Assembly (NCBI GenBank): GCA_947646735.1
Contig: CANTFK010000809.1
Coordinates: forward strand, 1 to 64,000
Direction: 5' to 3'
DNA from: Peronospora farinosa
Taxonomy: Eukaryota; Oomycota; Peronosporomycetes; Peronosporales; Peronosporaceae
Length of the DNA stretch: 64,000 bases
Part shown: positions 1 to 64,000 of the stretch, in pieces
How positions within the stretch are numbered: the first letter of the stretch is position 1
How the letters are laid out: every line of letters starts with the position of its first letter
Position numbers and translations under genes: made by a program
Notes under the pieces: model-generated
Told to the model about the DNA's origin: nothing
The model's input: only the letters and a program-made list of their open reading frames with translations
Databases searched by the model: none

Positions 1-571
1 TCGGCGCCCATGAAGAAGCGTGTCGAGAAACATTACAGGGTTCGCTGGTTGGTATATTCCCCGGCGGACGATACATGGGAGCCATCGAGTACGCTGTCCC
101 AAGGGTATACCAGACGTGGGAGAGGATTATGAGTCGCGTAGAAAGACAGTGATCGCGACCGACGCTGCCGGTTCCATCCCCGATCTCGCGAGCCGTAATG
201 CTCGCGAGCAACGAAACCGCTACGACCTCCCGAGCGACTCCGAGACCGAGACCTATTACGAGGCTCGGGAGCATACGGATGATACGGTTGACGATCTCGG
301 CTACGTGAATGCCGTCGTCGATCGTAAGGACGCGCTCTCACTCTCCGTATCTCGGACACCTGGAGCCCCGAAAGGCTTCTCTCATAACGGGCAATCCATG
401 GACGAAAATGATCGGGCATGCCTCGCGCACACACCAAGTCGTCCCATTCCTGCCGGACCGGTCGCGATCTGCCCACGTTGCACGTTGGACATTCCTCACG
501 AATGTGGACGTAACAAAGGTGATACTCGTCACAAGTCATACGACAGATGCGCCGGTGCAGGTCGCCAATAG
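1..571 (+). pseudogene. Gypsy pol C-terminus with chromodomain, frameshifted
   Basis: Frame 1 begins in a chromodomain (RVEKHYRVRWLVYS, then DDTWEPSS), the same module found at about 45000-45075 in element B. A frameshift near 105 moves the reading frame to frame 2 (GIPDVGEDYES), matching DVPDVVLSYEA in element B. Frame 2 then runs to a stop at 569-571 through a hydrophilic, low-complexity tail. In chromoviruses such a domain is thought to steer integration to particular chromatin. The frameshift marks this copy as decayed. Confidence 0.75.
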
Positions 572-814
572 CGTGTCTATCACGCGTTCCCTCGCGAACA
601 TCTAACCAGGACGTGAAGGACGTTCCTTCACGTCGGCTCGCGTTCCAGCACCTGATGAAGGCACACCAAGACCTCTGCAACGCATCGTCGGTATATGCTT
701 TGTTCGTCGCACTGTACGGTATCGCGTGAAAAGGTCCTTCATGACCTCCAGTGGCTCGGGTTCGACAACACCTTCAAGACCATACAAGCGCCACGCTTTC
801 AAGTCCCCATCCAT
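33..814 (-). pseudogene. Antisense ORF of element B2 (zinc-finger/SR-rich protein, frameshifted)
   Basis: Two minus-strand frames (814-602 and 680-33) together give a protein antisense to the pol tail. The first holds WRLYGLEG followed by VMKDLFTRYR. The second holds MQRSWCAFIRCWN, a CPTC motif, EWDD and WIARYERSL, then an Arg/Ser-dipeptide-rich stretch. The same blocks occur in the same order in the antisense ORF of element B (45896-44579). The frame break lies between the two blocks here, but at a different place in B, so the ancestral ORF was probably continuous. The function is unknown; CxxC plus EW-x-x-H/C-like spacing hints at a zinc finger. Confidence 0.55.
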
Positions 815-1014
815 GACCTGCGGCGTCTGCTCTCTACGGATTGTCGCTTGGTGTTCCAGTTCTGGTGGTCAGAGACATTGTTTCGTGGACGCCTAGGGTC
901 CATGCTGACAGTTAAGTCTAACTGAGCAGGTTCGGAGTTACACCGTTGGTCGAGAAGAAACTTTCTGCGATTCGCGCTTACGTTGAGGTAAGCGCAACTT
1001 AAAGAGGGGGGTGA

Positions 1015-1333
1015 TGTAATGGGGCAACCTATTACATGAGTAGTTAAAGGATTAATACATAATTACATAAATAGGCATAGGGCAGTATCCGATTAGCGGA
1101 TACTGCGCGTCATTTTATTATTGGTTTATTATTGGGGTGCCAGACCCAATAATTAGCCAATAATAAATTGACTTCCATATTGAGTGGTTCCCATGAGCTA
1201 GGGAACATATTCGCACTTACTGCGAATTAAAACTAAAATAAAAATAAAACAGAGTTATATTTACGAGTTAATTAAGAGCGCTTCCTCAACGCCCTTTTAG
1301 TGTAAGACGGTAACGGGTCCTTAGCCCGTTACA
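1015..1333 (+). repeat. 3' LTR of element B2 (319 bp)
   Basis: Starts TGTAATGGGG after the purine tract and ends CCCGTTACA, i.e. TG...CA. It aligns with the 342-bp LTR of element B through shared blocks (TTTATTATTGGTTTATTATTG, AAAATAAAAAT). Its stems form hairpins: TGTAAT/ATTACA (1015-1036), GCAGTATCCG/CGGATACTGC (1082-1106), GTTCCC/GGGAAC (1187-1206), ATTCGCA/TGCGAAT (1209-1227), GTAACGGG/CCCGTTAC (1310-1332). Confidence 0.85.
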
Positions 1334-1406
1334 TTTTGGAATCTCAGGGACTATGCTATTCATTTGTTCGATTACTCTGAACTTAGGGGTAGCTTCAGAG
1401 TCCGCG

Positions 1407-1447
1407 ACAGTAGAGCATCCCGCCCCTACTGCGCTCCCGCATTTCCC
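1407..1447 (-). promoter_or_regulatory. Candidate -1 ribosomal frameshift signal, element A2 gag/pol
   Basis: Minus strand: slippery heptamer G GGA AAT in the gag frame (1447-1441), an 8-nt spacer, then a 9-bp stem, GCAGTAGGG (1432-1424) pairing with CTCTACTGT (1415-1407), with G-U pairs. The gag stop TAG (1428-1426) lies inside the stem. The same signal is at 47157-47197 in element A, where the -1 frame runs on into the protease. In A2 the pol part is cut off by B2. Confidence 0.6.
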
Positions 1448-2505
1448 GACCCATCTTGGGCAGGTGACGAACCCGTGCGACGTGCACGGTTTTTCGCACC
1501 TCCCTTTGGGTAGGGAGACTTTTTGATGGCTGCCTCAGCACCAACATCAAGTTTGGCATAGCAGCGAGCCATCATATGGCCTCGCTTGCCGCACTTGTAG
1601 CAGATCACATCTGCATTGCCTAACTCCATAGGAGTGGCATCAGACTTCTCGGACGACGGCCTGTAATAGGCTGTCGCCGAGGCGCTGTTGTAGGATTGCT
1701 CCTTAACTAAGGCAATATCAATTGCCTCTTCCATCGTCGCTGGCACCTTTCTGAAAAGGGCCTGACGCGATGGGCCGTGCCTAAGTCCATTCATGAACGT
1801 GGCCACCTTGATACGTTCTGGTATCGGTTCCCCATTGATGAACGCCGACAGCGAACGCATCTCCTGCACAAATTCTTGCAGAGAGCGTTTCGCCTGTCGT
1901 GCTCCAAAGAAGCGCTCCATAAGCAACACTTCGTTGTTAGGCGGCTGATACATGGCGCGAATCTTTGCCTTAAAGATCGCCCATGATGGAAATGCATCAG
2001 CATTAGCCATCAGCGCAGAGTATGCCCACTCTGACGCTTTGCCACGCAATTTAGACATGGCATACGACACCATTCTGGTGTCGTCTTCGATGAGCTGCGC
2101 CACTCCACATTGCTCAACTGCTAATAGCCAGTGAACAATCGTGTGAGGGCTAGTTCCATCGAACTTCGGAGGGTCAATCCGAATGGGCCTCGGTTGAGTA
2201 GGCCGGGCAGAGAGTGTCTCAACAGTTCTGTTGAGCGCCTCATTACGTGCCTGCTCAAGCCTAAGCTCATCCTGAGTCTTAGTGATGGACTCAGCGGTGG
2301 CTTGGCTGTTTACCTCGGACGCGTTGCTACGCTGTCCGAGCACAAACGCCTCAAATTGCTCCAACTGAGCCACATGTTGCTCAGGAGGACATTGCAAGAG
2401 ATTGACCAGGTCTTGTTCACCAAGTCCCTGCGCCATATGCTCTGCCAACTCCCTATGATGCTGGGAGAGGTGAGGAAATTCACTCCAGTCCATATTAAGA
2501 CCCAT
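1426..2505 (-). CDS. gag: Gypsy family-A Gag, full length
   Basis: A 359-residue structural Gag polyprotein, presumed to form the particle shell and bind element RNA. It shows a Gag core (ISPRTIVHWLL-like region; WAIFKAKIRAMYQPPN and RSLQEFVQEMRSLS are typical retrotrans_gag features) and a CCHC zinc knuckle CYKCGKRGHMMARC near residue 305, followed by a basic tail. The start is the only ATG-led frame close to the LTR (58 bp inside it). The stop lies in the stem of the candidate frameshift signal, so Pol would be made by -1 slippage. The frame is intact. Element A (47176-47737) has the same protein without its N-terminal half. Confidence 0.9.
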   Translation of the reverse strand: MGLNMDWSEFPHLSQHHRELAEHMAQGLGEQDLVNLLQCPPEQHVAQLEQFEAFVLGQRSNASEVNSQATAESITKTQDELRLEQARNEALNRTVETLSARPTQPRPIRIDPPKFDGTSPHTIVHWLLAVEQCGVAQLIEDDTRMVSYAMSKLRGKASEWAYSALMANADAFPSWAIFKAKIRAMYQPPNNEVLLMERFFGARQAKRSLQEFVQEMRSLSAFINGEPIPERIKVATFMNGLRHGPSRQALFRKVPATMEEAIDIALVKEQSYNSASATAYYRPSSEKSDATPMELGNADVICYKCGKRGHMMARCYAKLDVGAEAAIKKSPYPKGGAKNRARRTGSSPAQDGSGNAGAQ

Positions 2506-2543
2506 TTAACAACACGCACGGTCAGAGAGACGGGTCGTGGGAA

Positions 2544-2561
2544 GGACTACTCGTGCTACCA
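2544..2561 (-). other. Primer-binding site of element A2
   Basis: Two bases inside the 5' LTR the minus strand reads TGGTAGCACGAGTAGTCC. Element B has TGGTAGCACTTTGTAGTCC two bases after its LTR. The first eight bases match what the 3' end of many eukaryotic initiator tRNA-Met sequences would give (TGGTAGCA), but the match then stops, so the primer tRNA is not settled. Confidence 0.55.
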
Positions 2562-2563
2562 AG

Positions 2564-3161
2564 TGTAGGCGGGCACTTCTACGAAGTTGCCTCGTACAAC
2601 TAGCACACACCTTGTGCACAAGCGAGGAAGCGGTTATACCGTCTTACCTTCGCGCGCGAGGGTGGTTGTGTGGTGGTCGACTGCTTAAGCAGTCGACCCA
2701 CCAGTTGCCTCTCGCTTAAGCGAGAGTGCAACGAACAACTAATACGTGTCCTACTTACGTCACGCAGAAGCTTACTCAGCTTCTCGTGCGCAGTAGACAG
2801 TGTGTAGTAAACGTCAAGACTGAGTTATATTGAATGAATTGTAATTAAACATAACTTAACTACTGATTGGCTATATATGTATATAGATCGGATACGCGAC
2901 TCTTTAGAAGCATATCCTGACGCATGAGCTTATATGTAGATTTAAGCTCTCTAATGACGTCCTTCTGGGACGTCGCGATGCCTAGCTTTAACTAGCGTCA
3001 TCCCTTCCCATGTGAATCCATCAATGGATATCACGTTCACGAGGGTGGATCACATTTGTGTATCTCACCCAAGTGACAGGTCAAAAGTAATCATGGATAC
3101 TTTTAGACCTTACATTAAGTATATTACTTAATGTTTACGTGTAACTAGATGCCCTGTTACA
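2564..3161 (-). repeat. 5' LTR of element A2 (598 bp)
   Basis: On plus it runs TGTAGGCGGG...CCCTGTTACA, clearly homologous to 32938-33541 and 47750-48347 with scattered substitutions. It is made of consecutive short hairpins, some with paired changes relative to element A. For example AGAAGC/GCTTCT stands here where A has AGAAGT/ACTTCT, and GAGCTTA/TAAGCTC where A has GATCTTA/TAAGATC. Confidence 0.9.
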
Positions 3162-3197
3162 AAGCAAGCAACTATAAGGAAATACAACGACAAAATT

Positions 3198-3292
3198 ATC
3201 TCACAAGATATTCTTGTCCAATATCATCTTGCAAGATAATCTTGTCCAGCAAGATAATCTTGTCCAGCAAGACAATCTTGTCGAATAATATC
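3198..3292. repeat. Short tandem repeat of near-palindromic units
   Basis: A unit close to AGCAAGATAATCTTGTCC repeats about three times in tandem (3223-3281), preceded and followed by diverged copies. Each unit contains the near-palindrome CAAGATAATCTTG. It lies between the A2 LTR and the CLC stop codon. The rest of 3162-3504 shows no gene. Confidence 0.6.
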
Positions 3293-3504
3293 CGCTAAGA
3301 TAATATTTACATTGACATCTGCCAATGTTATGTTACGAGCTCACCCCGTTACGTTAATGCAGTATTCTATCGACGTCTTTATTCGGGGTGCAACACATTC
3401 TGACCAATCAGAGTATTAACAAATTTGGGGAAGGGATGATTAGCGTCTCCCTTTTTATATAATAAGCCTTGATAGCTAAGCCTTCGATAAATGATAAACC
3501 TTTT

Positions 3505-6150
3505 CTAGTTTATGGCACTATTTGACTGGAAGCAAAAGTTCTTGAGAATGCGTAGCAGTCCTGGCATCTGATATGGTGTCGTGGTACCAAGGAACGTCAT
3601 CATACGCTCGAGGCTAATGACACCCATGAGTCTTCCTGATCGTGCAACGAAGACATTGTTGAGCTTGAGCATACGAAAGAGCATATCCACACGACGCATC
3701 GGCGTCATTTCCATCAACTGGAATGGCGATGGATCGACTAGCACTGTCAACTTGGACGGAACACACACCTCATTTGTGACCCAATTTATGACCTTTCCAC
3801 CACGTATAAAGGCAAAATGAATTGGAGACTGAAGCCACTGCAAAGGTAGTTCACCAAGACCATCCTCCGCTTCGTCATCATCGAACTCATCGCTACCATC
3901 ACCGCGAGACGTCGAGTCCATGGCTCCATATGATTTTTGAATCACCGAACATGGAGCGCAGCAGCCCGAGTCGTAGTCAATCGCCGTTATAATGTTAGGA
4001 GTGGTCGACTGAGGCGTGGTTGGGAAAAGTAGCGAAGTTGTAGCTGTCGCTACGGCTTCCACATGTAACGGTTTCCTCAAGTCTACAGGCGCCAACGGAA
4101 TATGGCGTTGGCAACGCGACACAGCGTAGGCTAGCCGGGAACGCGTAACTGTAGCCAACAGGAAGCGGTTCTCGAGCGAGTCTACAATGGGAAACACAGG
4201 TTCCATGTCGGAGCGCTCGAGCAGTGCCAACGCGTCTTCATACGTTGAGTCAGCACTAAGTACTCCCATCTCAGCCACGTCCTTCATCACCTCCCAGGCC
4301 GGAATGTCATAAGCAGCTTTTGGTAGCTTCTTTAGTCGAGGCAGGTTACTCGTCACGATGAGGATATCGTAAACGTTATCGGTAAACCTCTTGGCCACAA
4401 AATATGCTGTTAGTATCGCCACAGACACAGGTAGGTTGAGGCCGTCGGTATGTGAAATCTCCATGATAATAACAGCGGTAGACACAGCATGTGTCACACC
4501 TGAAGAGAAAGCCCCGGCGCCAATAATTGCAAACTCGAAAGGCTCATAGTTGGTGCTTATGAGATCGAAGGCACGTACGGCTTCACCAACAAGTCGGCCA
4601 AAAATGCCACCGATGACGAAAGTAGGGGTGAACAACCCAGCCGGCACAGGTAGGACAATACTTACAAGCGTCAGTACATACTTGAGCGGAAGAAATGTCA
4701 GCAACGATCTCGAAAGCAGCAAACTGGCCTCTTTAGTACTTTCTTGAGTACGGTCATCGGCAAAGATCTGCTTGTCTTTTGAGAAAAGCGCGTCAAGAAT
4801 GCGACGAGGGGAGCCGTGCCGCAGAAACCACGCACTGTCTCCGAAAAACTCGAGCCAACACGAAAGCAAAGTTACAGCTAACACAAGTCCCACCCGCTTT
4901 CCAAGAGCATTCCACCAAGTTAAACGAAGTGAATTTGACGCCGAGGGCTGGAAAAAGCAGTCCCGGGCACGCACCAATATGGACAAGGAGTGGTTGAAAA
5001 GGGCGCCTCCAAGGCCGCAAAATATACCCATGAGCGCAAAAACGCAGAGGTCAGTAAAAGCGGGCCCGCCGCTTCCATTTCCAGCATCAGTACCCAAAGA
5101 AATTCCCATGCTTCGGTTGCCGAAAAGTCCATACCGTGTGTTGGCAGAACCGAAGTTTACCAGTAACGCGCCTACGATGGCTGCGAAAAATGAACGAGGC
5201 AGTGTCCGGACATAATAAAAGTGCGACGTCACCTCTACCCCAAAAAGCACGCCTCCAAAAGGGGAGCCGAACGTAGCAGAAACTCCAGCAGCACACGCAC
5301 ATGCCAGCATCTCCAAGCGCTTTGTGTCATCATCGCGAATGCGACGGAATGGGCGCCAATTCATCAGCACACTGGCAAAGCCACATGAAATCATGATGAA
5401 TGGGCCCTCTTTACCGATTGATAGCCCTGCACCTAATGCAGCCATCAGTCCAACGATCTTGGTAGCTACGCAGCGGAAGGACAGGTAGGCACTGACATCG
5501 ATCCCCGAAATGGCCACTTTCATGAATGGTAGACCTGATCCTGCGGCTTGCGGACACACGGAATGAGTCAGAAGCGCTGAGAAGCCCCCAGCAAGGAGTG
5601 CTGACGCCGCAAACAGCCCAAAAGCTTGGCCGCCTACCCATTCATGGTACCGCGCGACCTCGACACTCCACATGTCCATGGCCAGCCCGACACTTCCTGC
5701 GAAGGTGCCAATGACAATCAGTAGCAACGGACTTTGCACCAGCACGAACAAGCCGTGCAACCCTCTTGGGTAGTCAGCTATATAGGTTGAATGCAGTCCG
5801 CCATTGAAAGCCAGTGCCTTCCTGTATGTCGGCTGTGCTTTTTCGGTGACCGACAACCGAGGTGAAGCTGTCGAAGGAACTACATTGGGGGTAACGTGCA
5901 GCTCCGGTAGAGTCTGTAATGGCTGGTAGTTGTGCCAATGGGAGGGAGACTCACGGTCCAAGAATGGGTTCATGATCCTCTCCATAACGCTGTTGGCTCG
6001 CCGCCAAGGCGACGAAATCCGCGGAGATGATGAGCGGCGGCGGTGTGCGACATTGCTCGAGAGAGTGGTCTGGTCAAATCTTTGTCGCTGGACTGATCCT
6101 GCCCTGACGGAGACCGACGAGGAGCGAAGCCGTCGATTATTGCTCGTCAT
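3505..6150 (-). CDS. CLC family voltage-gated chloride channel
   Basis: An 881-residue membrane protein with a Ser/Arg-rich cytosolic N-terminus (about 1-130), a CLC core (about 130-590) and C-terminal CBS-type regions (about 620-690 and 800-870). CLC signatures are present: GSGLP (about residue 202), GKEGP with the gating glutamate (about 244), and PAGLFTPTFVIGGIFGRL (about 500). The helix equivalent to the bacterial 'proton glutamate' region reads GVLFGVEVTS (about 303), with Val where exchangers have Glu. By family knowledge this favours a chloride channel over a chloride/proton antiporter. The single open frame needs no intron. It is transcribed divergently from the glucosyltransferase gene, with about 505 bp between start codons. 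The retrotransposon A2 sits downstream. Confidence 0.93.
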   Translation of the reverse strand: MTSNNRRLRSSSVSVRAGSVQRQRFDQTTLSSNVAHRRRSSSPRISSPWRRANSVMERIMNPFLDRESPSHWHNYQPLQTLPELHVTPNVVPSTASPRLSVTEKAQPTYRKALAFNGGLHSTYIADYPRGLHGLFVLVQSPLLLIVIGTFAGSVGLAMDMWSVEVARYHEWVGGQAFGLFAASALLAGGFSALLTHSVCPQAAGSGLPFMKVAISGIDVSAYLSFRCVATKIVGLMAALGAGLSIGKEGPFIMISCGFASVLMNWRPFRRIRDDDTKRLEMLACACAAGVSATFGSPFGGVLFGVEVTSHFYYVRTLPRSFFAAIVGALLVNFGSANTRYGLFGNRSMGISLGTDAGNGSGGPAFTDLCVFALMGIFCGLGGALFNHSLSILVRARDCFFQPSASNSLRLTWWNALGKRVGLVLAVTLLSCWLEFFGDSAWFLRHGSPRRILDALFSKDKQIFADDRTQESTKEASLLLSRSLLTFLPLKYVLTLVSIVLPVPAGLFTPTFVIGGIFGRLVGEAVRAFDLISTNYEPFEFAIIGAGAFSSGVTHAVSTAVIIMEISHTDGLNLPVSVAILTAYFVAKRFTDNVYDILIVTSNLPRLKKLPKAAYDIPAWEVMKDVAEMGVLSADSTYEDALALLERSDMEPVFPIVDSLENRFLLATVTRSRLAYAVSRCQRHIPLAPVDLRKPLHVEAVATATTSLLFPTTPQSTTPNIITAIDYDSGCCAPCSVIQKSYGAMDSTSRGDGSDEFDDDEAEDGLGELPLQWLQSPIHFAFIRGGKVINWVTNEVCVPSKLTVLVDPSPFQLMEMTPMRRVDMLFRMLKLNNVFVARSGRLMGVISLERMMTFLGTTTPYQMPGLLRILKNFCFQSNSAIN

Positions 6151-6655
6151 GCAAGGGGAAATATCGAATGAAAGTCGAAGCTACAGGAACAAGTACAACT
6201 AATAGAAGGGATCTCTTGCTAGATGCAAAATGCGACTCGCCAATCGTTTGAACGTTTAGCTGATTGGCTCGACCAATGAAAAGGCTTAGAAACAACACTT
6301 TAACTACCTCTTTAACGGAATAATCACTCTTATCGAGGGGACAATTCCTGTCCACGCTCGCAAAACGTTCTCAAGTCATGAAGCTAAATACGTAATTGAG
6401 CATTTACTACTGATACATACAAAGGCGAGTCTCCGTACTATGTAAATAAGTCCATACTATTGACGACGAGCAACGTGTCACAAGCTTAGCAATTTGTTTT
6501 GCAAAATGTCCAGATGTACCCATTCAAGCTTATTTATATATAAAAAGGAATGCTACAATTTATACGTTTTGAAAGTATGCACTATATATAAAACAGTACA
6601 ACATTATTATTTTATAAAGACTGTTGCCATAGAGATCCTTCCTTATCTCGGACGG
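6151..6655. promoter_or_regulatory. Shared divergent promoter region, CLC / glucosyltransferase
   Basis: AT-rich spacer between two outward-facing start codons. TATA-like stretches occur at about 6531-6546 (TTTATATATAAAAAGG) and 6583-6594 (TATATATAAAAC), upstream of the glucosyltransferase start. No mapped start site exists, so the assignment is tentative. Confidence 0.4.
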
Positions 6656-9600
6656 ATGAAGGAGGAGAATGAGGAAATGCATACGTCGAAGGAGGGAATG
6701 ATCCATCAGGTACAAGATGAAGAAGAGCAAGAGAGAAAGGCTTCGAAGCTGTCACATGCGGTAGAGCGAGAACAGAAAAGAAAGGTAAATATTGAGTACT
6801 GGCCACACCAGTGCGCACAAGAGTGATGGTCATGTTAGTTGAACCTCATACAAAATGATTTGTCTGTAGCGATGGAAAGAAGTAGTGACACAAGCTGTAC
6901 AACAAATGATGAAGGAAAAACACGAATGTATTGAAGAAAACAAGCTCATGTCGTTCGTAGATGTCGTGCAAGCGGCAGCTGCTTTTGACCGTGACGGCCG
7001 CATCCACATGAACTTTGAAGACGATGATGACAGTTACGATATCTCGGGGTTGCAAGAAAAGGCCAAGAAATGTAAAGACGTGTCCATGCGTGCCACACGC
7101 CAAAGCAGCCGAGCTGATTATGATGCACCTGTTATGACTATTTGCCTTATGATTGTTGGTACTCATGGAGACGTGCAGCCATTTGTTGCCATTGCCAAGA
7201 GACTTATTCTTGACGGACACCGTGTGCGTATAGCTACTCACGCAGTCTATCGTGACTTTGTTATGCATCACGATATCGAGTTTTATCCACTAGCAGGAGA
7301 CCCCAAGGAGCTTTCGGCCTACATGGTCAAGACAAGTGGCCATCTCATTCCTCTAAACATCGAAGCGATCCAGAAGGACGTACCTCGTAACATGCAGATG
7401 GTTGAGGAGATTTTATACTCAACGTGGCCAGCAGTGACCGAAGCAGACCCAGATGGCGGAGGCCCTGGCATTCCTGGCAAACCTTTTCGTGCACAAGCCA
7501 TCATCTCGAACCCTGTCACATACGGCCACATCCACGTTGCCGAACGACTGGGTGTACCGCTTCACATCATGTTTCCTCAGCCATGGGTGCCCACGACAGC
7601 GTTTCCACATCCGCTGTCGAATATGCCGTACACCGGAAAGCCTAAAAAGATCAACTATCTGTCGTACAAGATGGTCGACCTACTCATGTGGCAGGCAACC
7701 GAAGGTATGATCAACGCATTCCGTAGGGATAAGCTAGATCTGCGCAAAATTCGCAAGGGAGACGGCGGTCGCGATATTTTACTAGACCTCGCCATCCCTC
7801 ATGCTTTTATGTGGAGTCCACATATCGTGCCAAAACCAAGCGACTGGGGCGACATCTATGATGTCATCGGAACAGTCTTGTTGGAAGGACCAAGTTCCGC
7901 GTACAAACCTACATCAGAACTTGAATCGTTCCTCGGTAAGGATGCGGGACCAATTTTTGTGGGTTTTGGATCAATGGTCATCCAAAACCCAGTGGACGTT
8001 ACAACGATGATCATCGAAGCTGCAGCTCGAGCAAAAGTTCGGGTGCTGATTCAATCAAGTTGGAGCGATATGGCAGGAAATCTCACGATCCCAGACAACA
8101 TTTTTTTTCTTGGCAGTTGTCCACACGACTGGCTTATGCCGCGTGTGTCAGCGGTGGTGCACCACGGCGGGGCAGGTACTACGGCGGCGGGCTTGCTCGC
8201 TGGCAAACCCACTTTTATCGTACCTTTTTTCGGAGACCAGCCGTTTTGGGGTCGTGCCGTCTTTGACGCTGGTGTTGGTGTGAATCCTTGTCTAATGTCC
8301 CAACTGACAACAGAGAAATTACAGGCTGCATTTGAGGCACTAGAGAGCCCACAACTTCGTGCGCGCGCAAGTGCAATGCGGGACCTCATGCAACAAGAGG
8401 ACGGCGCAGGTGAAGCTGTGCGATGCTTCTACCGCAACTTGCCTTTGCACCACATGCGGTGTGATTTGGACTGTGGGCGAGCTGCAACGATGTGGAGCCA
8501 GAAGAATAAAATTCGCTTGTGTGACGAGTGCGAATTTGTAGTGACTTCCCGTCCTGAAAATTCTCCGACGGATATTGTGGAGTACAATTACGTCGATTAC
8601 TCGCCGCGCGGCCCAGAGAATGTTATTGAGGGTGCTTTTTCTGGTGTGGGTGCGCTTGCTCACGTGTTTGGATCAGGCTTTAAGGATATCATTGTCAAGC
8701 CAGCGCAAGGTTATCGCGAAGAGGGAGCAAAGGGCGCTGTGATTGGGCTCGTAAAAGGGTTGGGTGGGATCGTAATCAGCCCGTTTGTAGGCACGTTAGT
8801 GTTTGCCGACCACCTTGCAACCGGGGCTTATAACAACGTTCGAGCAGATGACGACAATAGGGGTTCACTGATTTCAGACAACAAAAAGTTGATGAGTGCG
8901 TTGGGCTTCAAAACCCGCAACAATATTCACAACGGTTCAATGAGTGCAGATGAAGTGGTCGATACAAATGATCAGTTATCGACACAGATCTCTATTCAAC
9001 TTACACCGGACGAGAAAATTAAGCTAGAAGAAAGGTTCCACGCGCTTGTGAGGGAGCGCACATTACGCAAGGAGGATTCGTTCAAGTTGGCGAAGAATAG
9101 CTCATCGATCTTAGTTTCATCAAAGAGCACGCGTGATGATGCAGCTGTTGCTTCGAATGTGGATGGATCGCCTTTTAACGGTAGTGACTCGCTCAAAACT
9201 ACATTTGGTAATGATGGGAAGGTTGGCGAGGCACTTCATCAGGTTGAAGTACGAGAACTAGCAGCTGAGGCGTACAGAGATGAAGAAACGCAAACGAATC
9301 ACATGGAGAGTCTGAACAGCAAGCCGTTGCCAAAGATGCATATTTGCATGATGACAACAGGTAGCTGGGAAGAAAGTGTCCAACAGTATGTTGCGATTGG
9401 ATTGCGGCTCAAAGCGGATGGTCACTGTGTGCGTATCGCGACGAACAGCGGCCACCGGGATCGTATTGTCAGTGCTGGTCTCGGTTTCTATCCACTTGGA
9501 GGAAGCTCTATCACGACCGGCAACTTTCTGCAATACTTGTACCAGCGGACTCAGGACGAACCACGTCATAAATCCCGACTGCTCAATTTAGCTCACGCGA

Positions 9601-11255
9601 AGTTGAATCACTGGTGGGAGTCGTTCCCAGAATTGGATGATCTACGTGAGCTCATATTCTCGCTGTGGCCGGCGTGTGTGGCAGTGGACCCATTAGTGCC
9701 TGGTAAGGCTTTCCGCGCTGATGCCATCATTGCACACCCGTATCTGTTTGGACAGACCATCGTTGCCGCACGTCTCGGCGTGCCTCTACACTGCATGAGC
9801 TATAACCCACAAACTCGCACTCAGGCCTTCCCTCATCTGATCAGTGCAAATATGAAGCTTCACAGACCATACAGATACGCACCGACTAACGCAGCATCTT
9901 ACGATGTATTTGACAATGTGTTGTGGAATGGTATGCGAGATGTCTTTGATGAGTTCCGACATTTCCTGGGGCTCACTGGTAAGAGCATAGCAAACAATTT
10001 GCTTGCTGAATGGCATATTCCTCACACATACCTTTGGAATTCTGTACTTCTGCCAAAACCTCATGATTGGGGAAGTGAGATTACAATCGCGGGGTACGTC
10101 GAACTTGAGGAGAGTCATTTTGAGGACACTAATCTCGCTGCCATTGAACAAGAGCTACAGTTATTTGCTGCGGACGCTGCTGATACACCTCTTATCTACT
10201 TTGGCTTCCAGTGTGGCGATTGGGATCCCCGTCGCGTACAGGATTTAGTTAGCACCCTCGAGAAGGCAGCTCGAAAAGCAAACGTCCGGATTGTATTTCA
10301 AGGCTACGAAAACCACAACGGCGATGCTGCTACTGCTGCATTTTTCGTGGGTGGGACAGACGTTGTGTTCGAGATTGACCAGCATTTTCCGGTGAAACGC
10401 ATTCTTCCCCATGTGTATGCTACCATGCACTGGGGGGATCTTTCGATTACGTCGACATGTTTGTCTGCAGGAAAACCTGCGTGCGTGGTTCCGCGTAACA
10501 TTACCCAGAGAATGTGGGGGCAGGCGTTAGTCCTAGCAGGAGCGGGTGTTGAACCGTTGGAAATGGATGCACTGACGCCGTCCAATCTTGTGCATGTGTT
10601 TCGTGTGCTGTTGGACCCGAAGCTTGCCGACTGCGCCATGCGTCTTGCTCCGAACTTTTCACCATCAAGCGCAGTTGAGACTGCTGTGTCAACCTTTTAC
10701 AGCAATTTACCGCTAGAGGGCATGATCTGCGACCTGGATCCGGCGCGTATTGCTCGTGTCTACGACTCGACGCACGAAATGAAGTTGTCGTACGAGGCAC
10801 GCCTAGTTGTGCACCAAATCACGAAGGACAGAGGTAGCGCGGGAGACTTAAAGTACAAACCTCTTAAGTACTCGCAAGACCAGCCGCCACGATTCTCTTT
10901 GCGAGAATTGGAGTTGCTTCATTCTGCTTCATCCGGCAGCCTCAAGAAACAACCTAGAACCAAGATTTTATACACATACGATCCTACCAATCAAGAATTG
11001 GCAGCGAGGGTGGACCACGAGCGTGCATCATTGACCTCGTCTCCATCGTCGGCCGAGTCGATCGTAACCAAAACGTTTGGCGGTACCCCACGTAAGAGGT
11101 GCTCTGAATTGTCCCGTGTCCAATCTATGGCATTGAGCGTGGTGGAAACGCCAAAATTTTGGGATTCACCAGAAGAGCAAGCGCAGAAAACTCTCGAGAT
11201 TAACGACAAGTATGAAAAACTGCTTCTAGCGCGCAACATCGACAATCGTTCGTAG
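6656..11255 (+). CDS. Sterol 3-beta-glucosyltransferase-like protein with two GT1 lobes
   Basis: Two exons, 6656-6784 and 6870-11255, joined in phase 0 across an 85-bp intron (GTAAAT...CTGTAG); about 1504 residues. The start at 6656 opens a charged, coiled-coil-like N-terminus. The first lobe (about 131-560) has the GT-B opening VGTHGDVQPFVAIAKRL and the donor-site signature HHGGAGTTAAGLLAGKPT (about 473), as in UDP-glucose:sterol glucosyltransferases. It is followed by a Cys cluster (CDLDC...CDEC). At about 630-700 a Gly-rich stretch (GSGFKDIIVKPAQGYREEGA) resembles the VPS13 C-terminal region, so membrane contact is likely. A second lobe (about 863-1350) repeats the fold but reads MHWGDLSITSTCLSAGKP where the HHGG motif should be. 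It probably lacks catalysis. The gene would glucosylate sterols or related lipids at membranes. Confidence 0.85.
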
Positions 11256-11861
11256 CAGCGTCAGTAGCGCTACAACGCGAAGTTGTTTGCCTTCACGGAT
11301 AGGTGTTTGGTTTGAAAAAAGGTTGAGTTCAAACAACCTTTGATCAGTGGACTCTCCTCGCTGTGATGCGTATTGATACAGTGAGGATGAATGAGCACAG
11401 ATGAACGGACTACAAAGAGGATTCTTCTCGTGTGCAAAAGATAGCCAGTCCGTTTCCTGGAGCTGCGCTACCCCACGCAAAGAAGCGCAACATTTGCTTT
11501 GCGTTCGCTCGCACTCTGTAGTTTCTTAACAAGGCGTTCGTAGGCTATGTAGCGGCTCTACACACGTCAACTTCCTTCTGCGGAAGACCAGAACATCTCG
11601 ATCTACTGTCGCTATCGAGAAGCAGCTTAATGTCCTGCTGCCTTGCGTTCTCTTGAGCTTCACAATCTTCACGAGCAAAACGAACAACATCATGCAAATG
11701 TTTCCCACGTTTGCCGCAGATGAAGAAGAGATTGAGAATGATTGTCAAAGACAACGCAAAAACAGCTCAAAGCGACCATCACTCTTCTTCTTCAACACCA
11801 GCTCCCTCATCCCAGTGACTACCGAATATAGTGACGTGTCCATCAAATTCACTCGACGACG
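11256..11861. other. Intergenic spacer, no gene recognised
   Basis: About 600 bp between the glucosyltransferase stop and the next start. Only short overlapping open frames on both strands occur, none with a recognisable motif. The last 200 bp are CT-rich and are likely the promoter or 5' UTR of the TB2/DP1 gene. Confidence 0.5.
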
Positions 11862-13499
11862 ATGCAGCAGCTCGTGCAGCGCCTTGTGTCTCCTCTCGTA
11901 TCTCTGCTAGCTTCTTTTTTCTTCATCCACTTGCATGCTCAACAACAACAAGAGATTATGATTGCTGCTGGTCTCGAGACTCCCGTTCCCATCTTGACTG
12001 TACGCGTCGTATATTCATCTCCTCTCTTTCTTTTCTCTCTTCCATGTACTTAATCTATTTGCTTGTAGCAGGACACTCTATCTTCCATGTCAAATTTATT
12101 CACTCAATATCTACCCACTGATCTACTCTCCAGTCCTATTAATGTGTCTGAGATCGCTCGAGTCTTGAGCCAAAGTCCCGATTGGAGCGTCATTGGCTTT
12201 GCTCTAGAAGACGCTATTGTGGTCACTTTCCAGTGCTTTAAACTATGGACATCTTTCTTCCTGTTACTAGCAGTCCCTATCCTTCAAGCTCTAGCAGTGT
12301 TGGGGGAGATGGCGCTGCCTCACGTGCTCATGCTCGTCAAGATCGGAGCCGATTACGTGAGCAAGATGGAACCTCTCTATCAAGCTTTATTGGCCTTTAC
12401 AGTGCTCTTTATACTGGTCTGTGTACGTAAAGGATACGTGCATAAAGCCCGTGTGCAATATGTGAGGTCGAGAAGGCAGATGGAACTCCGTTACAGAGCT
12501 TTTGTAGCCAGTTTGAGTGCCAAGTGGCGCGTGGTGGCCATCCTTCTACCTCATGGGCTGTTTTTCGCCTTGAGTTTCGAAGCGCTTTATTGGCTGCCAG
12601 AGTCATCGACAAACGTACTGAGCAGTGACGCGCTGTTTGGACTACTTTCGGTCGGGTATCCGCTACTGCGCTCGATCCGAGTGATCCGACAGAAGAGACT
12701 CTACTCGAAACATACCAAGTCAACTTTCCCAACTTCAAGACCAAAGAATACGAGCAAAATGATCAAGAAGCTTGACAATTTGACCATCCCCGACTATAAG
12801 TGGAGGTCGTACGAGGCGTGTTTAAAGTATTGGGTCATCTGGTCCCTCGCGGTATGCCTCATTGGCATGGTAACGCTCTTCTTGCCGACTTTTTTGACCT
12901 CGTTTTTCACGATGCCGCTTCAATGGTGCAACATTTTCCTGGTTTGGATGCACTCCCCGTTCACAAGAGGTGACATTGCGCTCTACTCTCTGCTAAGCCC
13001 CCTTATAAGTCCATACGCGAACCGTATTCATGAACGTGAAGCGACGATAAATGTGGAGACAGAAGAGAAGACGAATTTCTTGATGCGGATTTTGGTATCT
13101 TTCCGAGTAGTACCAGAACGACATGTGCACTTGGCGAAAGATTTATGGTCACAGGGCCCTGCACTCTTCGGACTCTTCTTCATGTTCACGCCAGGATTTG
13201 TGGCCTCTCGAGGCTGTTCGCTGATGGGTTTTGGCTTTCCCGCCTACGTCACGATAGGAGTGCTAAGCGAAAAGCGAACACGGCGCTACGAGTGGTGGCT
13301 TGCATACTTTAGCATAGCGGTCACTGCAGACTACTTCATCACCGCGATTGGACGAGAAATCGGATGGCTTCCGCTGTTTTATCACGTAAAGCTGTTGATG
13401 ATGATGTGGCTTCAATTTCCATACTTTCAAGGTGCGGAGCGAATTTTTAACGCAATCTTTTCGAGTGTCTTTATCGTTCCAGAATGCAAAGAGGAATAA
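11862..13499 (+). CDS. Membrane protein with two TB2/DP1/HVA22 (REEP-like) domains
   Basis: Exon 1 is 11862-11999 and exon 2 is 12069-13499, joined in phase 0 over a 69-bp intron; about 522 residues. The acceptor reads TAGCAG, so a NAGNAG alternative would drop one Gln. Exon 1 gives a hydrophobic signal/anchor (LVSPLVSLLASFFFIHLHA). The C-terminal part (about 416-513) fits TB2/DP1/HVA22: GFPAYV, WWLAYFSIAV, WLPLFYHVKLLMMMWLQFP, YFQGAERIF. A second, more diverged copy precedes it (about 237-363: VGYPLLRSIRVIRQ, then YEACLKYWVIWSLAV and a hydrophobic hairpin). Single-domain family members shape tubular endoplasmic reticulum or assist membrane traffic. The tandem arrangement suggests two wedge-like hairpins in one chain. 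Function beyond the family is inferred. Confidence 0.8.
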
Positions 13500-14272
13500 A
13501 TGGATTTAGTTCAGATGTTTGCGTGGCTACCTTCAGTAATGCTAACGGTGATCATATAACAAGCTTTGCAGGGTCCCAAAAGTTCGATAATGTGGCTGCG
13601 GTGTTGTTAGAAGGATGTGGGTGAGTGAGTCGTACGTCATTAAAAGCGACGAACGATGACGGCTGACTACCGATCAAGGCAGCCGATCTACGACGCCCCA
13701 CCTGGTCAAGACGAAAGATGTGCAGAAGCTCCTTCGTTTGGCGGCTGGTGATTGTTGTCTAGTAGAAGAGCAAGGCAAGTAAAAACACTAGACGCAAGCA
13801 GGTCTTCGTCCGAGCCAGAACAGTTCAAATGGAACAGTTCGATATTATCATCAACCTGCTATTGAATTGCAGTTTCTTCGAGAAAGCACACAAAGCCTAC
13901 AAGATGGCTCAGGTTCATTTCAACAAAGCCCGTACTAAACTTGGATGTCGTGAAAAGCTGCTAGTTACACAGCAACAGAACAAGCAGATCAGTATTGCTA
14001 AAACGCCTTACGAGCTATAAAAATCTAAAGACTAAGATGTATTACATTCCAGCCGCTTTCTGTCTCTAGATTCTCAATAATGCATGGCTGCGAAGTATTA
14101 CACCCACCGTGGTAACGTGTTAATCAAGTTGAAGTTTGTCATCAAGTTAGTCGCACATGACGATGGGCAACGCATCTCCCTTATCACCGAAATACACGTT
14201 TTTGTGATTGTCATTGCCGTTAAGACATGGCCACCTAACGGGATAACCAACTGTATTCATTATCCGCTATTG
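13500..14272. other. Intergenic spacer, no gene recognised
   Basis: About 770 bp. It holds a 63-codon frame (13829-14020) without a recognisable motif, and an upstream extension of the transporter frame from 14084. I treat the latter as leader because the family-like start is at 14273. No RNA gene or repeat was seen. Confidence 0.45.
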
Positions 14273-15370
14273 ATGATGGAGCTGGGACAGAAGCTACTGT
14301 TGATGCTGGTGGCTGCAGCTTTCCTGTGCTCTGGGGACCTGTGCATCATTGCATCCAAGGTCAATGGCCTTGTGCCCTACAGCAGCATCACCGTTACGTT
14401 TCTCATCGAGGTGCTCAAGCTCAGCGCCATGCTGACTGCGATTGTCGTCACACACTCGACGGTCCCGAGTCACGTCCAGCTGCGAATGAGCGGTTACTAC
14501 GCAATACCGGCCTTACTCAACGCTCTGGAGTGCAACCTGAATTATGTCGTGCTGCGCTACTTGGACGCTGCTACAGTGTCGGTGCTCTGGAACTTGAAGA
14601 TCCTGCTGACTGCTGTGCTATTCCGCTACGTACTCAAGCAGCAGTTGTCGGAACTGCAAAAATTGGCAATCGTTTTGCTGGTTTTGGGCGTATTGACCAG
14701 CCAGTCCGACCGTTTTCACAGCAACGTGGTCGTAGATGACTCACATCAAACGATGCTGGGTCTACTGCTAGCACTGCTTGGCGTGACGTTGTCGTCATGT
14801 GCGAGTGTATGTGCAGAGTGGACGTTGAAGCGACAATCAGACTGCCCTTTCCTTTGGCAAAGCGTGCAGATGTACGGATTCGGCGTGTTATTTAACGCTT
14901 TGGGTCTGCTACTTGTCGATAGGAAGCTGCTGCTGTCGGACGGGTTCTTTTACGGCTACAGCAGCTGGACATTGGTTGTGGTCGTCGTCAACTCTATCGG
15001 TGGTATCTTTATGGCCTGCATCCTCAAATATCTGGACAACATCGCCTGCGTGTTCTCGCACTCGATAGCCATGACGTTCACGACGTTTCTGTCTATGTTG
15101 TTCTTTGCCTTTTCGCCCTCCGTTGAGTTTGGTTGTGGGCTTGGAGTACTGATCATTTCCATGTATCTCTACCATCATCCACTAGCGCAAATTATCTCTG
15201 ACAAAGAGACTTTGCCGGATAGCAATACGAGCATTGAAGAAGGCGATGTTGATGCTCCTTCGCTGAAAGTCAAGAAGCTGAACAAGTACAAAGAGGTATC
15301 GATTGAAATGCAGGAAATCGAGTCTCAAATGCCTCAATCTAAAGCCCAAGGTGACAGTTTCAGCTCCTAA
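14273..15370 (+). CDS. Nucleotide-sugar transporter (SLC35A-like)
   Basis: I chose the Met at 14273 (MMELGQKLLLMLVAAAFLC), giving 365 residues, near the family norm of 320-400. The frame is open upstream to 14084, which would add 63 polar residues of no family likeness. About ten hydrophobic segments are visible. The signature NALECNLNYVVLRYLDAATVSVLWNLK followed by ILLTAVLFRYVLKQQLS is typical of the UDP-galactose/UDP-GlcNAc transporter group, as is GGIFMACILKYLDNIACVFS near the end. The C-terminus is charged and cytosolic. Such carriers exchange a nucleotide sugar for UMP across the Golgi or ER membrane. The substrate cannot be told from sequence. Confidence 0.87.
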   Translation: MMELGQKLLLMLVAAAFLCSGDLCIIASKVNGLVPYSSITVTFLIEVLKLSAMLTAIVVTHSTVPSHVQLRMSGYYAIPALLNALECNLNYVVLRYLDAATVSVLWNLKILLTAVLFRYVLKQQLSELQKLAIVLLVLGVLTSQSDRFHSNVVVDDSHQTMLGLLLALLGVTLSSCASVCAEWTLKRQSDCPFLWQSVQMYGFGVLFNALGLLLVDRKLLLSDGFFYGYSSWTLVVVVVNSIGGIFMACILKYLDNIACVFSHSIAMTFTTFLSMLFFAFSPSVEFGCGLGVLIISMYLYHHPLAQIISDKETLPDSNTSIEEGDVDAPSLKVKKLNKYKEVSIEMQEIESQMPQSKAQGDSFSS

Positions 15371-15986
15371 GCAGAAGAAGTGATCCGAATCAACTGATAT
15401 TGCACCTACTATCACAGACTTGACAAGAACATTGCCTACGTCTTAGAGACTGTAATTTTGTACAGCTCTACCGAACCACCATTGTCCATAACCCCAAAGT
15501 TTTGAAGTGCTAGCTTGTAATGCAGTATGTTGTCACCCATTCTGTGCTATTGCACAGCTAAGATAAAGCATAGTTTCCGTACAACTATCAAGTAACGATG
15601 GCTTATGCTGCACATACAGCAATGTGCACGAAGCAATGAAGACAAGTCTGAGGAGAATAATGCCGTGACAGATCAATTCCTAAAAAAGGAGTAGCAATTG
15701 GACTGCTCTAGTCATGGTAAGGAAAGAATGCATTTGGCCCAACAGCAAACTGTGAATTTCATTACGTTTACACTAATTTGCGACGATGATGGTGTTCAGA
15801 GCTTTATAGCTTCACTCGATCTCCCATCAAAAACGTAACAATGGTCCAATAACTGAAGTTTTTCGACTGCAAATTCACATACGTGCCAGTAATAGTAAAG
15901 CCCATGTAGTACTATAGATATAAAATAGTAAATATAAGTAGAGTATGACTAATGTCATATATTGAGCTAATCTAATATCAAGAGGT
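15371..15986. other. Intergenic spacer, no gene recognised
   Basis: About 615 bp of AT-rich sequence between the transporter stop and the left inverted repeat of the MULE-like element. No ORF, RNA gene or clear repeat was seen. Confidence 0.5.
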
Positions 15987-16910
15987 GTTATTTTATCGCC
16001 TTTTTGCCCACCAGCGCCACCGACAGCGCCACCGAAATCTTCTAAATAATATGATTAGTCAGAATGTTTAGTCTTCAAGTAGAAGATAATAATAAATGGA
16101 ATTTAAATTTAATCTTAGCATTTAATCAAATTAACTTCAATATTTGTATCAAGATCCATAATGAACACCCTTGCACCACCTCCGCAGCTTGCCTATGCTT
16201 CCATGGAAGAAGCAAGAGCCGCAGTTAATGCCCATGCACAGCAGGAAGGTTATGTTGTTGTAATCAAACGCACAAAAAGGATCGGCAATAAGAAAGACGG
16301 TGATGTCAAAGCTTTAATTCTTGTCTGTTCCCGATCGAACCCCCCAGTAATACGTACAAGTGCAAAACCTCGCCAGCGTATTCGGTCCAGCCGCAGCACT
16401 GGATGCTTATTCAAAGCAAGTATACGGCGACTAGAAGCTGGAGATTGGCAGGTACAAGTTGCTAAAGGAGAACACAACCATGAGCCCTTTGCCCACCAGC
16501 CTGCGCCAGTTGGAATTGAGATGGCATTGAAGAGGATCGCAGACGAATACGTTAATGCCCCAAATCATCGCAAGCATCAGCTGCTTGAATATGTCTTGGC
16601 TGTCCCCGAGGCCCATAATTGCAATCCTATGCAAATTCAGACACGTAGCCGGCCAACGGGGTCAACGCAGCGACTTTTATCACAGGTTGCGCATGTTGCC
16701 GCTCCTTTCAAAGCTCCTGTACGACGCCGTCAATGTCGGATTTGTCAACAGACAGGCCACAATGCCCGAACCTGTCGTCGTCAAGCACCAGCAGCAGCAA
16801 ATTTCGAAGTAGTAGAGCATAATTCATAAAAACCGTAAGTTTTTTTCGTAATTTTTTAATGAGCTGTATTGACTGAGGGCTGGTTAACAAAAAGGTGAGG
16901 GATAAATAAC
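15987..16910 (+). mobile_element. Small MULE-like element with imperfect terminal inverted repeats
   Basis: The left end (15987-16015) reads GTTATTTTATC, then GCCTTTTTG, then CCACCAGC. The reverse complement of the right end (16910-16879) reads GTTATTTATC, then CACCTTTTTG, then AACCAGC. About 24 of 30 positions agree, with a small gap. The enclosed 0.9 kb carries one ORF with a FAR1-type DNA-binding domain, a module typical of Mutator-like transposases. No matching 8-11 bp target duplication is evident, so the copy is old or the ends are slightly misplaced. Its right end lies only 28 bp before the FtsJ start codon, so it may act as promoter or leader for that gene. Confidence 0.5.
16161..16829 (+). 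CDS. FAR1-type DNA-binding protein with CCHC zinc knuckle
   Basis: 222 residues. The N-terminal half matches the FAR1/WRKY-GCM1 zinc fold found in Mutator-like transposases: AYASMEEARAAVNAHAQQEG, a KALILVCSRS strand, RSTGCLFKASIRRL, and WQVQVAKGEHNHEP with the closing His pair. Near the C-terminus is a knuckle CRICQQTGHNARTC (about residue 193). The catalytic DDE transposase domain normally found between these parts is missing. The frame is intact despite this. It could be an internally deleted element that still makes a DNA-binding protein, or a domesticated derivative. It lies inside a pair of inverted repeats. Confidence 0.7.
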   Translation: MNTLAPPPQLAYASMEEARAAVNAHAQQEGYVVVIKRTKRIGNKKDGDVKALILVCSRSNPPVIRTSAKPRQRIRSSRSTGCLFKASIRRLEAGDWQVQVAKGEHNHEPFAHQPAPVGIEMALKRIADEYVNAPNHRKHQLLEYVLAVPEAHNCNPMQIQTRSRPTGSTQRLLSQVAHVAAPFKAPVRRRQCRICQQTGHNARTCRRQAPAAANFEVVEHNS

Positions 16911-16938
16911 GCTTATATGAAACAGTAATAAACGAAAA

Positions 16939-17712
16939 ATGGTCATCAAGAGTCTCAAAGGCAAGTCAAACGCCAGCGCGCGTTGGGTGCGTCGGCAATG
17001 GAACGATCCTGTAGTAAAGCAAGCAAAACGAGAAGGTTTTCGGTCCCGTGCGGCCTTCAAATTGCGCGAGATTAACGATGTAAGGGCGTTTCAATCTCAA
17101 CATAGTATAATCAAGTATTTTAGATTCTTCTTGTCTCTATTGTAGCGATATCAGATACTGAGACGAGGCGACGTGGTGCTGGATTTGGGTGCAGCACCTG
17201 GTGGTTGGACACAAGTAGCAGTAGCAGCTACAGCATTACAGAGCAAAAACAAGCAGCAGAGTTTAAGCTCAAGTCCGAGGGTTGTGGCCGTCGATCTCAA
17301 GCATTTTGATCCCGTGGAAGGGGCTGCTATTGTAGTGGGCGACTTCCGTCAGACGGAAGTGAGGAACCAGTTGAGTGAGGCTTTAAGAGGACGGATGGCT
17401 GACGTAATACTCAGTGATATGGCTCCATCCTTTTCGGGCAACTTTTTGACGGACAGTCAACAACAATTACGCTTGTGTCACAATGCACTTAAGATGGCAG
17501 AGCTATTTTTACGGCCTGGAGGACACTTTGCGACGAAGATTTTGCGCTGCGATGGATCGGAAGAGTTTCGAGCAGATCTCAAAGAAGTATTTGATGTGGT
17601 GAAAGCCATGAAACCTCAGTCTTCGAGACCAGAGTCTACGGAGATGTTCATGGTGGCCAAAGGCTTTAAAGGTGCCAATAAGGACAAGAACAGTTGTTGT
17701 AAAGAGGAATAG
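16939..17712 (+). CDS. FtsJ-like ribose 2'-O-methyltransferase (MRM2/RlmE type)
   Basis: Exons 16939-17079 and 17146-17712, phase 0, with a 66-bp intron (GTAAGG...TTGTAG); 235 residues. The S-adenosylmethionine site DLGAAPGGW opens exon 2. The K-D-K-E catalytic set of the FtsJ family is visible: Lys in SRAAFKL, Asp in SDMAPSFSG, Lys in HFATKILR and Glu in ESTEMFMVAKGF. The short length, without the extra domains of Spb1 or Trm7, fits bacterial RlmE and mitochondrial MRM2, which methylate the A-loop uridine of large-subunit rRNA. A mitochondrial role is inferred; the N-terminus is basic (MVIKSLKGKSNASARWVRRQW). Tail-to-tail with the myosin gene. Confidence 0.88.
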
Positions 17713-17965
17713 ACAGACGATGATGAACTACCCTTCCTCATGTCATCTATTCAATTTCAGAAAGCTATACGGAGAAATGCCAGATGGAGGAGGGTGCGAG
17801 CGCAGTCATGAATCGAATTCGTAGTGGCAGGGACTGACCTCTTCGATCGAGACCATCCATATGAAACATGTATCTTAAAAGCAAAAAACAAAGCTCCACT
17901 GCAGACAACACACGGCATCTGGATGCTTGGGAATCATTCAACATTCATGAGAACCGACTGGACGG

Positions 17966-20900
17966 TTAGTTGAGGTCCTGGCCCAGCCGCAGCGCCAGCA
18001 GCGTGTCGTTATACTGGTTGAAAGCGTCCTGGATATCGTCCTGCAGCTGCATGGCCAGCGGGATCAGCTCGATATTCACATTGCCACCAATCTGGGCCGA
18101 TGCTGCCACACGAGGCTGCAACACCTTAACGGCGTGGATCATCTCCTGCAGCTCCGTGTCCTGGCGAACATCACCAGCAGCGTAAATGATCTTCTGCAAC
18201 AATTGGTGCACTAGTTGTTCCACCTCCTGCAGGTCAGCGTCGTTCAGCGGCTCCGCATCAGCAGCATTAGCCAGTGCCTCACGCTCTTCCTCCTCCCAAC
18301 GCTTGCGTGCCTCGGCGTATGCCTCGCGCTCACAGATGTCCTGCGTACGGAGAGTGAGGTTGAGGAAACGGTCCAAGTGAATGTTCAGTAGAGCGTCCGG
18401 CATTTGGGTGAGCACTTGCGTCATGTAGCGGTTCATCTCCTTTTCACGTTTGATGATAAACTTCTCCTCTTGGTTCTTGCCAATCATCGATGAGAATGGA
18501 TGGCGCTTTGGGAAACGCGGAAACCACGGGGCGCGCTTGCCACGACGACCCGAAGCAGCAGCCTTCAGTTCCTGGTGAAGTGCATTGAAATCATTGTAAC
18601 GGCCGCCCACGAGCCAAGCAGTCTTCGACTGCTCAAGGATATCACGACCCCAGGTCACACGCAGCACATACTCCGTGTACTCATCACCCCAGTTCTGGTC
18701 CTGCTGCTTGCGGTGGCCAAGCATCGTGCACGTCATAATACCACCCTTGTATGGAATCGGAGGGCCCGTCGGAAACTCCTGAATCTTCTCGACCGGGTTA
18801 ATCAGGTTCTCGTCATCAGCAGACATCACGGGCCCAGCGGGTGCCTCACCGCCCTCACCGAACAGGTCGCGGCCAGCTTGAGCAAGCTGCTCCTGACGCA
18901 GTGCATCACCAGCAACAGCCTCGCCCTCAATCTTAGCGTTGTCACCAGCAACCCAGCTCATGTCGGCGTTCTGAAGTGACTCCTGTCCTACCATAGCACC
19001 GGCAACACCCATGGATCCAACAGCACCAATCTGGCCAGCCTGGCTAACGGACGCTTGCAGTGGCTGCACCGAGCCCAGTGCAACAGGTCCGTTGCCAGCA
19101 ACACCGGGGACACCTAGCGCACCAAGCGCAGGAGCAGTTCCCAGCGTGCCAGCCGCAGCAGCCTTTTTCTGGGCCTCGTCGTATGCACTAAGCTTTCGAA
19201 GAGCAGCCGCTTCAGCATCGTGCGCCATGGACGCATCCTGCGCGGCTTGGGCGGCATCTTGCGCGGCCATCGCTGCAGCGAGTGAAGCAGCTTGGGCACG
19301 CTCTACAGCAGCCTGGCGTCTTGCCTCTTCGCGCCCAACAGATCGACGATAAGCATGCTGGATTGTAGTAGCCGCAGCGGCACGCTTCAGTTCCAACTGG
19401 CGCTGACGTTCACGCTCCTCTTCTTCTTCTTGAAGGCGGCGTTGGCGCTCCTCCTCCTCCCGCTGCAACCGCAGCTGCTCCTGCTCGGCAGCTAGACGTC
19501 GGGCCTCCTCCACTGCCAGGCGAGCCTTGCGGATGTGGTGCAGACGCTTCACAAAGTGGCGTTGAGCCTGGATGGCGTAGAATGCCGACACCCAGCGCTT
19601 CTTGGCCGAGCTTTTCTTCTCAGCCTCGAGGCGGGCATTCTCCTCCGCCAACCTTTTGCGCATCTTCTCATCTTGCACTTGTGCATATCGTTTTTCTGCT
19701 TTCTTGCGGCCGAGCTTGCCACGGACAATGGACTGAATCTTCACAGCAGCAGCATTCTGGTCCGCAAGCTGAGCAACCATGCGCTGGCGAGTCTGCTGCA
19801 ACAGCTTCTTAAAAGCGTTAGCAGCTAGAATTCCGCCAATGGCCATCTTCCAACGTTTCTGAGCGAGTGTTTTGCGGCGCATCTTCAGGCGGTGCGCATT
19901 ACGAGCGCGAATAAAGTGCTTGCGTACGGCAAACATGCGCATCACAGCCTGCATTTTAACGATGGCGGCTTTGCGTCTTCTAGTATCCTCCAATAGCCAC
20001 AGAAACGCGCGCTGAGCCAGCACCTTGGCTAGAGCATAACGCCAGCGTCGACGTGCCAACCACTTACGAAGGCGAGCAACAATCCATGGGCCCATCTTCT
20101 TCATGTCAACCTTCAGCAACGCATCAAGCAGAGCAATCTTGCCAGTCTTGAAAAAAACTTTCGTGCGACCCAGACGATAGGCGTCAGGCTCTACACGGAA
20201 CGACCACAGCACAGCTTCCGTGAAAGTACGATCGTTGTAGGCATCGAACATTGGCGTAACGGACGGTGGTAACACGGGTTTATAGATCCGACAAATTTCC
20301 TCGTACGCCACACGTGTAGGTAGACCGACCTTCAGCAGCTCGCACGTAGCCAACATACCGGAGCAACGCAGCTGGTCCACAACGTAGCCATGGTCGAACA
20401 CGCCGGGCGACATTGTCGAGTTTGGCTTGATACACCGAATAAAGTTGCAGCGCGTCGCATTCAGCGTGTCCGTCAGCTCATGCATTTGGTCACAGAACTT
20501 GGCCGACACACTCTGCTTGTGAAACTGGCTCGTGTTGGGCGTACCGTTCATGGTATCGAGGTCCAGCTTCGAAGAGAACAGCTCCTTGATAAGCAAGGAC
20601 TTGCTAGAAGTCACAAAGTCCTCCAAATCCTTGGGAATAGTGTCGTTGTTCTTATCAATAAAGTTGCCAATCGTGTATGGCACGCGCGTGGCAAAGTGTT
20701 TTACAATAAATTCGTACTTCTTGTCCTTTTCGTGAGGAGATAGAAAGTGTGGGTGGCTCGAGTGAGTCTTGTGCAGCATAGCGTTCCATTTCTCGTCAGA
20801 TGGTTTGGGCATTTTCGCCTCCTGGTCCAACAAAGGCAAAATGCCGTTCGGTTTCTGTGAAATCAGGTCAATGCATTCGCGGTTGTCAGGCCATATAATC

Positions 20901-22651
20901 TTGCCAACCTCGATGCCTTCCGCTGCAAACAGCTCCTGCTCGGCGATGAACACCTGCTGGTTGAACGTGGCCTGCAGGGCCTCGTTGGCGTAGTTGATCA
21001 GCAGTTGCTCGAAGTCGTTCTCCTCGAACGATTCAAAACCAAAGATATCGAGAACACCGATGAATGGTAGTGAGTTATCACCGTGGCCCAGCGAGGTGTT
21101 GATTTTGTACAGAATCCACTTGAATAAGCGGTTGTACATCGACTTGGCAATAGCATCGCGTACGTAGCTTCCCTCCTTTGCCGTGCGTTTAATTGTAAAG
21201 TTCTCCGTACGTGTGGAAATCTCGCGGGTACTGATCACGTGCAGTAGACTGCTGCTGTCTACACCAAGCAGCTCAGCGCATGATCCCACGTACTTCTGCG
21301 CTTCCGGCGGCACCTCGCCAGCGTCGCCTTCCGCCGTCTCACGGTCTTCCAAGCGGATGTTACCAAGATGCAACAAACCCGACAACACTGTCCACACCTG
21401 CTTTTGCAATTCAGCGTCAATGTTCACGGAGCCAAGCGCACTCGCCACTTCGTCGAACAAGATCTCATCGTCTACATTCGGGTCCGACACGCACCCACTT
21501 TGGTTCAGGTATTCATAGTTGTTGACAGGCTCAAGCTTAAGCTCCTTAGCAAGTGCTTGATTAGCACCCGAGAGCAAAAAGTAGAAGATATGAAAGTTGC
21601 GCTCTCCAGGAATCTGTGCCACGACACGAAACTTTTCCAGCAGGTACGTCTCAATGTAGGCGCCACTCAATGTGTTGTCATCAGGCTTGAACTGCAACTT
21701 CATGAACTTGCCGAAACGTGACGAATTGTGGTTACGCAGTGTCTTGGCATTACCGAAAGCTTCCAGAATAGGATTCGTGTCCCAAAGTCGCTTGTCCAAC
21801 TCCAACGCCAGGTCCTGCTGTGCGATACTGCCCTTGTTGGCCGTATGAGCCAAGTGTTCACGCGACGTGAGGTACCGCAGCACGATCTTGGACGTCTCGG
21901 TCTTTCCAGCTCCTGATTCACCTGAAATGACAATAGACTGACACTGGGCAGGCATACGCAATGCCATCTGTTGGAAAGCCACTTCGGCAATAGAGTACGG
22001 GTGCGGCGATCGATCGCCCATTTGCGTCTTAATGTAGTCTGTGACCTTAGGTTCGACCGTACGAACGAGCGGGTTGACAGCAATAAGTACATTGGCCATG
22101 AGCGTATAAGGTCTCAAATTGTCCATCTTGGAGCGTACGTAGAGGTTCTCAAGGATACCAGCTTCATGAATATAGTACAGACCCGTCATGTCATCTACTA
22201 CACGTGGATTGACCCGATAAAGATCTCCAATATCACGTAAATCAACCTTTTCCTGTCCAAATTTCCCATTGACCGTCAAGAGCATGCCGTGTTCTGGATC
22301 TCCTGCTGGTTCATAGCGTACAATTTCCACGACACGCCACACAAGTTCCGGATCAGGAATCCAAATATGTGATCCCAATATCACCGGCGTGTGCTGTAAT
22401 GATGTCACCACTTCTTGTGTACTACGACAACGTGTGGAATTCTGTGCTCGTTTCTTGTTTTCCAGCACGAGACGTTGGGCAATACTCAGATTTGCTTCAT
22501 TTACAGGCACTGCTCGATGTCGTTGGAAACGATCATATGACGGTAATGCACTCGATGGTGCAATCTCAATACGAGGTTTACCCGACATGGCCGACGTTTT
22601 CGTCTTACGTCTCTTTTTGTTTGTACTTGTTTCAAAGTGCTTCTGAAGCAC
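17966..22651 (-). CDS. Unconventional myosin with PX-domain tail
   Basis: A 1561-residue open frame without introns. An alternative start is the Met at residue 22 (MSGKPRIEIAP). Order: SH3-like N-terminus (about 93-140), motor head with P-loop GESGAGKTETSK (about 242), switch I NSSRFGKFM, switch II DIFGFESFEENDFEQ (about 535), actin-binding FIRCIKPN (about 733), several IQ-like basic helices (about 880-1000), a charged coiled coil (about 1060-1150), an Ala/Gly/Gln-rich linker, and a PX domain (about 1300-1435) with GRYNDFNALHQELK and a proline-rich loop. PX domains bind phosphoinositides, so this motor probably carries or anchors endosomal membranes on actin. Myosins with a PX tail are known from oomycetes (class XXX, from memory). 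C-terminal about 100 residues form a further helical region. Confidence 0.93.
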   Translation of the reverse strand: MLQKHFETSTNKKRRKTKTSAMSGKPRIEIAPSSALPSYDRFQRHRAVPVNEANLSIAQRLVLENKKRAQNSTRCRSTQEVVTSLQHTPVILGSHIWIPDPELVWRVVEIVRYEPAGDPEHGMLLTVNGKFGQEKVDLRDIGDLYRVNPRVVDDMTGLYYIHEAGILENLYVRSKMDNLRPYTLMANVLIAVNPLVRTVEPKVTDYIKTQMGDRSPHPYSIAEVAFQQMALRMPAQCQSIVISGESGAGKTETSKIVLRYLTSREHLAHTANKGSIAQQDLALELDKRLWDTNPILEAFGNAKTLRNHNSSRFGKFMKLQFKPDDNTLSGAYIETYLLEKFRVVAQIPGERNFHIFYFLLSGANQALAKELKLEPVNNYEYLNQSGCVSDPNVDDEILFDEVASALGSVNIDAELQKQVWTVLSGLLHLGNIRLEDRETAEGDAGEVPPEAQKYVGSCAELLGVDSSSLLHVISTREISTRTENFTIKRTAKEGSYVRDAIAKSMYNRLFKWILYKINTSLGHGDNSLPFIGVLDIFGFESFEENDFEQLLINYANEALQATFNQQVFIAEQELFAAEGIEVGKIIWPDNRECIDLISQKPNGILPLLDQEAKMPKPSDEKWNAMLHKTHSSHPHFLSPHEKDKKYEFIVKHFATRVPYTIGNFIDKNNDTIPKDLEDFVTSSKSLLIKELFSSKLDLDTMNGTPNTSQFHKQSVSAKFCDQMHELTDTLNATRCNFIRCIKPNSTMSPGVFDHGYVVDQLRCSGMLATCELLKVGLPTRVAYEEICRIYKPVLPPSVTPMFDAYNDRTFTEAVLWSFRVEPDAYRLGRTKVFFKTGKIALLDALLKVDMKKMGPWIVARLRKWLARRRWRYALAKVLAQRAFLWLLEDTRRRKAAIVKMQAVMRMFAVRKHFIRARNAHRLKMRRKTLAQKRWKMAIGGILAANAFKKLLQQTRQRMVAQLADQNAAAVKIQSIVRGKLGRKKAEKRYAQVQDEKMRKRLAEENARLEAEKKSSAKKRWVSAFYAIQAQRHFVKRLHHIRKARLAVEEARRLAAEQEQLRLQREEEERQRRLQEEEEERERQRQLELKRAAAATTIQHAYRRSVGREEARRQAAVERAQAASLAAAMAAQDAAQAAQDASMAHDAEAAALRKLSAYDEAQKKAAAAGTLGTAPALGALGVPGVAGNGPVALGSVQPLQASVSQAGQIGAVGSMGVAGAMVGQESLQNADMSWVAGDNAKIEGEAVAGDALRQEQLAQAGRDLFGEGGEAPAGPVMSADDENLINPVEKIQEFPTGPPIPYKGGIMTCTMLGHRKQQDQNWGDEYTEYVLRVTWGRDILEQSKTAWLVGGRYNDFNALHQELKAAASGRRGKRAPWFPRFPKRHPFSSMIGKNQEEKFIIKREKEMNRYMTQVLTQMPDALLNIHLDRFLNLTLRTQDICEREAYAEARKRWEEEEREALANAADAEPLNDADLQEVEQLVHQLLQKIIYAAGDVRQDTELQEMIHAVKVLQPRVAASAQIGGNVNIELIPLAMQLQDDIQDAFNQYNDTLLALRLGQDLN

Positions 22652-23298
22652 CCTTTTTCCGACTCTTTTTAGTCGGTCTTATTCAATACTTTACGATCAA
22701 TTGACGTACGTGCAACGTTTCTCTTCTCTCTCTCTCTCTCTCTTCTCTCTTTTGCTTTGTCGGCTCAATGTGACGAGAAAGAGGGGAGACTTGGAATGAT
22801 TGAATTGTATTGTGATAAGACGTTTCAGGGGTTTTGTGCCGTGGAGCTTTTGGATTGGATGATAATACTGAACGAGGCGACGTGAAAACGATCTGCGACG
22901 TGTGGGATATGAAGAGTCATAGTGACAACTGGATGTTAAGACTGGACAATTGCGAGTCACATATGGACAAAATAAAGACAGTGAGTCCGTAGCCTCGACC
23001 TGTGAGCAAAGGTACACCACTTGGACGATGCAGCTACCAAGAAATTGGACGACGCAGCGCACAGATGGACACTGAAACTGGACTGAATGACAATCACTCT
23101 GACGACATTGCAATGCTATACTACGTCTTGACGACGCCTACCGCGTGAGTTACGATGCATTACAACACCCACCTACACATACAAACAAAAGCCAATTAGG
23201 AAAATTAACTTGAACTTTTTCATTTCGTATCCCAATATTTCGAGTTACGATTATGAGTTTCATATAGGTGATACTTGATTTCATCTTCTTCACTTGAC
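22652..23298. other. Myosin 5' region with (TC)n microsatellite
   Basis: About 650 bp between the myosin start and the next gene's stop. A CT-dinucleotide run lies at about 22718-22751, roughly 70-100 bp upstream of the myosin ATG (purine-rich on the coding strand). A 138-codon minus frame (22697-23113) crosses this run and shows no domain; I do not call it. Confidence 0.5.
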
Positions 23299-23673
23299 TC
23301 AGACGTGTACCGTCTTTCTCTTTCGTTGGGTCCTCACTGACACGGGCTTGTCTTTTGATTGGACCTTGGCGGTCCACTTTCTCTTGGGTTTCATCTTGGT
23401 CTTCACCTCGCTGATCTCATCGTCATGTTGTTGCATCTCTAGTTTCTTTACTTGCTCCTTCAGTCGCTTGTTTTCATCTCCCAGCTCTTGCACTTTCAAC
23501 TCCAAACAAGCAACATGTTGAGCTGTTGGTTCAGGGCCCGGCTCTTCAGTGTCTTCGACTGCCATCGCAACTCTCTTCCTGGTAGACGGATAGGTTGTCT
23601 CAAGTACTTTTTCTTGCTCTTTGCCATGCGTGCTGCTTGCAGTAGCTCGATTCTTTCGTTGTCTAGCCACCAT
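23299..23673 (-). CDS. Small basic coiled-coil protein, unknown function
   Basis: 124 residues, Lys/Arg-rich at both ends, with a short leucine-zipper-like helix around residues 57-85 (CLELKVQELGDENKRLKEQV). There are basic clusters before and after it (ARQRKNRA at the start; KMKPKRKW and TQRKRK at the end), which suggest nuclear location. The zipper and basic clusters recall a bZIP protein, but the basic region does not directly precede the zipper and lacks the usual N-x(7)-R spacing. It could be an oomycete-specific protein, or a chance ORF; codon-use comparison would help. Confidence 0.45.
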   Translation of the reverse strand: MVARQRKNRATASSTHGKEQEKVLETTYPSTRKRVAMAVEDTEEPGPEPTAQHVACLELKVQELGDENKRLKEQVKKLEMQQHDDEISEVKTKMKPKRKWTAKVQSKDKPVSVRTQRKRKTVHV

Positions 23674-24475
23674 TGAGTAAAGAAGGTACGGTTTTATATT
23701 GGGCTTTCTTTCGCTTGTGTTGTTGAAAGAAAATTGAAAAGTGTCCGATCAAATGCAAAAGCAACCAAGCCACTAAATGTAGCCATTATCCTACCTTGAA
23801 GTTGCCCTTTGGAGGTAATGACTCACTAGACAATAGCAAACATTATGGGACAGAAGTTGGCAATATCAGCAATGTTCTTGCCCTTTTTATCATCTTATGA
23901 TCGTGAAATGGAATGCCTACTGTTTACTTGATACAACGAGATGTTAACGTCGTAGTATTGAGTAAACAGTAGACATTCCATTATTAATAGTTAAGCACCA
24001 AGAGATCCAATGACACTAGACAAAATCTAATCAGCTTGAAACATTGGTCTCTGAAGGCATTATATAACAGACTTGTTCCTTATCATTCTTCAAACAATGG
24101 CTGGAAGTCCTGTACGGATTACTGGGTGGTAATTTGTCACTATAAATGTTTGAGATGTGGTAATACGATGTATAACGACTATAATCGAGCGCGTGTTTCA
24201 GCTACAAGACTACCCTGTTGATAAAGGATAGTATTTCCCCTGGGCTGCAGGCATTTTCCTTCGGATTAAACGATCGCAACAGCTATAGTAGTGTCTTAAT
24301 GCGTGAAGGGGCTCTATATTATGTTTTCCACACTAGTTACCACGCGCTGTCGTCATCCAAAGCAATTCCAAAAGATACAAAAAAGAGGCAAGACATAACA
24401 TAAACACGCCAAGATCTCATTCTAAAATTCACTCCAAAGCCACTGACCAACACTCTTCTCACTCTCGTAATAACT
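23674..24475. other. Intergenic region upstream of PGK, holding a long hairpin
   Basis: About 800 bp between a divergent start codon and the PGK start. It contains no convincing gene. The notable content is the hairpin at 23907-23982. The 60 bp before the PGK ATG are C/A-rich leader. Confidence 0.5.
23907..23982. repeat. 76-nt near-perfect inverted repeat (hairpin)
   Basis: Arms 23907-23928 and 23961-23982 are complementary at 21 of 22 positions. The pairing continues inward (23929-23939 with 23950-23960) with one mismatch and two G-U pairs in RNA. This gives a 33-bp stem closed by a 10-nt loop (GATGTTAACG). Size and shape fit a small-RNA precursor or a tiny palindromic transposon; there is no evidence of expression. 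Confidence 0.7.
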
Positions 24476-25720
24476 ATGGCCAAGCTCAGTGTCAAGAACG
24501 TGGACGTTAAAGGGAAGCGCGTACTCATCCGTGTCGACTTTAACGTCCCATTTGCACAAGACGGTTCCATCTCCAACACGCAACGCATTGACGCTGCCTT
24601 GCCCACCGTACAGTATGTTCTAGACCATGGTGCCAAGGCCGTCGTCCTCATGTCGCACCTGGGCCGCCCCGAAGGCAAACCTAATGCTAAGGACTCGCTC
24701 TCTCCTGTCGCCGAGGTCGTCGAGCAGAAACTCGGTCGCAAGGTTACTTTTCTCAAGGACTGCGTCGGGCCTGAGGTTGAAGCCGCATGCGCTGATCCCG
24801 CTGAAGGCTCAGTGATCCTGCTTGAGAATCTGCGGTTCCACGTGGAGGAAGAGGGAAAGGGGAAAGACAACGAGGGGAAGACAGTGAAGGCAGCACCTGA
24901 GGCTGTTGCCGCCTTCCGCGCTTCGCTTAGTAAACTGGGTGACGTGTACGTCAACGACGCGTTCGGCACGGCCCATCGTGCTCACAGTTCTATGGTGGGC
25001 GTGGATCTCCCTATCAAGGCTGCTGGTTTTCTATTGGACAAGGAGCTTGTGTACTTTGCCAAAGCTTTGGATGCCCCACAACGTCCATTTGTGTCGATTC
25101 TCGGCGGTGCCAAGGTCGCTGATAAGATTCAACTGATTATGAACATGCTCGACAAGGTTGATGAGATGGTCATTGGTGGTGGCATGGCCTACACGTTTAA
25201 GAAGGTGATTAACAACATGGAGATTGCCAACTCGCTTTACGACGCTGAAGGTGCCAAGATCGTGCCTCAGATCGTGGAGAAGGCCAAGGCCAAGGGCGTA
25301 ACCTTGCACCTGCCTGAAGACTTTATCATTGCCGACAACTTCGCGGCGGATGCTGCCAAGAAAGTTGCCACTGAGAGCGAGGGCATTCCTACTGGCTGGA
25401 TGGGTCTGGATGTTGGCCCCAAGTCAAGCGAGGCTTTCTCCAATGCCGTTAGCAAGGCCAAGACCGTCGTCTGGAATGGTCCCATGGGCGTGTTCGAGTT
25501 TGATGCCTTCGCCAACGGCACGAAAGAGGTCATGGATGCTATCGTTAAAGCCACAGAGTCGGGCGCCACTACCATCATTGGCGGCGGTGACACGGCAACG
25601 TGCTGTGTGAAGTACAACACGGAGGACAAGGTGAGTCACGTGAGCACGGGTGGCGGTGCCAGTTTGGAGCTTCTGGAGGGCAAGGTGTTGCCGGGTGTGG
25701 ATGCTCTGTCGCCTGCGTGA
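24476..25720 (+). CDS. PGK: Phosphoglycerate kinase
   Basis: 414 residues, full length for the family and intronless. It transfers phosphate from 1,3-bisphosphoglycerate to ADP in glycolysis. Signatures in order: [12 protein letters not shown] (substrate Arg/Asp/Asn), [24 protein letters not shown], the hinge/nucleotide-site [34 protein letters not shown] and the C-terminal GGGDTATC. No targeting extension is present ([15 protein letters not shown]), so it should be cytosolic. It lies within about 33 kb of three pyruvate kinase genes, though not in an operon. Confidence 0.97.
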
Positions 25721-26145
25721 ATGGCACGGTTATCCAGCCCTTTGGTCAGGAGAAGCGGGCTGTAGTTGTTTTTCTTGTCCCATCTAAATGCAACAAAATG
25801 CCTTACGTTGCAGTATAGAATTTCAATCAGTTTTAGAGTGCGAACATGTCGTTGCAGCGCGCGAGAACACGAAGTCGAACGAAACACGGATAGACTTCAA
25901 TTATGAAGATCATGCACAAGAGAACAACGCAAAGAATTGAAAAAATATATTGCGGCGGAGAAGATACGTTACATACACGATGCAATGACAAGAACTGATG
26001 AGATGCACCTTCCTCCTCGGCGACGATGCGCACTTTGCTTCGTCGTACGAAACAATGCAACACCGGCACATAAAATTGGGGACGTCCAGAATCTTGGAGG
26101 CCTCCAAACGGTCAGATATCGAGGTAGCACATAGTAGGCCCTGCA
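25721..26145. other. Intergenic spacer between convergent genes
   Basis: About 425 bp between the PGK stop and the HMG-box stop. No gene or repeat was seen. Confidence 0.5.
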
Positions 26146-26841
26146 TTACACCTCCGTAGTTGAGTACGAGCCCGTGTAGCTGATCTGGTCAAAGCCCGTC
26201 ATAGCGGCGTAATTATTAAACTGCTGTTGAGACTCGTTGTACTCACGCTCCGCCTTGTGACTGTTCCATTCTTCCATTTCACGTTTGTACCGTGCACGGT
26301 CGATCTTCTCTTTTGCAACAAACGGGGCCTTTTGCTCGTCTGTGGCTTTGGCCCAGGCCTCACCCAATTGCTTCGAGATCTCCGTGTTCTTCATGTCTTG
26401 ATGTTCGGCCTTAATGCGTGGACGCATCACTTGACTGTAAAAAAGAAAGGCCGAGGACGCACGTTTTGGAGCGTCTGGATGCTTCTTTGCACGCTTGTTG
26501 GGGACGCGCAAAGGCCCGTCATAGGCTGCCATTTCCTCTTCGTAACGCTGCTTATCAGCCTCAGCTGCCACTTTCCATGGCTGTTTATCATCGTCGTTCA
26601 TCTTTCCCCAAGCGTCGGCAATCGCACGCATCACATCCGTCACCTTGGAATTGTCGGGCATTGTCGCCTTGATCTCCTCTCGCTTTTCCATAGAGAATAG
26701 AATATACGGAGATTTGCCACGTTTAGGCGCACCAGGTGCTTTCTTTTGCAAACGTTTACGCTTTTTGCCGCCGCCAGCGTCTGTCTTGATGGCCGCCCAG
26801 GCCGCTCCCGCCCCATGTTCATTCGCTGCAAGTGGTTCCAT
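26146..26841 (-). CDS. HMG-box protein with two HMG boxes
   Basis: 231 residues: a basic N-terminal stretch (GGGKKRKRLQKKAPGAPKRG), box 1 (about 36-108: KSPYILFSMEKREEIKATMP ... WGKMNDDDKQPWKVAAEADK) and box 2 (about 122-194: ASSAFLFYSQVMRPRIKAEH ... AWAKATDEQKAPF). The polar tail is rich in Gln/Asn/Tyr. HMG boxes bend DNA in the minor groove; two-box proteins act as chromatin architectural factors or mitochondrial DNA packers. No obvious mitochondrial presequence is seen, so a nuclear role is favoured. Divergent from PHF5A with 428 bp between start codons. Confidence 0.92.
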   Translation of the reverse strand: MEPLAANEHGAGAAWAAIKTDAGGGKKRKRLQKKAPGAPKRGKSPYILFSMEKREEIKATMPDNSKVTDVMRAIADAWGKMNDDDKQPWKVAAEADKQRYEEEMAAYDGPLRVPNKRAKKHPDAPKRASSAFLFYSQVMRPRIKAEHQDMKNTEISKQLGEAWAKATDEQKAPFVAKEKIDRARYKREMEEWNSHKAEREYNESQQQFNNYAAMTGFDQISYTGSYSTTEV

Positions 26842-27269
26842 AACCCCCCGAAAACCCTGGAAAATCGCTTGACTTCGCTTGAGTATGCCCGGTACTCAAA
26901 GAGAATGAGCGTTTCGACCATACAAATTCAAGAGATTCTTCCAGGAGAGATGACACGGCATTTTTTATAGCAGGTCCGTTATGAAGCAGCGAGAGGGGCG
27001 ACGTCCATACTTGATTTTGATTGGCTTGTCCTCGAACTTGCTGAATGTATTGGACAGCCCTTCCTTACGTTTTGTACTGGTATAAACTGTGTATTAGTAG
27101 TCACTAGACTCGATTAGTGACATTTTTACACCATATAAAACAGGACAAAGAGGTCTGGGAAAGACGCAAGAAAGCATCGCAATACATTCCACCAATGATC
27201 TCATTCTACCTACCAAGACGCATGTACATGCTGTTCCTTAGGTGACGAATTCCGCAGCGAGGAGGAACC
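26842..27269. promoter_or_regulatory. Shared divergent promoter region, HMG-box / PHF5A
   Basis: The two start codons face outward and 428 bp must hold both promoters. No specific element can be assigned with confidence. Confidence 0.4.
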
Positions 27270-27602
27270 ATGGCGAAGCACCACCCGGATCTGATCATGT
27301 GCCGCAAGCAACCGGGCGTGGCTATTGGCCGCTTATGTGAGAGAGACGATGGCAAATGTGTTATCTGTGACTCATACGTTCGCCCATGCACGCTGGTTCG
27401 TATCTGCGACGAGTGTAATTACGGCTCATACCAGGGTCGATGCGTCATCTGTGGTGGACCAGGCATTTCGGACGCCTATTACTGTCGAGAGTGTACGCAA
27501 TTGGAGAAAGATCGCGATGGTTGTCCGAAGATCGTTAATCTGGGAAGTTCCAAGACAGACCTCTTTTATGAGCGCAAGAAATATGGCTTTAAGAAACGCT
27601 GA
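27270..27602 (+). CDS. PHF5A: PHF5A / SF3b14b-like splicing factor 3B subunit
   Basis: 110 residues, the normal size of this very conserved protein. Starts [20 protein letters not shown] and contains the Cys pairs that bind three zinc ions in a knotted fold: [28 protein letters not shown]. Ends [11 protein letters not shown]. Known family role (yeast Rds3, human PHF5A): part of the SF3b complex in the U2 snRNP that holds the branch-point adenosine. Acts in the nucleus. The intronless frame is intact. Confidence 0.97.
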
Positions 27603-28248
27603 GTGTGCTGCTCCCCCATGAAGGACTGGCTTCGAATGTAGACCGAGCAGTGTCTGTGGGTGGAGCAGGTAATCAAATACAGCAAAGAGATGCTAGGAAC
27701 TACTCGTTATGATGATAATTTGATGTAGAGCTCGTCATTGGTTTATCTGCTTATAAGTTCTTGTTTTTTGTACGGAAGGAAGTCGACTCAACCAGTTGTT
27801 AACACGTTCCGATGAATGGTGCTTTTTGTGGACGTCTTCGAGTTGCTGTTGCTGTCTGAAGAAGAAGTACAGATCATGAATCTCGTTGATTAACGCTTGC
27901 AGCTGCTCACATACTGACAGTTGAGGCTTAGCATATTAAGCGCTTCTGCTTCACCACACCAAGATCAACATGCTAGACTGCTAGGTTTCCATTGTAAACG
28001 ATTTCTGCTCAAAAGCAGGCAGCATTTCGCTCGAAGTCCGTCGTGTTTTGGTGATGTTAGACAAACAAAATTACTCTTGCACCGTAAGAGAAGCATGACT
28101 TCGACATATGCACCTGCCCGAATCAAGACAAAAGTACACAACGCCAGATTGCATGAATACTTGGTATTGGAGCTACATAAACTTTGCATGACCGACAATT
28201 ATTGCGCTTGTCTCGCCAGATAGAGCCCGTTGAACAAGCTGACTGCTT
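27603..28248. other. Intergenic spacer, convergent 3' regions
   Basis: About 645 bp between the PHF5A stop and the pyruvate kinase 1 stop. Two roughly 80-100 codon frames (27921-28223 plus, 27965-28198 minus) overlap each other and show no motif. I see no gene. Confidence 0.5.
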
Positions 28249-29766
28249 TTATTCCACAGTCAGCACCTTCAGCATGTTGGTCGAGCCTGAACGGGCTTCT
28301 ACCATACCATGCAGAGCAACGACATTATCGCCAGGCTCCAACCAGCCAAACTGCTTGCCCAGATCCGTAGCACGGAACAGAATTGACTCGGTGCCAATCA
28401 TCGAGCCCATACAGCGCGCTGTGACGCCCTTGTTGAAGCCCTCGGACTGGCGAGCAGTTGCACCCACAGCCGTGAGCACTAGCACTGGCATTGACGGACG
28501 GAACTTAGACACTAAACGTGCGGTATTACCAGACTCCGTCAGCACCACAATCATTTTGGCATCTATATCGATGGCTGTCTTCACAGCCGACGATGTGATG
28601 GCCTCCAGTATGTCCATATGACCGTACGTATCGAGCACCGAGTTGTGCAGAGCTTGGTAGAGCTCGTTATAGTGGATGGCACCTTCCGCTTGCACGCAAA
28701 TCTTGGACATCATCGTCACAGCCTCCGTAGCGTAGTTACCGTTAGCAGTCTCACCCGAAAGCATCACAGCATCGGTGCCGTCAAGCACAGCGTTAGCAAC
28801 ATCCGTACACTCGGCTCGAGTTGGTCGAGGGGCCTTGATCATTGACTCCAGCATTTGCGTAGCAGTCACGACTGGTTTTCCGGCGATATTTGCCTTACGA
28901 ATCATCATTTTCTGGGCCAAGAACACCTTTTCAGGTGGAATCTCCATGCCCAGATCACCACGGGCTACCATGACACCATCCGTCTTGGCCAGAATCTCAT
29001 CAAAGTTTTCTAGTCCTTCTTGATTCTCAATCTTGGCAATTATCTTGATGCCACGGCCGCGGGGACCAAGCACCTTGCGGATATTGTCAATATCCTGACC
29101 CGTGCGCACGAACGACGCGGCGATGTAGTCAATACCGTGCACTAGACCGAAGTTGACGAGATCATCCTCGTCCTTCTCTGTCAGCGTCGGCAGCATCACC
29201 TTGCAGCCGGGCAGGTTCATGTTCTTACGTTCGCTCAGCATTGCAGCATTGTTGGCTCGAGTTACGACGCTGTCGTCCTTGATCTCCGTGACCGTCAGCA
29301 CAAGTGATCCGTCGGCAATCAGAATAGTTCCACCGATTTTGACCGACTGGGGCAGCTTCGGGTACGAGCAGGCGATCTTGGTCTCGTCGCCCAGGAAATC
29401 GTAATCCGTCGTGAGCTCCAATATGGACCCTTTTTTTATATGAACCTTGTCCTTGTTCGCCAAGAAACCCGTGCGGATCTCGGGGCCCTTCGTGTCCAGC
29501 ATGGTGGCGATGTTCTTGTATGGGCGCGTGGCCAGCACTGTCCGGAGTCGGTCGAGCGCCTCAGCGTGACTGCTATGGTCTCCATGCGAGAAATTGAAGC
29601 GAGCTAGGTTCATGCCGGCGTCAATGAGCTCGGTCAGTCCCTTCTTGGACCAACATGTTGGACCTATCGTGCAGAAGATACGTGTCTTACGTGCTATGCC
29701 CTCCGTACTACGCATAATGCTCTCGAGCTCGACGCCCTGCTGACTCAGTCCTAATGCTCCCGACAT
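28249..29766 (-). CDS. PK: Pyruvate kinase, copy 1
   Basis: 505 residues from the Met at 29766 (MSGALGLSQQGVELESIM), chosen because copy 3 begins the same way. The frame is open for 13 more residues to an upstream ATG. Converts phosphoenolpyruvate and ADP to pyruvate and ATP. Visible: FCTIGP, the active-site block MLDTKGPEIRTGF (Glu in GPEIR as in K+-dependent enzymes), KIIAKIENQEG with the catalytic Lys, DGVMVARGDLGMEIP, MIRKANIAGKPVVTATQMLE, and the C-domain with TESGNTARLVSKFRP. Its middle 490 bp appear identical to copy 2, pointing to gene conversion. Head-to-head with copy 2. Confidence 0.96.
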   Translation of the reverse strand: MSGALGLSQQGVELESIMRSTEGIARKTRIFCTIGPTCWSKKGLTELIDAGMNLARFNFSHGDHSSHAEALDRLRTVLATRPYKNIATMLDTKGPEIRTGFLANKDKVHIKKGSILELTTDYDFLGDETKIACSYPKLPQSVKIGGTILIADGSLVLTVTEIKDDSVVTRANNAAMLSERKNMNLPGCKVMLPTLTEKDEDDLVNFGLVHGIDYIAASFVRTGQDIDNIRKVLGPRGRGIKIIAKIENQEGLENFDEILAKTDGVMVARGDLGMEIPPEKVFLAQKMMIRKANIAGKPVVTATQMLESMIKAPRPTRAECTDVANAVLDGTDAVMLSGETANGNYATEAVTMMSKICVQAEGAIHYNELYQALHNSVLDTYGHMDILEAITSSAVKTAIDIDAKMIVVLTESGNTARLVSKFRPSMPVLVLTAVGATARQSEGFNKGVTARCMGSMIGTESILFRATDLGKQFGWLEPGDNVVALHGMVEARSGSTNMLKVLTVE

Positions 29767-30826
29767 GACTACGCAACAGCACCAAAAGATTGTTTTAGTT
29801 GACATGATATCGCTTGCACTTATGATGCACTATCACAACGACATGGTCAGACTGATCGAGACATTACGCTACCACCCGCCCATTTCTGAGGTGAAAGTCG
29901 TAGCGTCCTTCAGTTTACCTCGATTTCTTCGTCACAGTTGGTGCTTCCTCTCCTTGGCTAAAAGCACAATGAAATAACTGTTGCGGGGTAACCCAACGTT
30001 AAAACCACGCGAAGGATCTTGACTTGGCAGTTAGCTCTGAGCTATGTCAATAGAAAGCTCGTTGGGTACACCAGGAATGACACGGGTCCGCATTAGCTTG
30101 TTTGCATTTAGCCGTCGTCATCCAACTCCAGAATGCATTTTGCTCTTTATGCCTCCTCCGACAGTCTCGGTGGACAGACAATACGAGCACTGTAGCAAAA
30201 GAACGGGTTGGTGCTTTTTCTCGGCCGCTTTCGTCGTCAGATGCAGGTTTGCACCAACTAATCTCGTTCTCTTACATGATCGTTAACCACCGCTGGTTGA
30301 GCTCAATTGCCCACCGAAAGCACACCCACTCCCTGTTAGCACCACTATGTTTCTTCATCGACCTTTGTCATCATAAACATGGCAACTACACCATATCGGG
30401 TCGACACCAGCGTATGCAATGTTTGTGACGACATCTATTCTAACCGACGCGGCTAATCAAGAGGTCAGCGTTGTTTCTGCAAAATCTAGCAACGCAAGAC
30501 GTTGACATGTTTTCAAAGTTGCTTTGAAGCGTGAACAAAGTTCTGTAGCAATCACAGCGAGGAGTCTTGTGTAACAGCTTCGATCCACGTTCATCACCGA
30601 TCTTTACAGAGTCGGGGCTTGGCGAGTCATCTACAGGCACCAATGATAATTGTATTATTAGGCACAGCAGGCCCCGGTTCTGTGAAGGAGGAAGCCTTAT
30701 CCAGTAATTTTCGGCTCGCGATGAACTTGCAGACGTCATTCTTCATTTGTTTGCAGACTCCTCACGCAACTTCGACTCACTCACTCACTCACCCACTTAC
30801 TTACCCCCCTTCCTTCTTAGATCATC
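29767..30826. promoter_or_regulatory. Shared divergent region between pyruvate kinases 1 and 2
   Basis: About 1060 bp between outward-facing start codons, so both promoters should lie here. Near copy 2 there is a TCAC-type short repeat (about 30774-30795) followed by a C/T-rich leader. Several 60-110 codon frames occur on both strands but none shows a domain. Confidence 0.4.
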
Positions 30827-32335
30827 ATGTCTGCTTTGTCGCTCAACCTGTTGAATGCCAACTGGATTAAGACGGACATTGAAAATGTACAGCGCAAGAC
30901 CAAGATCTTTTGCACGCTTGGGCCCGCTTGCTGGTCCGAAGAGGGTCTGCTGGAGCTGATCGATGCAGGCATGAACGTGGCCCGCTTCAATTTCTCTCAC
31001 GGTGACCACGCAAGCCATCTGGCTTGTCTGAATCGCCTGCGCGGTGCACTGGCCAAGCGCCCCAACAAGAACGTGGCCATCATGCTGGACACGAAGGGTC
31101 CCGAGATCCGTACGGGATTCTTGGCCAATAAGGACAAGGTGACAATCGAGAAGGACTCGCTCATTGAGATGACGACAGACTATGAATTCCTCGGTGATGA
31201 GACCAAGATCGCGTGCTCGTATCCGCAGCTGCCCGAGTCCGTTCAGGTTGGCGCCTCGGTGCTGGTGGCCGATGGTTCACTGGTGCTAACGGTCACAGAA
31301 ATCAACAACACGAGTATTATCGTCCGTGCTAACAATACGGCAACTCTTGGTGAGCGGAAGAACATGAACCTGCCCGGTTGCAAGGTGATGTTACCGACGC
31401 TGACAGAGAAGGACGAGGATGATCTCGTCAATTTCGGTCTAGTGCATGGTATTGACTACATCGCCGCGTCGTTCGTGCGCACGGGTCAGGATATTGACAA
31501 TATCCGCAAGGTGCTTGGTCCCCGCGGCCGTGGCATCAAGATAATTGCCAAGATTGAGAATCAAGAAGGACTAGAAAACTTTGATGAGATTCTGGCCAAG
31601 ACGGATGGTGTCATGGTAGCCCGTGGTGATCTGGGCATGGAGATTCCACCTGAAAAGGTGTTCTTGGCCCAGAAAATGATGATTCGTAAGGCAAATATCG
31701 CCGGAAAACCAGTCGTGACTGCTACGCAAATGCTGGAGTCAATGATCAAGGCCCCTCGACCAACTCGAGCCGAGTGTACGGATGTTGCTAACGCTGTGCT
31801 TGACGGCACCGATGCTGTGATGCTTTCGGGTGAGACTGCTAACGGTAACTACGCTACGGAGGCTGTGACGATGATGTCCAAGATTTGCGTGCAAGCGGAA
31901 GGTGCCATCCACTATAACGAGCTCTACCAAGCTCTGCGCAACGCCGTTCTTGAGGTGAATGGCCCGATGCAGACGGATGAGGCTGTTGCGTCATCGGCTG
32001 TGAAGACAGCCATCGATATTGACGCGAAGATGCTTGTGGTCCTGACAGAAACAGGCAACACGCCTCGTCTTGTGGCCAAGTACCGTCCGCAGATGCCTGT
32101 GCTGGTGTTGACGGCTTTGGACCAGACTGCTTGTCAGACTGAAGGTTTCGTGAAGGGCGTGGTGTCTCGTTGCGTTGGTTCCATGATCGGCACGGACTCA
32201 GTCTTGTACCGCGCGACGGAGACCGGCAAGGAACTTGGCTGGCTGAAGACTGGCGATGCCGTCGTTGCTGTGCACGGCATCCAGGAGGCCAAGTCTGGGT
32301 CGACGAATCTGCTTAAGATTCTATACGTCGAGTAA
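30827..32335 (+). CDS. PK: Pyruvate kinase, copy 2
   Basis: 502 residues, starting MSALSLNLLNANWIKTDIEN, so its N-terminus differs from copies 1 and 3. The core blocks are the same: FCTLGPACW, MLDTKGPEIRTGF, KIIAKIENQEGLENFDEI, ARGDLGMEIPPEKV, KANIAGKPVVTATQMLESM. The C-domain differs in detail (TETGNTPRLVAKYRP, LDQTACQTEGFVKGVVS), the region that carries allosteric control in this family. Positions 31448-31937 match copy 1 without a difference that I could find, while the flanks show many silent changes. The retrotransposon block begins about 600 bp downstream. Confidence 0.96.
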   Translation: MSALSLNLLNANWIKTDIENVQRKTKIFCTLGPACWSEEGLLELIDAGMNVARFNFSHGDHASHLACLNRLRGALAKRPNKNVAIMLDTKGPEIRTGFLANKDKVTIEKDSLIEMTTDYEFLGDETKIACSYPQLPESVQVGASVLVADGSLVLTVTEINNTSIIVRANNTATLGERKNMNLPGCKVMLPTLTEKDEDDLVNFGLVHGIDYIAASFVRTGQDIDNIRKVLGPRGRGIKIIAKIENQEGLENFDEILAKTDGVMVARGDLGMEIPPEKVFLAQKMMIRKANIAGKPVVTATQMLESMIKAPRPTRAECTDVANAVLDGTDAVMLSGETANGNYATEAVTMMSKICVQAEGAIHYNELYQALRNAVLEVNGPMQTDEAVASSAVKTAIDIDAKMLVVLTETGNTPRLVAKYRPQMPVLVLTALDQTACQTEGFVKGVVSRCVGSMIGTDSVLYRATETGKELGWLKTGDAVVAVHGIQEAKSGSTNLLKILYVE

Positions 32336-32937
32336 TTGTAGTGGCTGTGTACTGCATTGTATTTTGAGGATAAGAACCCAAGCTAGCGAGCGAATGCTGG
32401 TAACGCCCAGAGTGAGACCCTGCTACTTGTCGCTAGTGATAGCGTTTGCGTTTCTTGAATTCTTGTGGCTTGATCACCGCGCACGCTAAGAATCTGTTAG
32501 CTGCGTCTACATTTTCCTGCATGGATTACAAGCATAAAGTCTGTTCTATACCTACTCTAGGGTCGTGTCAAGATGAATGCAAGGAGTATGTATTATAGAT
32601 ACGATTAAGACTTCTCGTGCCAACGTCGAAAGCTAGTACTACGTTATAGTGCAGCAGCTGCCCCGGCAGAGCGAGGCACTACTCACGTGGTCGGAGAATT
32701 TGATGGCTTGCCTCATAAATGATCAATAAGACCTATAGCAATGCCGCTGCCGCAAAAAAATAACGTCGCCGGAGCGATGAAATGGATAGGAAAGCAGCGA
32801 CGTGCTAGCAGTTGTTCTTGATCGTTCATGACCGGGGTCAACGACACAACGAGGATCCGTAGAGCGTTAGCAGGAAGAGGGCAAGACTCGGCAAAGTCAC
32901 AGTTGGGTGAGAAGGAGTAAGCCAGACCGGCCAAAAG
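32336..32937. other. Host spacer left of retrotransposon A
   Basis: About 600 bp of host sequence between the pyruvate kinase 2 stop and the 3' LTR of element A. A minus-strand frame at 32934-32713 (about 73 codons) is open up to the LTR edge and might be a piece of a host gene split by element A. Its continuation on the other side (48352 onward) is not in a clean frame, so I leave it unassigned. Confidence 0.4.
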
Positions 32938-33541
32938 TGTAGACGGGCACTTCTACGAAGTTGCCTCGTACTACGAGCACACACCTTATGCACAAGCGAG
33001 GAAGCGGTTATACCGTCTTACCTTTGCGTGCGAGGGTGGTTGGGAGGCTGGTCGACTGCCTAAGCAGTCGTACCACCAGTTGCCTCTCGCTTAAGCGAGA
33101 TTGCAACGAACTTCTTAACACTAAAGCACCGACGTCACGCAGAAGTCTTTCAAACTTCTCGTGCGTGGTGTGTATGTTTAAGTAAATTCAAGACTGAGCT
33201 ATATTTAATTAATTATAACTAATATATACTTAACTACAGATTGGCTATATATATATATATATATAGATTGGATACGCGACTCTTTAGAAGCGTATCCTGT
33301 CGCATGATCTTAAATCTAGATTTAAGATCGCAACTGACGTCCTTCTGAGACGTCGTGATGCCTAGCTTCAACTAGCGTCATCCCTTCTCATGTGAATCCA
33401 TAAATGAATATCACATTCACGAGGGTGGATCACGTTTGTGTATCGCACCCAAGTGACAAGTCAAAAGTAATCATGGATACTTTTAGACCAAACATTAAGT
33501 ATATTACTTAATGTTTACGTGTAACTAGGTACCCTGTTACA
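32938..33541 (-). repeat. 3' LTR of element A (604 bp)
   Basis: Plus-strand TGTAGACGGG...CCCTGTTACA; homologous to 47750-48347 (598 bp) with a few percent difference by eye, so this element is older than B. Contains a short (TA)n run at about 33246-33265. Confidence 0.92.
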
Positions 33542-33556
33542 CCATCCCCCGTTTTA
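33542..33556 (-). other. Polypurine tract of element A
   Basis: On the minus strand AAAACGGGGGATGG directly abuts the 3' LTR. Such tracts prime plus-strand synthesis in LTR retrotransposons. Confidence 0.65.
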
Positions 33557-33647
33557 GAACGATGTTTACATTTTATAAAACATCGCCTAAGAGATAGAGA
33601 GACTGGCGAGCCGTTATAAACGCGCCGCTTTAGTCTGATCAGTAATC

Positions 33648-35093
33648 ATGCCACCGAAACGTGGTAAGACTGATGGGTCGCCTGCAAAGGCACCCATGCA
33701 GTCCAGCACTAAGCGCACGCGCCGCGATTTATCGCAGCCGTCGCAAAGTGCGTCAGGTACTGGGGTGAATCTTCCATCTCACGATAATGGGGATGAAGAT
33801 CCATCTCTCATTGTTGACTACAATGAGACCACACCACTGCCATCACCCCAAAGTGGCGATGAGCATAGTGCATTGATGGGACATATGTCCCCATCATTTG
33901 AGGCACCCGTCCTTGAGGAAGCATCTATGCTTCCTACAAGCGAAGGTAAAGCCTCGTCGTCTGCGCCTACGAGCACAGCGACTAAGACTGAGCACGCTAC
34001 TTCGAAAGGAGTAGTCGCGACTCAGTCAGATGTAACTTCTCAAGCTGATGTCTTGACAATCCATAATGGAGAGTCAGACTCAGGTGAGTGTGAGCTTAGA
34101 GCTCCACCAAGTACACCTTTGGCCTCACTAGCCCGCCGTCGCGAGGGCGGCTACGTGAGTGGTGGCTTGCCACCAATGCCACCTCCATCTGAGTGGATGA
34201 ACTCGGATGGGTCTAGCGCAGCGCTTTTGCAGCGTGCCACTATAGACGCTCATAGATTCTATAGCGTCTTTCCTTTGTGGAAAAAGCAGGGCAAAGCACT
34301 TGGTCGTGCTTTCCCAATTCCAGTCGTGCTGCGTTCTAACGAAACAGCCAACAACTATGAAGCTGAACTTCGGCGCCGTGTTACCTTGCATGAAGATGCA
34401 ACGAAACAGCGGTCGCAGCGAATCAGCTTCGCCATGAAGCGTGCGCATGAAATTATGGGCGGTAAGAGACCCCCAATTAATTCTCGCCACGCTTCTTCTG
34501 CTAGTCCTTCCGGACCTAGCAGAAAGAAGACAGCTGGTGCTGCTTCACATAAGCAGCCACCAGCCCAGGCACGTCAACGCGCAAAGCGTCCACAGGCTCC
34601 CACGAGTCAAAGCTCGTTGGGTAACCCTTCCACTGGACCAGGATTTGGAGCTTTCGCTTTACAAACCGGTGGGCCAACAGCCTTCCAACAAGGAAGCGCG
34701 TGTTCCCATCCGTGTCCACCTACACAGGTGGCGCCCGATAGGAGTGGCGATTACACCCACCTACTCGCGGCTGCCTACCCTGCTGCTTTTCAGTCGCAGG
34801 CTGAGTCCGCTGCGCTGAAGAGGCAGGTGACAGATCTCGAGAGTCAAGTCTCGCGACTGACCTCGGATCTGCGTGATGTGAGGGCGAGAGACCGTCAGGG
34901 GTATGACCGCCTGAAGACCCGTTTGGACATTCTAGAGCGACTGGTAATGAGAGACCCGCGTCAAGCTCGGAGTCCTCCTCGATCACCGAGTCCTCTATCG
35001 CCTCGTTCATACACGGGGAGCCTCTCGGCTTCCTCGTCGCCTGATCGGTCGCGACGCTCGACTCACAGTCGACGTCACCATCGGTCTCGTTAG
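33648..35093 (+). CDS. Antisense ORF of element A (coiled-coil, SR-tailed protein)
   Basis: 481 residues, open without interruption although the sense pol it overlaps is frameshifted several times. Starts about 107 bp inside the 3' LTR, pointing away from it, so it could be transcribed by an antisense promoter in that LTR. Visible parts: Ser/Thr/Pro-rich N-terminus with basic starts (MPPKRGKTDG), a middle block with FYSVFPLWKKQGKALGRAFP and a basic helix (YEAELRRRVTLHEDATKQRS), a coiled coil (about 390-432: ALKRQVTDLESQVSRLTSDL ... RLDILERLVM) and an Arg/Ser tail (RRSTHSRRHHRSR). Positions 34516-35093 are antisense to the pol C-terminus; 33648-34515 overlap no sense ORF. The coil end (ILERLVM) resembles ILERQML in the antisense ORF of element B. 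Function unknown. Confidence 0.6.
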   Translation: MPPKRGKTDGSPAKAPMQSSTKRTRRDLSQPSQSASGTGVNLPSHDNGDEDPSLIVDYNETTPLPSPQSGDEHSALMGHMSPSFEAPVLEEASMLPTSEGKASSSAPTSTATKTEHATSKGVVATQSDVTSQADVLTIHNGESDSGECELRAPPSTPLASLARRREGGYVSGGLPPMPPPSEWMNSDGSSAALLQRATIDAHRFYSVFPLWKKQGKALGRAFPIPVVLRSNETANNYEAELRRRVTLHEDATKQRSQRISFAMKRAHEIMGGKRPPINSRHASSASPSGPSRKKTAGAASHKQPPAQARQRAKRPQAPTSQSSLGNPSTGPGFGAFALQTGGPTAFQQGSACSHPCPPTQVAPDRSGDYTHLLAAAYPAAFQSQAESAALKRQVTDLESQVSRLTSDLRDVRARDRQGYDRLKTRLDILERLVMRDPRQARSPPRSPSPLSPRSYTGSLSASSSPDRSRRSTHSRRHHRSR

Positions 35094-38000
35094 ACCTATG
35101 TGGATATGTGATCTCTTCTGGATCAACATACCGCTTCAGACGACCCACGTAAAATACGGGGTGCGTCTTCATATACGGTGGGAGAGTGAGCCTATAGTTT
35201 AGGTCTCCAACCTCCTCGACCACTGTAAAGGGCCCAATGAATCGGGGCAATAGCTTAGTAGTACCACCAGGTAGTACAGAGATTGCATGTTTAGGTAGGG
35301 TAGCAGTACTTAATAGCACTTTCCCCCACACTAAAGTGTTCATTGTTTTTGCGACCATGCTGGTCTGCATATTGTTTTTGCTTGTCCTGTGCGCTTTCCA
35401 TAGCGTCACGGACTTTACGTGTGATGGCTAATCGCTCATCCACAAAGCGCTGAGCTTCGCTCACGCTTTTAGCATCCAGCTCGCCGATGACGCCTCCAAG
35501 AGGTCGTTCATGGGTCGACGCTGTTGACAACACTAGTGTCATCATCAAGGAGCACTGGCATTTCTTGCCGTGCCTCCTTTGTGACACCTATAGGTGTCGT
35601 GACCACTGCTAAACTAGCAGTGTCACTAGGGCAACCTTGGCCCTCTTTGGCATTCGCACCGAGCGAAGTGAGGGCCCCCCCCCCACTAAGACTCGGGCTG
35701 CGTACAAACGAGACTGGCGTTCGAGGATGACGCAGTCCGTTAATGTAAAACGGTGTTTCACCCGTACTGGCGTGAACACTGTTATTAATAGCAAACTCCG
35801 GACTGGCAATTGCTTGCTCCATTCCTTAGGAGTCGCTATTGTACGCAACACATCCGCCACGACTCGATTGGCCCGTTTTGTTTGGCCATCGGTCTGGGGA
35901 TGATCAGCGGTTGACATGTGGAGCTTGCTACCCAGCAGCTCGAACACATGTCGCCAAAAACCCGACGTAAAACGCGGATCCCGGTCCGATACTATGGACT
36001 CGGGCATCCCGTGTAGTCGATACACGTGATCCAGGAACAAGAGGGCAGCCTCTTTTCCTGAGATCTTGGTGCTACATGGTGCCAAATGCACCATCTTGCT
36101 CAGTCTGTCTACAAAGACGACGAGCCCCGTCCTGTCTTTATGGTCAGGCGGTAAGCCAAACATGAAGTCCAAACTGACCGACTTCCAACATTCAGTTGGA
36201 ATCGGCAGTGGCTTCAGTGGCGCACTGTTTGAAGGTGCAGGCTTTAATGCGCTGACACTCTTCACAAGAGCGAATATAGTTGGCCACCCACCGATATAGG
36301 TGGGGCCACCAAAATTACTCTGACACTCGTAAGAATGTCTTTTCACGGCCCAGATGCCCACTAGATGGCGCATCATGGCACTCGTGAAGTATCATCAGCT
36401 TGAGATCTGTGTCATGAGGGACATAGATTCTCAAGGGATCACAGGGTGACAGTTGATGCCATAACAGGCCATCACTGTAACTAAAGCGATTTAGTTTCGC
36501 TTTGAGGTGCGACGGAAGGGTAACCTTTCGTCCACCAAAATGATCCAGCAGCAGGCGACAATGTTCGTCCTGACTGTAACACTCCTTGATATCGGAGGCC
36601 ATTGAGCTCCTTAGTTCAATTGCATTCATGGCCGCTACACGGTCATCGGTAGAGGTTTTCTTGGCTTTAAGTGTGGTCGCCAGATCAAAGATGCTGCCAG
36701 ATGACGTTGCGAAGATCTGGAAAGTTGTGAGTGATAAGGGAAGACATTGAACTACCAAAGGATGGTAGGCCTTCATGGCTGCCAATGTTGACGACTCAAC
36801 TTGTGCTTTCGCACGAGACACACTATCCTGGTGTCTTGCCTCGAAGTCTGGTCTGCGCGATAACGCGTCAGCCAAGACATTCGACTTACCCGGCTTATAT
36901 TTAACTTTGAAATTAAATTCAGAGAAGAATGTCAGCCATTTTGCCATTCTCGGCGAGAGGTGCGGTGAATTTATAGCGGTCCGCAGTGATGCGTGATCCG
37001 TATAAACCACAAAAGGTTCGGTGCCCAAGAGGTGCACCCGAAACTTCACAAGGGCATACTTAATTGAAGATAGCTTCTTGTCATGCACAGGGTAATTCAG
37101 CTCGACAGCTTTTAAAAGCCGAGACTGATAAGAAATGACACGGTCAACGCCGTTGTCATCCTTCTGCATGAGCGCGCTGCCGATTGTAAAATTGCTTGCA
37201 TCGCAGACGACGCTAAAGGTCTTATCCGCGTCTGGCAATGCCAAGACCGGTGCCTCTACAAGAGATTGCTTCACTGATGTGAACGCATCTTCTTGTTTCC
37301 TTTGACCAAGTCCATTCTGTATCCTTTTTTAAAAGGTCAGACAATGGCTTGGTCTGCTCCGCATAATTCTTGCTGTACTTATGCAAGTAATTAGCGAGCC
37401 CAAGGAATTGGCGCAGATCCTTCACATGTCGTGGGACTGGCCATTCCTTTACAGCCTTTACCTTTTCTGGGTCTGCTCGTACACCATGTGCACCTACGAT
37501 GCAGCCCAGTACAGGTATCTCGGGGACCCCTATTACGCACTTTTGCAAGTTAACGTAAAATTGGGCGTCACCCAGAGTCTGCAACACAGCGTCTAAATGA
37601 CGCTTGTGCGACTCTATTGCGCTTAGACCGTCCTCCGCCCTACTATGCACGAATACATCGTCAAAGTAATGGGGCGCGTAGGCACGGTGCTGACGCATCA
37701 CGTGAGCCACTACTCGGTTGAATGTTGCCGGAGCATTTTTCAACCCTTGTGGCATCACAAGCCACTCCCACAGCATACCGCTTGGGGTGCTTACTGCCGT
37801 TTTGGCTACATCGGTATCTCTCATGAGAACCTGATAGTAGCCATCCTTCAGATCCAACGCGGAAAAGATAGTTGACTTTCCCATGGAATTCAACAGGACA
37901 TCTTTCCGCGGGACCGGCGTTTGAGTTGGAATGGTGGCCGTGTTCAGCTTATTATAAGCATGAACTACGCGACATCCACCCGTTGCTTTACGCACACAGA

Positions 38001-38550
38001 AGGTCGGGCTGCAGTGAGGCGACTTGCTCTCACGTACATGTCCCGCCTTGGCTCGCTTGTCGAAGAACTCATCGATGTAATCGACTTGTTCCTTCGGCAA
38101 CGGCCATTGCCTGGTCACACAATACTTGGTGCCAGGCTCCAGGTCAATTTCGTGCCTGATGCCCCTATCGGCCGGTAGGCGGCTCGGCACTTCTGCTGGA
38201 AACACATCACGGTGTTTCCACAGAACATCATAGAACGGGCTGTCCTTCAAGGCTTCCCAGCCTTGAGCAGCGAACCGTTTCTTTTCGTTGGTCTCCAAGA
38301 CGCTCTCATCCATTGTGGATGAAGAGCAACAGTCCACCACGTTCTCTTCTGGAACTGGTGCGACTATCTCGTGGATCTTTCCTTCCTTTAGTTCGGACAG
38401 GAACAGATCCCACGTCATCTCCGAGAGATTTACTATCTCCTCGGCAGATGCCAAGACAAGTTGGAGCACCTCAACTGAGGATGCCTCCGGCATTTTGTCT
38501 TCGACGGCCTCGAACAACTCGTTCGTAGGTCCGTCCTCTTGGACCGAGAC
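34516..38550 (-). pseudogene. pol: Gypsy pol of element A, 3' portion: RT, RNase H, integrase, chromodomain
   Basis: Read downward from 38550: linker, reverse transcriptase (37222-38517 frame; [14 protein letters not shown] and the catalytic YFDDVFVHS near 37655), RNase H (37274-36315 frame; [20 protein letters not shown]), integrase with HHCC start (HDAPSSGHLGREKTF), and a DDE core (SLDFMFGLPPD, SDRDPRFTSGFW, HPQTDGQTKRANR; about 36210-35870). Then come the C-terminal FYVGRLKRYV region and a chromodomain (ILVQWKGYPTSFDSWEP, about 34655). Frame changes near 37280, 36330, 35800 and 35330, plus an in-frame TAG near 34720, show it cannot make a full product. The last 580 bp overlap the antisense ORF. 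Confidence 0.9.
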
Positions 38551-38551
38551 T

Positions 38552-38556
38552 GATCC
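38552..38556. repeat. Target-site duplication of element B, left copy
   Basis: GATCC directly before the LTR start TGTAATGGGC. The identical GATCC follows the right LTR at 46252-46256. Confidence 0.9.
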
Positions 38557-38898
38557 TGTAATGGGCTACATTACACATATAGCATTAACACAAATAAACA
38601 ATTACATATGTAGGCAGGTGCTGGGCCCGAATAGCGGGCACAGCGTGGTAATTTATTATTGGTTTATTATTGGGCCTAAAGTCCCCAATATGGACCAATG
38701 ATAAATCAACCTGAAATTGTGTGGTTCCCGAAAGGCGGGAACACTGTCGTATTTATTACGACTAAAATCTTCGTAATTAGTACGAATTAAAACCAAAATA
38801 AAAATCAGAGTTAAATTTACTTAATACCTAATACTCGGGCTTGAGTCTTCCTCAAGCGCACGTGTAAGCTAGTGACGGTACGTTCTAGCCCCGTTACA
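38557..38898 (+). repeat. 5' LTR of element B (342 bp)
   Basis: TGTAATGGGC...CCCCGTTACA. Contains a string of hairpins: TGTAATG/CATTACA (38557-38575), GCCCG/CGGGC with GCTG/CAGC (38618-38644), GTTCCCG/CGGGAAC (38724-38742), GTCGTA/TACGAC (38746-38762), TTCGTA/TACGAA (38770-38786), GCTTGAG/CTCAAGC (38839-38857). Confidence 0.95.
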
Positions 38899-38900
38899 CC

Positions 38901-38919
38901 TGGTAGCACTTTGTAGTCC
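38901..38919 (+). other. Primer-binding site of element B
   Basis: TGGTAGCACTTTGTAGTCC starts two bases after the LTR. Its first nine bases equal those of family A (2561-2553 and 47747-47739 on minus), suggesting the same primer tRNA for both families. Confidence 0.6.
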
Positions 38920-38924
38920 TTCCT

Positions 38925-39929
38925 ATGCCCGAGTTTGGGATGAGCGAATCGTCGTACTTTGACGCTCCAGATTTATTTCTGGAGCACGCGACCTTCCCCC
39001 ATCTTACTGGTGTTGAGTGGGATGCCCTTAATCGCCTCGCGGCGATATCGGGAGAGGCATTCGTCGCGTCGCTGATGAGATCAGCGACCCCTGACGCGCA
39101 ACGTCTCGCCATACATGAGTTTATGGCACGCGAGCTCGCCGAATCCAACCGGCGAGGCTTAACTCCCTCGCGCCCTTCACGTAATGAGGCCGTGAAGATG
39201 GAAACCTCCTCCTACTCTGGAGAAGGTAAGGACCGGTTATCGCTGAACCGGTGGTTCCGAGAAGTTGATATCGCCATCGCCTCGAGACTTCTTGAGGCTC
39301 CACAGGCGAAGGTCAACTTTCTTCTTTCCCGCCTCACCGGGAAGGCCAAGGAGTGGGCCCTTGGTAAACTCGTTGTGGACGAGCACGCATTTCCCACCTT
39401 GGATACCATCCAGGACGATCTCCGTCTTGCCTTCGAGCCACCACAAGAGGAGAAACTGGTGCGATCAAGATTCCTGTCGATGCGACAGGGTAAAATGGCG
39501 ATGCGCGACTACGTACAGATGGCTAGGCATCTGGCGTCGTGTATTATCACGCACCCCATGGACATGTACACACAGGTGAATGTCTTTGTGGATGGTATGC
39601 GTGAGGGGCAGACCCGCTTATCGCTGGAGCGCGCCGAGCCTGCCACATTGGAGGAGGCATTCGCCATCGCACTCCGTGAAGACTTTAGGGTCACAAAGGC
39701 CTATGCCAAACCCTCGGTCGTCAGCGTTCCCCGGCCTTCTGGCCCAGAACCTATGGAGATCGACGTTATTGAGTCGTCGGGTGACCGGCGACGTGTCTTT
39801 CATCATAAAGGTGACGCTCGCACCGGGCGTCCAATGGTTTGCTTTCGTTGTCTCAAGCCAGGACATCGCGCGGCAGAGTGCCGTGCGCCAGCCCCGATTA
39901 TCGGTGCAAGTAGTGGACGCCCATCATGA
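38925..39929 (+). CDS. gag: Gypsy Gag of element B
   Basis: 334 residues, 26 bp after the LTR. It contains a retrotrans_gag core ([68 protein letters not shown]) and a CCHC zinc knuckle [14 protein letters not shown] near residue 308. The stop is TGA in the context TCA TGA GGG. The same frame stays open beyond the stop and leads straight into protease, so Pol may be made by stop-codon readthrough. Alternatively the TGA may be a CGA-to-TGA mutation. Full-length and otherwise intact. Confidence 0.92.
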
Positions 39930-42900
39930 GGGTGCTGTACCGGCCGCACGTCCAAAAAACGGTCGGGACCAGTAGGTGCAGGGCGCCCTACTGGTTGGAA
40001 CGGAGGTCCGGGTCCCCCGGTGGCAGCCCAACCTTCCAGTCCTCCTGCGATACGCGCACGGTTAAATGCCACCACTACGAGTGGTAATTCACGTCTGATT
40101 ATTGTCAGTTTACATGTCGCCGGCGTCCGGCGACCTCTGCGAGCACTCCTGGACTCAGGAGCAACAAACAATTTCTTTCGTGAATCTTGTTTGTCGATGC
40201 TGCCTCCCAGCATTCAGGTCCGTGAGAGACCTGGCCAAGTCGTCGTCAAGTTGGCTGACGGGAAACCACACCGCGTATCGCGGCGCGAAGTGTCGTTGCC
40301 GTACACGTTTGATGGCTTTCGCAGTAATGATGATTTCTTGGTGATCGCGATGAATTATGCATTCGATTGCATACTGGGCATGCCATGGTTGGCACGTTAT
40401 AAGCCCCAGATCGACTGGTTAGCCAGATCAGTGAGACGTCGACGCAAGTTCGATGTCAGTGAAGTGTTTACCCATCTCTTGGTATCTCCAAGTGACTGGC
40501 CAAACGTCACAGTCGTGGATCGCGATTTCACGACGTTGGCGGTGCACAGAGCGAGCGATGGCCCTCTCTGCACTGCTTGTGCTGTTCTTCGGGACACAAG
40601 TGACAGTGACTCCTCGCTACAGAGCGAAGAGGACGACGAGGACGACGCGGTCGAACAGGGGTTCCCGCGCGTCATTAATGCGGTTGAACAGGGGTTCCCG
40701 CACGTGAATGCAGTGGTTGAACCGGGGTTCCCATCTGCACCTATTGTGGTCGAGCAGGGGCTCCCCCAAGGGCATTGTGGCGACGAGCAAGAGCTCGCCA
40801 GCGAGTGTGACGTGGACGGACAGGAGTCCTCACGCGAGAGCATGATGGTCGAACCGGGGTTCCCATCATCACCCACTGTGGTCGAACCGAGGTTCCCACA
40901 TGGGCATATTGTGGTCGAGCAGGGGCTCCCACACGAGTACAACGTGGACGGACAGGAGTCCCCACGCGAGAGCATGATGGTCGAACCGGGGTTCCCATCA
41001 TCACCCACTGTGGTCGAACCGAGGTTCCCACATGGGCATACTGTGGTTGAGCAGGGGCTCCCACGCGGGTTTACGGCGGCCGAGCAGGAGCTCCCGCATC
41101 AAGTGTCGACGGTCGAGTTTGGGGTACTCCCGTCCAGTGTTTCCGGCATCTTGGATGACGACATCCAGTGCCTAGAGGGGGGTGATGGTTTATCACCTGA
41201 CTGCGGTTCGCCAGCTTCGAGTAGTGACTCGAAGCACGATGGGGACAACAGCACCGAGAATATAGCGTTGGAATGTGTCCACGCTATCGTGTACGTGGAA
41301 GGGAGTCCACAAAGGCGCCAATATATTGAGGTCGAGAGTCCTCCTCGTAATGCGTCTTCCATTACAAGTCTTCCAGGGCTTTCCTGGAAGCATTTCCTAC
41401 GTGACCTTAAGGGAGGCACTGTGGAACAAGTGTGTCTAATCACCAACGAGGTGGTTACCGTGGCAAACGAGGAGCATATGGCGCGTCCTCAAAGCGCTGA
41501 GCCGAAGTCTGCGCGTGAAGAAAGGTTTGCATCACAGTCATGGGAGGCCCTGCGAGAGTCTGGTAACCCCGTCTACGACATTGCTCGTGAGTATGCAGAC
41601 GTGTTCCCGGACAAGATCCCGGCTGAACTTCCTGCGGACCGCGGTGTTCGGCACGAGATTGATCTCGTGCCAGGGTCGAAGTATTGTGTGACACGGCAGT
41701 GGCCGTTGCCTCGAGATCAAGTCGAAGCTATTGACGCATTCTTTGAAGGCCGCCGCAAAGCGGGTCATGTGCGGGAGAGTATTTCACCACATTCGAGTCC
41801 AACCTTCTGCGTGAAGAAGGCTACGGGAGGCTGGCGGATAGTGCATGCGTTCAATAAGTTGAATGATGCCACTATTCCTGCGCAAACGCCAATTCCCAGG
41901 AAGGACATGGTGCTGAATTCCATGTCAGGTAGTGTCATCTTCAGTGCCATCGACTTGACCGATGGCTTTTACCAGATTTTGATGCGCCCGAGCGATATCC
42001 CACTCACCGCGGTGAGCACCCCGAGTGGCATGTTATGGGAGTGGCTGGTAATGCCACAAGGGTTGAAGAACGCTCCGGCCACTTTCAATCGCATGGTGTC
42101 TCAAGTGTTGAGACCTCTTCGGAACTTTGCCCCAAGTTATTTTGACGATATCTTCGTCCATAGTCGCGCCGAGGGCAACCTCAACGATGTCCAAGTTCAC
42201 CTTCAACACCTGAAGCAAGTGTTTCAAGTTATGCGGGACAACAAGTTGTACGTGAATCTCAAGAAGTGTGTCTTTTGTGCACCAGAGATTCCGGTGTTAG
42301 GTTGCTATGTGAGTAAATCGGGAGTTCGAGCTGATCCAGAGAAAGTGTCGTCCATCTGTTCTTGGCCCACGCCCAAGAACCCTACGGAGTTGCGCCGGTG
42401 GCTCGGCTTGGCTAATTATTTGCACAAGTATACGAAGGATTATGCTGGTTCTATCCAGCCTTTGTCGTCACTCTTGAAGAAAGACGCCACGTGGTTGTGG
42501 CGTCCCGAGCACCAAGCAGCCTTCGAAGCAGTAAAGAAGAGCCTAGCTTCAGCGTCAGTCCTGGTCCTACCAGACGATTCCAAGCCGTTCCACGTGGTTT
42601 GCGACGCCAGTGATTTTGCAATCGGTTGTGCCCTCATGCAATTTGATGATGAGGGCCGTGAACGAGTCGTGAGTTATAAGTCGCGACAGATGAAGCCAGC
42701 TGAGAAGAACTATCCGGTTCACGACAAGGAGTTACTAGCGATGCGCTATGCACTCATCAAGTTTCGCGTGCATCTCCTTGGTGAAAGTACGTTTGCTTTG
42801 TACACCGATCATGCATCGCTGCGCACAGCGATGAAGAGCCCACACCTGTCCTCAACGGATGGCACGATGGCTCTCATTCTTCCCTGAGTACAACTTCGTC

Positions 42901-45438
42901 GTGCATTACAAGCCAGGCAAGACCAATATTCTCGCTGACGCCTTGTCACGACGTCCCGACTACGATCCTCGGACTGCTCTGAGTCGCCAGGCTACTGATG
43001 ACGAGGACGATGATGACCGATGTGCAATGTGTGTATCGCTGAACTTAACTCGGGTTACACCCGAGCCGTGTTTATTTGATGAGATCGTCGCAGCGTACAA
43101 GGGTGACTCAGATTATGCAGACATTATCGAGTATCTGCGTGCTCCCAGCGATGCTGCACTGGGAGCATTATCCCGAACCAAGCGCGACCACATTCATCGA
43201 TACAGTTTAGACGGCGATTTGCTTCTGTATAGCATCGACCAATTCGATGCTCCTCGCACGGTGATCGCCAACGACATGGATTTGCGTGCAAGAATCATCC
43301 ACGAATACCACGATGCCCCTGCTGGCGGCCATTTAGGCTGCGAAAAGACTTTTGCGGCTGTGTCTCGAGACTTCTTCTGGCCCCACATGTATAAGTGGGT
43401 ACGCAACTGGATCCGAACGTGCGAAATATGCCAGCGTGTGAAGCCATCTCCATCGTCACAGGCTCCCTTGCGATCGTTGCCAATTGCAGCAGAGGCCTGG
43501 AGATCAGTTTCGATGGACTTTATCTTCGGGCTTGCGCCCGATAGCCAAGCTCGAACGGGCATCTTGGTCTTTGTTGACAGATTCAGCAAGATGACACATC
43601 TCGTGCCTGTTCACGCTAAGGTCACCGCGGCAGAGACCGCGGCGCACTTCATCGACGCGGTGTTCCGTCATCATGGCCTTCCAGAAAACATTGTTTCGGA
43701 CCGTGATCCGCGATTTACGTCCGCATTTTGGACATCACTTTTCGAGCTCCTCGGGACAAAACTGCTGATGTCGACGGCAGCCCATCCGGAAACGGATGGG
43801 CAGACCGAGCGCGTGAACCGAGTCCTCGAAGATGTTCTTCGGAGTTATGCTACGTCATTTACAAGTTGGAGTGCATTTTTACCACTCGCTGAGTTCGCAC
43901 TCAACAACGCCGTACACGCGTCAACAGGGTTGACGCCATTTTTTGTGAATTCGGCTCGTCACCCTCGTGTTCCTACTGTCCTGGCCGTGGGGCGACCCAC
44001 AACACCTAGTGGCTCCACTCTGGGGGGGGATAAAGGTGATAAACAAGGATCGAGTGCAGCTCACGGTATTTTGAGCGCGAATGCAGTAACACGATCCAAG
44101 GCAAAGACGGCCATTTTGACGCCATCAGACGTGGCGTCCCCATTAGCTCGATGGACTGCGCAGACATTGATTGACCCGTCTTCGGGTAAGCGTTCCCCTA
44201 CTGCCAACTACGCGCCGATTGAGTCGGCGCGACCAATTGATGACATGGCCGTGTCGGAATTTATACTCCAACGTCAAGCCATCACCAGGTTTGTACGCGA
44301 CGCACTACAAACTGCTGTAGACCTACAGAAGGAGAACGCTGACAAACATGGAAGAAAGAACATGAGCAAGTTTGAGAAAGGTGACCGTGTATTATTATCG
44401 ACGGAAGGTTTAAGGGATTCTGCGGTCACTAATCTGGGCGCGAGTAAACTCGCGCCACGCTTCATCGGTCCATTCAAGGTTCTGAAGGCAATTGGCGACG
44501 CTCATACACTCGACGTCCCCTCTTCACTGCGACTCCACCCGACATTCTATGTCGGGCGGCTGAAGGAATATCGTCCGGCTACGCTTCACGGTTTGGCTCC
44601 GACGCCGGCTTCAGGGGTTCGTAAGTCGAACGGCCTTCCCGTCGCGCTCGACGCGCCGATGACATGGGGCGGGGTCTCGATCCCGTCTGAATCTGACCAA
44701 GCATCTGGCGCTCCAGAATCCTTATCCGCTCGAGCAGTTCACGGTTCGACTGCCGGGTCTCACTCGAAGTCTTCTCCGCCTGGGCAGCACGTTCACTGGC
44801 AGCCTCAGCCTCCAGCCGAGCATCGGCAGCTATGTTCACGGCCTGATCAACATCGTCCTGAGCAACCAGGACGCCAGCTCTACCACCGCGAGAGCCATCC
44901 TCCGCTTGTTGATGCGGAGGGACAGGTGCGCTGGATTGTAGACCGCATTGTGGGTCACGAGGACCCTCCACAACCATTACTGCAGTCGGCTCATGAGAAG
45001 CGTGCGGTTCCATCCGTGCGTAGGTACCGAGTACGTTGGCTTGGATTCCCTCCCGAGCAGGATACATGGGAACCACGTTCCTCGCTCCTTCGTGACGTTC
45101 CAGATGTGGTTCTGTCGTATGAAGCCACGAAGTCGGACTATTCCAAGGCGGGCGAGCACGCGAACGCTCTCGTGACAAACGAGAGCGGTAAGGAGATTCA
45201 CGTTGTCGGAAACGGGAACGATGACAAGAACGAGAACGATGTCGCGAACGCAAACGATGTCGCGAACGAGATCGATGCCGTGATCGAGAATGTCGCGGTG
45301 AATACATATCACGATTGCGAGGCGAGAATCGCGCAACTGGACGGGCAGGCGAACGTGTCGCTGCCCTGCGCTGATGATCCCGCGGAGATCGACTCCGCTG
45401 TCGCGAGTGGTGCCGCCAGCAGGGCGCACCACGAATAA
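39930..45438 (+). pseudogene. pol: Gypsy Pol of element B (protease-RT-RNase H-integrase-chromodomain), one frameshift
   Basis: In frame with gag behind a TGA; the first Met is at 40020. Protease: [11 protein letters not shown] (about 40145) and [18 protein letters not shown] repeat-rich linker follows (40640-41100). [22 protein letters not shown] and the catalytic YFDDIFVHS (about 42136). RNase [19 protein letters not shown] and [21 protein letters not shown] 1-bp insertion near 42851 shifts the frame; the open frame resumes at 42859 ([13 protein letters not shown]). Integrase: HHCC domain (43300-43445), then DDE residues in SMDFIFGLAPD, SDRDPRFTSAFW and HPETDGQTERVNR. C-terminus: FYVGRLKEY, chromodomain (YRVRWLGFPPEQDTWEP, about 45025-45075) and a low-complexity Asn/Asp/Val tail. 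Confidence 0.92.
40640..41100 (+). repeat. Repeat-coded linker between protease and RT of element B
   Basis: Encodes many copies of a short unit of the type VEQGFP / [11 protein letters not shown] / VEQGLPHG. A larger block of about 132 bp (about 40836-40967 and 40968-41090) is repeated in tandem. Element A has a different but also repetitive linker in the same place (about 46300-46560). Such linkers may be cleaved or act as spacers. Confidence 0.8.
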
Positions 45439-45896
45439 CTGCGCTTCTCCGTTCGCCCAGACTTCGCTCATACTTCGCAATCCAACTTCGTTCGCGATCA
45501 CTGAGTGGACACTCAGCGATGTGTCGTCGCCATTCGTCATGAGTTGGGCGTGGAGTCGAGTCACAAGATTGGCATCCGATTCCAACGTTGGATGAAGGCG
45601 AACCAAGAACGTTGTAGAGCTTCATGCTCGATTCCATCAAGACCTTTCCCGCGCAGCTTTCGAAATCGGCGGAAGTAGTCCCGCATCATGTCCAGTGAGT
45701 CCGGAGCGTGAGCTCCGGACAAGTCGTACAGCGACCAAGGTATGAGCTGCCGCGCCATGATGTTGGTTGATGCACTCCCGCTGACGTTCCTTGGGAGTGC
45801 TGCTGGACTGGGTGTTGGGTCTCCGGACATTTCTTGTTCGTTTGTGGGCGAAGGGTTTTCGACAGTTGAGCACTCACGGTTGGTGAGTGCTGTCAT
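44579..45896 (-). pseudogene. Antisense ORF of element B (zinc-finger / SR / coiled-coil protein)
   Basis: Starts 13 bp inside the right LTR, next to the PPT, and runs back across the end of pol. The first frame (45896-45561) holds IPWSLYDLSG, MMRDYFRRFRKLRG and LQRSWFAFIQRWN. After a frame change the second (45640-44579) holds CQSC, DEWRRHIAEC, SWIAKYERSLGE, an Arg/Ser-rich domain (SRHRSRSRHRLRSRHRSRSC) and a C-terminal coiled coil (ETRQSNRELLERIRILERQM). Combined length is about 440 codons. The first block lies beyond the pol stop (45438), yet its counterpart in element B2 is conserved with conservative changes (WRLYGLEG, VMKDLFTRYR), which argues for real protein coding. Role unknown. Confidence 0.6.
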
Positions 45897-45909
45897 GAGA
45901 AGGGGGTGA
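45897..45909 (+). other. Polypurine tract of element B
   Basis: GAGAAGGGGGTGA directly precedes the right LTR. Element B2 has AAGAGGGGGGTGA in the same place (1002-1014). Confidence 0.7.
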
Positions 45910-46251
45910 TGTAATGGGCTACATTACACATATAGCATTAACACAAATAGACAATTACATATGTAGACAGGTGCTGGGCCCGAATAGCGGGCACAGCGTG
46001 GTAATTTATTATTGGTTTATTATTGGGCCTAAAGTCCCCAATATGGACCAATGATAAATCAACCTGAAATTGTGTGGTTCCCGAAAGGCGGGAACACTGT
46101 CGTATTTATTACGACTAAAATCTTCGTAATTAGTACGAATTAAAACCAAAATAAAAATCAGAGTTAAATTTACTTAATACCTAATACTTAAGCTTGAGTC
46201 TTCCTCAAGCGCACGTGTAAGCTAGTGACGGTACGTTCTAGCCCCGTTACA
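45910..46251 (+). repeat. 3' LTR of element B (342 bp)
   Basis: Same length as the left LTR, with about five differences by eye (for example TACTTAAGC here versus TACTCGGGC). Followed by the duplication GATCC. Confidence 0.95.
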
Positions 46252-46256
46252 GATCC
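46252..46256. repeat. Target-site duplication of element B, right copy
   Basis: GATCC, identical to 38552-38556. On the minus strand the interrupted reading frame of element A continues through one copy of this site. Confidence 0.9.
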
Positions 46257-47155
46257 AAGGGTCACTCGTTTCGACGTGCCCTTGATCGTCTTAATACGTC
46301 TGGTGCTAGTTCTTCGAGTCACCACGACCTTTGACCTGGAAGAAGGTGTCGTTGCTATCTCAGCTAACGCACTCCTTCCAACCGCACCAGGCTCTTGGCT
46401 CTGTGCCGGTTCTTGTGGCGCTTGACTTCCTGTCAGCCCACCATCAACTGCCACAGGCTCTCGGCTCTGTGCAGGACCATTGGACGCATGACTACCTGTC
46501 ATGGCCCCATTCACTACACCAGTCTCTTCGACCTGGGTAGGAATATGTGTCACCTGGCTTTCCGCCAGTGCACTTCCAACTACACCACTCCTTTCGAGCT
46601 GGGTAGTTCCTGGTGTCGATTGACATACCTTCATCGCACCCTCGACTGTGTTGGACACAGCATCAGCCACATAAGCCTCTTTCAAGAGCACATCCTTTCC
46701 GGTGTCTTGCGTAGAGCTATCGACTGTGCGTGTACACCAGTCTATCCATGGTTGGTGTTTAGCCAACCAAGGCATGCCTAGGATGAGGTCATACGGACTC
46801 TCCATACCTAGCACTTTGAACTTCTCTTACAAGAGAAGTCACTGAAACTGAAGGCGAGTTCAACTTGAACTCCCTCCGATTTGACGAGCGCGCCGTTTGC
46901 TAAACGAACGATCGCCTCTTCTCGCTTGCCATCCTGGCAAAGCGACTCATAACTCGCCGGTCTCTTTTTCAAAGCCGCGAGTTTCACAAAGTTTTGTGAT
47001 GCACCCGAATCCACGAGAAGGGTCATCACTTGGTCATAGCCTCGTACTCGAGCGCTATAGACCAAAAGGGTTGAGGTCCGACCATTCGGAACCTCAGGGA
47101 CTATGCTACTCATTTGTTCGATCACTCTGAACTTAGGGGTAGCTTCAGAGTCCGC
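46257..47155 (-). pseudogene. pol: Gypsy pol of element A, 5' portion: protease and linker
   Basis: Entered by -1 frameshift from gag; the frame is open from before the gag stop. The aspartic protease shows LLVDSGASQNFVKL, but a 1-nt frameshift near 46825 separates it from the second half ([20 protein letters not shown]). A Ser/Gln/Glu-rich linker follows with two to three repeats of a unit like AVDGGLTGSQAPQEPAQSQE. The reading frame at its left end is interrupted by element B and continues at 38550. Confidence 0.85.
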
Positions 47156-47156
47156 G

Positions 47157-47197
47157 ACAGTAGGGCATCCCGCCCCTACTGCGCTCCCGCATTTCCC
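47157..47197 (-). promoter_or_regulatory. Candidate -1 ribosomal frameshift signal, element A gag/pol
   Basis: Minus strand: G GGA AAT in gag phase (47197-47191), 8-nt spacer, then a stem GCAGTAGGG (47182-47174), loop GCGGGATG, CCCTACTGT (47165-47157). The gag stop TAG (47178-47176) lies in the stem. After slipping, the -1 frame reads CGSAVGAGCPTVADSEATPK and goes on to the protease. Heptamer type, spacing and stem size all fit known eukaryotic -1 signals. Confidence 0.65.
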
Positions 47198-47737
47198 GAC
47201 CCATCTTGGGCAGGTGCTGAACCCGTGCGTCGTGCACGCTGGTTTTTCGTACCTCCCTTCGGGTTAGGAGACCTTTTGCTGGCTGCCTTAGCACCAGCAG
47301 CTACCTTGGCGTAGCAGCGAGCCATCATACGGCCTCGCTTGCCGCACTTGTAGCAGATCACATCTGCATTGCCTAACTCCATAGGAGTGGCATCAGACTT
47401 CTCGGACGACGGCCTGTAATAGGCTGTCGCCGAGGCGCTGTTGTAGGATTGCTCCTCAACTAAGGCAATGTCAATTGCCTCTTCCATCGTCGCTGGAACC
47501 TTTCTGAAAAGGGCCTGACGCGATGGGCCATGCCTAAGTCCATTCATGAACGTGGCTACCTTGATACGCTCTGGTATCGGTTCCCCATTGATGGACGCCG
47601 ACAGCGAACGCATCTTCTGCACAAACTCTTGCAGAGAGCGTTTCGCCTGTCGTGCTCCAAAGAAGCGCGCCATAAGCAACACTTCGTTGTTAGGCGGCTG
47701 ATACATGGCGCGAATCTTTGCCTTAAAGATCGCCCAT
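47176..47737 (-). pseudogene. gag: Gypsy family-A Gag of element A, N-terminally truncated
   Basis: The C-terminal half of Gag, from WAIFKAKIRAMYQPPN through the zinc knuckle CYKCGKRGRMMARC to NAGAQ. Compared with A2 (1426-2505), about 570 bp covering the N-terminal half and leader are deleted, so Gag sequence joins the primer-binding region directly at about 47738. The open frame continues into LTR sequence (to 47805) but has no proper start. Confidence 0.88.
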
Positions 47738-47738
47738 G

Positions 47739-47747
47739 GTGCTACCA
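47739..47747 (-). other. Primer-binding site remnant of element A
   Basis: Minus-strand TGGTAGCAC, two bases inside the LTR, cut short by the leader/gag deletion (A2 continues GAGTAGTCC). Confidence 0.5.
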
Positions 47748-47749
47748 AG

Positions 47750-48347
47750 TGTAGACGGGCACTTCTACGAAGTTGCCTCGTACTACGAGCACACACCTTA
47801 TGCACAAGCGAGGAAGCGGTTATACCGTCTTACCTTCGCGTGCGAGGGTGGTTGGGAGGTTGGTCGACTGCCTAAGCAGTCGTACCACCAGTTGCCTCTC
47901 GCTTAAGCGAGAGTGCAACGAACTTCTTAACACTAGAACACCGACGTCACGCAGAAGTCTTTCAACTTCTCGTGCGTGGTGTGTATGTTTAAGTAAATTC
48001 AAGACTGAGATATATTTAATTAATTATAACTAAATATATATTTAACTACTGATTGGCTATATATATTATATAGATTGGATACGCGACTCTTTAGAAGCGT
48101 ATCCTGTCGCATGATCTTAAATCTAGATTTAAGATCGCAACTGACGTCCTTCTGAGACGTCGTGATGCCTAGCTTCAACTAGCGTCATCCCTTCTCATGT
48201 GAATCCATCAATGGATATCACATTCACGAGGGTGGTCACATTTGTGTATCGCACCCAAGTGACTGGTCAAAAGTAATCATGGATACTTTTAGACCAAAAA
48301 TTAAGTATATTACTTAATGTTTACGTGTAACTAGGTACCCTGTTACA
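47750..48347 (-). repeat. 5' LTR of element A (598 bp)
   Basis: TGTAGACGGG...CCCTGTTACA on plus. From 47865 to 48346 it is almost a continuous chain of hairpins, e.g. CGACTGC/GCAGTCG (47865-47882), GTTGC-CTCTCGC/GCGAGAG-GCAAC (47891-47919), GGATACGC/GCGTATCC (48077-48104), a 24-bp perfect palindrome (48113-48136), GACGTC/GACGTC (48143-48161) and AAAAGTA/TACTTTT (48269-48290). Confidence 0.92.
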
Positions 48348-49872
48348 AAAACACTGATAGAACTGCCGGCAGCTAGAACAGAAGACGCACCTCAAACAGC
48401 GACACGTAGCGCGCATAAATGCACTTAACGATTGGGAACAGCGAGGCTGGGTCAGCACCGACCGGATCAATGCTTGCTTCTTGTCGTCGTATGCTACGCT
48501 TACACGCACGCACGCACAATTGCACTAAACGTGTAAAGACGACCTGGAGTGCATGCACCAGAGGTAACGGAGGGCACAAATCATCATTGCGTAGTGCCCA
48601 AAGTAAGTGGAGCCCGATGCAACGAGTAATCTGCCATCTGTCAAGCACCAAAGCAGTAGGGCGGAGTGGATTCTCAAACGATGTAGGAGAACCACAAACA
48701 CACACAGCGCCGGACTACCGACTCACGGAGGGGGTACCCCGATACCGTGTCGTGTCAACTTTGGGTCTCACCTTGTGTACCCGTCGGCTTGGCTTGTCTT
48801 GCTCCTCGTTAGACGAAGAAGACTTAAAGACTTGGTCTTTGTATGGAGGGACTTGGGGGCCCACGAGTGGATATACTTCGCTCGGGCCTGGGGTTCTTGG
48901 GCTCAATCTACTGGGTCGAGAGCAGTGCACCTGGTACTATGTACCCCTTCGATGGCTAACGGTTTCTTGGTCCTTGGGCGTCTTTCTATTGTTCCCCGTA
49001 GGAAAACCGCTTCCTGTGGCGGGTGTTGGGTGTCTTGACACCTTAGACCAACTATCCTGAGGTTCAATCTGCGTAGCTTGAGCCGTCTAACACCTGCTGA
49101 CGTCGGGGCCCAAAGGGTATCCCGCCCGAAAGAGGTGGAGCGACGTAGAAGCTAGGAGGGGGCGCTTAGAGCTGCCACGTGTAAAGCAAATTCGAGTGTA
49201 TTTATTTATCTTATACTTTGTATGCTTATTCTTGCCTCACCCTAACCCTTTGCTCTGGATAGTGCCACGTGTCGACTCTTGGAGGAAGAACTGGCTCCTT
49301 AGTATCTGTACTTTCTGTAACCTTCGGGGTTCCGTGTACCGTTTTCGCATCCTCGGACATTGAGCCCATTGTATTGTGGGAACCTAAAACCCTGGTACCC
49401 TGGTACTTAACCTTGGACCCGATTCTCCTGGCACTTCTCCACAAAATGACTAATAATATAAAAACAACAAATTTCGAGTAAGCCGGGGCAATTGATCTGA
49501 TGCGTTAGGAATAGCATCCTTCGTGGTTCACCCCTTCGGGTTCCGTTGCGGCGTTCGCCCTAGCTGAGTCCCTACAACCAACTCTCCAGAAGCCTGTCTG
49601 AGCTCAGCACCTTCTGTTCTCTCAAGTCCTGTGACCTCCCACCAATGGGTGGACGCCGGCGCTGTCGCGCTTTTACAGGTCACCGGGCGCAGTTTACGCC
49701 CGACTAGAAGGGTTACGGTGCCCTTGGCTGAGGCCCACCGGCTCGTCGATCGATGAGGCTTTCTTTCGCTTCTGCGCGAGCAAGGCCCCTACCCGGGCCG
49801 ACTTATACTCTTGGTGCTACCAGCGGTCGATACCTCTGCAATCTATGCCTCTCGGATTTCGACGGCAGGCAT
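48348..49872 (-). other. Unassigned region, probable retroelement remnant and host fragment
   Basis: 48348-48714 may be host sequence next to element A; a 110-codon minus frame (48705-48373) has no recognised domain. In 49799-49821 the minus strand reads TGGTAGCACC, the same nine bases as the primer-binding sites of families A and B. Downstream of it (49800-48715, minus) is sequence with several short hydrophilic frames (e.g. 49444-49226). This could be the leader/gag start of a third Gypsy element whose LTR was lost at the Copia junction. No complete domain is present, so the call is weak. Confidence 0.35.
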
Positions 49873-50239
49873 TGGGCTCATATGATGTACGATGTAGGAG
49901 ACAAATTGGATTCTGTCATTCATTACACATGTCTATCTCGCTCGCTAACTCTTCACTACTACTACTCATGCAACCTTCTCACTTCGCTCGCACCATACGA
50001 TTCAACAGGCACGCGATCCTTCCACTCGTCGCGACTGCTCACGCCACGCCATCGCGACTACTCACACCACGCCATCGTGACTGCTCACGGCGTCGCACAC
50101 GCCATCGCGACTGCTGCCGTACGTCTTCCGCTTCTCTCTTCTCGCTGCAAACTGAAACTCAGCGTTCCCGATACTGACCTTTCGCATCTTCAATGCAACT
50201 CTTGCGATCATGCATCACACAGAGCGACTTCTTTCAACA
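49873..50239 (-). repeat. 3' LTR of Copia element (367 bp)
   Basis: Nearly the same sequence as 54780-55093, but longer by about 53 bp. The extra length is a small tandem expansion of a CTCACGCCACGCCATCGCGA-like unit at about 50035-50110. Ends TTTCAACA on plus. Confidence 0.85.
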
Positions 50240-50405
50240 CTCCTCCTCGGGCACCTGTGTCTCACCTCTTGGCGTACTAGCCGACACGTACCAGCCCTCG
50301 TAGCGTTGCCATCTTGGGCGGATCGACCACCTTGTGCCAGCATGAGTTCTGATCGCACGTGCTAAGCCTCACTCACGCCGCGACGAGCGTAGTCACAGAG
50401 AGACT

Positions 50406-53400
50406 TCAATCGGACGTCGATGTGTTTCGCTTTAGTTGATGTCGCTTCGCCGTTGATCGGCAAATGGCGGCCTGATTGTCGATGCGCATCGTCATTGGTG
50501 GTTCTGGTTCCATGCCAATCTCACGCAGCGTTTCACGGATTCCTAACAGCTCCCGTTCCACTTCGGATGCAGCCAAGAATTCAGCTTCCATGGTGCTGAG
50601 TGTGACGCCACCTTGCTTCTTCGCGCACCAGCTCACAACCATATCGTTGAGTCGCACAACGCCTCCTGTGATAGACTTGCGATCCTGTTTGTCTGCTGCA
50701 AAGTCTGCATCACTGAACGACTCGAGCGTCGGTGCGTCGCCCGCGTCGCGCTCTGGCACCATCTCGATCTTCATTGCGATCGTCTCCTTCGCGATTCCAT
50801 TCGTGCACACGCGGTTGGTACGTCTGTCGTGTTCCGGACGTGTCCTTTGCAGTACACGACCGTCCGTGTACCGGACGTGTCGTTTGCAGTACATAAAGCA
50901 GCACGACACGTCCAGTCGCGTGCATCGTGTGATCCAAAGTAGCGAGCCGACTAGAGACTGGAACGACCTGATCTTCGCGTGCTTGCCTGCGTTGTTATTG
51001 TCGAGTAGTTTGCTGTTAGCATCTTGCACTTCGTACACGTCTATTCCAATTGGCGAACGCGTGGTATTCGCGTCGCTTAATCCATGCTCTCGCAGCAACT
51101 CGACGATGGCCTCCTCTTGGTTAAAGGCGTAGCTTCCACTTGCCGTCTTGTCCACACGCATTCCGAGAAACTTTGCAACTGGACGGAGGTTTTTGATCGA
51201 TAGGCACTGCATCACGTCAAAAAACTGATTTACGACTGCCGTAGACGTTCCAGTGACAAGTATGTCGTCGACGTAGACTCCTGCAATCGCGAGCTCTGCG
51301 TCCACTCGCTTATTGTATAAGCAGCTGTCGCTGATGCACTGCGTGTCCCGCCTTCGACAAGTCGCTGATGCAACAGCTGACTCCAAAGTCGGCCGGCCTA
51401 TTTGAGGCCATCGAGACTTTTGCGTAGCTCTAGAGCTAAGTCCTTCGTGCTCGTGACGCCGAGCTCGCGCATGCGCGTCGCTGGTACGTCCATGCCGTTC
51501 GGGATGTGCAGTAAGATCTCGAGGTGCGGCTCCTTCGACGCTTTGAAATACGCATTGGGTATGTCACCTTGCTGAGCCGGAACTTCCCACGTCGCAGCAA
51601 GTGCCAGGATCACTTTCACTGTGGACATAACCATGACCGCAGCGAAGGTCAGAAAGAAATAAACGCTCAGCGATTGCTCGTTGCCACAGGCAACCAAGCG
51701 AGATTTGCGACGTTCGAGCTTACCGTCCGCGGTCGTTTTAGTCTTAAAGACCCACTTGGAATGCAAGACGTTGCTGCCACTCGGACGGCGAACAACTGTT
51801 CACACGTCGTTGGCCTCGATAGCCTCGAGCTCCTCCTCCATCACCTTCTTCCAGTTCAAACACTGCGTGCTTTTAATCGCTTCGCGGTAATTCTTCGGAT
51901 CGGGTTCGAACACGTGGTTCACCACGTCGGTGCTACGAGCGGCCTCGGACGCGAGGAGCGGACTTCTTCGACGCTGCACGTGTGGCGATCGGTTGTCTCG
52001 TCCACTTGTGCTTTTTATTTGGCTTCTTGCCAGACACCTTATGCTCACGTTGCGTCGCATGCACTGACTCTTGAACGTCGCTGCTGGTGTTCGTATTTGC
52101 ACGGTCATTGCTCTCGAGCTCGCGCTGCAGTTGTGCGTTCTGCGCTGTTGGAAGAGTCTCGATGTTCTTGACATGTTGTGTGACGACAACAACGTTGTCC
52201 TTGCGCAAGTAAACACGGAACCCTTTCGTCTCGTGGCTTCGACCAACGATGATGCCGACTTAAGCGCGATCGGCGAACGAGTCCTTCCGTGGATCACGGC
52301 AAACCGTGCAATGCGAACCAAAGACGACAATTTAACTTAATTCTGGAGCTCGCTTCGTCAGGACTTCAATTGGGGATGCGCGCTTCGTGTTCGCGCTCGT
52401 CGGGCTTCTGTTGAGTATGTATGTCGCATACTCAGCAGCGTCTCTCCAGAACGTCAAAGGCAACCCGACGCAAAAATCATCGCCCGCGTCATGTTCAATA
52501 CCGTCCGATGCATACGCTAGGCTTTTCTGTTTGACGCGTGATTGCGCGCCTCACTCACTTGGCGAGCGACACCAGTCTTCTTGCAAAACAAGTCGACGTT
52601 CTGGTACTCTCTTCCGCCGTCTGTGCGCAACACGGCGACATTACAATTGAACTCTCGCTCGAAGAAAGCAAGGAAATGCTCGAACTTCTTTACGTCGGCA
52701 TTTTTGGTTTTAGCCAGGAAGATGCGGCAGTAGGACACTTTTATGATCGACCAAATTAACAAGATACCGATTCCGCAAACGATTAGCCGGTGTCAATGGC
52801 CCTTTGAGATTGCAGCATATCACTCCTCCGACACGATCAATTGGAGATTGCGCGCCGGTGATCTTCTTTCTTTGGCTGTTCTTCGTCTGTTTGCTCTGAG
52901 CACACATGATGCACGTCAAACGTCTGTAATCCGTGATGCGAAGCCCACTGCCCGGGTTTTTTGCGATCTTCTCGATCGTGTCATACGACATATGCCCGAA
53001 CCTCTGATGGAAATTCACGAGTGTCGCTTCTTGCACATCGGGCGACACATCTGCCGTCGCCTTCTCCTCAAGGGCAGCAAAGATCACTTCTGCTGTCTTG
53101 ATCGCGCTGGACGTCTCGACGACCAGAACACTATTGCGCATCGTAACTTTAAACGCGACGTGTCCATCCGATCGCCGTACGACTTCACGCCCATCGAGTG
53201 CGTACTCAAGCTGCTCGAGCTTCCCGTAGCTGATGGGATTGAGCGCAAGACTTGGCGCGTAGTAAACGTCCGACAGCTCGATATGACGCTGCTTGCCGCG
53301 CGCTGTCACAAACAGGCGCGCCCGTCCGACCTTCGTGAGCACGAGCTTCTTGTTGTCAGCAAGAGAGATCTTATCGTTGTACTGCTTGCTGTCGATGAGT

Positions 53401-53483
53401 AAGCGATCGTCGCTCACGATGTGGCGGCTGGCGCCGCTGTCAAGGATCCAGTCGGAGATCGCACCTGCTCGGCTATCGTTCAT
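50406..53483 (-). pseudogene. pol: Copia pol: protease, integrase, reverse transcriptase, RNase H
   Basis: Pieces in several frames. Protease WILDSGASRHIVSDD (near 53430). GAG-pre-integrase FHQRFGHMSYDTIEKI with CIMCAQSKQTKN. Integrase core with VLRTDGGREYQN (near 52620) but CCNLKGPL where the first catalytic Asp is expected. RT start NYREAIKSTQCLNWKKVMEE, KWVFKTKTTADGKLERRKSR, and the catalytic YVDDILVTGT (near 51265). RNase H SDADFAADKQDRKSITGG ... STMEAEFLAASE. Frame changes or stops near 52720, 52515, 52330-51770 and 51390 prevent a full product. Confidence 0.88.
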
Positions 53484-53533
53484 AGCACTTCTTTGTTGTC
53501 GTCTTTGCCCTTCTTCTCCTTTTTCTTAGAGCG

Positions 53534-54778
53534 TCAGTCCTTCTTCAAATGCCCCTGCTTCTTGCAGTTGTGACACGTGCGCGTTTCCTTGCGCTGTGTC
53601 GAGTCATTTGCGACTGCGACGACCTCGCGACCCAGTGACTTGCCGGCACGAATGTCTACCTCGACTGCTTGAGCAAAGTGCGCAAGCTCCTCATCTTGGC
53701 GCAAGTAGTCGATACGTCCTGCGTTGAACTTCGCCATGAGAACCGTCGACAGATCCACCGACGCATAGTGTATTATGTTGTCAAGTACCCGCGCCTCGGC
53801 GCCTCCTCCACACGCATCGCTCACTGCGACCATGTAGAGATAGTGGTCAGTCCACGAAATCTTGTGGTCTTTCTTGTCCGTGAACAGCTTCATCGATTGC
53901 GACGCTGTGATCGTCGTCCGGAACGCTTGATACATGCGCTCCATGATGTGGTAGAGCGTCAGGAGCTGCTCCAACCAAACATCGAATTGCTTATTGTAGT
54001 ATCGCTCGGCGGTTCCGCCAAGGTAATGCCCAAAGAGATCAACATTAACATCTTCGGGCCACGGGAAGCTGCACGCCTCCTGTAAGAAGTTCACCGCACG
54101 GATGAACGAGCGTCTTCAGTCCTGAAAGCCGGCGCCGAGTCCTTGATATAGTTTGGAGCCGTCAAACTTTCGGATCGCGAGCTTGCGCTGACGCGTGTAT
54201 AGCGTCCGATACTGGCGCAGGTGCAGCAACCGGTGCTGTCGCTGCCTGTTGTTGCATTGGCGCATACGCTTGCTGTGCGTAGGCTTGTTGCATCGCCGGG
54301 GCCTGTTGCTGCTGCTGCCCTGGCGCTACTCGAAAACCGAGAGGCTCGAACAACGATTGTCTCATAACCGGAGCTCGCAGACGTGGCCGCGGAGCTGCTG
54401 GCGGCTCAGGCGATCGTCTAGGCGGCATGAACCCGAGTGCTTCGCGGTTCATTGGTCCTCCACCAATCCCTCTGCCAAGAGCGGAGTAAAACAGTCCACT
54501 GTCGATGGCGCCGCGTAGGCGCTCGTGTTCATCGATATGCATCTGCGACATCTCAAGTCGGTCCATGCGGCTCGTCATGTTCTCGAGAGCAGTAAGAATC
54601 CGTCCGTTGATGTCCGAGTATTCGCTCCTTTCGTGAGCAATAGAGTCGACATTAATTGCAGCCGCTGGCGCAGCTGGTGTCGCAGCAGCTGCAGCTCTCG
54701 GTGCAGCGGCCCTTTCGTGACCGTCGTCAGCGACGCGTGCTGCAGTGCTTGGCGTGTCGTTCGTCTCGCAGCCAGGCA
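53534..54778 (-). pseudogene. gag: Copia gag, broken in two
   Basis: The first piece (54778-54162) starts MPGCETNDTPST directly at the LTR edge. It is Ala/Gln/Pro-rich with a short helix (LENMTSRMDRLEMSQMHIDE). The second piece (54094-53534) is a typical Copia Gag core (YNKQFDVWLEQLLTLYHIME, LVDN-like LDNIIHYASVDLSTVLMAKF) ending in a CCHC knuckle CHNCKKQGHLKKD. A frame break lies between 54162 and 54094. Confidence 0.8.
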
Positions 54779-54779
54779 T

Positions 54780-55093
54780 TGGGCTCATATGATGTACGAT
54801 GTAGGAGGCAAATTGGATTCTGTCATTCATTACACATGTCTCTCTCGCTCGCTAGCTCTTCACTACTACTACTCATGCAACCTTCTCACTTCGCTCGCAC
54901 CATACGATCCAACAGGCACGCGATCCTTCCACTCGCCGCGACTGCTTACGCCACGCTATCGCGACTGCTGCCGTACGCTTTCCGCTTCTCTCTTCTCGCT
55001 GCAAACTGAAACTCAGCGTTCCCGATACTGACCTTTCGCATCTTCAATGCAACTCTTGCGATCATGCATCACACAGAGCGACTTTTTTCAACA
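54780..55093 (-). repeat. 5' LTR of Copia element (314 bp)
   Basis: On plus TGGGCTCATATGATG...TTTCAACA, matching 49873-50239 closely except for the missing tandem units. The gag start codon follows the LTR immediately on the minus strand, leaving no room for a usual primer-binding site. Confidence 0.85.
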
Positions 55094-55952
55094 TTTAACC
55101 CTTGCAGGGACTTGCCATAATCGTTAAACGTGTCCTTGACTTGGAACATTCTGCTTTGTACTAACTTATCTCATTTTACTCCGGAGAGCATATTGAGTGG
55201 CACTCCGCTATTCCACTGTATTCCCTATACAATTATCTAGTAAAAAAGACAGTCGATCTTCAACCGGACTCGACGAGCAAAGATTTCGACGGTCAGAAGT
55301 CGACGATCAATACTCGACGACTGGAGTCTTGATGGCGTAAGTCGCTGTGGTCGACTTATAGAATATCACAATAATGATATTCCCTACACCACAACACCCT
55401 CTAGACAAGGATATAGGAAATCAAGAACACACTTTACTTCCGGACGCATGCCAGACGCGTTTCGGCCCACTGCCGCTGGCCTCTTCAAAGGCTTACCGAT
55501 AGCAAAGTGATCTTACTCCGTCCAGCGGCCTCTGCCGCTGCCGCTCTCATGCAATATGAGGGTCAAGAGCGCGTCGTGAGTTTCCAATCACGACCAATGA
55601 ATTATGCAGAGAAGAGTCCTCAACTCGTGGACATCGTCCAAAAATCCTTCTTTTCCTGTCGTGAAGCTAAGAAGTACGATACCGCCTAACAAAGTGGTGC
55701 GAACACACGAGACCATGTAAATTCCATGTCGGAACAATCGAACAGAATCATCCCTCGCGCTGTCGACACTTTTTCGCGTATATTAAAATATCAAAGTTTG
55801 TATGCTCTTCGTGCCAAATTAATCGACTTAAACAGGGTATAACAGAATCAGCGACATAATCATCTCGATTGCAAAAAGCGCAATCTCCCTCCCCCTCCCC
55901 ACAGTCGAACAACACCCAAAGACCACAGAGAAATTTTTCACTTGATCTAACT
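55094..55952. other. Spacer between Copia element and pyruvate kinase 3
   Basis: Contains a Gypsy RT fragment (55507-55689) and, at 55268-55345, four spaced TCGACG motifs. The 3' part is the C-rich leader of pyruvate kinase 3 (CCCTCCCCCTCCCCA near 55890). No gene is seen. Confidence 0.45.
55507..55689 (+). pseudogene. Gypsy RT/RNase H fragment
   Basis: A short frame with ALMQYEGQERVVSFQSRPMN and YAEKSPQLVDIVQKS. It matches the RT-to-RNase H junction of elements A and B ([20 protein letters not shown], then [14 protein letters not shown]) but is diverged and lacks the rest of the domain. An old fragment from a further Gypsy copy. Confidence 0.65.
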
Positions 55953-57470
55953 ATGTCCGGAGCCATTGGTCTGAGCCAACAGGGCGTTGAGCTTGAGAGT
56001 ATCATGCGCAGTATTGAAAATGTGGAACGTAAGACCAAGATCTTTTGTACGTTAGGCCCTGCGTGTTGGTCACAAGAAGGTATTGGAGAGCTCATTGACG
56101 CTGGAATGAACGTCGCGCGATTCAATTTCTCCCATGGTGATCACGTTAGTCACGCTGCTACATTGAACCGTTTACGTGGTGCATTGGCTAGTCGTCCACA
56201 CAAGAATGTTGCTGTCATGTTGGACACGAAAGGGCCTGAGATTCGGACGGGGTTTTTAGCTAATAAGGACAAGATAACAATCCAAAAGGACGCGATCCTT
56301 GAGCTTACGACGGACTATGAGTTTCTCGGAGATGAGACCAAGATTGCGTGCTCGTATCCAGAGCTTCCACAGTCTGTTCAAGTCGGTGGTTTAGTCTTGG
56401 TGGCTGATGGCTCACTCGTACTTACTGTACTGGAGATTAAGGACGATAGTATCATCACCCGTGTCAATAACACTGCTACGCTTGGGGAGCGGAAGAATAT
56501 GAACCTTCCTGGCTGCAAGGTGATGCTCCCGACATTGACGGAGAAGGATGAGGACGACCTTATTAACTTTGGCCTCATGCACAGCGTTGACTACATCGCT
56601 GCGTCATTCGTACGCACGGGTCAGGACATTGACAATATTCGCAAGGTACTTGGTCCCCGCGGCCGTGGCATCAAGATTATTGCCAAGATTGAGAGTCAAG
56701 AAGGACTTGAAAACTTTGATGAGATTCTGGCCAAGACAGATGGCATCATGGTAGCCCGTGGTGATCTGGGTATGGAAATTCCGCCTGAAAAGGTGTTCTT
56801 GGCCCAGAAAATGATGATTCGTAAGGCAAATATCGCCGGAAAACCAGTCGTGACTGCTACGCAAATGCTGGAGTCAATGATCAAGGCCCCTCGACCAACT
56901 CGAGCCGAGTGTACGGATGTTGCTAACGCTGTGCTTGACGGCACCGATGCTGTGATGCTTTCGGGTGAGACTGCTAATGGTGATTACGCCACGGAGGCTG
57001 TGACGATGATGTCCAAGATTTGCGTGCAAGCGGAGGGTGCCATCCACTACGATGATGTGTATCAATCACTTCGCAACGCTGTCTTGGACACGTACGGCCC
57101 TATGCCCACGCAGGAGGCAATTGCGTCGTCAGCTGTGAAAACGGCTATTGACATTAAAGCGAAGATGATCGTGGTGCTGACGGAGTCTGGTAATACCGCG
57201 CGTTTGGTGTCCAAGTTCCGTCCATCGATGCCAGTGCTGGTGCTGACAGCCATGTCAGGTAGCGCTCGCCAGGCCGAGGGCTTTTACAAGGGCGTGAGGG
57301 CTCGCTGCATGGGCTCGATGATTGGCACGGACTCGATTCTGTACCGCGCGACGGACCTGGGGAAGCAGTACGGATGGGTAAAATCCGGCGACAATGTTGT
57401 CGCTCTTCACGGAATGGTGGAAGCTCGCTCGGGCTCGACCAACATGCTCAAGGTGCTTACTGTAGAATAA
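55953..57470 (+). CDS. PK: Pyruvate kinase, copy 3
   Basis: 505 residues from MSGAIGLSQQGVELESIM, the same start as copy 1. The frame is open 28 residues upstream, but that part reads as leader. Same catalytic blocks: MLDTKGPEIRTGF, KIIAKIESQEGLENFDEI, ARGDLGMEIPPEKV, KANIAGKPVVTATQMLESM. C-domain TESGNTARLVSKFRPSMPV is nearer to copy 1 than to copy 2. Most of the gene shows many silent differences from copies 1 and 2, but 56784-56977 appears identical to both, a sign of gene conversion. The 22-kb retrotransposon block separates it from copy 2. Confidence 0.96.
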   Translation: MSGAIGLSQQGVELESIMRSIENVERKTKIFCTLGPACWSQEGIGELIDAGMNVARFNFSHGDHVSHAATLNRLRGALASRPHKNVAVMLDTKGPEIRTGFLANKDKITIQKDAILELTTDYEFLGDETKIACSYPELPQSVQVGGLVLVADGSLVLTVLEIKDDSIITRVNNTATLGERKNMNLPGCKVMLPTLTEKDEDDLINFGLMHSVDYIAASFVRTGQDIDNIRKVLGPRGRGIKIIAKIESQEGLENFDEILAKTDGIMVARGDLGMEIPPEKVFLAQKMMIRKANIAGKPVVTATQMLESMIKAPRPTRAECTDVANAVLDGTDAVMLSGETANGDYATEAVTMMSKICVQAEGAIHYDDVYQSLRNAVLDTYGPMPTQEAIASSAVKTAIDIKAKMIVVLTESGNTARLVSKFRPSMPVLVLTAMSGSARQAEGFYKGVRARCMGSMIGTDSILYRATDLGKQYGWVKSGDNVVALHGMVEARSGSTNMLKVLTVE

Positions 57471-58179
57471 GCGACGAACTTGACTGGCTGCTGGACTGGC
57501 TGCTGGATGTCTCTCGTGAGTGAACATCGCCGTCGCATCTACAGCAATGAGTCACAAAAAATGTTTGTCAGCATAATGCCAAGCGCGACGCTGCTGACGA
57601 CAGCGTCAAACGGTAGCCAGCCATATGCTGCCATTGAAAGGGTGGAATGTACGTTCTTTTCAACTTAATGGTGTCCATGGACATGTTGTGCTTGAGACCT
57701 CCTCTTTTGTTGTCGCTTCCAATCGTCATCCAAAATATCTCCCACTCCATGCTAAAATATCTCCCAATACCTTTATCTCAATAGACTTGATTTTTCTATA
57801 AAGAAATGGTGGACAAGTATAGTGGACGACAAGCGCCATGAAACTTGCATATCGAATACGTCTCTAACTATCCGTTACATTTAACCTTGAAACTGTAAGT
57901 GGATGTAGTCAAAAGATTGCACCATAAAGCCACAGCACATGAAAATCCCACGTGTCGTTCTCACTTATTTCCGAGCACCGTTTTGTTCAGGAAGAGCAAA
58001 CACGCGAGCGACCTCAAGAAAAGTCTCTGCTAAAGTTTTCAGTCACTTAAACGTCTTGTCCAAGCGTCAGTCGTCAAGTACGTCTTCTATTATAATAAAC
58101 TATTGTATTTTCTCTATTGTTCAATATCTTACGGTCTTTCATATGTCATTTGATCAGGTTTTAACAAGAACTTTAAAAG
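57471..58179. other. Intergenic spacer upstream of trehalose synthase
   Basis: About 710 bp, AT-rich towards the trehalose synthase start. Two near copies of AAAATATCTCCCA occur at about 57731-57764. No gene was recognised. Confidence 0.45.
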
Positions 58180-61100
58180 ATGTTACAGCGACTCCGTCAT
58201 GCTGTCGGTTGGGGACTTCCTACGCCTCCAACGGGTACAAGAGTAGACTTTCAAGTGTGTGCACCACTTGGACATGGACAAACACTGTGGCTCGTGGGAG
58301 ATTTGCCGACTCTAGGTGGTTCTGTAGACGTGGTACCAAACACGGGCGGAACTGGGACTGAAGGTGGTCTTCAATTGGTCACGACACCCAATTTGTACCC
58401 AATTTGGTACAATTTAGAGCCTGTACTAGCACCTGCTGGTTCGGTCGTACGCTACCGCTACGCTGTGTGCTCAGGAAGCCGCTTTCTGCGGTATGAAGGC
58501 TCGACGGAGTCAGGACCTATTACGCGAGAGCTCACGGTCGGTGTAGGCTACATACAGAGGCAGGACACGCTGGATGCTTGGCCTGGACATGGATCCTTGC
58601 TATGTAGTGATGACGAGACAGGGACAGCTATTATGGTGACAGATGCAGCAGCAGCAAAGACAGGCCAGACTGATGAACCCAGTGGTGACGAAAAGCCTTC
58701 ATCTCCTGCTTTCTGGGGCATCATCCCGCGACTTAGTTCAGGCCAGGCGTTTGTGGACCGACGTGCGAGTGTAAGTGAAAATGGAGGTGGCACGATGCAA
58801 CATCGTGGCAACAGTCGACAGCCAGTAGGATCCAGCAGACTATTGCCAGAGGTTGTTGTCGAAAAGAACGAAGAGAAAGTTAGCTCAACGTTGAAGGTAT
58901 GTGGATCAGCACGATTACGAGGTGGAGAAGACGTGTCCAGTCCTGTTGCTAAGCTGCGTGCGGTCTCGGAAGACACGTCAAGATTAAATTTAGCTTCCTC
59001 ATCTCCGAAAGCAACAGGTGCGAACGTGGCGATGGAAGCGACGGATGGGGTTATCATTGCCGTCCACAGACTGCCAGTTCTTGTGCATAGAACTGTAGAA
59101 GGCCATTACCACATTGAGTGGGAAGATGACAACCTTATTTGCCCATCCGGACTACTGAAAGACTCGTATTGTGAAGCGAATTGGGACCGTGTCAGTTCGA
59201 TGAGACTCACATGGGTAGGAACTGTCCATTGCGCAGAGCCTATTCCGAAGGAAGACGAAGAACGACTGACCAAACAGCTAGAGGACTTCCATTGCGTCCC
59301 TGTATTCCTGGCCGAGCCGCTGAACTCGACATTTCACAACTTTTGCTATGGTACCCTCTGGCCTGTGTTTCACAATATCGTAGATGTATACGGTGCGTTG
59401 CCTACACGTTGGTGGAATCCTAGTCAGCAACGCAACGCCTGGGCCAGCTACAAGACAGTCAACCGTATTTTTGTGAACAAGGTCATTGAGGTGTATAACG
59501 AAGGCGATCTGGTGTGGGTTCATGGGCTTCATTTGCTGGTCGCACCAAGTTTCTTGACGCGACGGCTGCCCTGCGTCAATGTCGGTATCTTTTTGCATAC
59601 GCCATTCCCGAGTTCGGAGATCTTCCGAACACTTTCAGTGCGTGCAGACCTGCTACGTGGTGTGCTAGCTGCGGATCACATTGGTTTCCACTTGTACGAA
59701 CATGCGCGCCATTTCCTGACAAGCTGTCGTCGCATCCTGGGGCTCAAGTACAGTGCACAACCTGGCGGTTATATTGGAGTTGAGTACAATGGCCGCATGG
59801 TCATGCTAACCATAAGCCATATTGGTATCGAGCCCTCGTTCATGGACCGGATTAGCTGTAGCGATCAGGTCGAACAGGAAGCAACAGTACTCGCGGAGAA
59901 ATACGAGAGTAGTAAGCGTACGGTGTTTGTGAGCGTGGACCGTGTGGAGAGGTTGAAAGGCATCTTACTCAAGCTTGGTGCCATTGAGTTTTTCTTAGCT
60001 CAGTATCCGCAGTACGTGGACAAGGTGCAGTTTGTGCAGATTGGTATCTGGGACAGTTCCAATCCGACCCCGGAGAAGGACAGTGTTCGTGCTGAAATCT
60101 TGGCACATACGAAGCGTATTAACGACCGTTTTGGTGTGCAGCACAAAGAACCAATTTTTGCATACTCGGAGGTGGAAAACACTGACATGGCATCTAGACT
60201 ACCGCTTTGGCGTGTAGGTCATGTGCTGCTCACCACCTCAGTACGGGACGCCGTCAATCTTTACCCGTTCGAGTTTATCTACGCGCATGAGTTGGCCAAG
60301 TCGCCTGGCATAGCGATCGTATCTGAGTTCTCAGGCAGCAGTCGTGTGCTCACGGGTAGCATTGGAGTGAATCCGTGGAAGCGGGAGGAGATTATTCAGG
60401 CTATGGAATTGGCATTGACTATGTCAGACGAGGAGCGGGCTGCGCGCCACCAGAAAGATGTGGAGTATATAATTACGAATTCGCGAACTAAATGGGCTGA
60501 GCGTATACTCGTTGATTTAAAACGCACGAAGAAGCAGACTGCGGAGGGTGAGTACATAGGATACGGCCTCGGACTGGGTTTTCGAATGCTTGAGTTTAAC
60601 GCCGGTTTTAAGATGTTGGAAACTGACGTCTTGGCCAAGGCTTATCGGGAGACATTTCGCCGCGTGATTTTCTTCGACTACGGTAACACGCTTACACTAG
60701 AGGAGCCTGCTGACGCGCACAACTTTTCGAAGTATATCACGGGCAACGAGCAAAACGCTTTCTTGTCGAAAGCAGAAACTCCGAAGGCATCGTCTGACCT
60801 CCTTGCGTCTTTGACTCTGTTGTGTGCTGACCCTCGTAACACAGTGTTTGTGCTGAGTGGCAAGGAACGCTTGGATTTAGAGAAGACATTAGGGTCGGTG
60901 CGTGGTTTGGGGCTCGCCGCTGAGCATGGCTACCTCTACAAGTGGGGAACAGGCATGAATACTTCAAGCAGTCTGACACCGCCATCAGCTAAAAACAGCT
61001 TGAATAGTATGGGGAGTGAAGGGGAAGAAGGCGTGTGGCTATGCACGAAGGACAACTTTGATGACTCGTGGAAGGATGTGACGCACGCTGTCATGGATAT

Positions 61101-62044
61101 TTATACGCAACGCACGCACGGCACATATATTGAGCTAAAGGGCAGTGCGCTGCTGTGGCAGTACCGTGATGCCGACCCCGAGTTCGGGCAGCTGCAAGCG
61201 AAGGAGTTGCATGATCAGCTTCTGCAGGTGTTGGAACACTTCCACGTGGAGGTGGTAACGGGTACAGACTACCTTGAAGTGCGTCCGGAGGGTGTCGACA
61301 AGGGTGTGATCGTGGATCGTGTCATGTCGACAATTGAGTCTACTAGTGGCCAGTATGCGGATTTCATTTTGTGTGTGGGCGACGACTTGTCGGATGAGTT
61401 CATGTTCCAGTACCTTGAGGACTTGCGGAGCCGACCGAATATGTTCACTGTGACTGTAGGCAAAAAGCCTAGTGCAGCCAAATATTTTGTGGACGATGTG
61501 GACCAAGTCATGGAAATTGTGCATGCAATGACCAAAGTATCTACAGCCGCCAAGCGTAACTTCTCCATGAACGACTTGCGAATTTTTGATCGCAATGTTA
61601 CCACGAGGTAAATGCGTGTCTTTGATTGGCATGTTTCCTTGTATACTCTCTCTGACTGACGTGACGTTTCTTGTGTATAGCGGAGGACTTCCATCGTTTC
61701 AACGAAATGAGGCAGGGTCAAACCGGTCGTCGGATAATTTGAGCTATGTAAGCGACGACAGCTTCGAAGGCATGAAGTCGTCTCCGTGTGAGAGTTTAGC
61801 AGAGCGCGGTAGGGCGCTTACATCAGAAGGAAACTTCCAGTTGAGCAAAGCGAATTCTTTGGTAGGTCGTGGCATTGCTGGTAGAAGTTCGGGCGGCATG
61901 GGAGGAGTGCGCAACTCGATGTCCATGAGTTCGTTGTCGTCGACCGGGATGCCCTCGCTGCATCCCACGTCGTCCACCTACGAGCAGTACCTCAGCAACG
62001 TTGACGAGACAGCAGAAGAAGAGGAAGGCGGCATTTTCTTCTAA
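58180..62044 (+). CDS. Trehalose-6-phosphate synthase/phosphatase-like fusion with CBM20
   Basis: Exons 58180-61607 and 61681-62044, 73-bp intron (GTAAAT...GTATAG), about 1263 residues. A CBM20 starch-binding-like domain (about 20-115: VDFQVCAPLGHGQTLWLVGD ... YPIWYNLEP) is followed by a Ser-rich linker. Next is a GT20 synthase domain (about 287-790: VWVHGLHLLVAPSFL, GIFLHTPFPSSEIFRTL, VERLKGILLKLGA, FEFIYAHELAKSPG) and a HAD trehalose-phosphatase-like domain (about 825-1120). In the HAD domain motif I reads FFDYGNTL where active enzymes have DxDGT, so the second Asp is lost; the later motif GDDLSDEFMF is kept. The phosphatase step is probably inactive or altered. The second exon gives a Ser/Gly-rich tail. 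Would make trehalose-6-phosphate from UDP-glucose and glucose-6-phosphate, in the cytosol. Confidence 0.92.
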
Positions 62045-62298
62045 AGTTGATTTAGTAGTGTCTAGTTGGACAATTCATCAGAGCGATAGTTAAGTCAGGC
62101 ATGGCGATAACGAGAAGCAGTCGCCGTCATGGAAAGCCACGCATGCTTTAACTTACCAGCCTTTTATGCAGACTGTGGTCCACAGGTACAGCAGTTACTG
62201 GGCGGGTCACGGCGTGAAAAGCAGAGCAAACGCGGGAGTGAGAGCGGGCAATACAATGGATCTTTTAAGCTTGCAAGACAAGCATCAAGTTGCCGCTA

Positions 62299-63484
62299 CT
62301 AATTGAGGTATTTCTCTTGAACGTCAGGTGCGCTCTGGTCTCCAAAGGCGTAGTCCTTGACGACAGCCGTTTGAAAGTCCACGCCGGTAAACACAAAGCC
62401 GTTTGCTTTGTCGACCGCCGCAACAAGTTTCTGTAGTGTAGCGGCATCTTGGATCTGTATTGGCAAGAAACTCACTAGACTGAAGTCTTCGATCACATCA
62501 ACCAGAGCTTCGTTCATACGTCGGAACCGCTCAGCAAGTCGCGAGTTGCAAATCGTTGTATGCCGCGGCTCTAACGAGATCTGGTCTTCATCTTCAGCCT
62601 CGTCCGGCTCATCGAGACGATCCAGCAGGTACCGCAAGTCCAAGACGTCCGTGTAGAAGTCCAAGTTAAATGCTTCAAAAGAAGTTTCAAGTCAAGTCAG
62701 TTCAAGGATCACAGCACTCTCAACGGACACGGCAAACGTACCAAGTTTACCGTACTGTTGAATGAGATCGATCTTGGAGAGTACGTTAATATGCGGTAGT
62801 CCGAGACGAACCATTGACGACAAGCTCAGCATAACCACCGATACAAATTTAAAACTGTCGGTACAGTGATGAGCATCTACAAGATGCACCACTGCAAGCT
62901 GCAGGAAGAAAAAAAAATAGAGTCACAAAAACTCATTCCATCCCTTCTCTCTCTTCTTTACTACACATTGTACAAAAGGGACCGACCACCTACCCGATAG
63001 CCAAGTTTCTCCAGTTTATGAAGAATATGATGCACACTGTTTTCATGTGTATAGAGCTCAACTTGACCTGGAAAATCAAAGAGTATGTACTTGTCCTTGA
63101 GCTTTCCAAGTTTTTCTTCCAACCAGTCAAAGTTCATGTCGATATAATCCATACAATACACGAGTCCTGCAGTTCAAAAGTCCATTTGTAAAATGCATAA
63201 TGAGATACTGTAATTATCACTTGTTTTTTGTATTGAAAGTTGGTGGCAAACGACTGACCGCCATTTGGGCCCAGGTCCAATGCCTCCATAACATTTTCAA
63301 GACAAATTATCTCGGACACGTCAACGTCTGCTACAAATGGCAATTGCTCATTCGCTGGATCCATGTTTACAATAGCCACGTCTCGATGATTTGCCTGTAG
63401 AAACTGTTGCATCCCATTACAATAGGTCGTTTTTCCCGAGCCAGGAGGTCCGAGCACGATCTGGGCAAAAGGCATTTTTGACAA
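62299..63484 (-). CDS. GPN2: GPN-loop GTPase 2
   Basis: Four exons on minus: 63484-63259, 63166-62994, 62898-62742 and 62672-62299. Introns of 92, 95 and 69 bp have GT-AG ends and the joints restore family motifs: [48 protein letters not shown]. 309 residues, the usual size. G1 loop [15 protein letters not shown], the hallmark GPN loop, [12 protein letters not shown] (G3) and SKIDLI (G4) are present. GPN2 works with GPN1/GPN3 in assembly and nuclear import of RNA polymerase II (known from yeast and human). Confidence 0.95.
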
Positions 63485-63728
63485 ATTGATAGGCCCAACT
63501 AAAAATAAGCGACTCTTTTGCGTATTTTTATGAGAATGGTAGCTAAGTTTTAAGAAAGTAGAACCTAAATGTTACTTCTCGCTCTCTCAACAATTAATGA
63601 CAAAGGACTTGGCAATAGAGAGTTCCTAAGCGCCATTCATCGTGCAAGCGACGCCGATCATCACCTTCCATACCAAATTCTGTATGAATCCGTGTCTTTC
63701 TCTCCTTTAAACGACGGTTTAAACCCTC

Positions 63729-64000
63729 TTAGACAGCGAGTGCAAAGCCAAGACGCGGCTTGCGCGAGTCAGTGCCCCAGTCGAAGACAGTGTAGTGCTT
63801 GCGCATGAAGACGTCACCCAAGATCCACAATGGTCCAGTAGGGGCCGGAATGTCAATACCCATGAAGGCAAAGAGACAGATGGGACCGGCTTTCAAAGTG
63901 TACTCGTCCTTAGTCAGCGTGTAGGACTTGCCATTGAGCACAAAGGAAATATCGGGTGCCGCCGCTGAACAGCTGATAAGGTATTCACCCATAATGAACT
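63729..64000 (-). CDS. Cathepsin D/pepsin-like aspartic protease, C-terminal part
   Basis: The final 90 residues of a gene that runs off the window: [70 protein letters not shown]. These match the last Cys pair, the ILGD strand and the VGFA-type end of pepsin-family (A1) proteases of lysosomes/vacuoles. The catalytic DTG motifs lie outside the window. Confidence 0.9.

What the first reader, a model, noticed from the sequence alone, without database searches (positions are those of the whole stretch)
33648..45896. Antisense protein-coding ORF at the 3' end of three Gypsy elements (B2, B, A)
Each element has an ORF that starts just inside its 3' LTR (about 200, 13 and 107 bp) and runs opposite to pol: 814-33 (minus), 45896-44579 (minus), 33648-35093 (plus). 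In B2 and B the antisense proteins share ordered blocks: W-x-LY-x-L-x-G, (M/V)M-(R/K)-D-x-F-x-R-(F/Y)-R, QRSW-x-AFI-x-x-WN, CxxC, EW-x-x-(H/L), WIA-(K/R)-YERSL, then an SR-rich domain. The first blocks lie beyond the pol stop, so sense coding cannot explain them. The frame breaks in B2 and B lie at different places, so the ancestral ORF was one frame. In A the 481-codon antisense ORF is unbroken while pol has at least five defects. A and B share a coiled coil ending ILER-x-(V/M). Antisense ORFs are known in some plant LTR elements; I do not know of this protein.
Basis: partly seen in the sequence, partly recalled or inferred. Interest (0 to 1): 0.87.

Follow-up and report, generated by a model that had tools for sequence, protein, structure and literature searches.

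The report
Antisense gene in oomycete retrotransposons
Gypsy retrotransposons of downy mildews and Phytophthora carry an extra protein gene that runs backwards from their far end and partly shares its DNA with the tail of the main enzyme gene, and its reading frame has been kept by selection.

Summary
The window lies in an oomycete genome, most likely Peronospora effusa. Each Gypsy family (A, B, B2) has an antisense ORF of about 460-500 codons that starts just inside the 3' LTR and ends within 14 codons of the integrase SH3 motif. The B and B2 copies in the window are broken; complete frames exist elsewhere.

In A, variants found in one copy look neutral (w=1.11). Variants shared by copies are constrained in the antisense frame outside pol (w=0.42, no stops). 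Inside the A overlap the genes divide the DNA: pol holds the chromodomain (pol 0.18), the antisense gene the coiled-coil stretch (antisense 0.30, pol 2.61). B is weaker; B2 has few variants.

B relatives occur in Phytophthora and Peronospora. A codon-compatibility test places 16 of 18 B-type and 5 of 5 A-type relatives opposite a chromodomain in the expected register.

A and B share no clear sequence similarity, but share register, length and layout. No known domain or fold was found. Such ORFs are known in plant and fungal elements; my searches found none for oomycetes. Best reading: a nuclear, self-associating accessory protein from an antisense LTR transcript. Transcription and function are inferred.

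The parts
33648..35093 (+). Antisense ORF of element A, 481 codons, unbroken in this copy: N-terminal part with conserved MPPKRG and KRTRR, conserved helical block (about residues 180-270), stretch opposite the pol chromodomain, predicted coiled coil (378-435), RS-rich tail
32938..33541 (-). 3' LTR of element A (minus-strand element)
   Evidence: 96.4% identical to the other LTR
47750..48347 (-). 5' LTR of element A
34516..38517 (-). Left part of A pol (RT, RNase H, integrase, SH3, chromodomain), split into several ORFs in this copy; the rest of A lies beyond the nested element B
34540..34701 (-). A pol chromodomain, antisense to codons of the 33648 ORF
   Evidence: frame; Pfam Chromo E=8.4e-9 in copy L002
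38557..38898 (+). 5' LTR of element B, inserted in A; target-site duplication GATCC on both sides
   Evidence: 98.5% identical to the 3' LTR
45910..46251 (+). 3' LTR of element B; carries two CCAAT and two ATTGG pentamers, that is CCAAT boxes on both strands
38925..39929 (+). B gag (Ty3 capsid; weak zinc knuckle)
40020..45438 (+). B pol in two ORFs (PR, RT, RNase H; integrase, SH3, chromodomain at about 44935-45124)
45561..45896 (-). First part of the B antisense gene (111 codons, first part of the helical N domain)
44579..45640 (-). Second part of the B antisense gene (353-codon ORF): CxxC to WIAKYERSL, SR-rich stretch, coiled coil, basic tail; lies beyond a 146-nt deletion near 45578
33..680 (-). 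Remnant of the B2 antisense gene (215 codons); 468-471-codon frames in the 8 other B2 copies read
1015..1333 (+). 3' LTR of element B2, with CCAAT boxes on both strands
20..571 (+). C-terminal piece of B2 pol, antisense to the B2 antisense ORF

Best explanation
It is a third, antisense gene of chromodomain-bearing Ty3/Gypsy elements of Peronosporaceae. SHOWN: an ORF of about 460-500 codons runs from just inside the 3' LTR, opposite gag-pol, over the pol tail, and stops within 14 codons of the integrase SH3 motif. Its frame is kept by selection during replication of the element (clear in A, weaker in B, limited data in B2). Over the A overlap the two genes divide the DNA: pol holds the chromodomain, the antisense gene holds the linker that encodes its coiled coil. 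INFERRED: the RNA starts at an antisense promoter in the 3' LTR. The protein (conserved helical domain, basic or RS-rich stretch, predicted coiled coil of about 57 residues) enters the nucleus, self-associates through the coiled coil, and through its RS/basic part binds RNA, chromatin or splicing/export factors to regulate transcription, splicing or export of the element's own RNA: in function like HTLV HBZ or Rev/Rex. Because a subgroup with a deletion in the N domain has amplified, it probably acts in trans or is not strictly needed. Likelihoods: real selected protein 0.95; LTR-driven antisense transcript 0.7; nuclear regulator of the element's RNA 0.5.
For: Copies: 32 of 89 listed A matches without a stop in the matched stretch; 24 of the first 30 of 117 B matches; 8 of 8 B2 copies read have a 468-471-codon frame (chosen for long frames). 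Codon test, shared variants: A outside pol w=0.42 against 1.11 for single-copy ones, other frames 0.66-1.63; A chromodomain part pol 0.18, antisense 4.81; A linker part antisense 0.30, pol 2.61; B2 overlap antisense 0.24, pol 1.69. B relatives in six Phytophthora and two Peronospora species and two unnamed sources, 34-65% identity; A relatives down to 46%. Overlap geometry: 16 of 18 B-type and 6 of 6 A-type proteins beat all their shuffles; for 16 of 16 B-type and 5 of 5 A-type proteins taken on, 0 of 300 simulated homologues of equal identity reach the score. Common layout: chromodomain at antisense codon 327 (A), 328 (B), 288 (B2); antisense stop 14, 5 and -1 codons from the SH3 motif YVGRLK. 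B model: residues about 61-200 helical at pLDDT 79-94, long helix 395-451; A long helix 378-435. CCAAT boxes on both strands of the B and B2 LTRs.
Against: No transcript or protein was seen. None of the oomycete core-promoter motifs INR, FPR or INR+FPR (defined in PMC3599244) was found on the antisense side of the three LTRs (the last 49 bases of the B2 LTR were not scanned). B within-family selection is not significant when the 10 deletion copies are pooled (p=0.59), and no division of the overlap is seen in B (linker: antisense 0.82, pol 0.72). In B a sense frame that shares wobble positions scores as low as the antisense frame (0.54 against 0.61) and 3 shared variants are stops. The deletion subgroup, window B included, has amplified with a broken gene (10 copies, mean divergence 1.0%, one pair identical). 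No domain points to RNA, chromatin or nuclear import; the A model has low confidence.
Confidence: 0.6

Rival explanations
1. The antisense ORF is a by-product: long open frames opposite pol arise from codon bias of the sense strand and are not translated.
For: Part of the ORF is opposite pol, and stretches such as APMY...TQAN may be conserved only because the chromodomain is.
Against: 289 (A), 201 (B) and 114 (B2) codons lie beyond the pol stop. There the antisense frame is the best conserved of all six (B against B2, E=3e-25), and shared variants avoid replacements and stops in A. In the A linker and over the B2 overlap it is the antisense frame, not pol, that is constrained.
Confidence: 0.03
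2. Only the antisense RNA matters: it pairs with the genomic RNA and feeds small-RNA silencing or copy-number control; the protein is incidental.
For: Antisense transcripts with silencing roles are discussed for plant elements (PMC7264820, passages). In P. infestans small RNAs map to Gypsy elements in both orientations (PMC3522703, passages).
Against: An RNA role does not predict synonymous-site bias, absence of shared stops in A, or protein blocks kept at 34-65% identity across genera.
Confidence: 0.07
3. The protein is structural rather than regulatory: a second nucleocapsid-like or envelope-like accessory factor that acts on the particle or pre-integration complex.
For: A helical globular domain plus a basic SR-rich stretch and a coiled coil would also suit a nucleic-acid-packaging factor.
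Against: No Gag, capsid, zinc-knuckle or envelope Pfam match in 20 B-type and 7 A-type members; no significant Foldseek match for the B model in PDB or BFVD, which does not exclude it.
Confidence: 0.2
4. A captured host gene (transduction) that does nothing for the element.
For: Host-gene capture by LTR elements is known (PMC7264820, passages).
Against: The listed relatives in this genome are many (89, 117 and 161 matches); relatives in other genera show the same overlap with a chromodomain, so the gene travels with the element. A diverged single-copy host homologue could have been missed because only the best candidates were scored.
Confidence: 0.05

Closest known systems
Plant antisense additional ORFs between pol and 3' LTR (aORF-3R): maize Grande gene23, rice RIRE2, Silene Retand, bean PvRetro13 (PMC7264820, PMC11963269; passages seen)
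   Same: Antisense to gag-pol, at the 3' end, in most copies and in several species, unknown function; Grande protein nuclear and transcribed antisense from its own upstream region according to the review
   Different: No TRP28 (PF04195) or SMC match here; here the gene overlaps the pol chromodomain and runs up to the end of the integrase SH3, whereas Retand has a separate 2.9-6.6 kb region between pol and 3' LTR; host is an oomycete
Fungal Boty element of Botrytis cinerea with antisense gene brtn (mentioned in PMC7264820 and PMC8365987, passages; original paper not held)
   Same: Antisense extra gene of a retrotransposon outside plants
   Different: Sequence of brtn could not be compared
HTLV-1 HBZ, retroviral antisense gene (as described in PMC7264820 and PMC11963269, passages)
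   Same: Antisense gene with an antisense promoter inside the 3' LTR in HTLV; coiled-coil and basic regions predicted here
   Different: No bZIP match in Pfam; no transcript shown; no homology claimed
Chronos chromodomain Gypsy elements of oomycetes (PMC5348765, abstract and passages)
   Same: Oomycete Gypsy with chromodomain after integrase
   Different: The second, plant/archaeal-type RNase H that defines Chronos was not found in the A or B pol pieces; the word 'antisense' occurs 0 times in the text held of that paper

Membership tests
Antisense additional ORF between pol and 3' LTR (aORF-3R) | ORF antisense to gag-pol at the 3' end next to the 3' LTR | tested here: met
   starts 13 bp (B) and about 107 bp (A) inside the 3' LTR, though it also overlaps the pol tail
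Antisense additional ORF between pol and 3' LTR (aORF-3R) | Present in many copies and in several species | tested here: met
   the share of all element copies that carry it was not measured
Antisense additional ORF between pol and 3' LTR (aORF-3R) | Transcribed on the antisense strand | not testable with these tools
   no RNA data
Retand TRP28 antisense protein | TRP28 / Transposase_28 domain (PF04195) | tested here: not met
   Pfam scans of window ORFs, 20 B-type and 7 A-type members: no such match listed
HBZ-like retroviral antisense regulator | bZIP domain | tested here: not met
   no bZIP Pfam match listed; coiled coil predicted
HBZ-like retroviral antisense regulator | Transcript starts in the 3' LTR | not testable with these tools
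   only CCAAT boxes on both strands of B and B2 LTRs; no INR or FPR on the antisense side
Chronos Gypsy elements | Chromodomain C-terminal to integrase | tested here: met
   B (E=2.8e-7), A copy L002 (E=8.4e-9)
Chronos Gypsy elements | Second RNase H of plant/archaeal type | tested here: not met
   Pfam scans of the A and B pol pieces list only the Gypsy RNase H models; B2 pol upstream of its tail was not seen
Boty brtn | Sequence similarity to BRTN | not testable with these tools
   sequence not held
Gag / capsid proteins | Gag or capsid fold of the B N-terminal helical domain | tested here: inconclusive
   no Pfam match; no significant fold match of the whole model; the domain alone was not folded
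One common antisense gene in A, B and B2 | Same register to pol, same stop position, same place of chromodomain | tested here: met
One common antisense gene in A, B and B2 | Detectable sequence homology | tested here: inconclusive
   B and B2 yes; A against B or B2 no antisense match by BLASTP, profile comparison probability 6%, E=0.006, over the C-terminal half only

The most novel reading that the evidence does not exclude
An ancient antisense gene, overprinted on the pol tail, is a core third gene of the chromodomain Gypsy elements of Peronosporales. It arose once before families A, B and B2 split, has diverged beyond sequence recognition in its N domain, and in A has divided the shared DNA with pol into alternating blocks of constraint. 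It encodes a nuclear SR/coiled-coil regulator, an independent counterpart of retroviral HBZ and of plant aORF-3R proteins.
Probability: 0.45. Interest if true: 0.82.

Novelty: new variant of a known kind. Interest (0 to 1): 0.7.

Why it matters
Antisense extra ORFs of LTR elements have been listed for plants and a fungus with unknown function and, in the passages that I saw, without codon-level proof that the protein is what selection keeps. Here that evidence is direct in family A, because single-copy and shared variants separate decay after insertion from selection during replication. The A overlap is also a clear case of two antisense-overlapping genes that take turns in controlling the same DNA. 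Relatives sit in oomycete protein catalogues as 'hypothetical' or 'unnamed', so the finding re-labels supposed host genes. It makes a long-standing question, what antisense proteins do for retroelements, testable in culturable Phytophthora species.
Full report
WHERE. Protein matches place the window in Peronospora effusa (spinach downy mildew) or a close relative: the A antisense protein is 93% identical to an unnamed protein of P. effusa. The genome held has 46.85 Mb in 274 contigs. In the window, element B (LTRs 38557-38898 and 45910-46251, 98.5% identical, target duplication GATCC) sits inside element A (minus strand, LTRs 32938-33541 and 47750-48347, 96.4% identical). B2 ends at the left edge (3' LTR 1015-1333), next to gag and LTR of a further A-like element.

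THE ORFs. In A the antisense ORF is 33648-35093, 481 codons. In B it begins at 45896 but is broken by a 146-nt deletion that 10 of 10 copies L031-L040 share. The window B2 copy is a remnant. Elsewhere in the genome the frames are complete: 32 of 89 listed A matches and 24 of the first 30 of 117 B matches have no stop inside the matched stretch (both lists are capped and ranked by similarity to the query, some matches are partial, and several of the B ones belong to the deletion group). 8 of 8 B2 copies read have 468-471-codon frames (chosen because their open frame was long; one, L072, has a changed C-terminus).

RELATIVES. B-type: 18 proteins, in Phytophthora capsici, ramorum, rubi, fragariae, nicotianae, megakarya, Peronospora matthiolae and destructor and two unnamed sources, called hypothetical, uncharacterised or unnamed where a name is shown. 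A-type: P. effusa, P. farinosa and unnamed contigs, full-length ones down to 46% identity. B conserved blocks: PW.LYDLSGA, YFRRFR.LRGK, LQRSWCA.I.RWNRM, REE, CY.HV.EGC..C, W....E.PLS, WIAKY.R.L, then SR-rich, then RQSNRELLER.R.LER. A conserved blocks: MPPKRG, KRTRR, DPSL.VDYNE.TP, GGYVSGG.PPMPPPSEW, DAH.YY.VF..WK.QGK.LGR..PIPVVLR.NET.D.YEAE, KQRSQRI.FA, DLESQVSRLTS.L...RAKDRQGY.RLK.RLD..E (read off).

UNBIASED FRAME TEST. All six-frame open segments of one B and one B2 copy were compared. Outside pol the best pair is antisense against antisense (47% over 85 residues, E=3e-25). A sense frame gives a weaker shadow (38% over 65, E=6e-9). A against B: pol matches (E=1e-19), antisense does not. Profile comparison of the A and B families: probability 6%, E=0.006, C-terminal half only.

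SELECTION. For each family I separated variants seen in one copy (mostly decay after insertion) from variants seen in two or more (mostly passed on by replication) and compared replacement and silent counts with expectation (transition weight 3, my assumption). A, 30 copies (the best-matching 30 of 89), outside pol (289 codons): single S64 N180 stop 4, w=1.11; shared S49 N53 stop 0, w=0.42, binomial P=1e-5, Fisher p=9e-5. Other frames for shared variants: 1.63, 1.61, 1.06, 1.56, and 0.66 in the sense frame whose wobble positions coincide with those of the antisense frame (5 stops). A overlap, chromodomain part: pol 0.18 (S9 N2 stop 2), antisense 4.81 (S1 N12). A overlap, linker part: antisense 0.30 (S22 N15), pol 2.61 (S5 N32). 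B, 28 copies (10 deletion copies dropped, 8 more diverged copies added): outside pol 0.61 shared against 1.25 single, p=0.02; 3 stops among shared variants, and the wobble-sharing sense frame scores 0.54. With the 30 first loci pooled the B result is not significant (0.79 against 1.00, p=0.59). B overlap: both frames weakly constrained if at all (antisense 0.85, pol 0.69), and no clean division by sub-region. B2, 8 copies: overlap antisense 0.24, pol 1.69; outside pol only 3 shared variants. B against B2 outside pol: dN 0.61, dS 1.8-3.0, saturated. Near-duplicate copies can make decay look shared, which pushes w towards 1.

SAME LAYOUT, SAME REGISTER. In A, B and B2 the pol frame lies in the same register to the antisense frame. 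The antisense stop is 14, 5 and -1 codons from the end of the integrase SH3 motif YVGRLK, and the chromodomain WxG lies at antisense codon 327, 328 and 288 (one copy each). The stop at 34720 in A is seen in 2 of 12 copies read; the other 10 run on into a chromodomain (Pfam E=8.4e-9 in L002).

OVERLAP IN OTHER SPECIES WITHOUT THEIR DNA. For each relative I asked how well the best choice of synonymous codons could encode a chromodomain on the opposite strand. In the expected register 16 of 18 B-type proteins beat all 60 of their own shuffles. The other two, P0027 and P0030, score 168 and 159 in the neighbouring register, as frameshifted antisense proteins would. 6 of 6 A-type proteins also beat their shuffles with the B chromodomain, narrowly in P0006 (115 against 109), and 5 of 5 with the A chromodomain score 230-259 of 277 against a maximum of 154 in shuffles. 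Against simulated homologues of equal antisense identity, 0 of 300 reach the observed score in 16 of 16 B-type and 5 of 5 A-type cases (P0027 and P0030 left out; simulated ones scored at one place only). Two B-type proteins tried with the A chromodomain did not beat the shuffles. So the antisense gene and a chromodomain most likely share DNA in these relatives too.

PROTEIN. B model (mean pLDDT 61): residues about 61-200 form a confident helical domain, about 211-390 are low-confidence and in part SR-rich, 395-451 is one long helix, read as a coiled coil. A model (mean pLDDT 48): helices between 193 and 269 at middling confidence, long helix 378-435. No Pfam family or PDB sequence explains either, and no fold match explains the B model. 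KRTRR and PKRG as nuclear signals and RS stretches as nuclear-speckle or RNA-binding features are recalled knowledge, not tested.

LTR. B and B2 LTRs (66% identical over 288 columns) each hold two CCAAT and two ATTGG, that is CCAAT boxes on both strands (expected 0.2-0.5 of each). No INR, FPR or INR+FPR, as defined in PMC3599244 (passages), was found on the antisense side of A, B or B2; the B2 scan left out the last 49 bases of the LTR. This is at most a hint of a bidirectional promoter.

MECHANISM. The selection pattern says that the protein serves the element during its own replication. Position, layout and the known parallels (HBZ; plant aORF-3R, where Grande protein is nuclear and transcribed antisense according to PMC7264820, passages) favour a nuclear regulator that dimerises through the coiled coil. 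The amplified deletion subgroup (mean divergence 1.0%) says that it acts in trans or can be spared. RNA-level and structural roles remain as rivals.

KNOWN OR NEW. Plants and a fungus have antisense extra ORFs in LTR elements (PMC7264820, PMC11963269, PMC8365987, passages). The oomycete Gypsy paper PMC5348765 (abstract and passages) does not use the word antisense. My paper searches listed no report that I recognised as such a gene in oomycetes, going by titles, abstract starts and the passages seen; the library lacks most subscription papers. Hence: new variant of a known kind.

Noticed in passing
28249-29805, 30827-32335, 55869-57470: Three pyruvate kinase genes (PK barrel and PK_C): two divergent ones with starts 1 kb apart and a third about 23.5 kb away; repeat blocks 73-86% alike in DNA.
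   Followed up: partly
40647-41093: In-frame repeats with 33-nt spacing between protease and RT in B pol, giving a VVEPGFP-like repeat peptide.
   Followed up: no
1335-3163: Gag and LTR of another A-like element, into whose internal region B2 seems to have inserted, as B did into A.
   Followed up: no
L031-L040 and window 45578: A B subgroup with one shared 146-nt deletion in the antisense N domain has amplified (10 of 10 copies with the same breakpoints, mean divergence 1.0%, one pair identical).
   Followed up: partly
C213, C248, C266, C57, C216: Several contigs carry two or more A copies, in some cases in opposite orientation, which may be nested or palindromic clusters.
   Followed up: no
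17966-22651, 58180-61611, 3505-6150: Host genes around the elements: myosin with a C-terminal PX domain, fused trehalose-6-phosphate synthase/phosphatase, voltage-gated chloride channel.
   Followed up: no
P0012, P0014, P0033 and other 'ena' or 'lgn' proteins: A-type proteins on unnamed 1-4 kb contigs; if these are transcriptome assemblies they would be the first hint of transcription.
   Followed up: no
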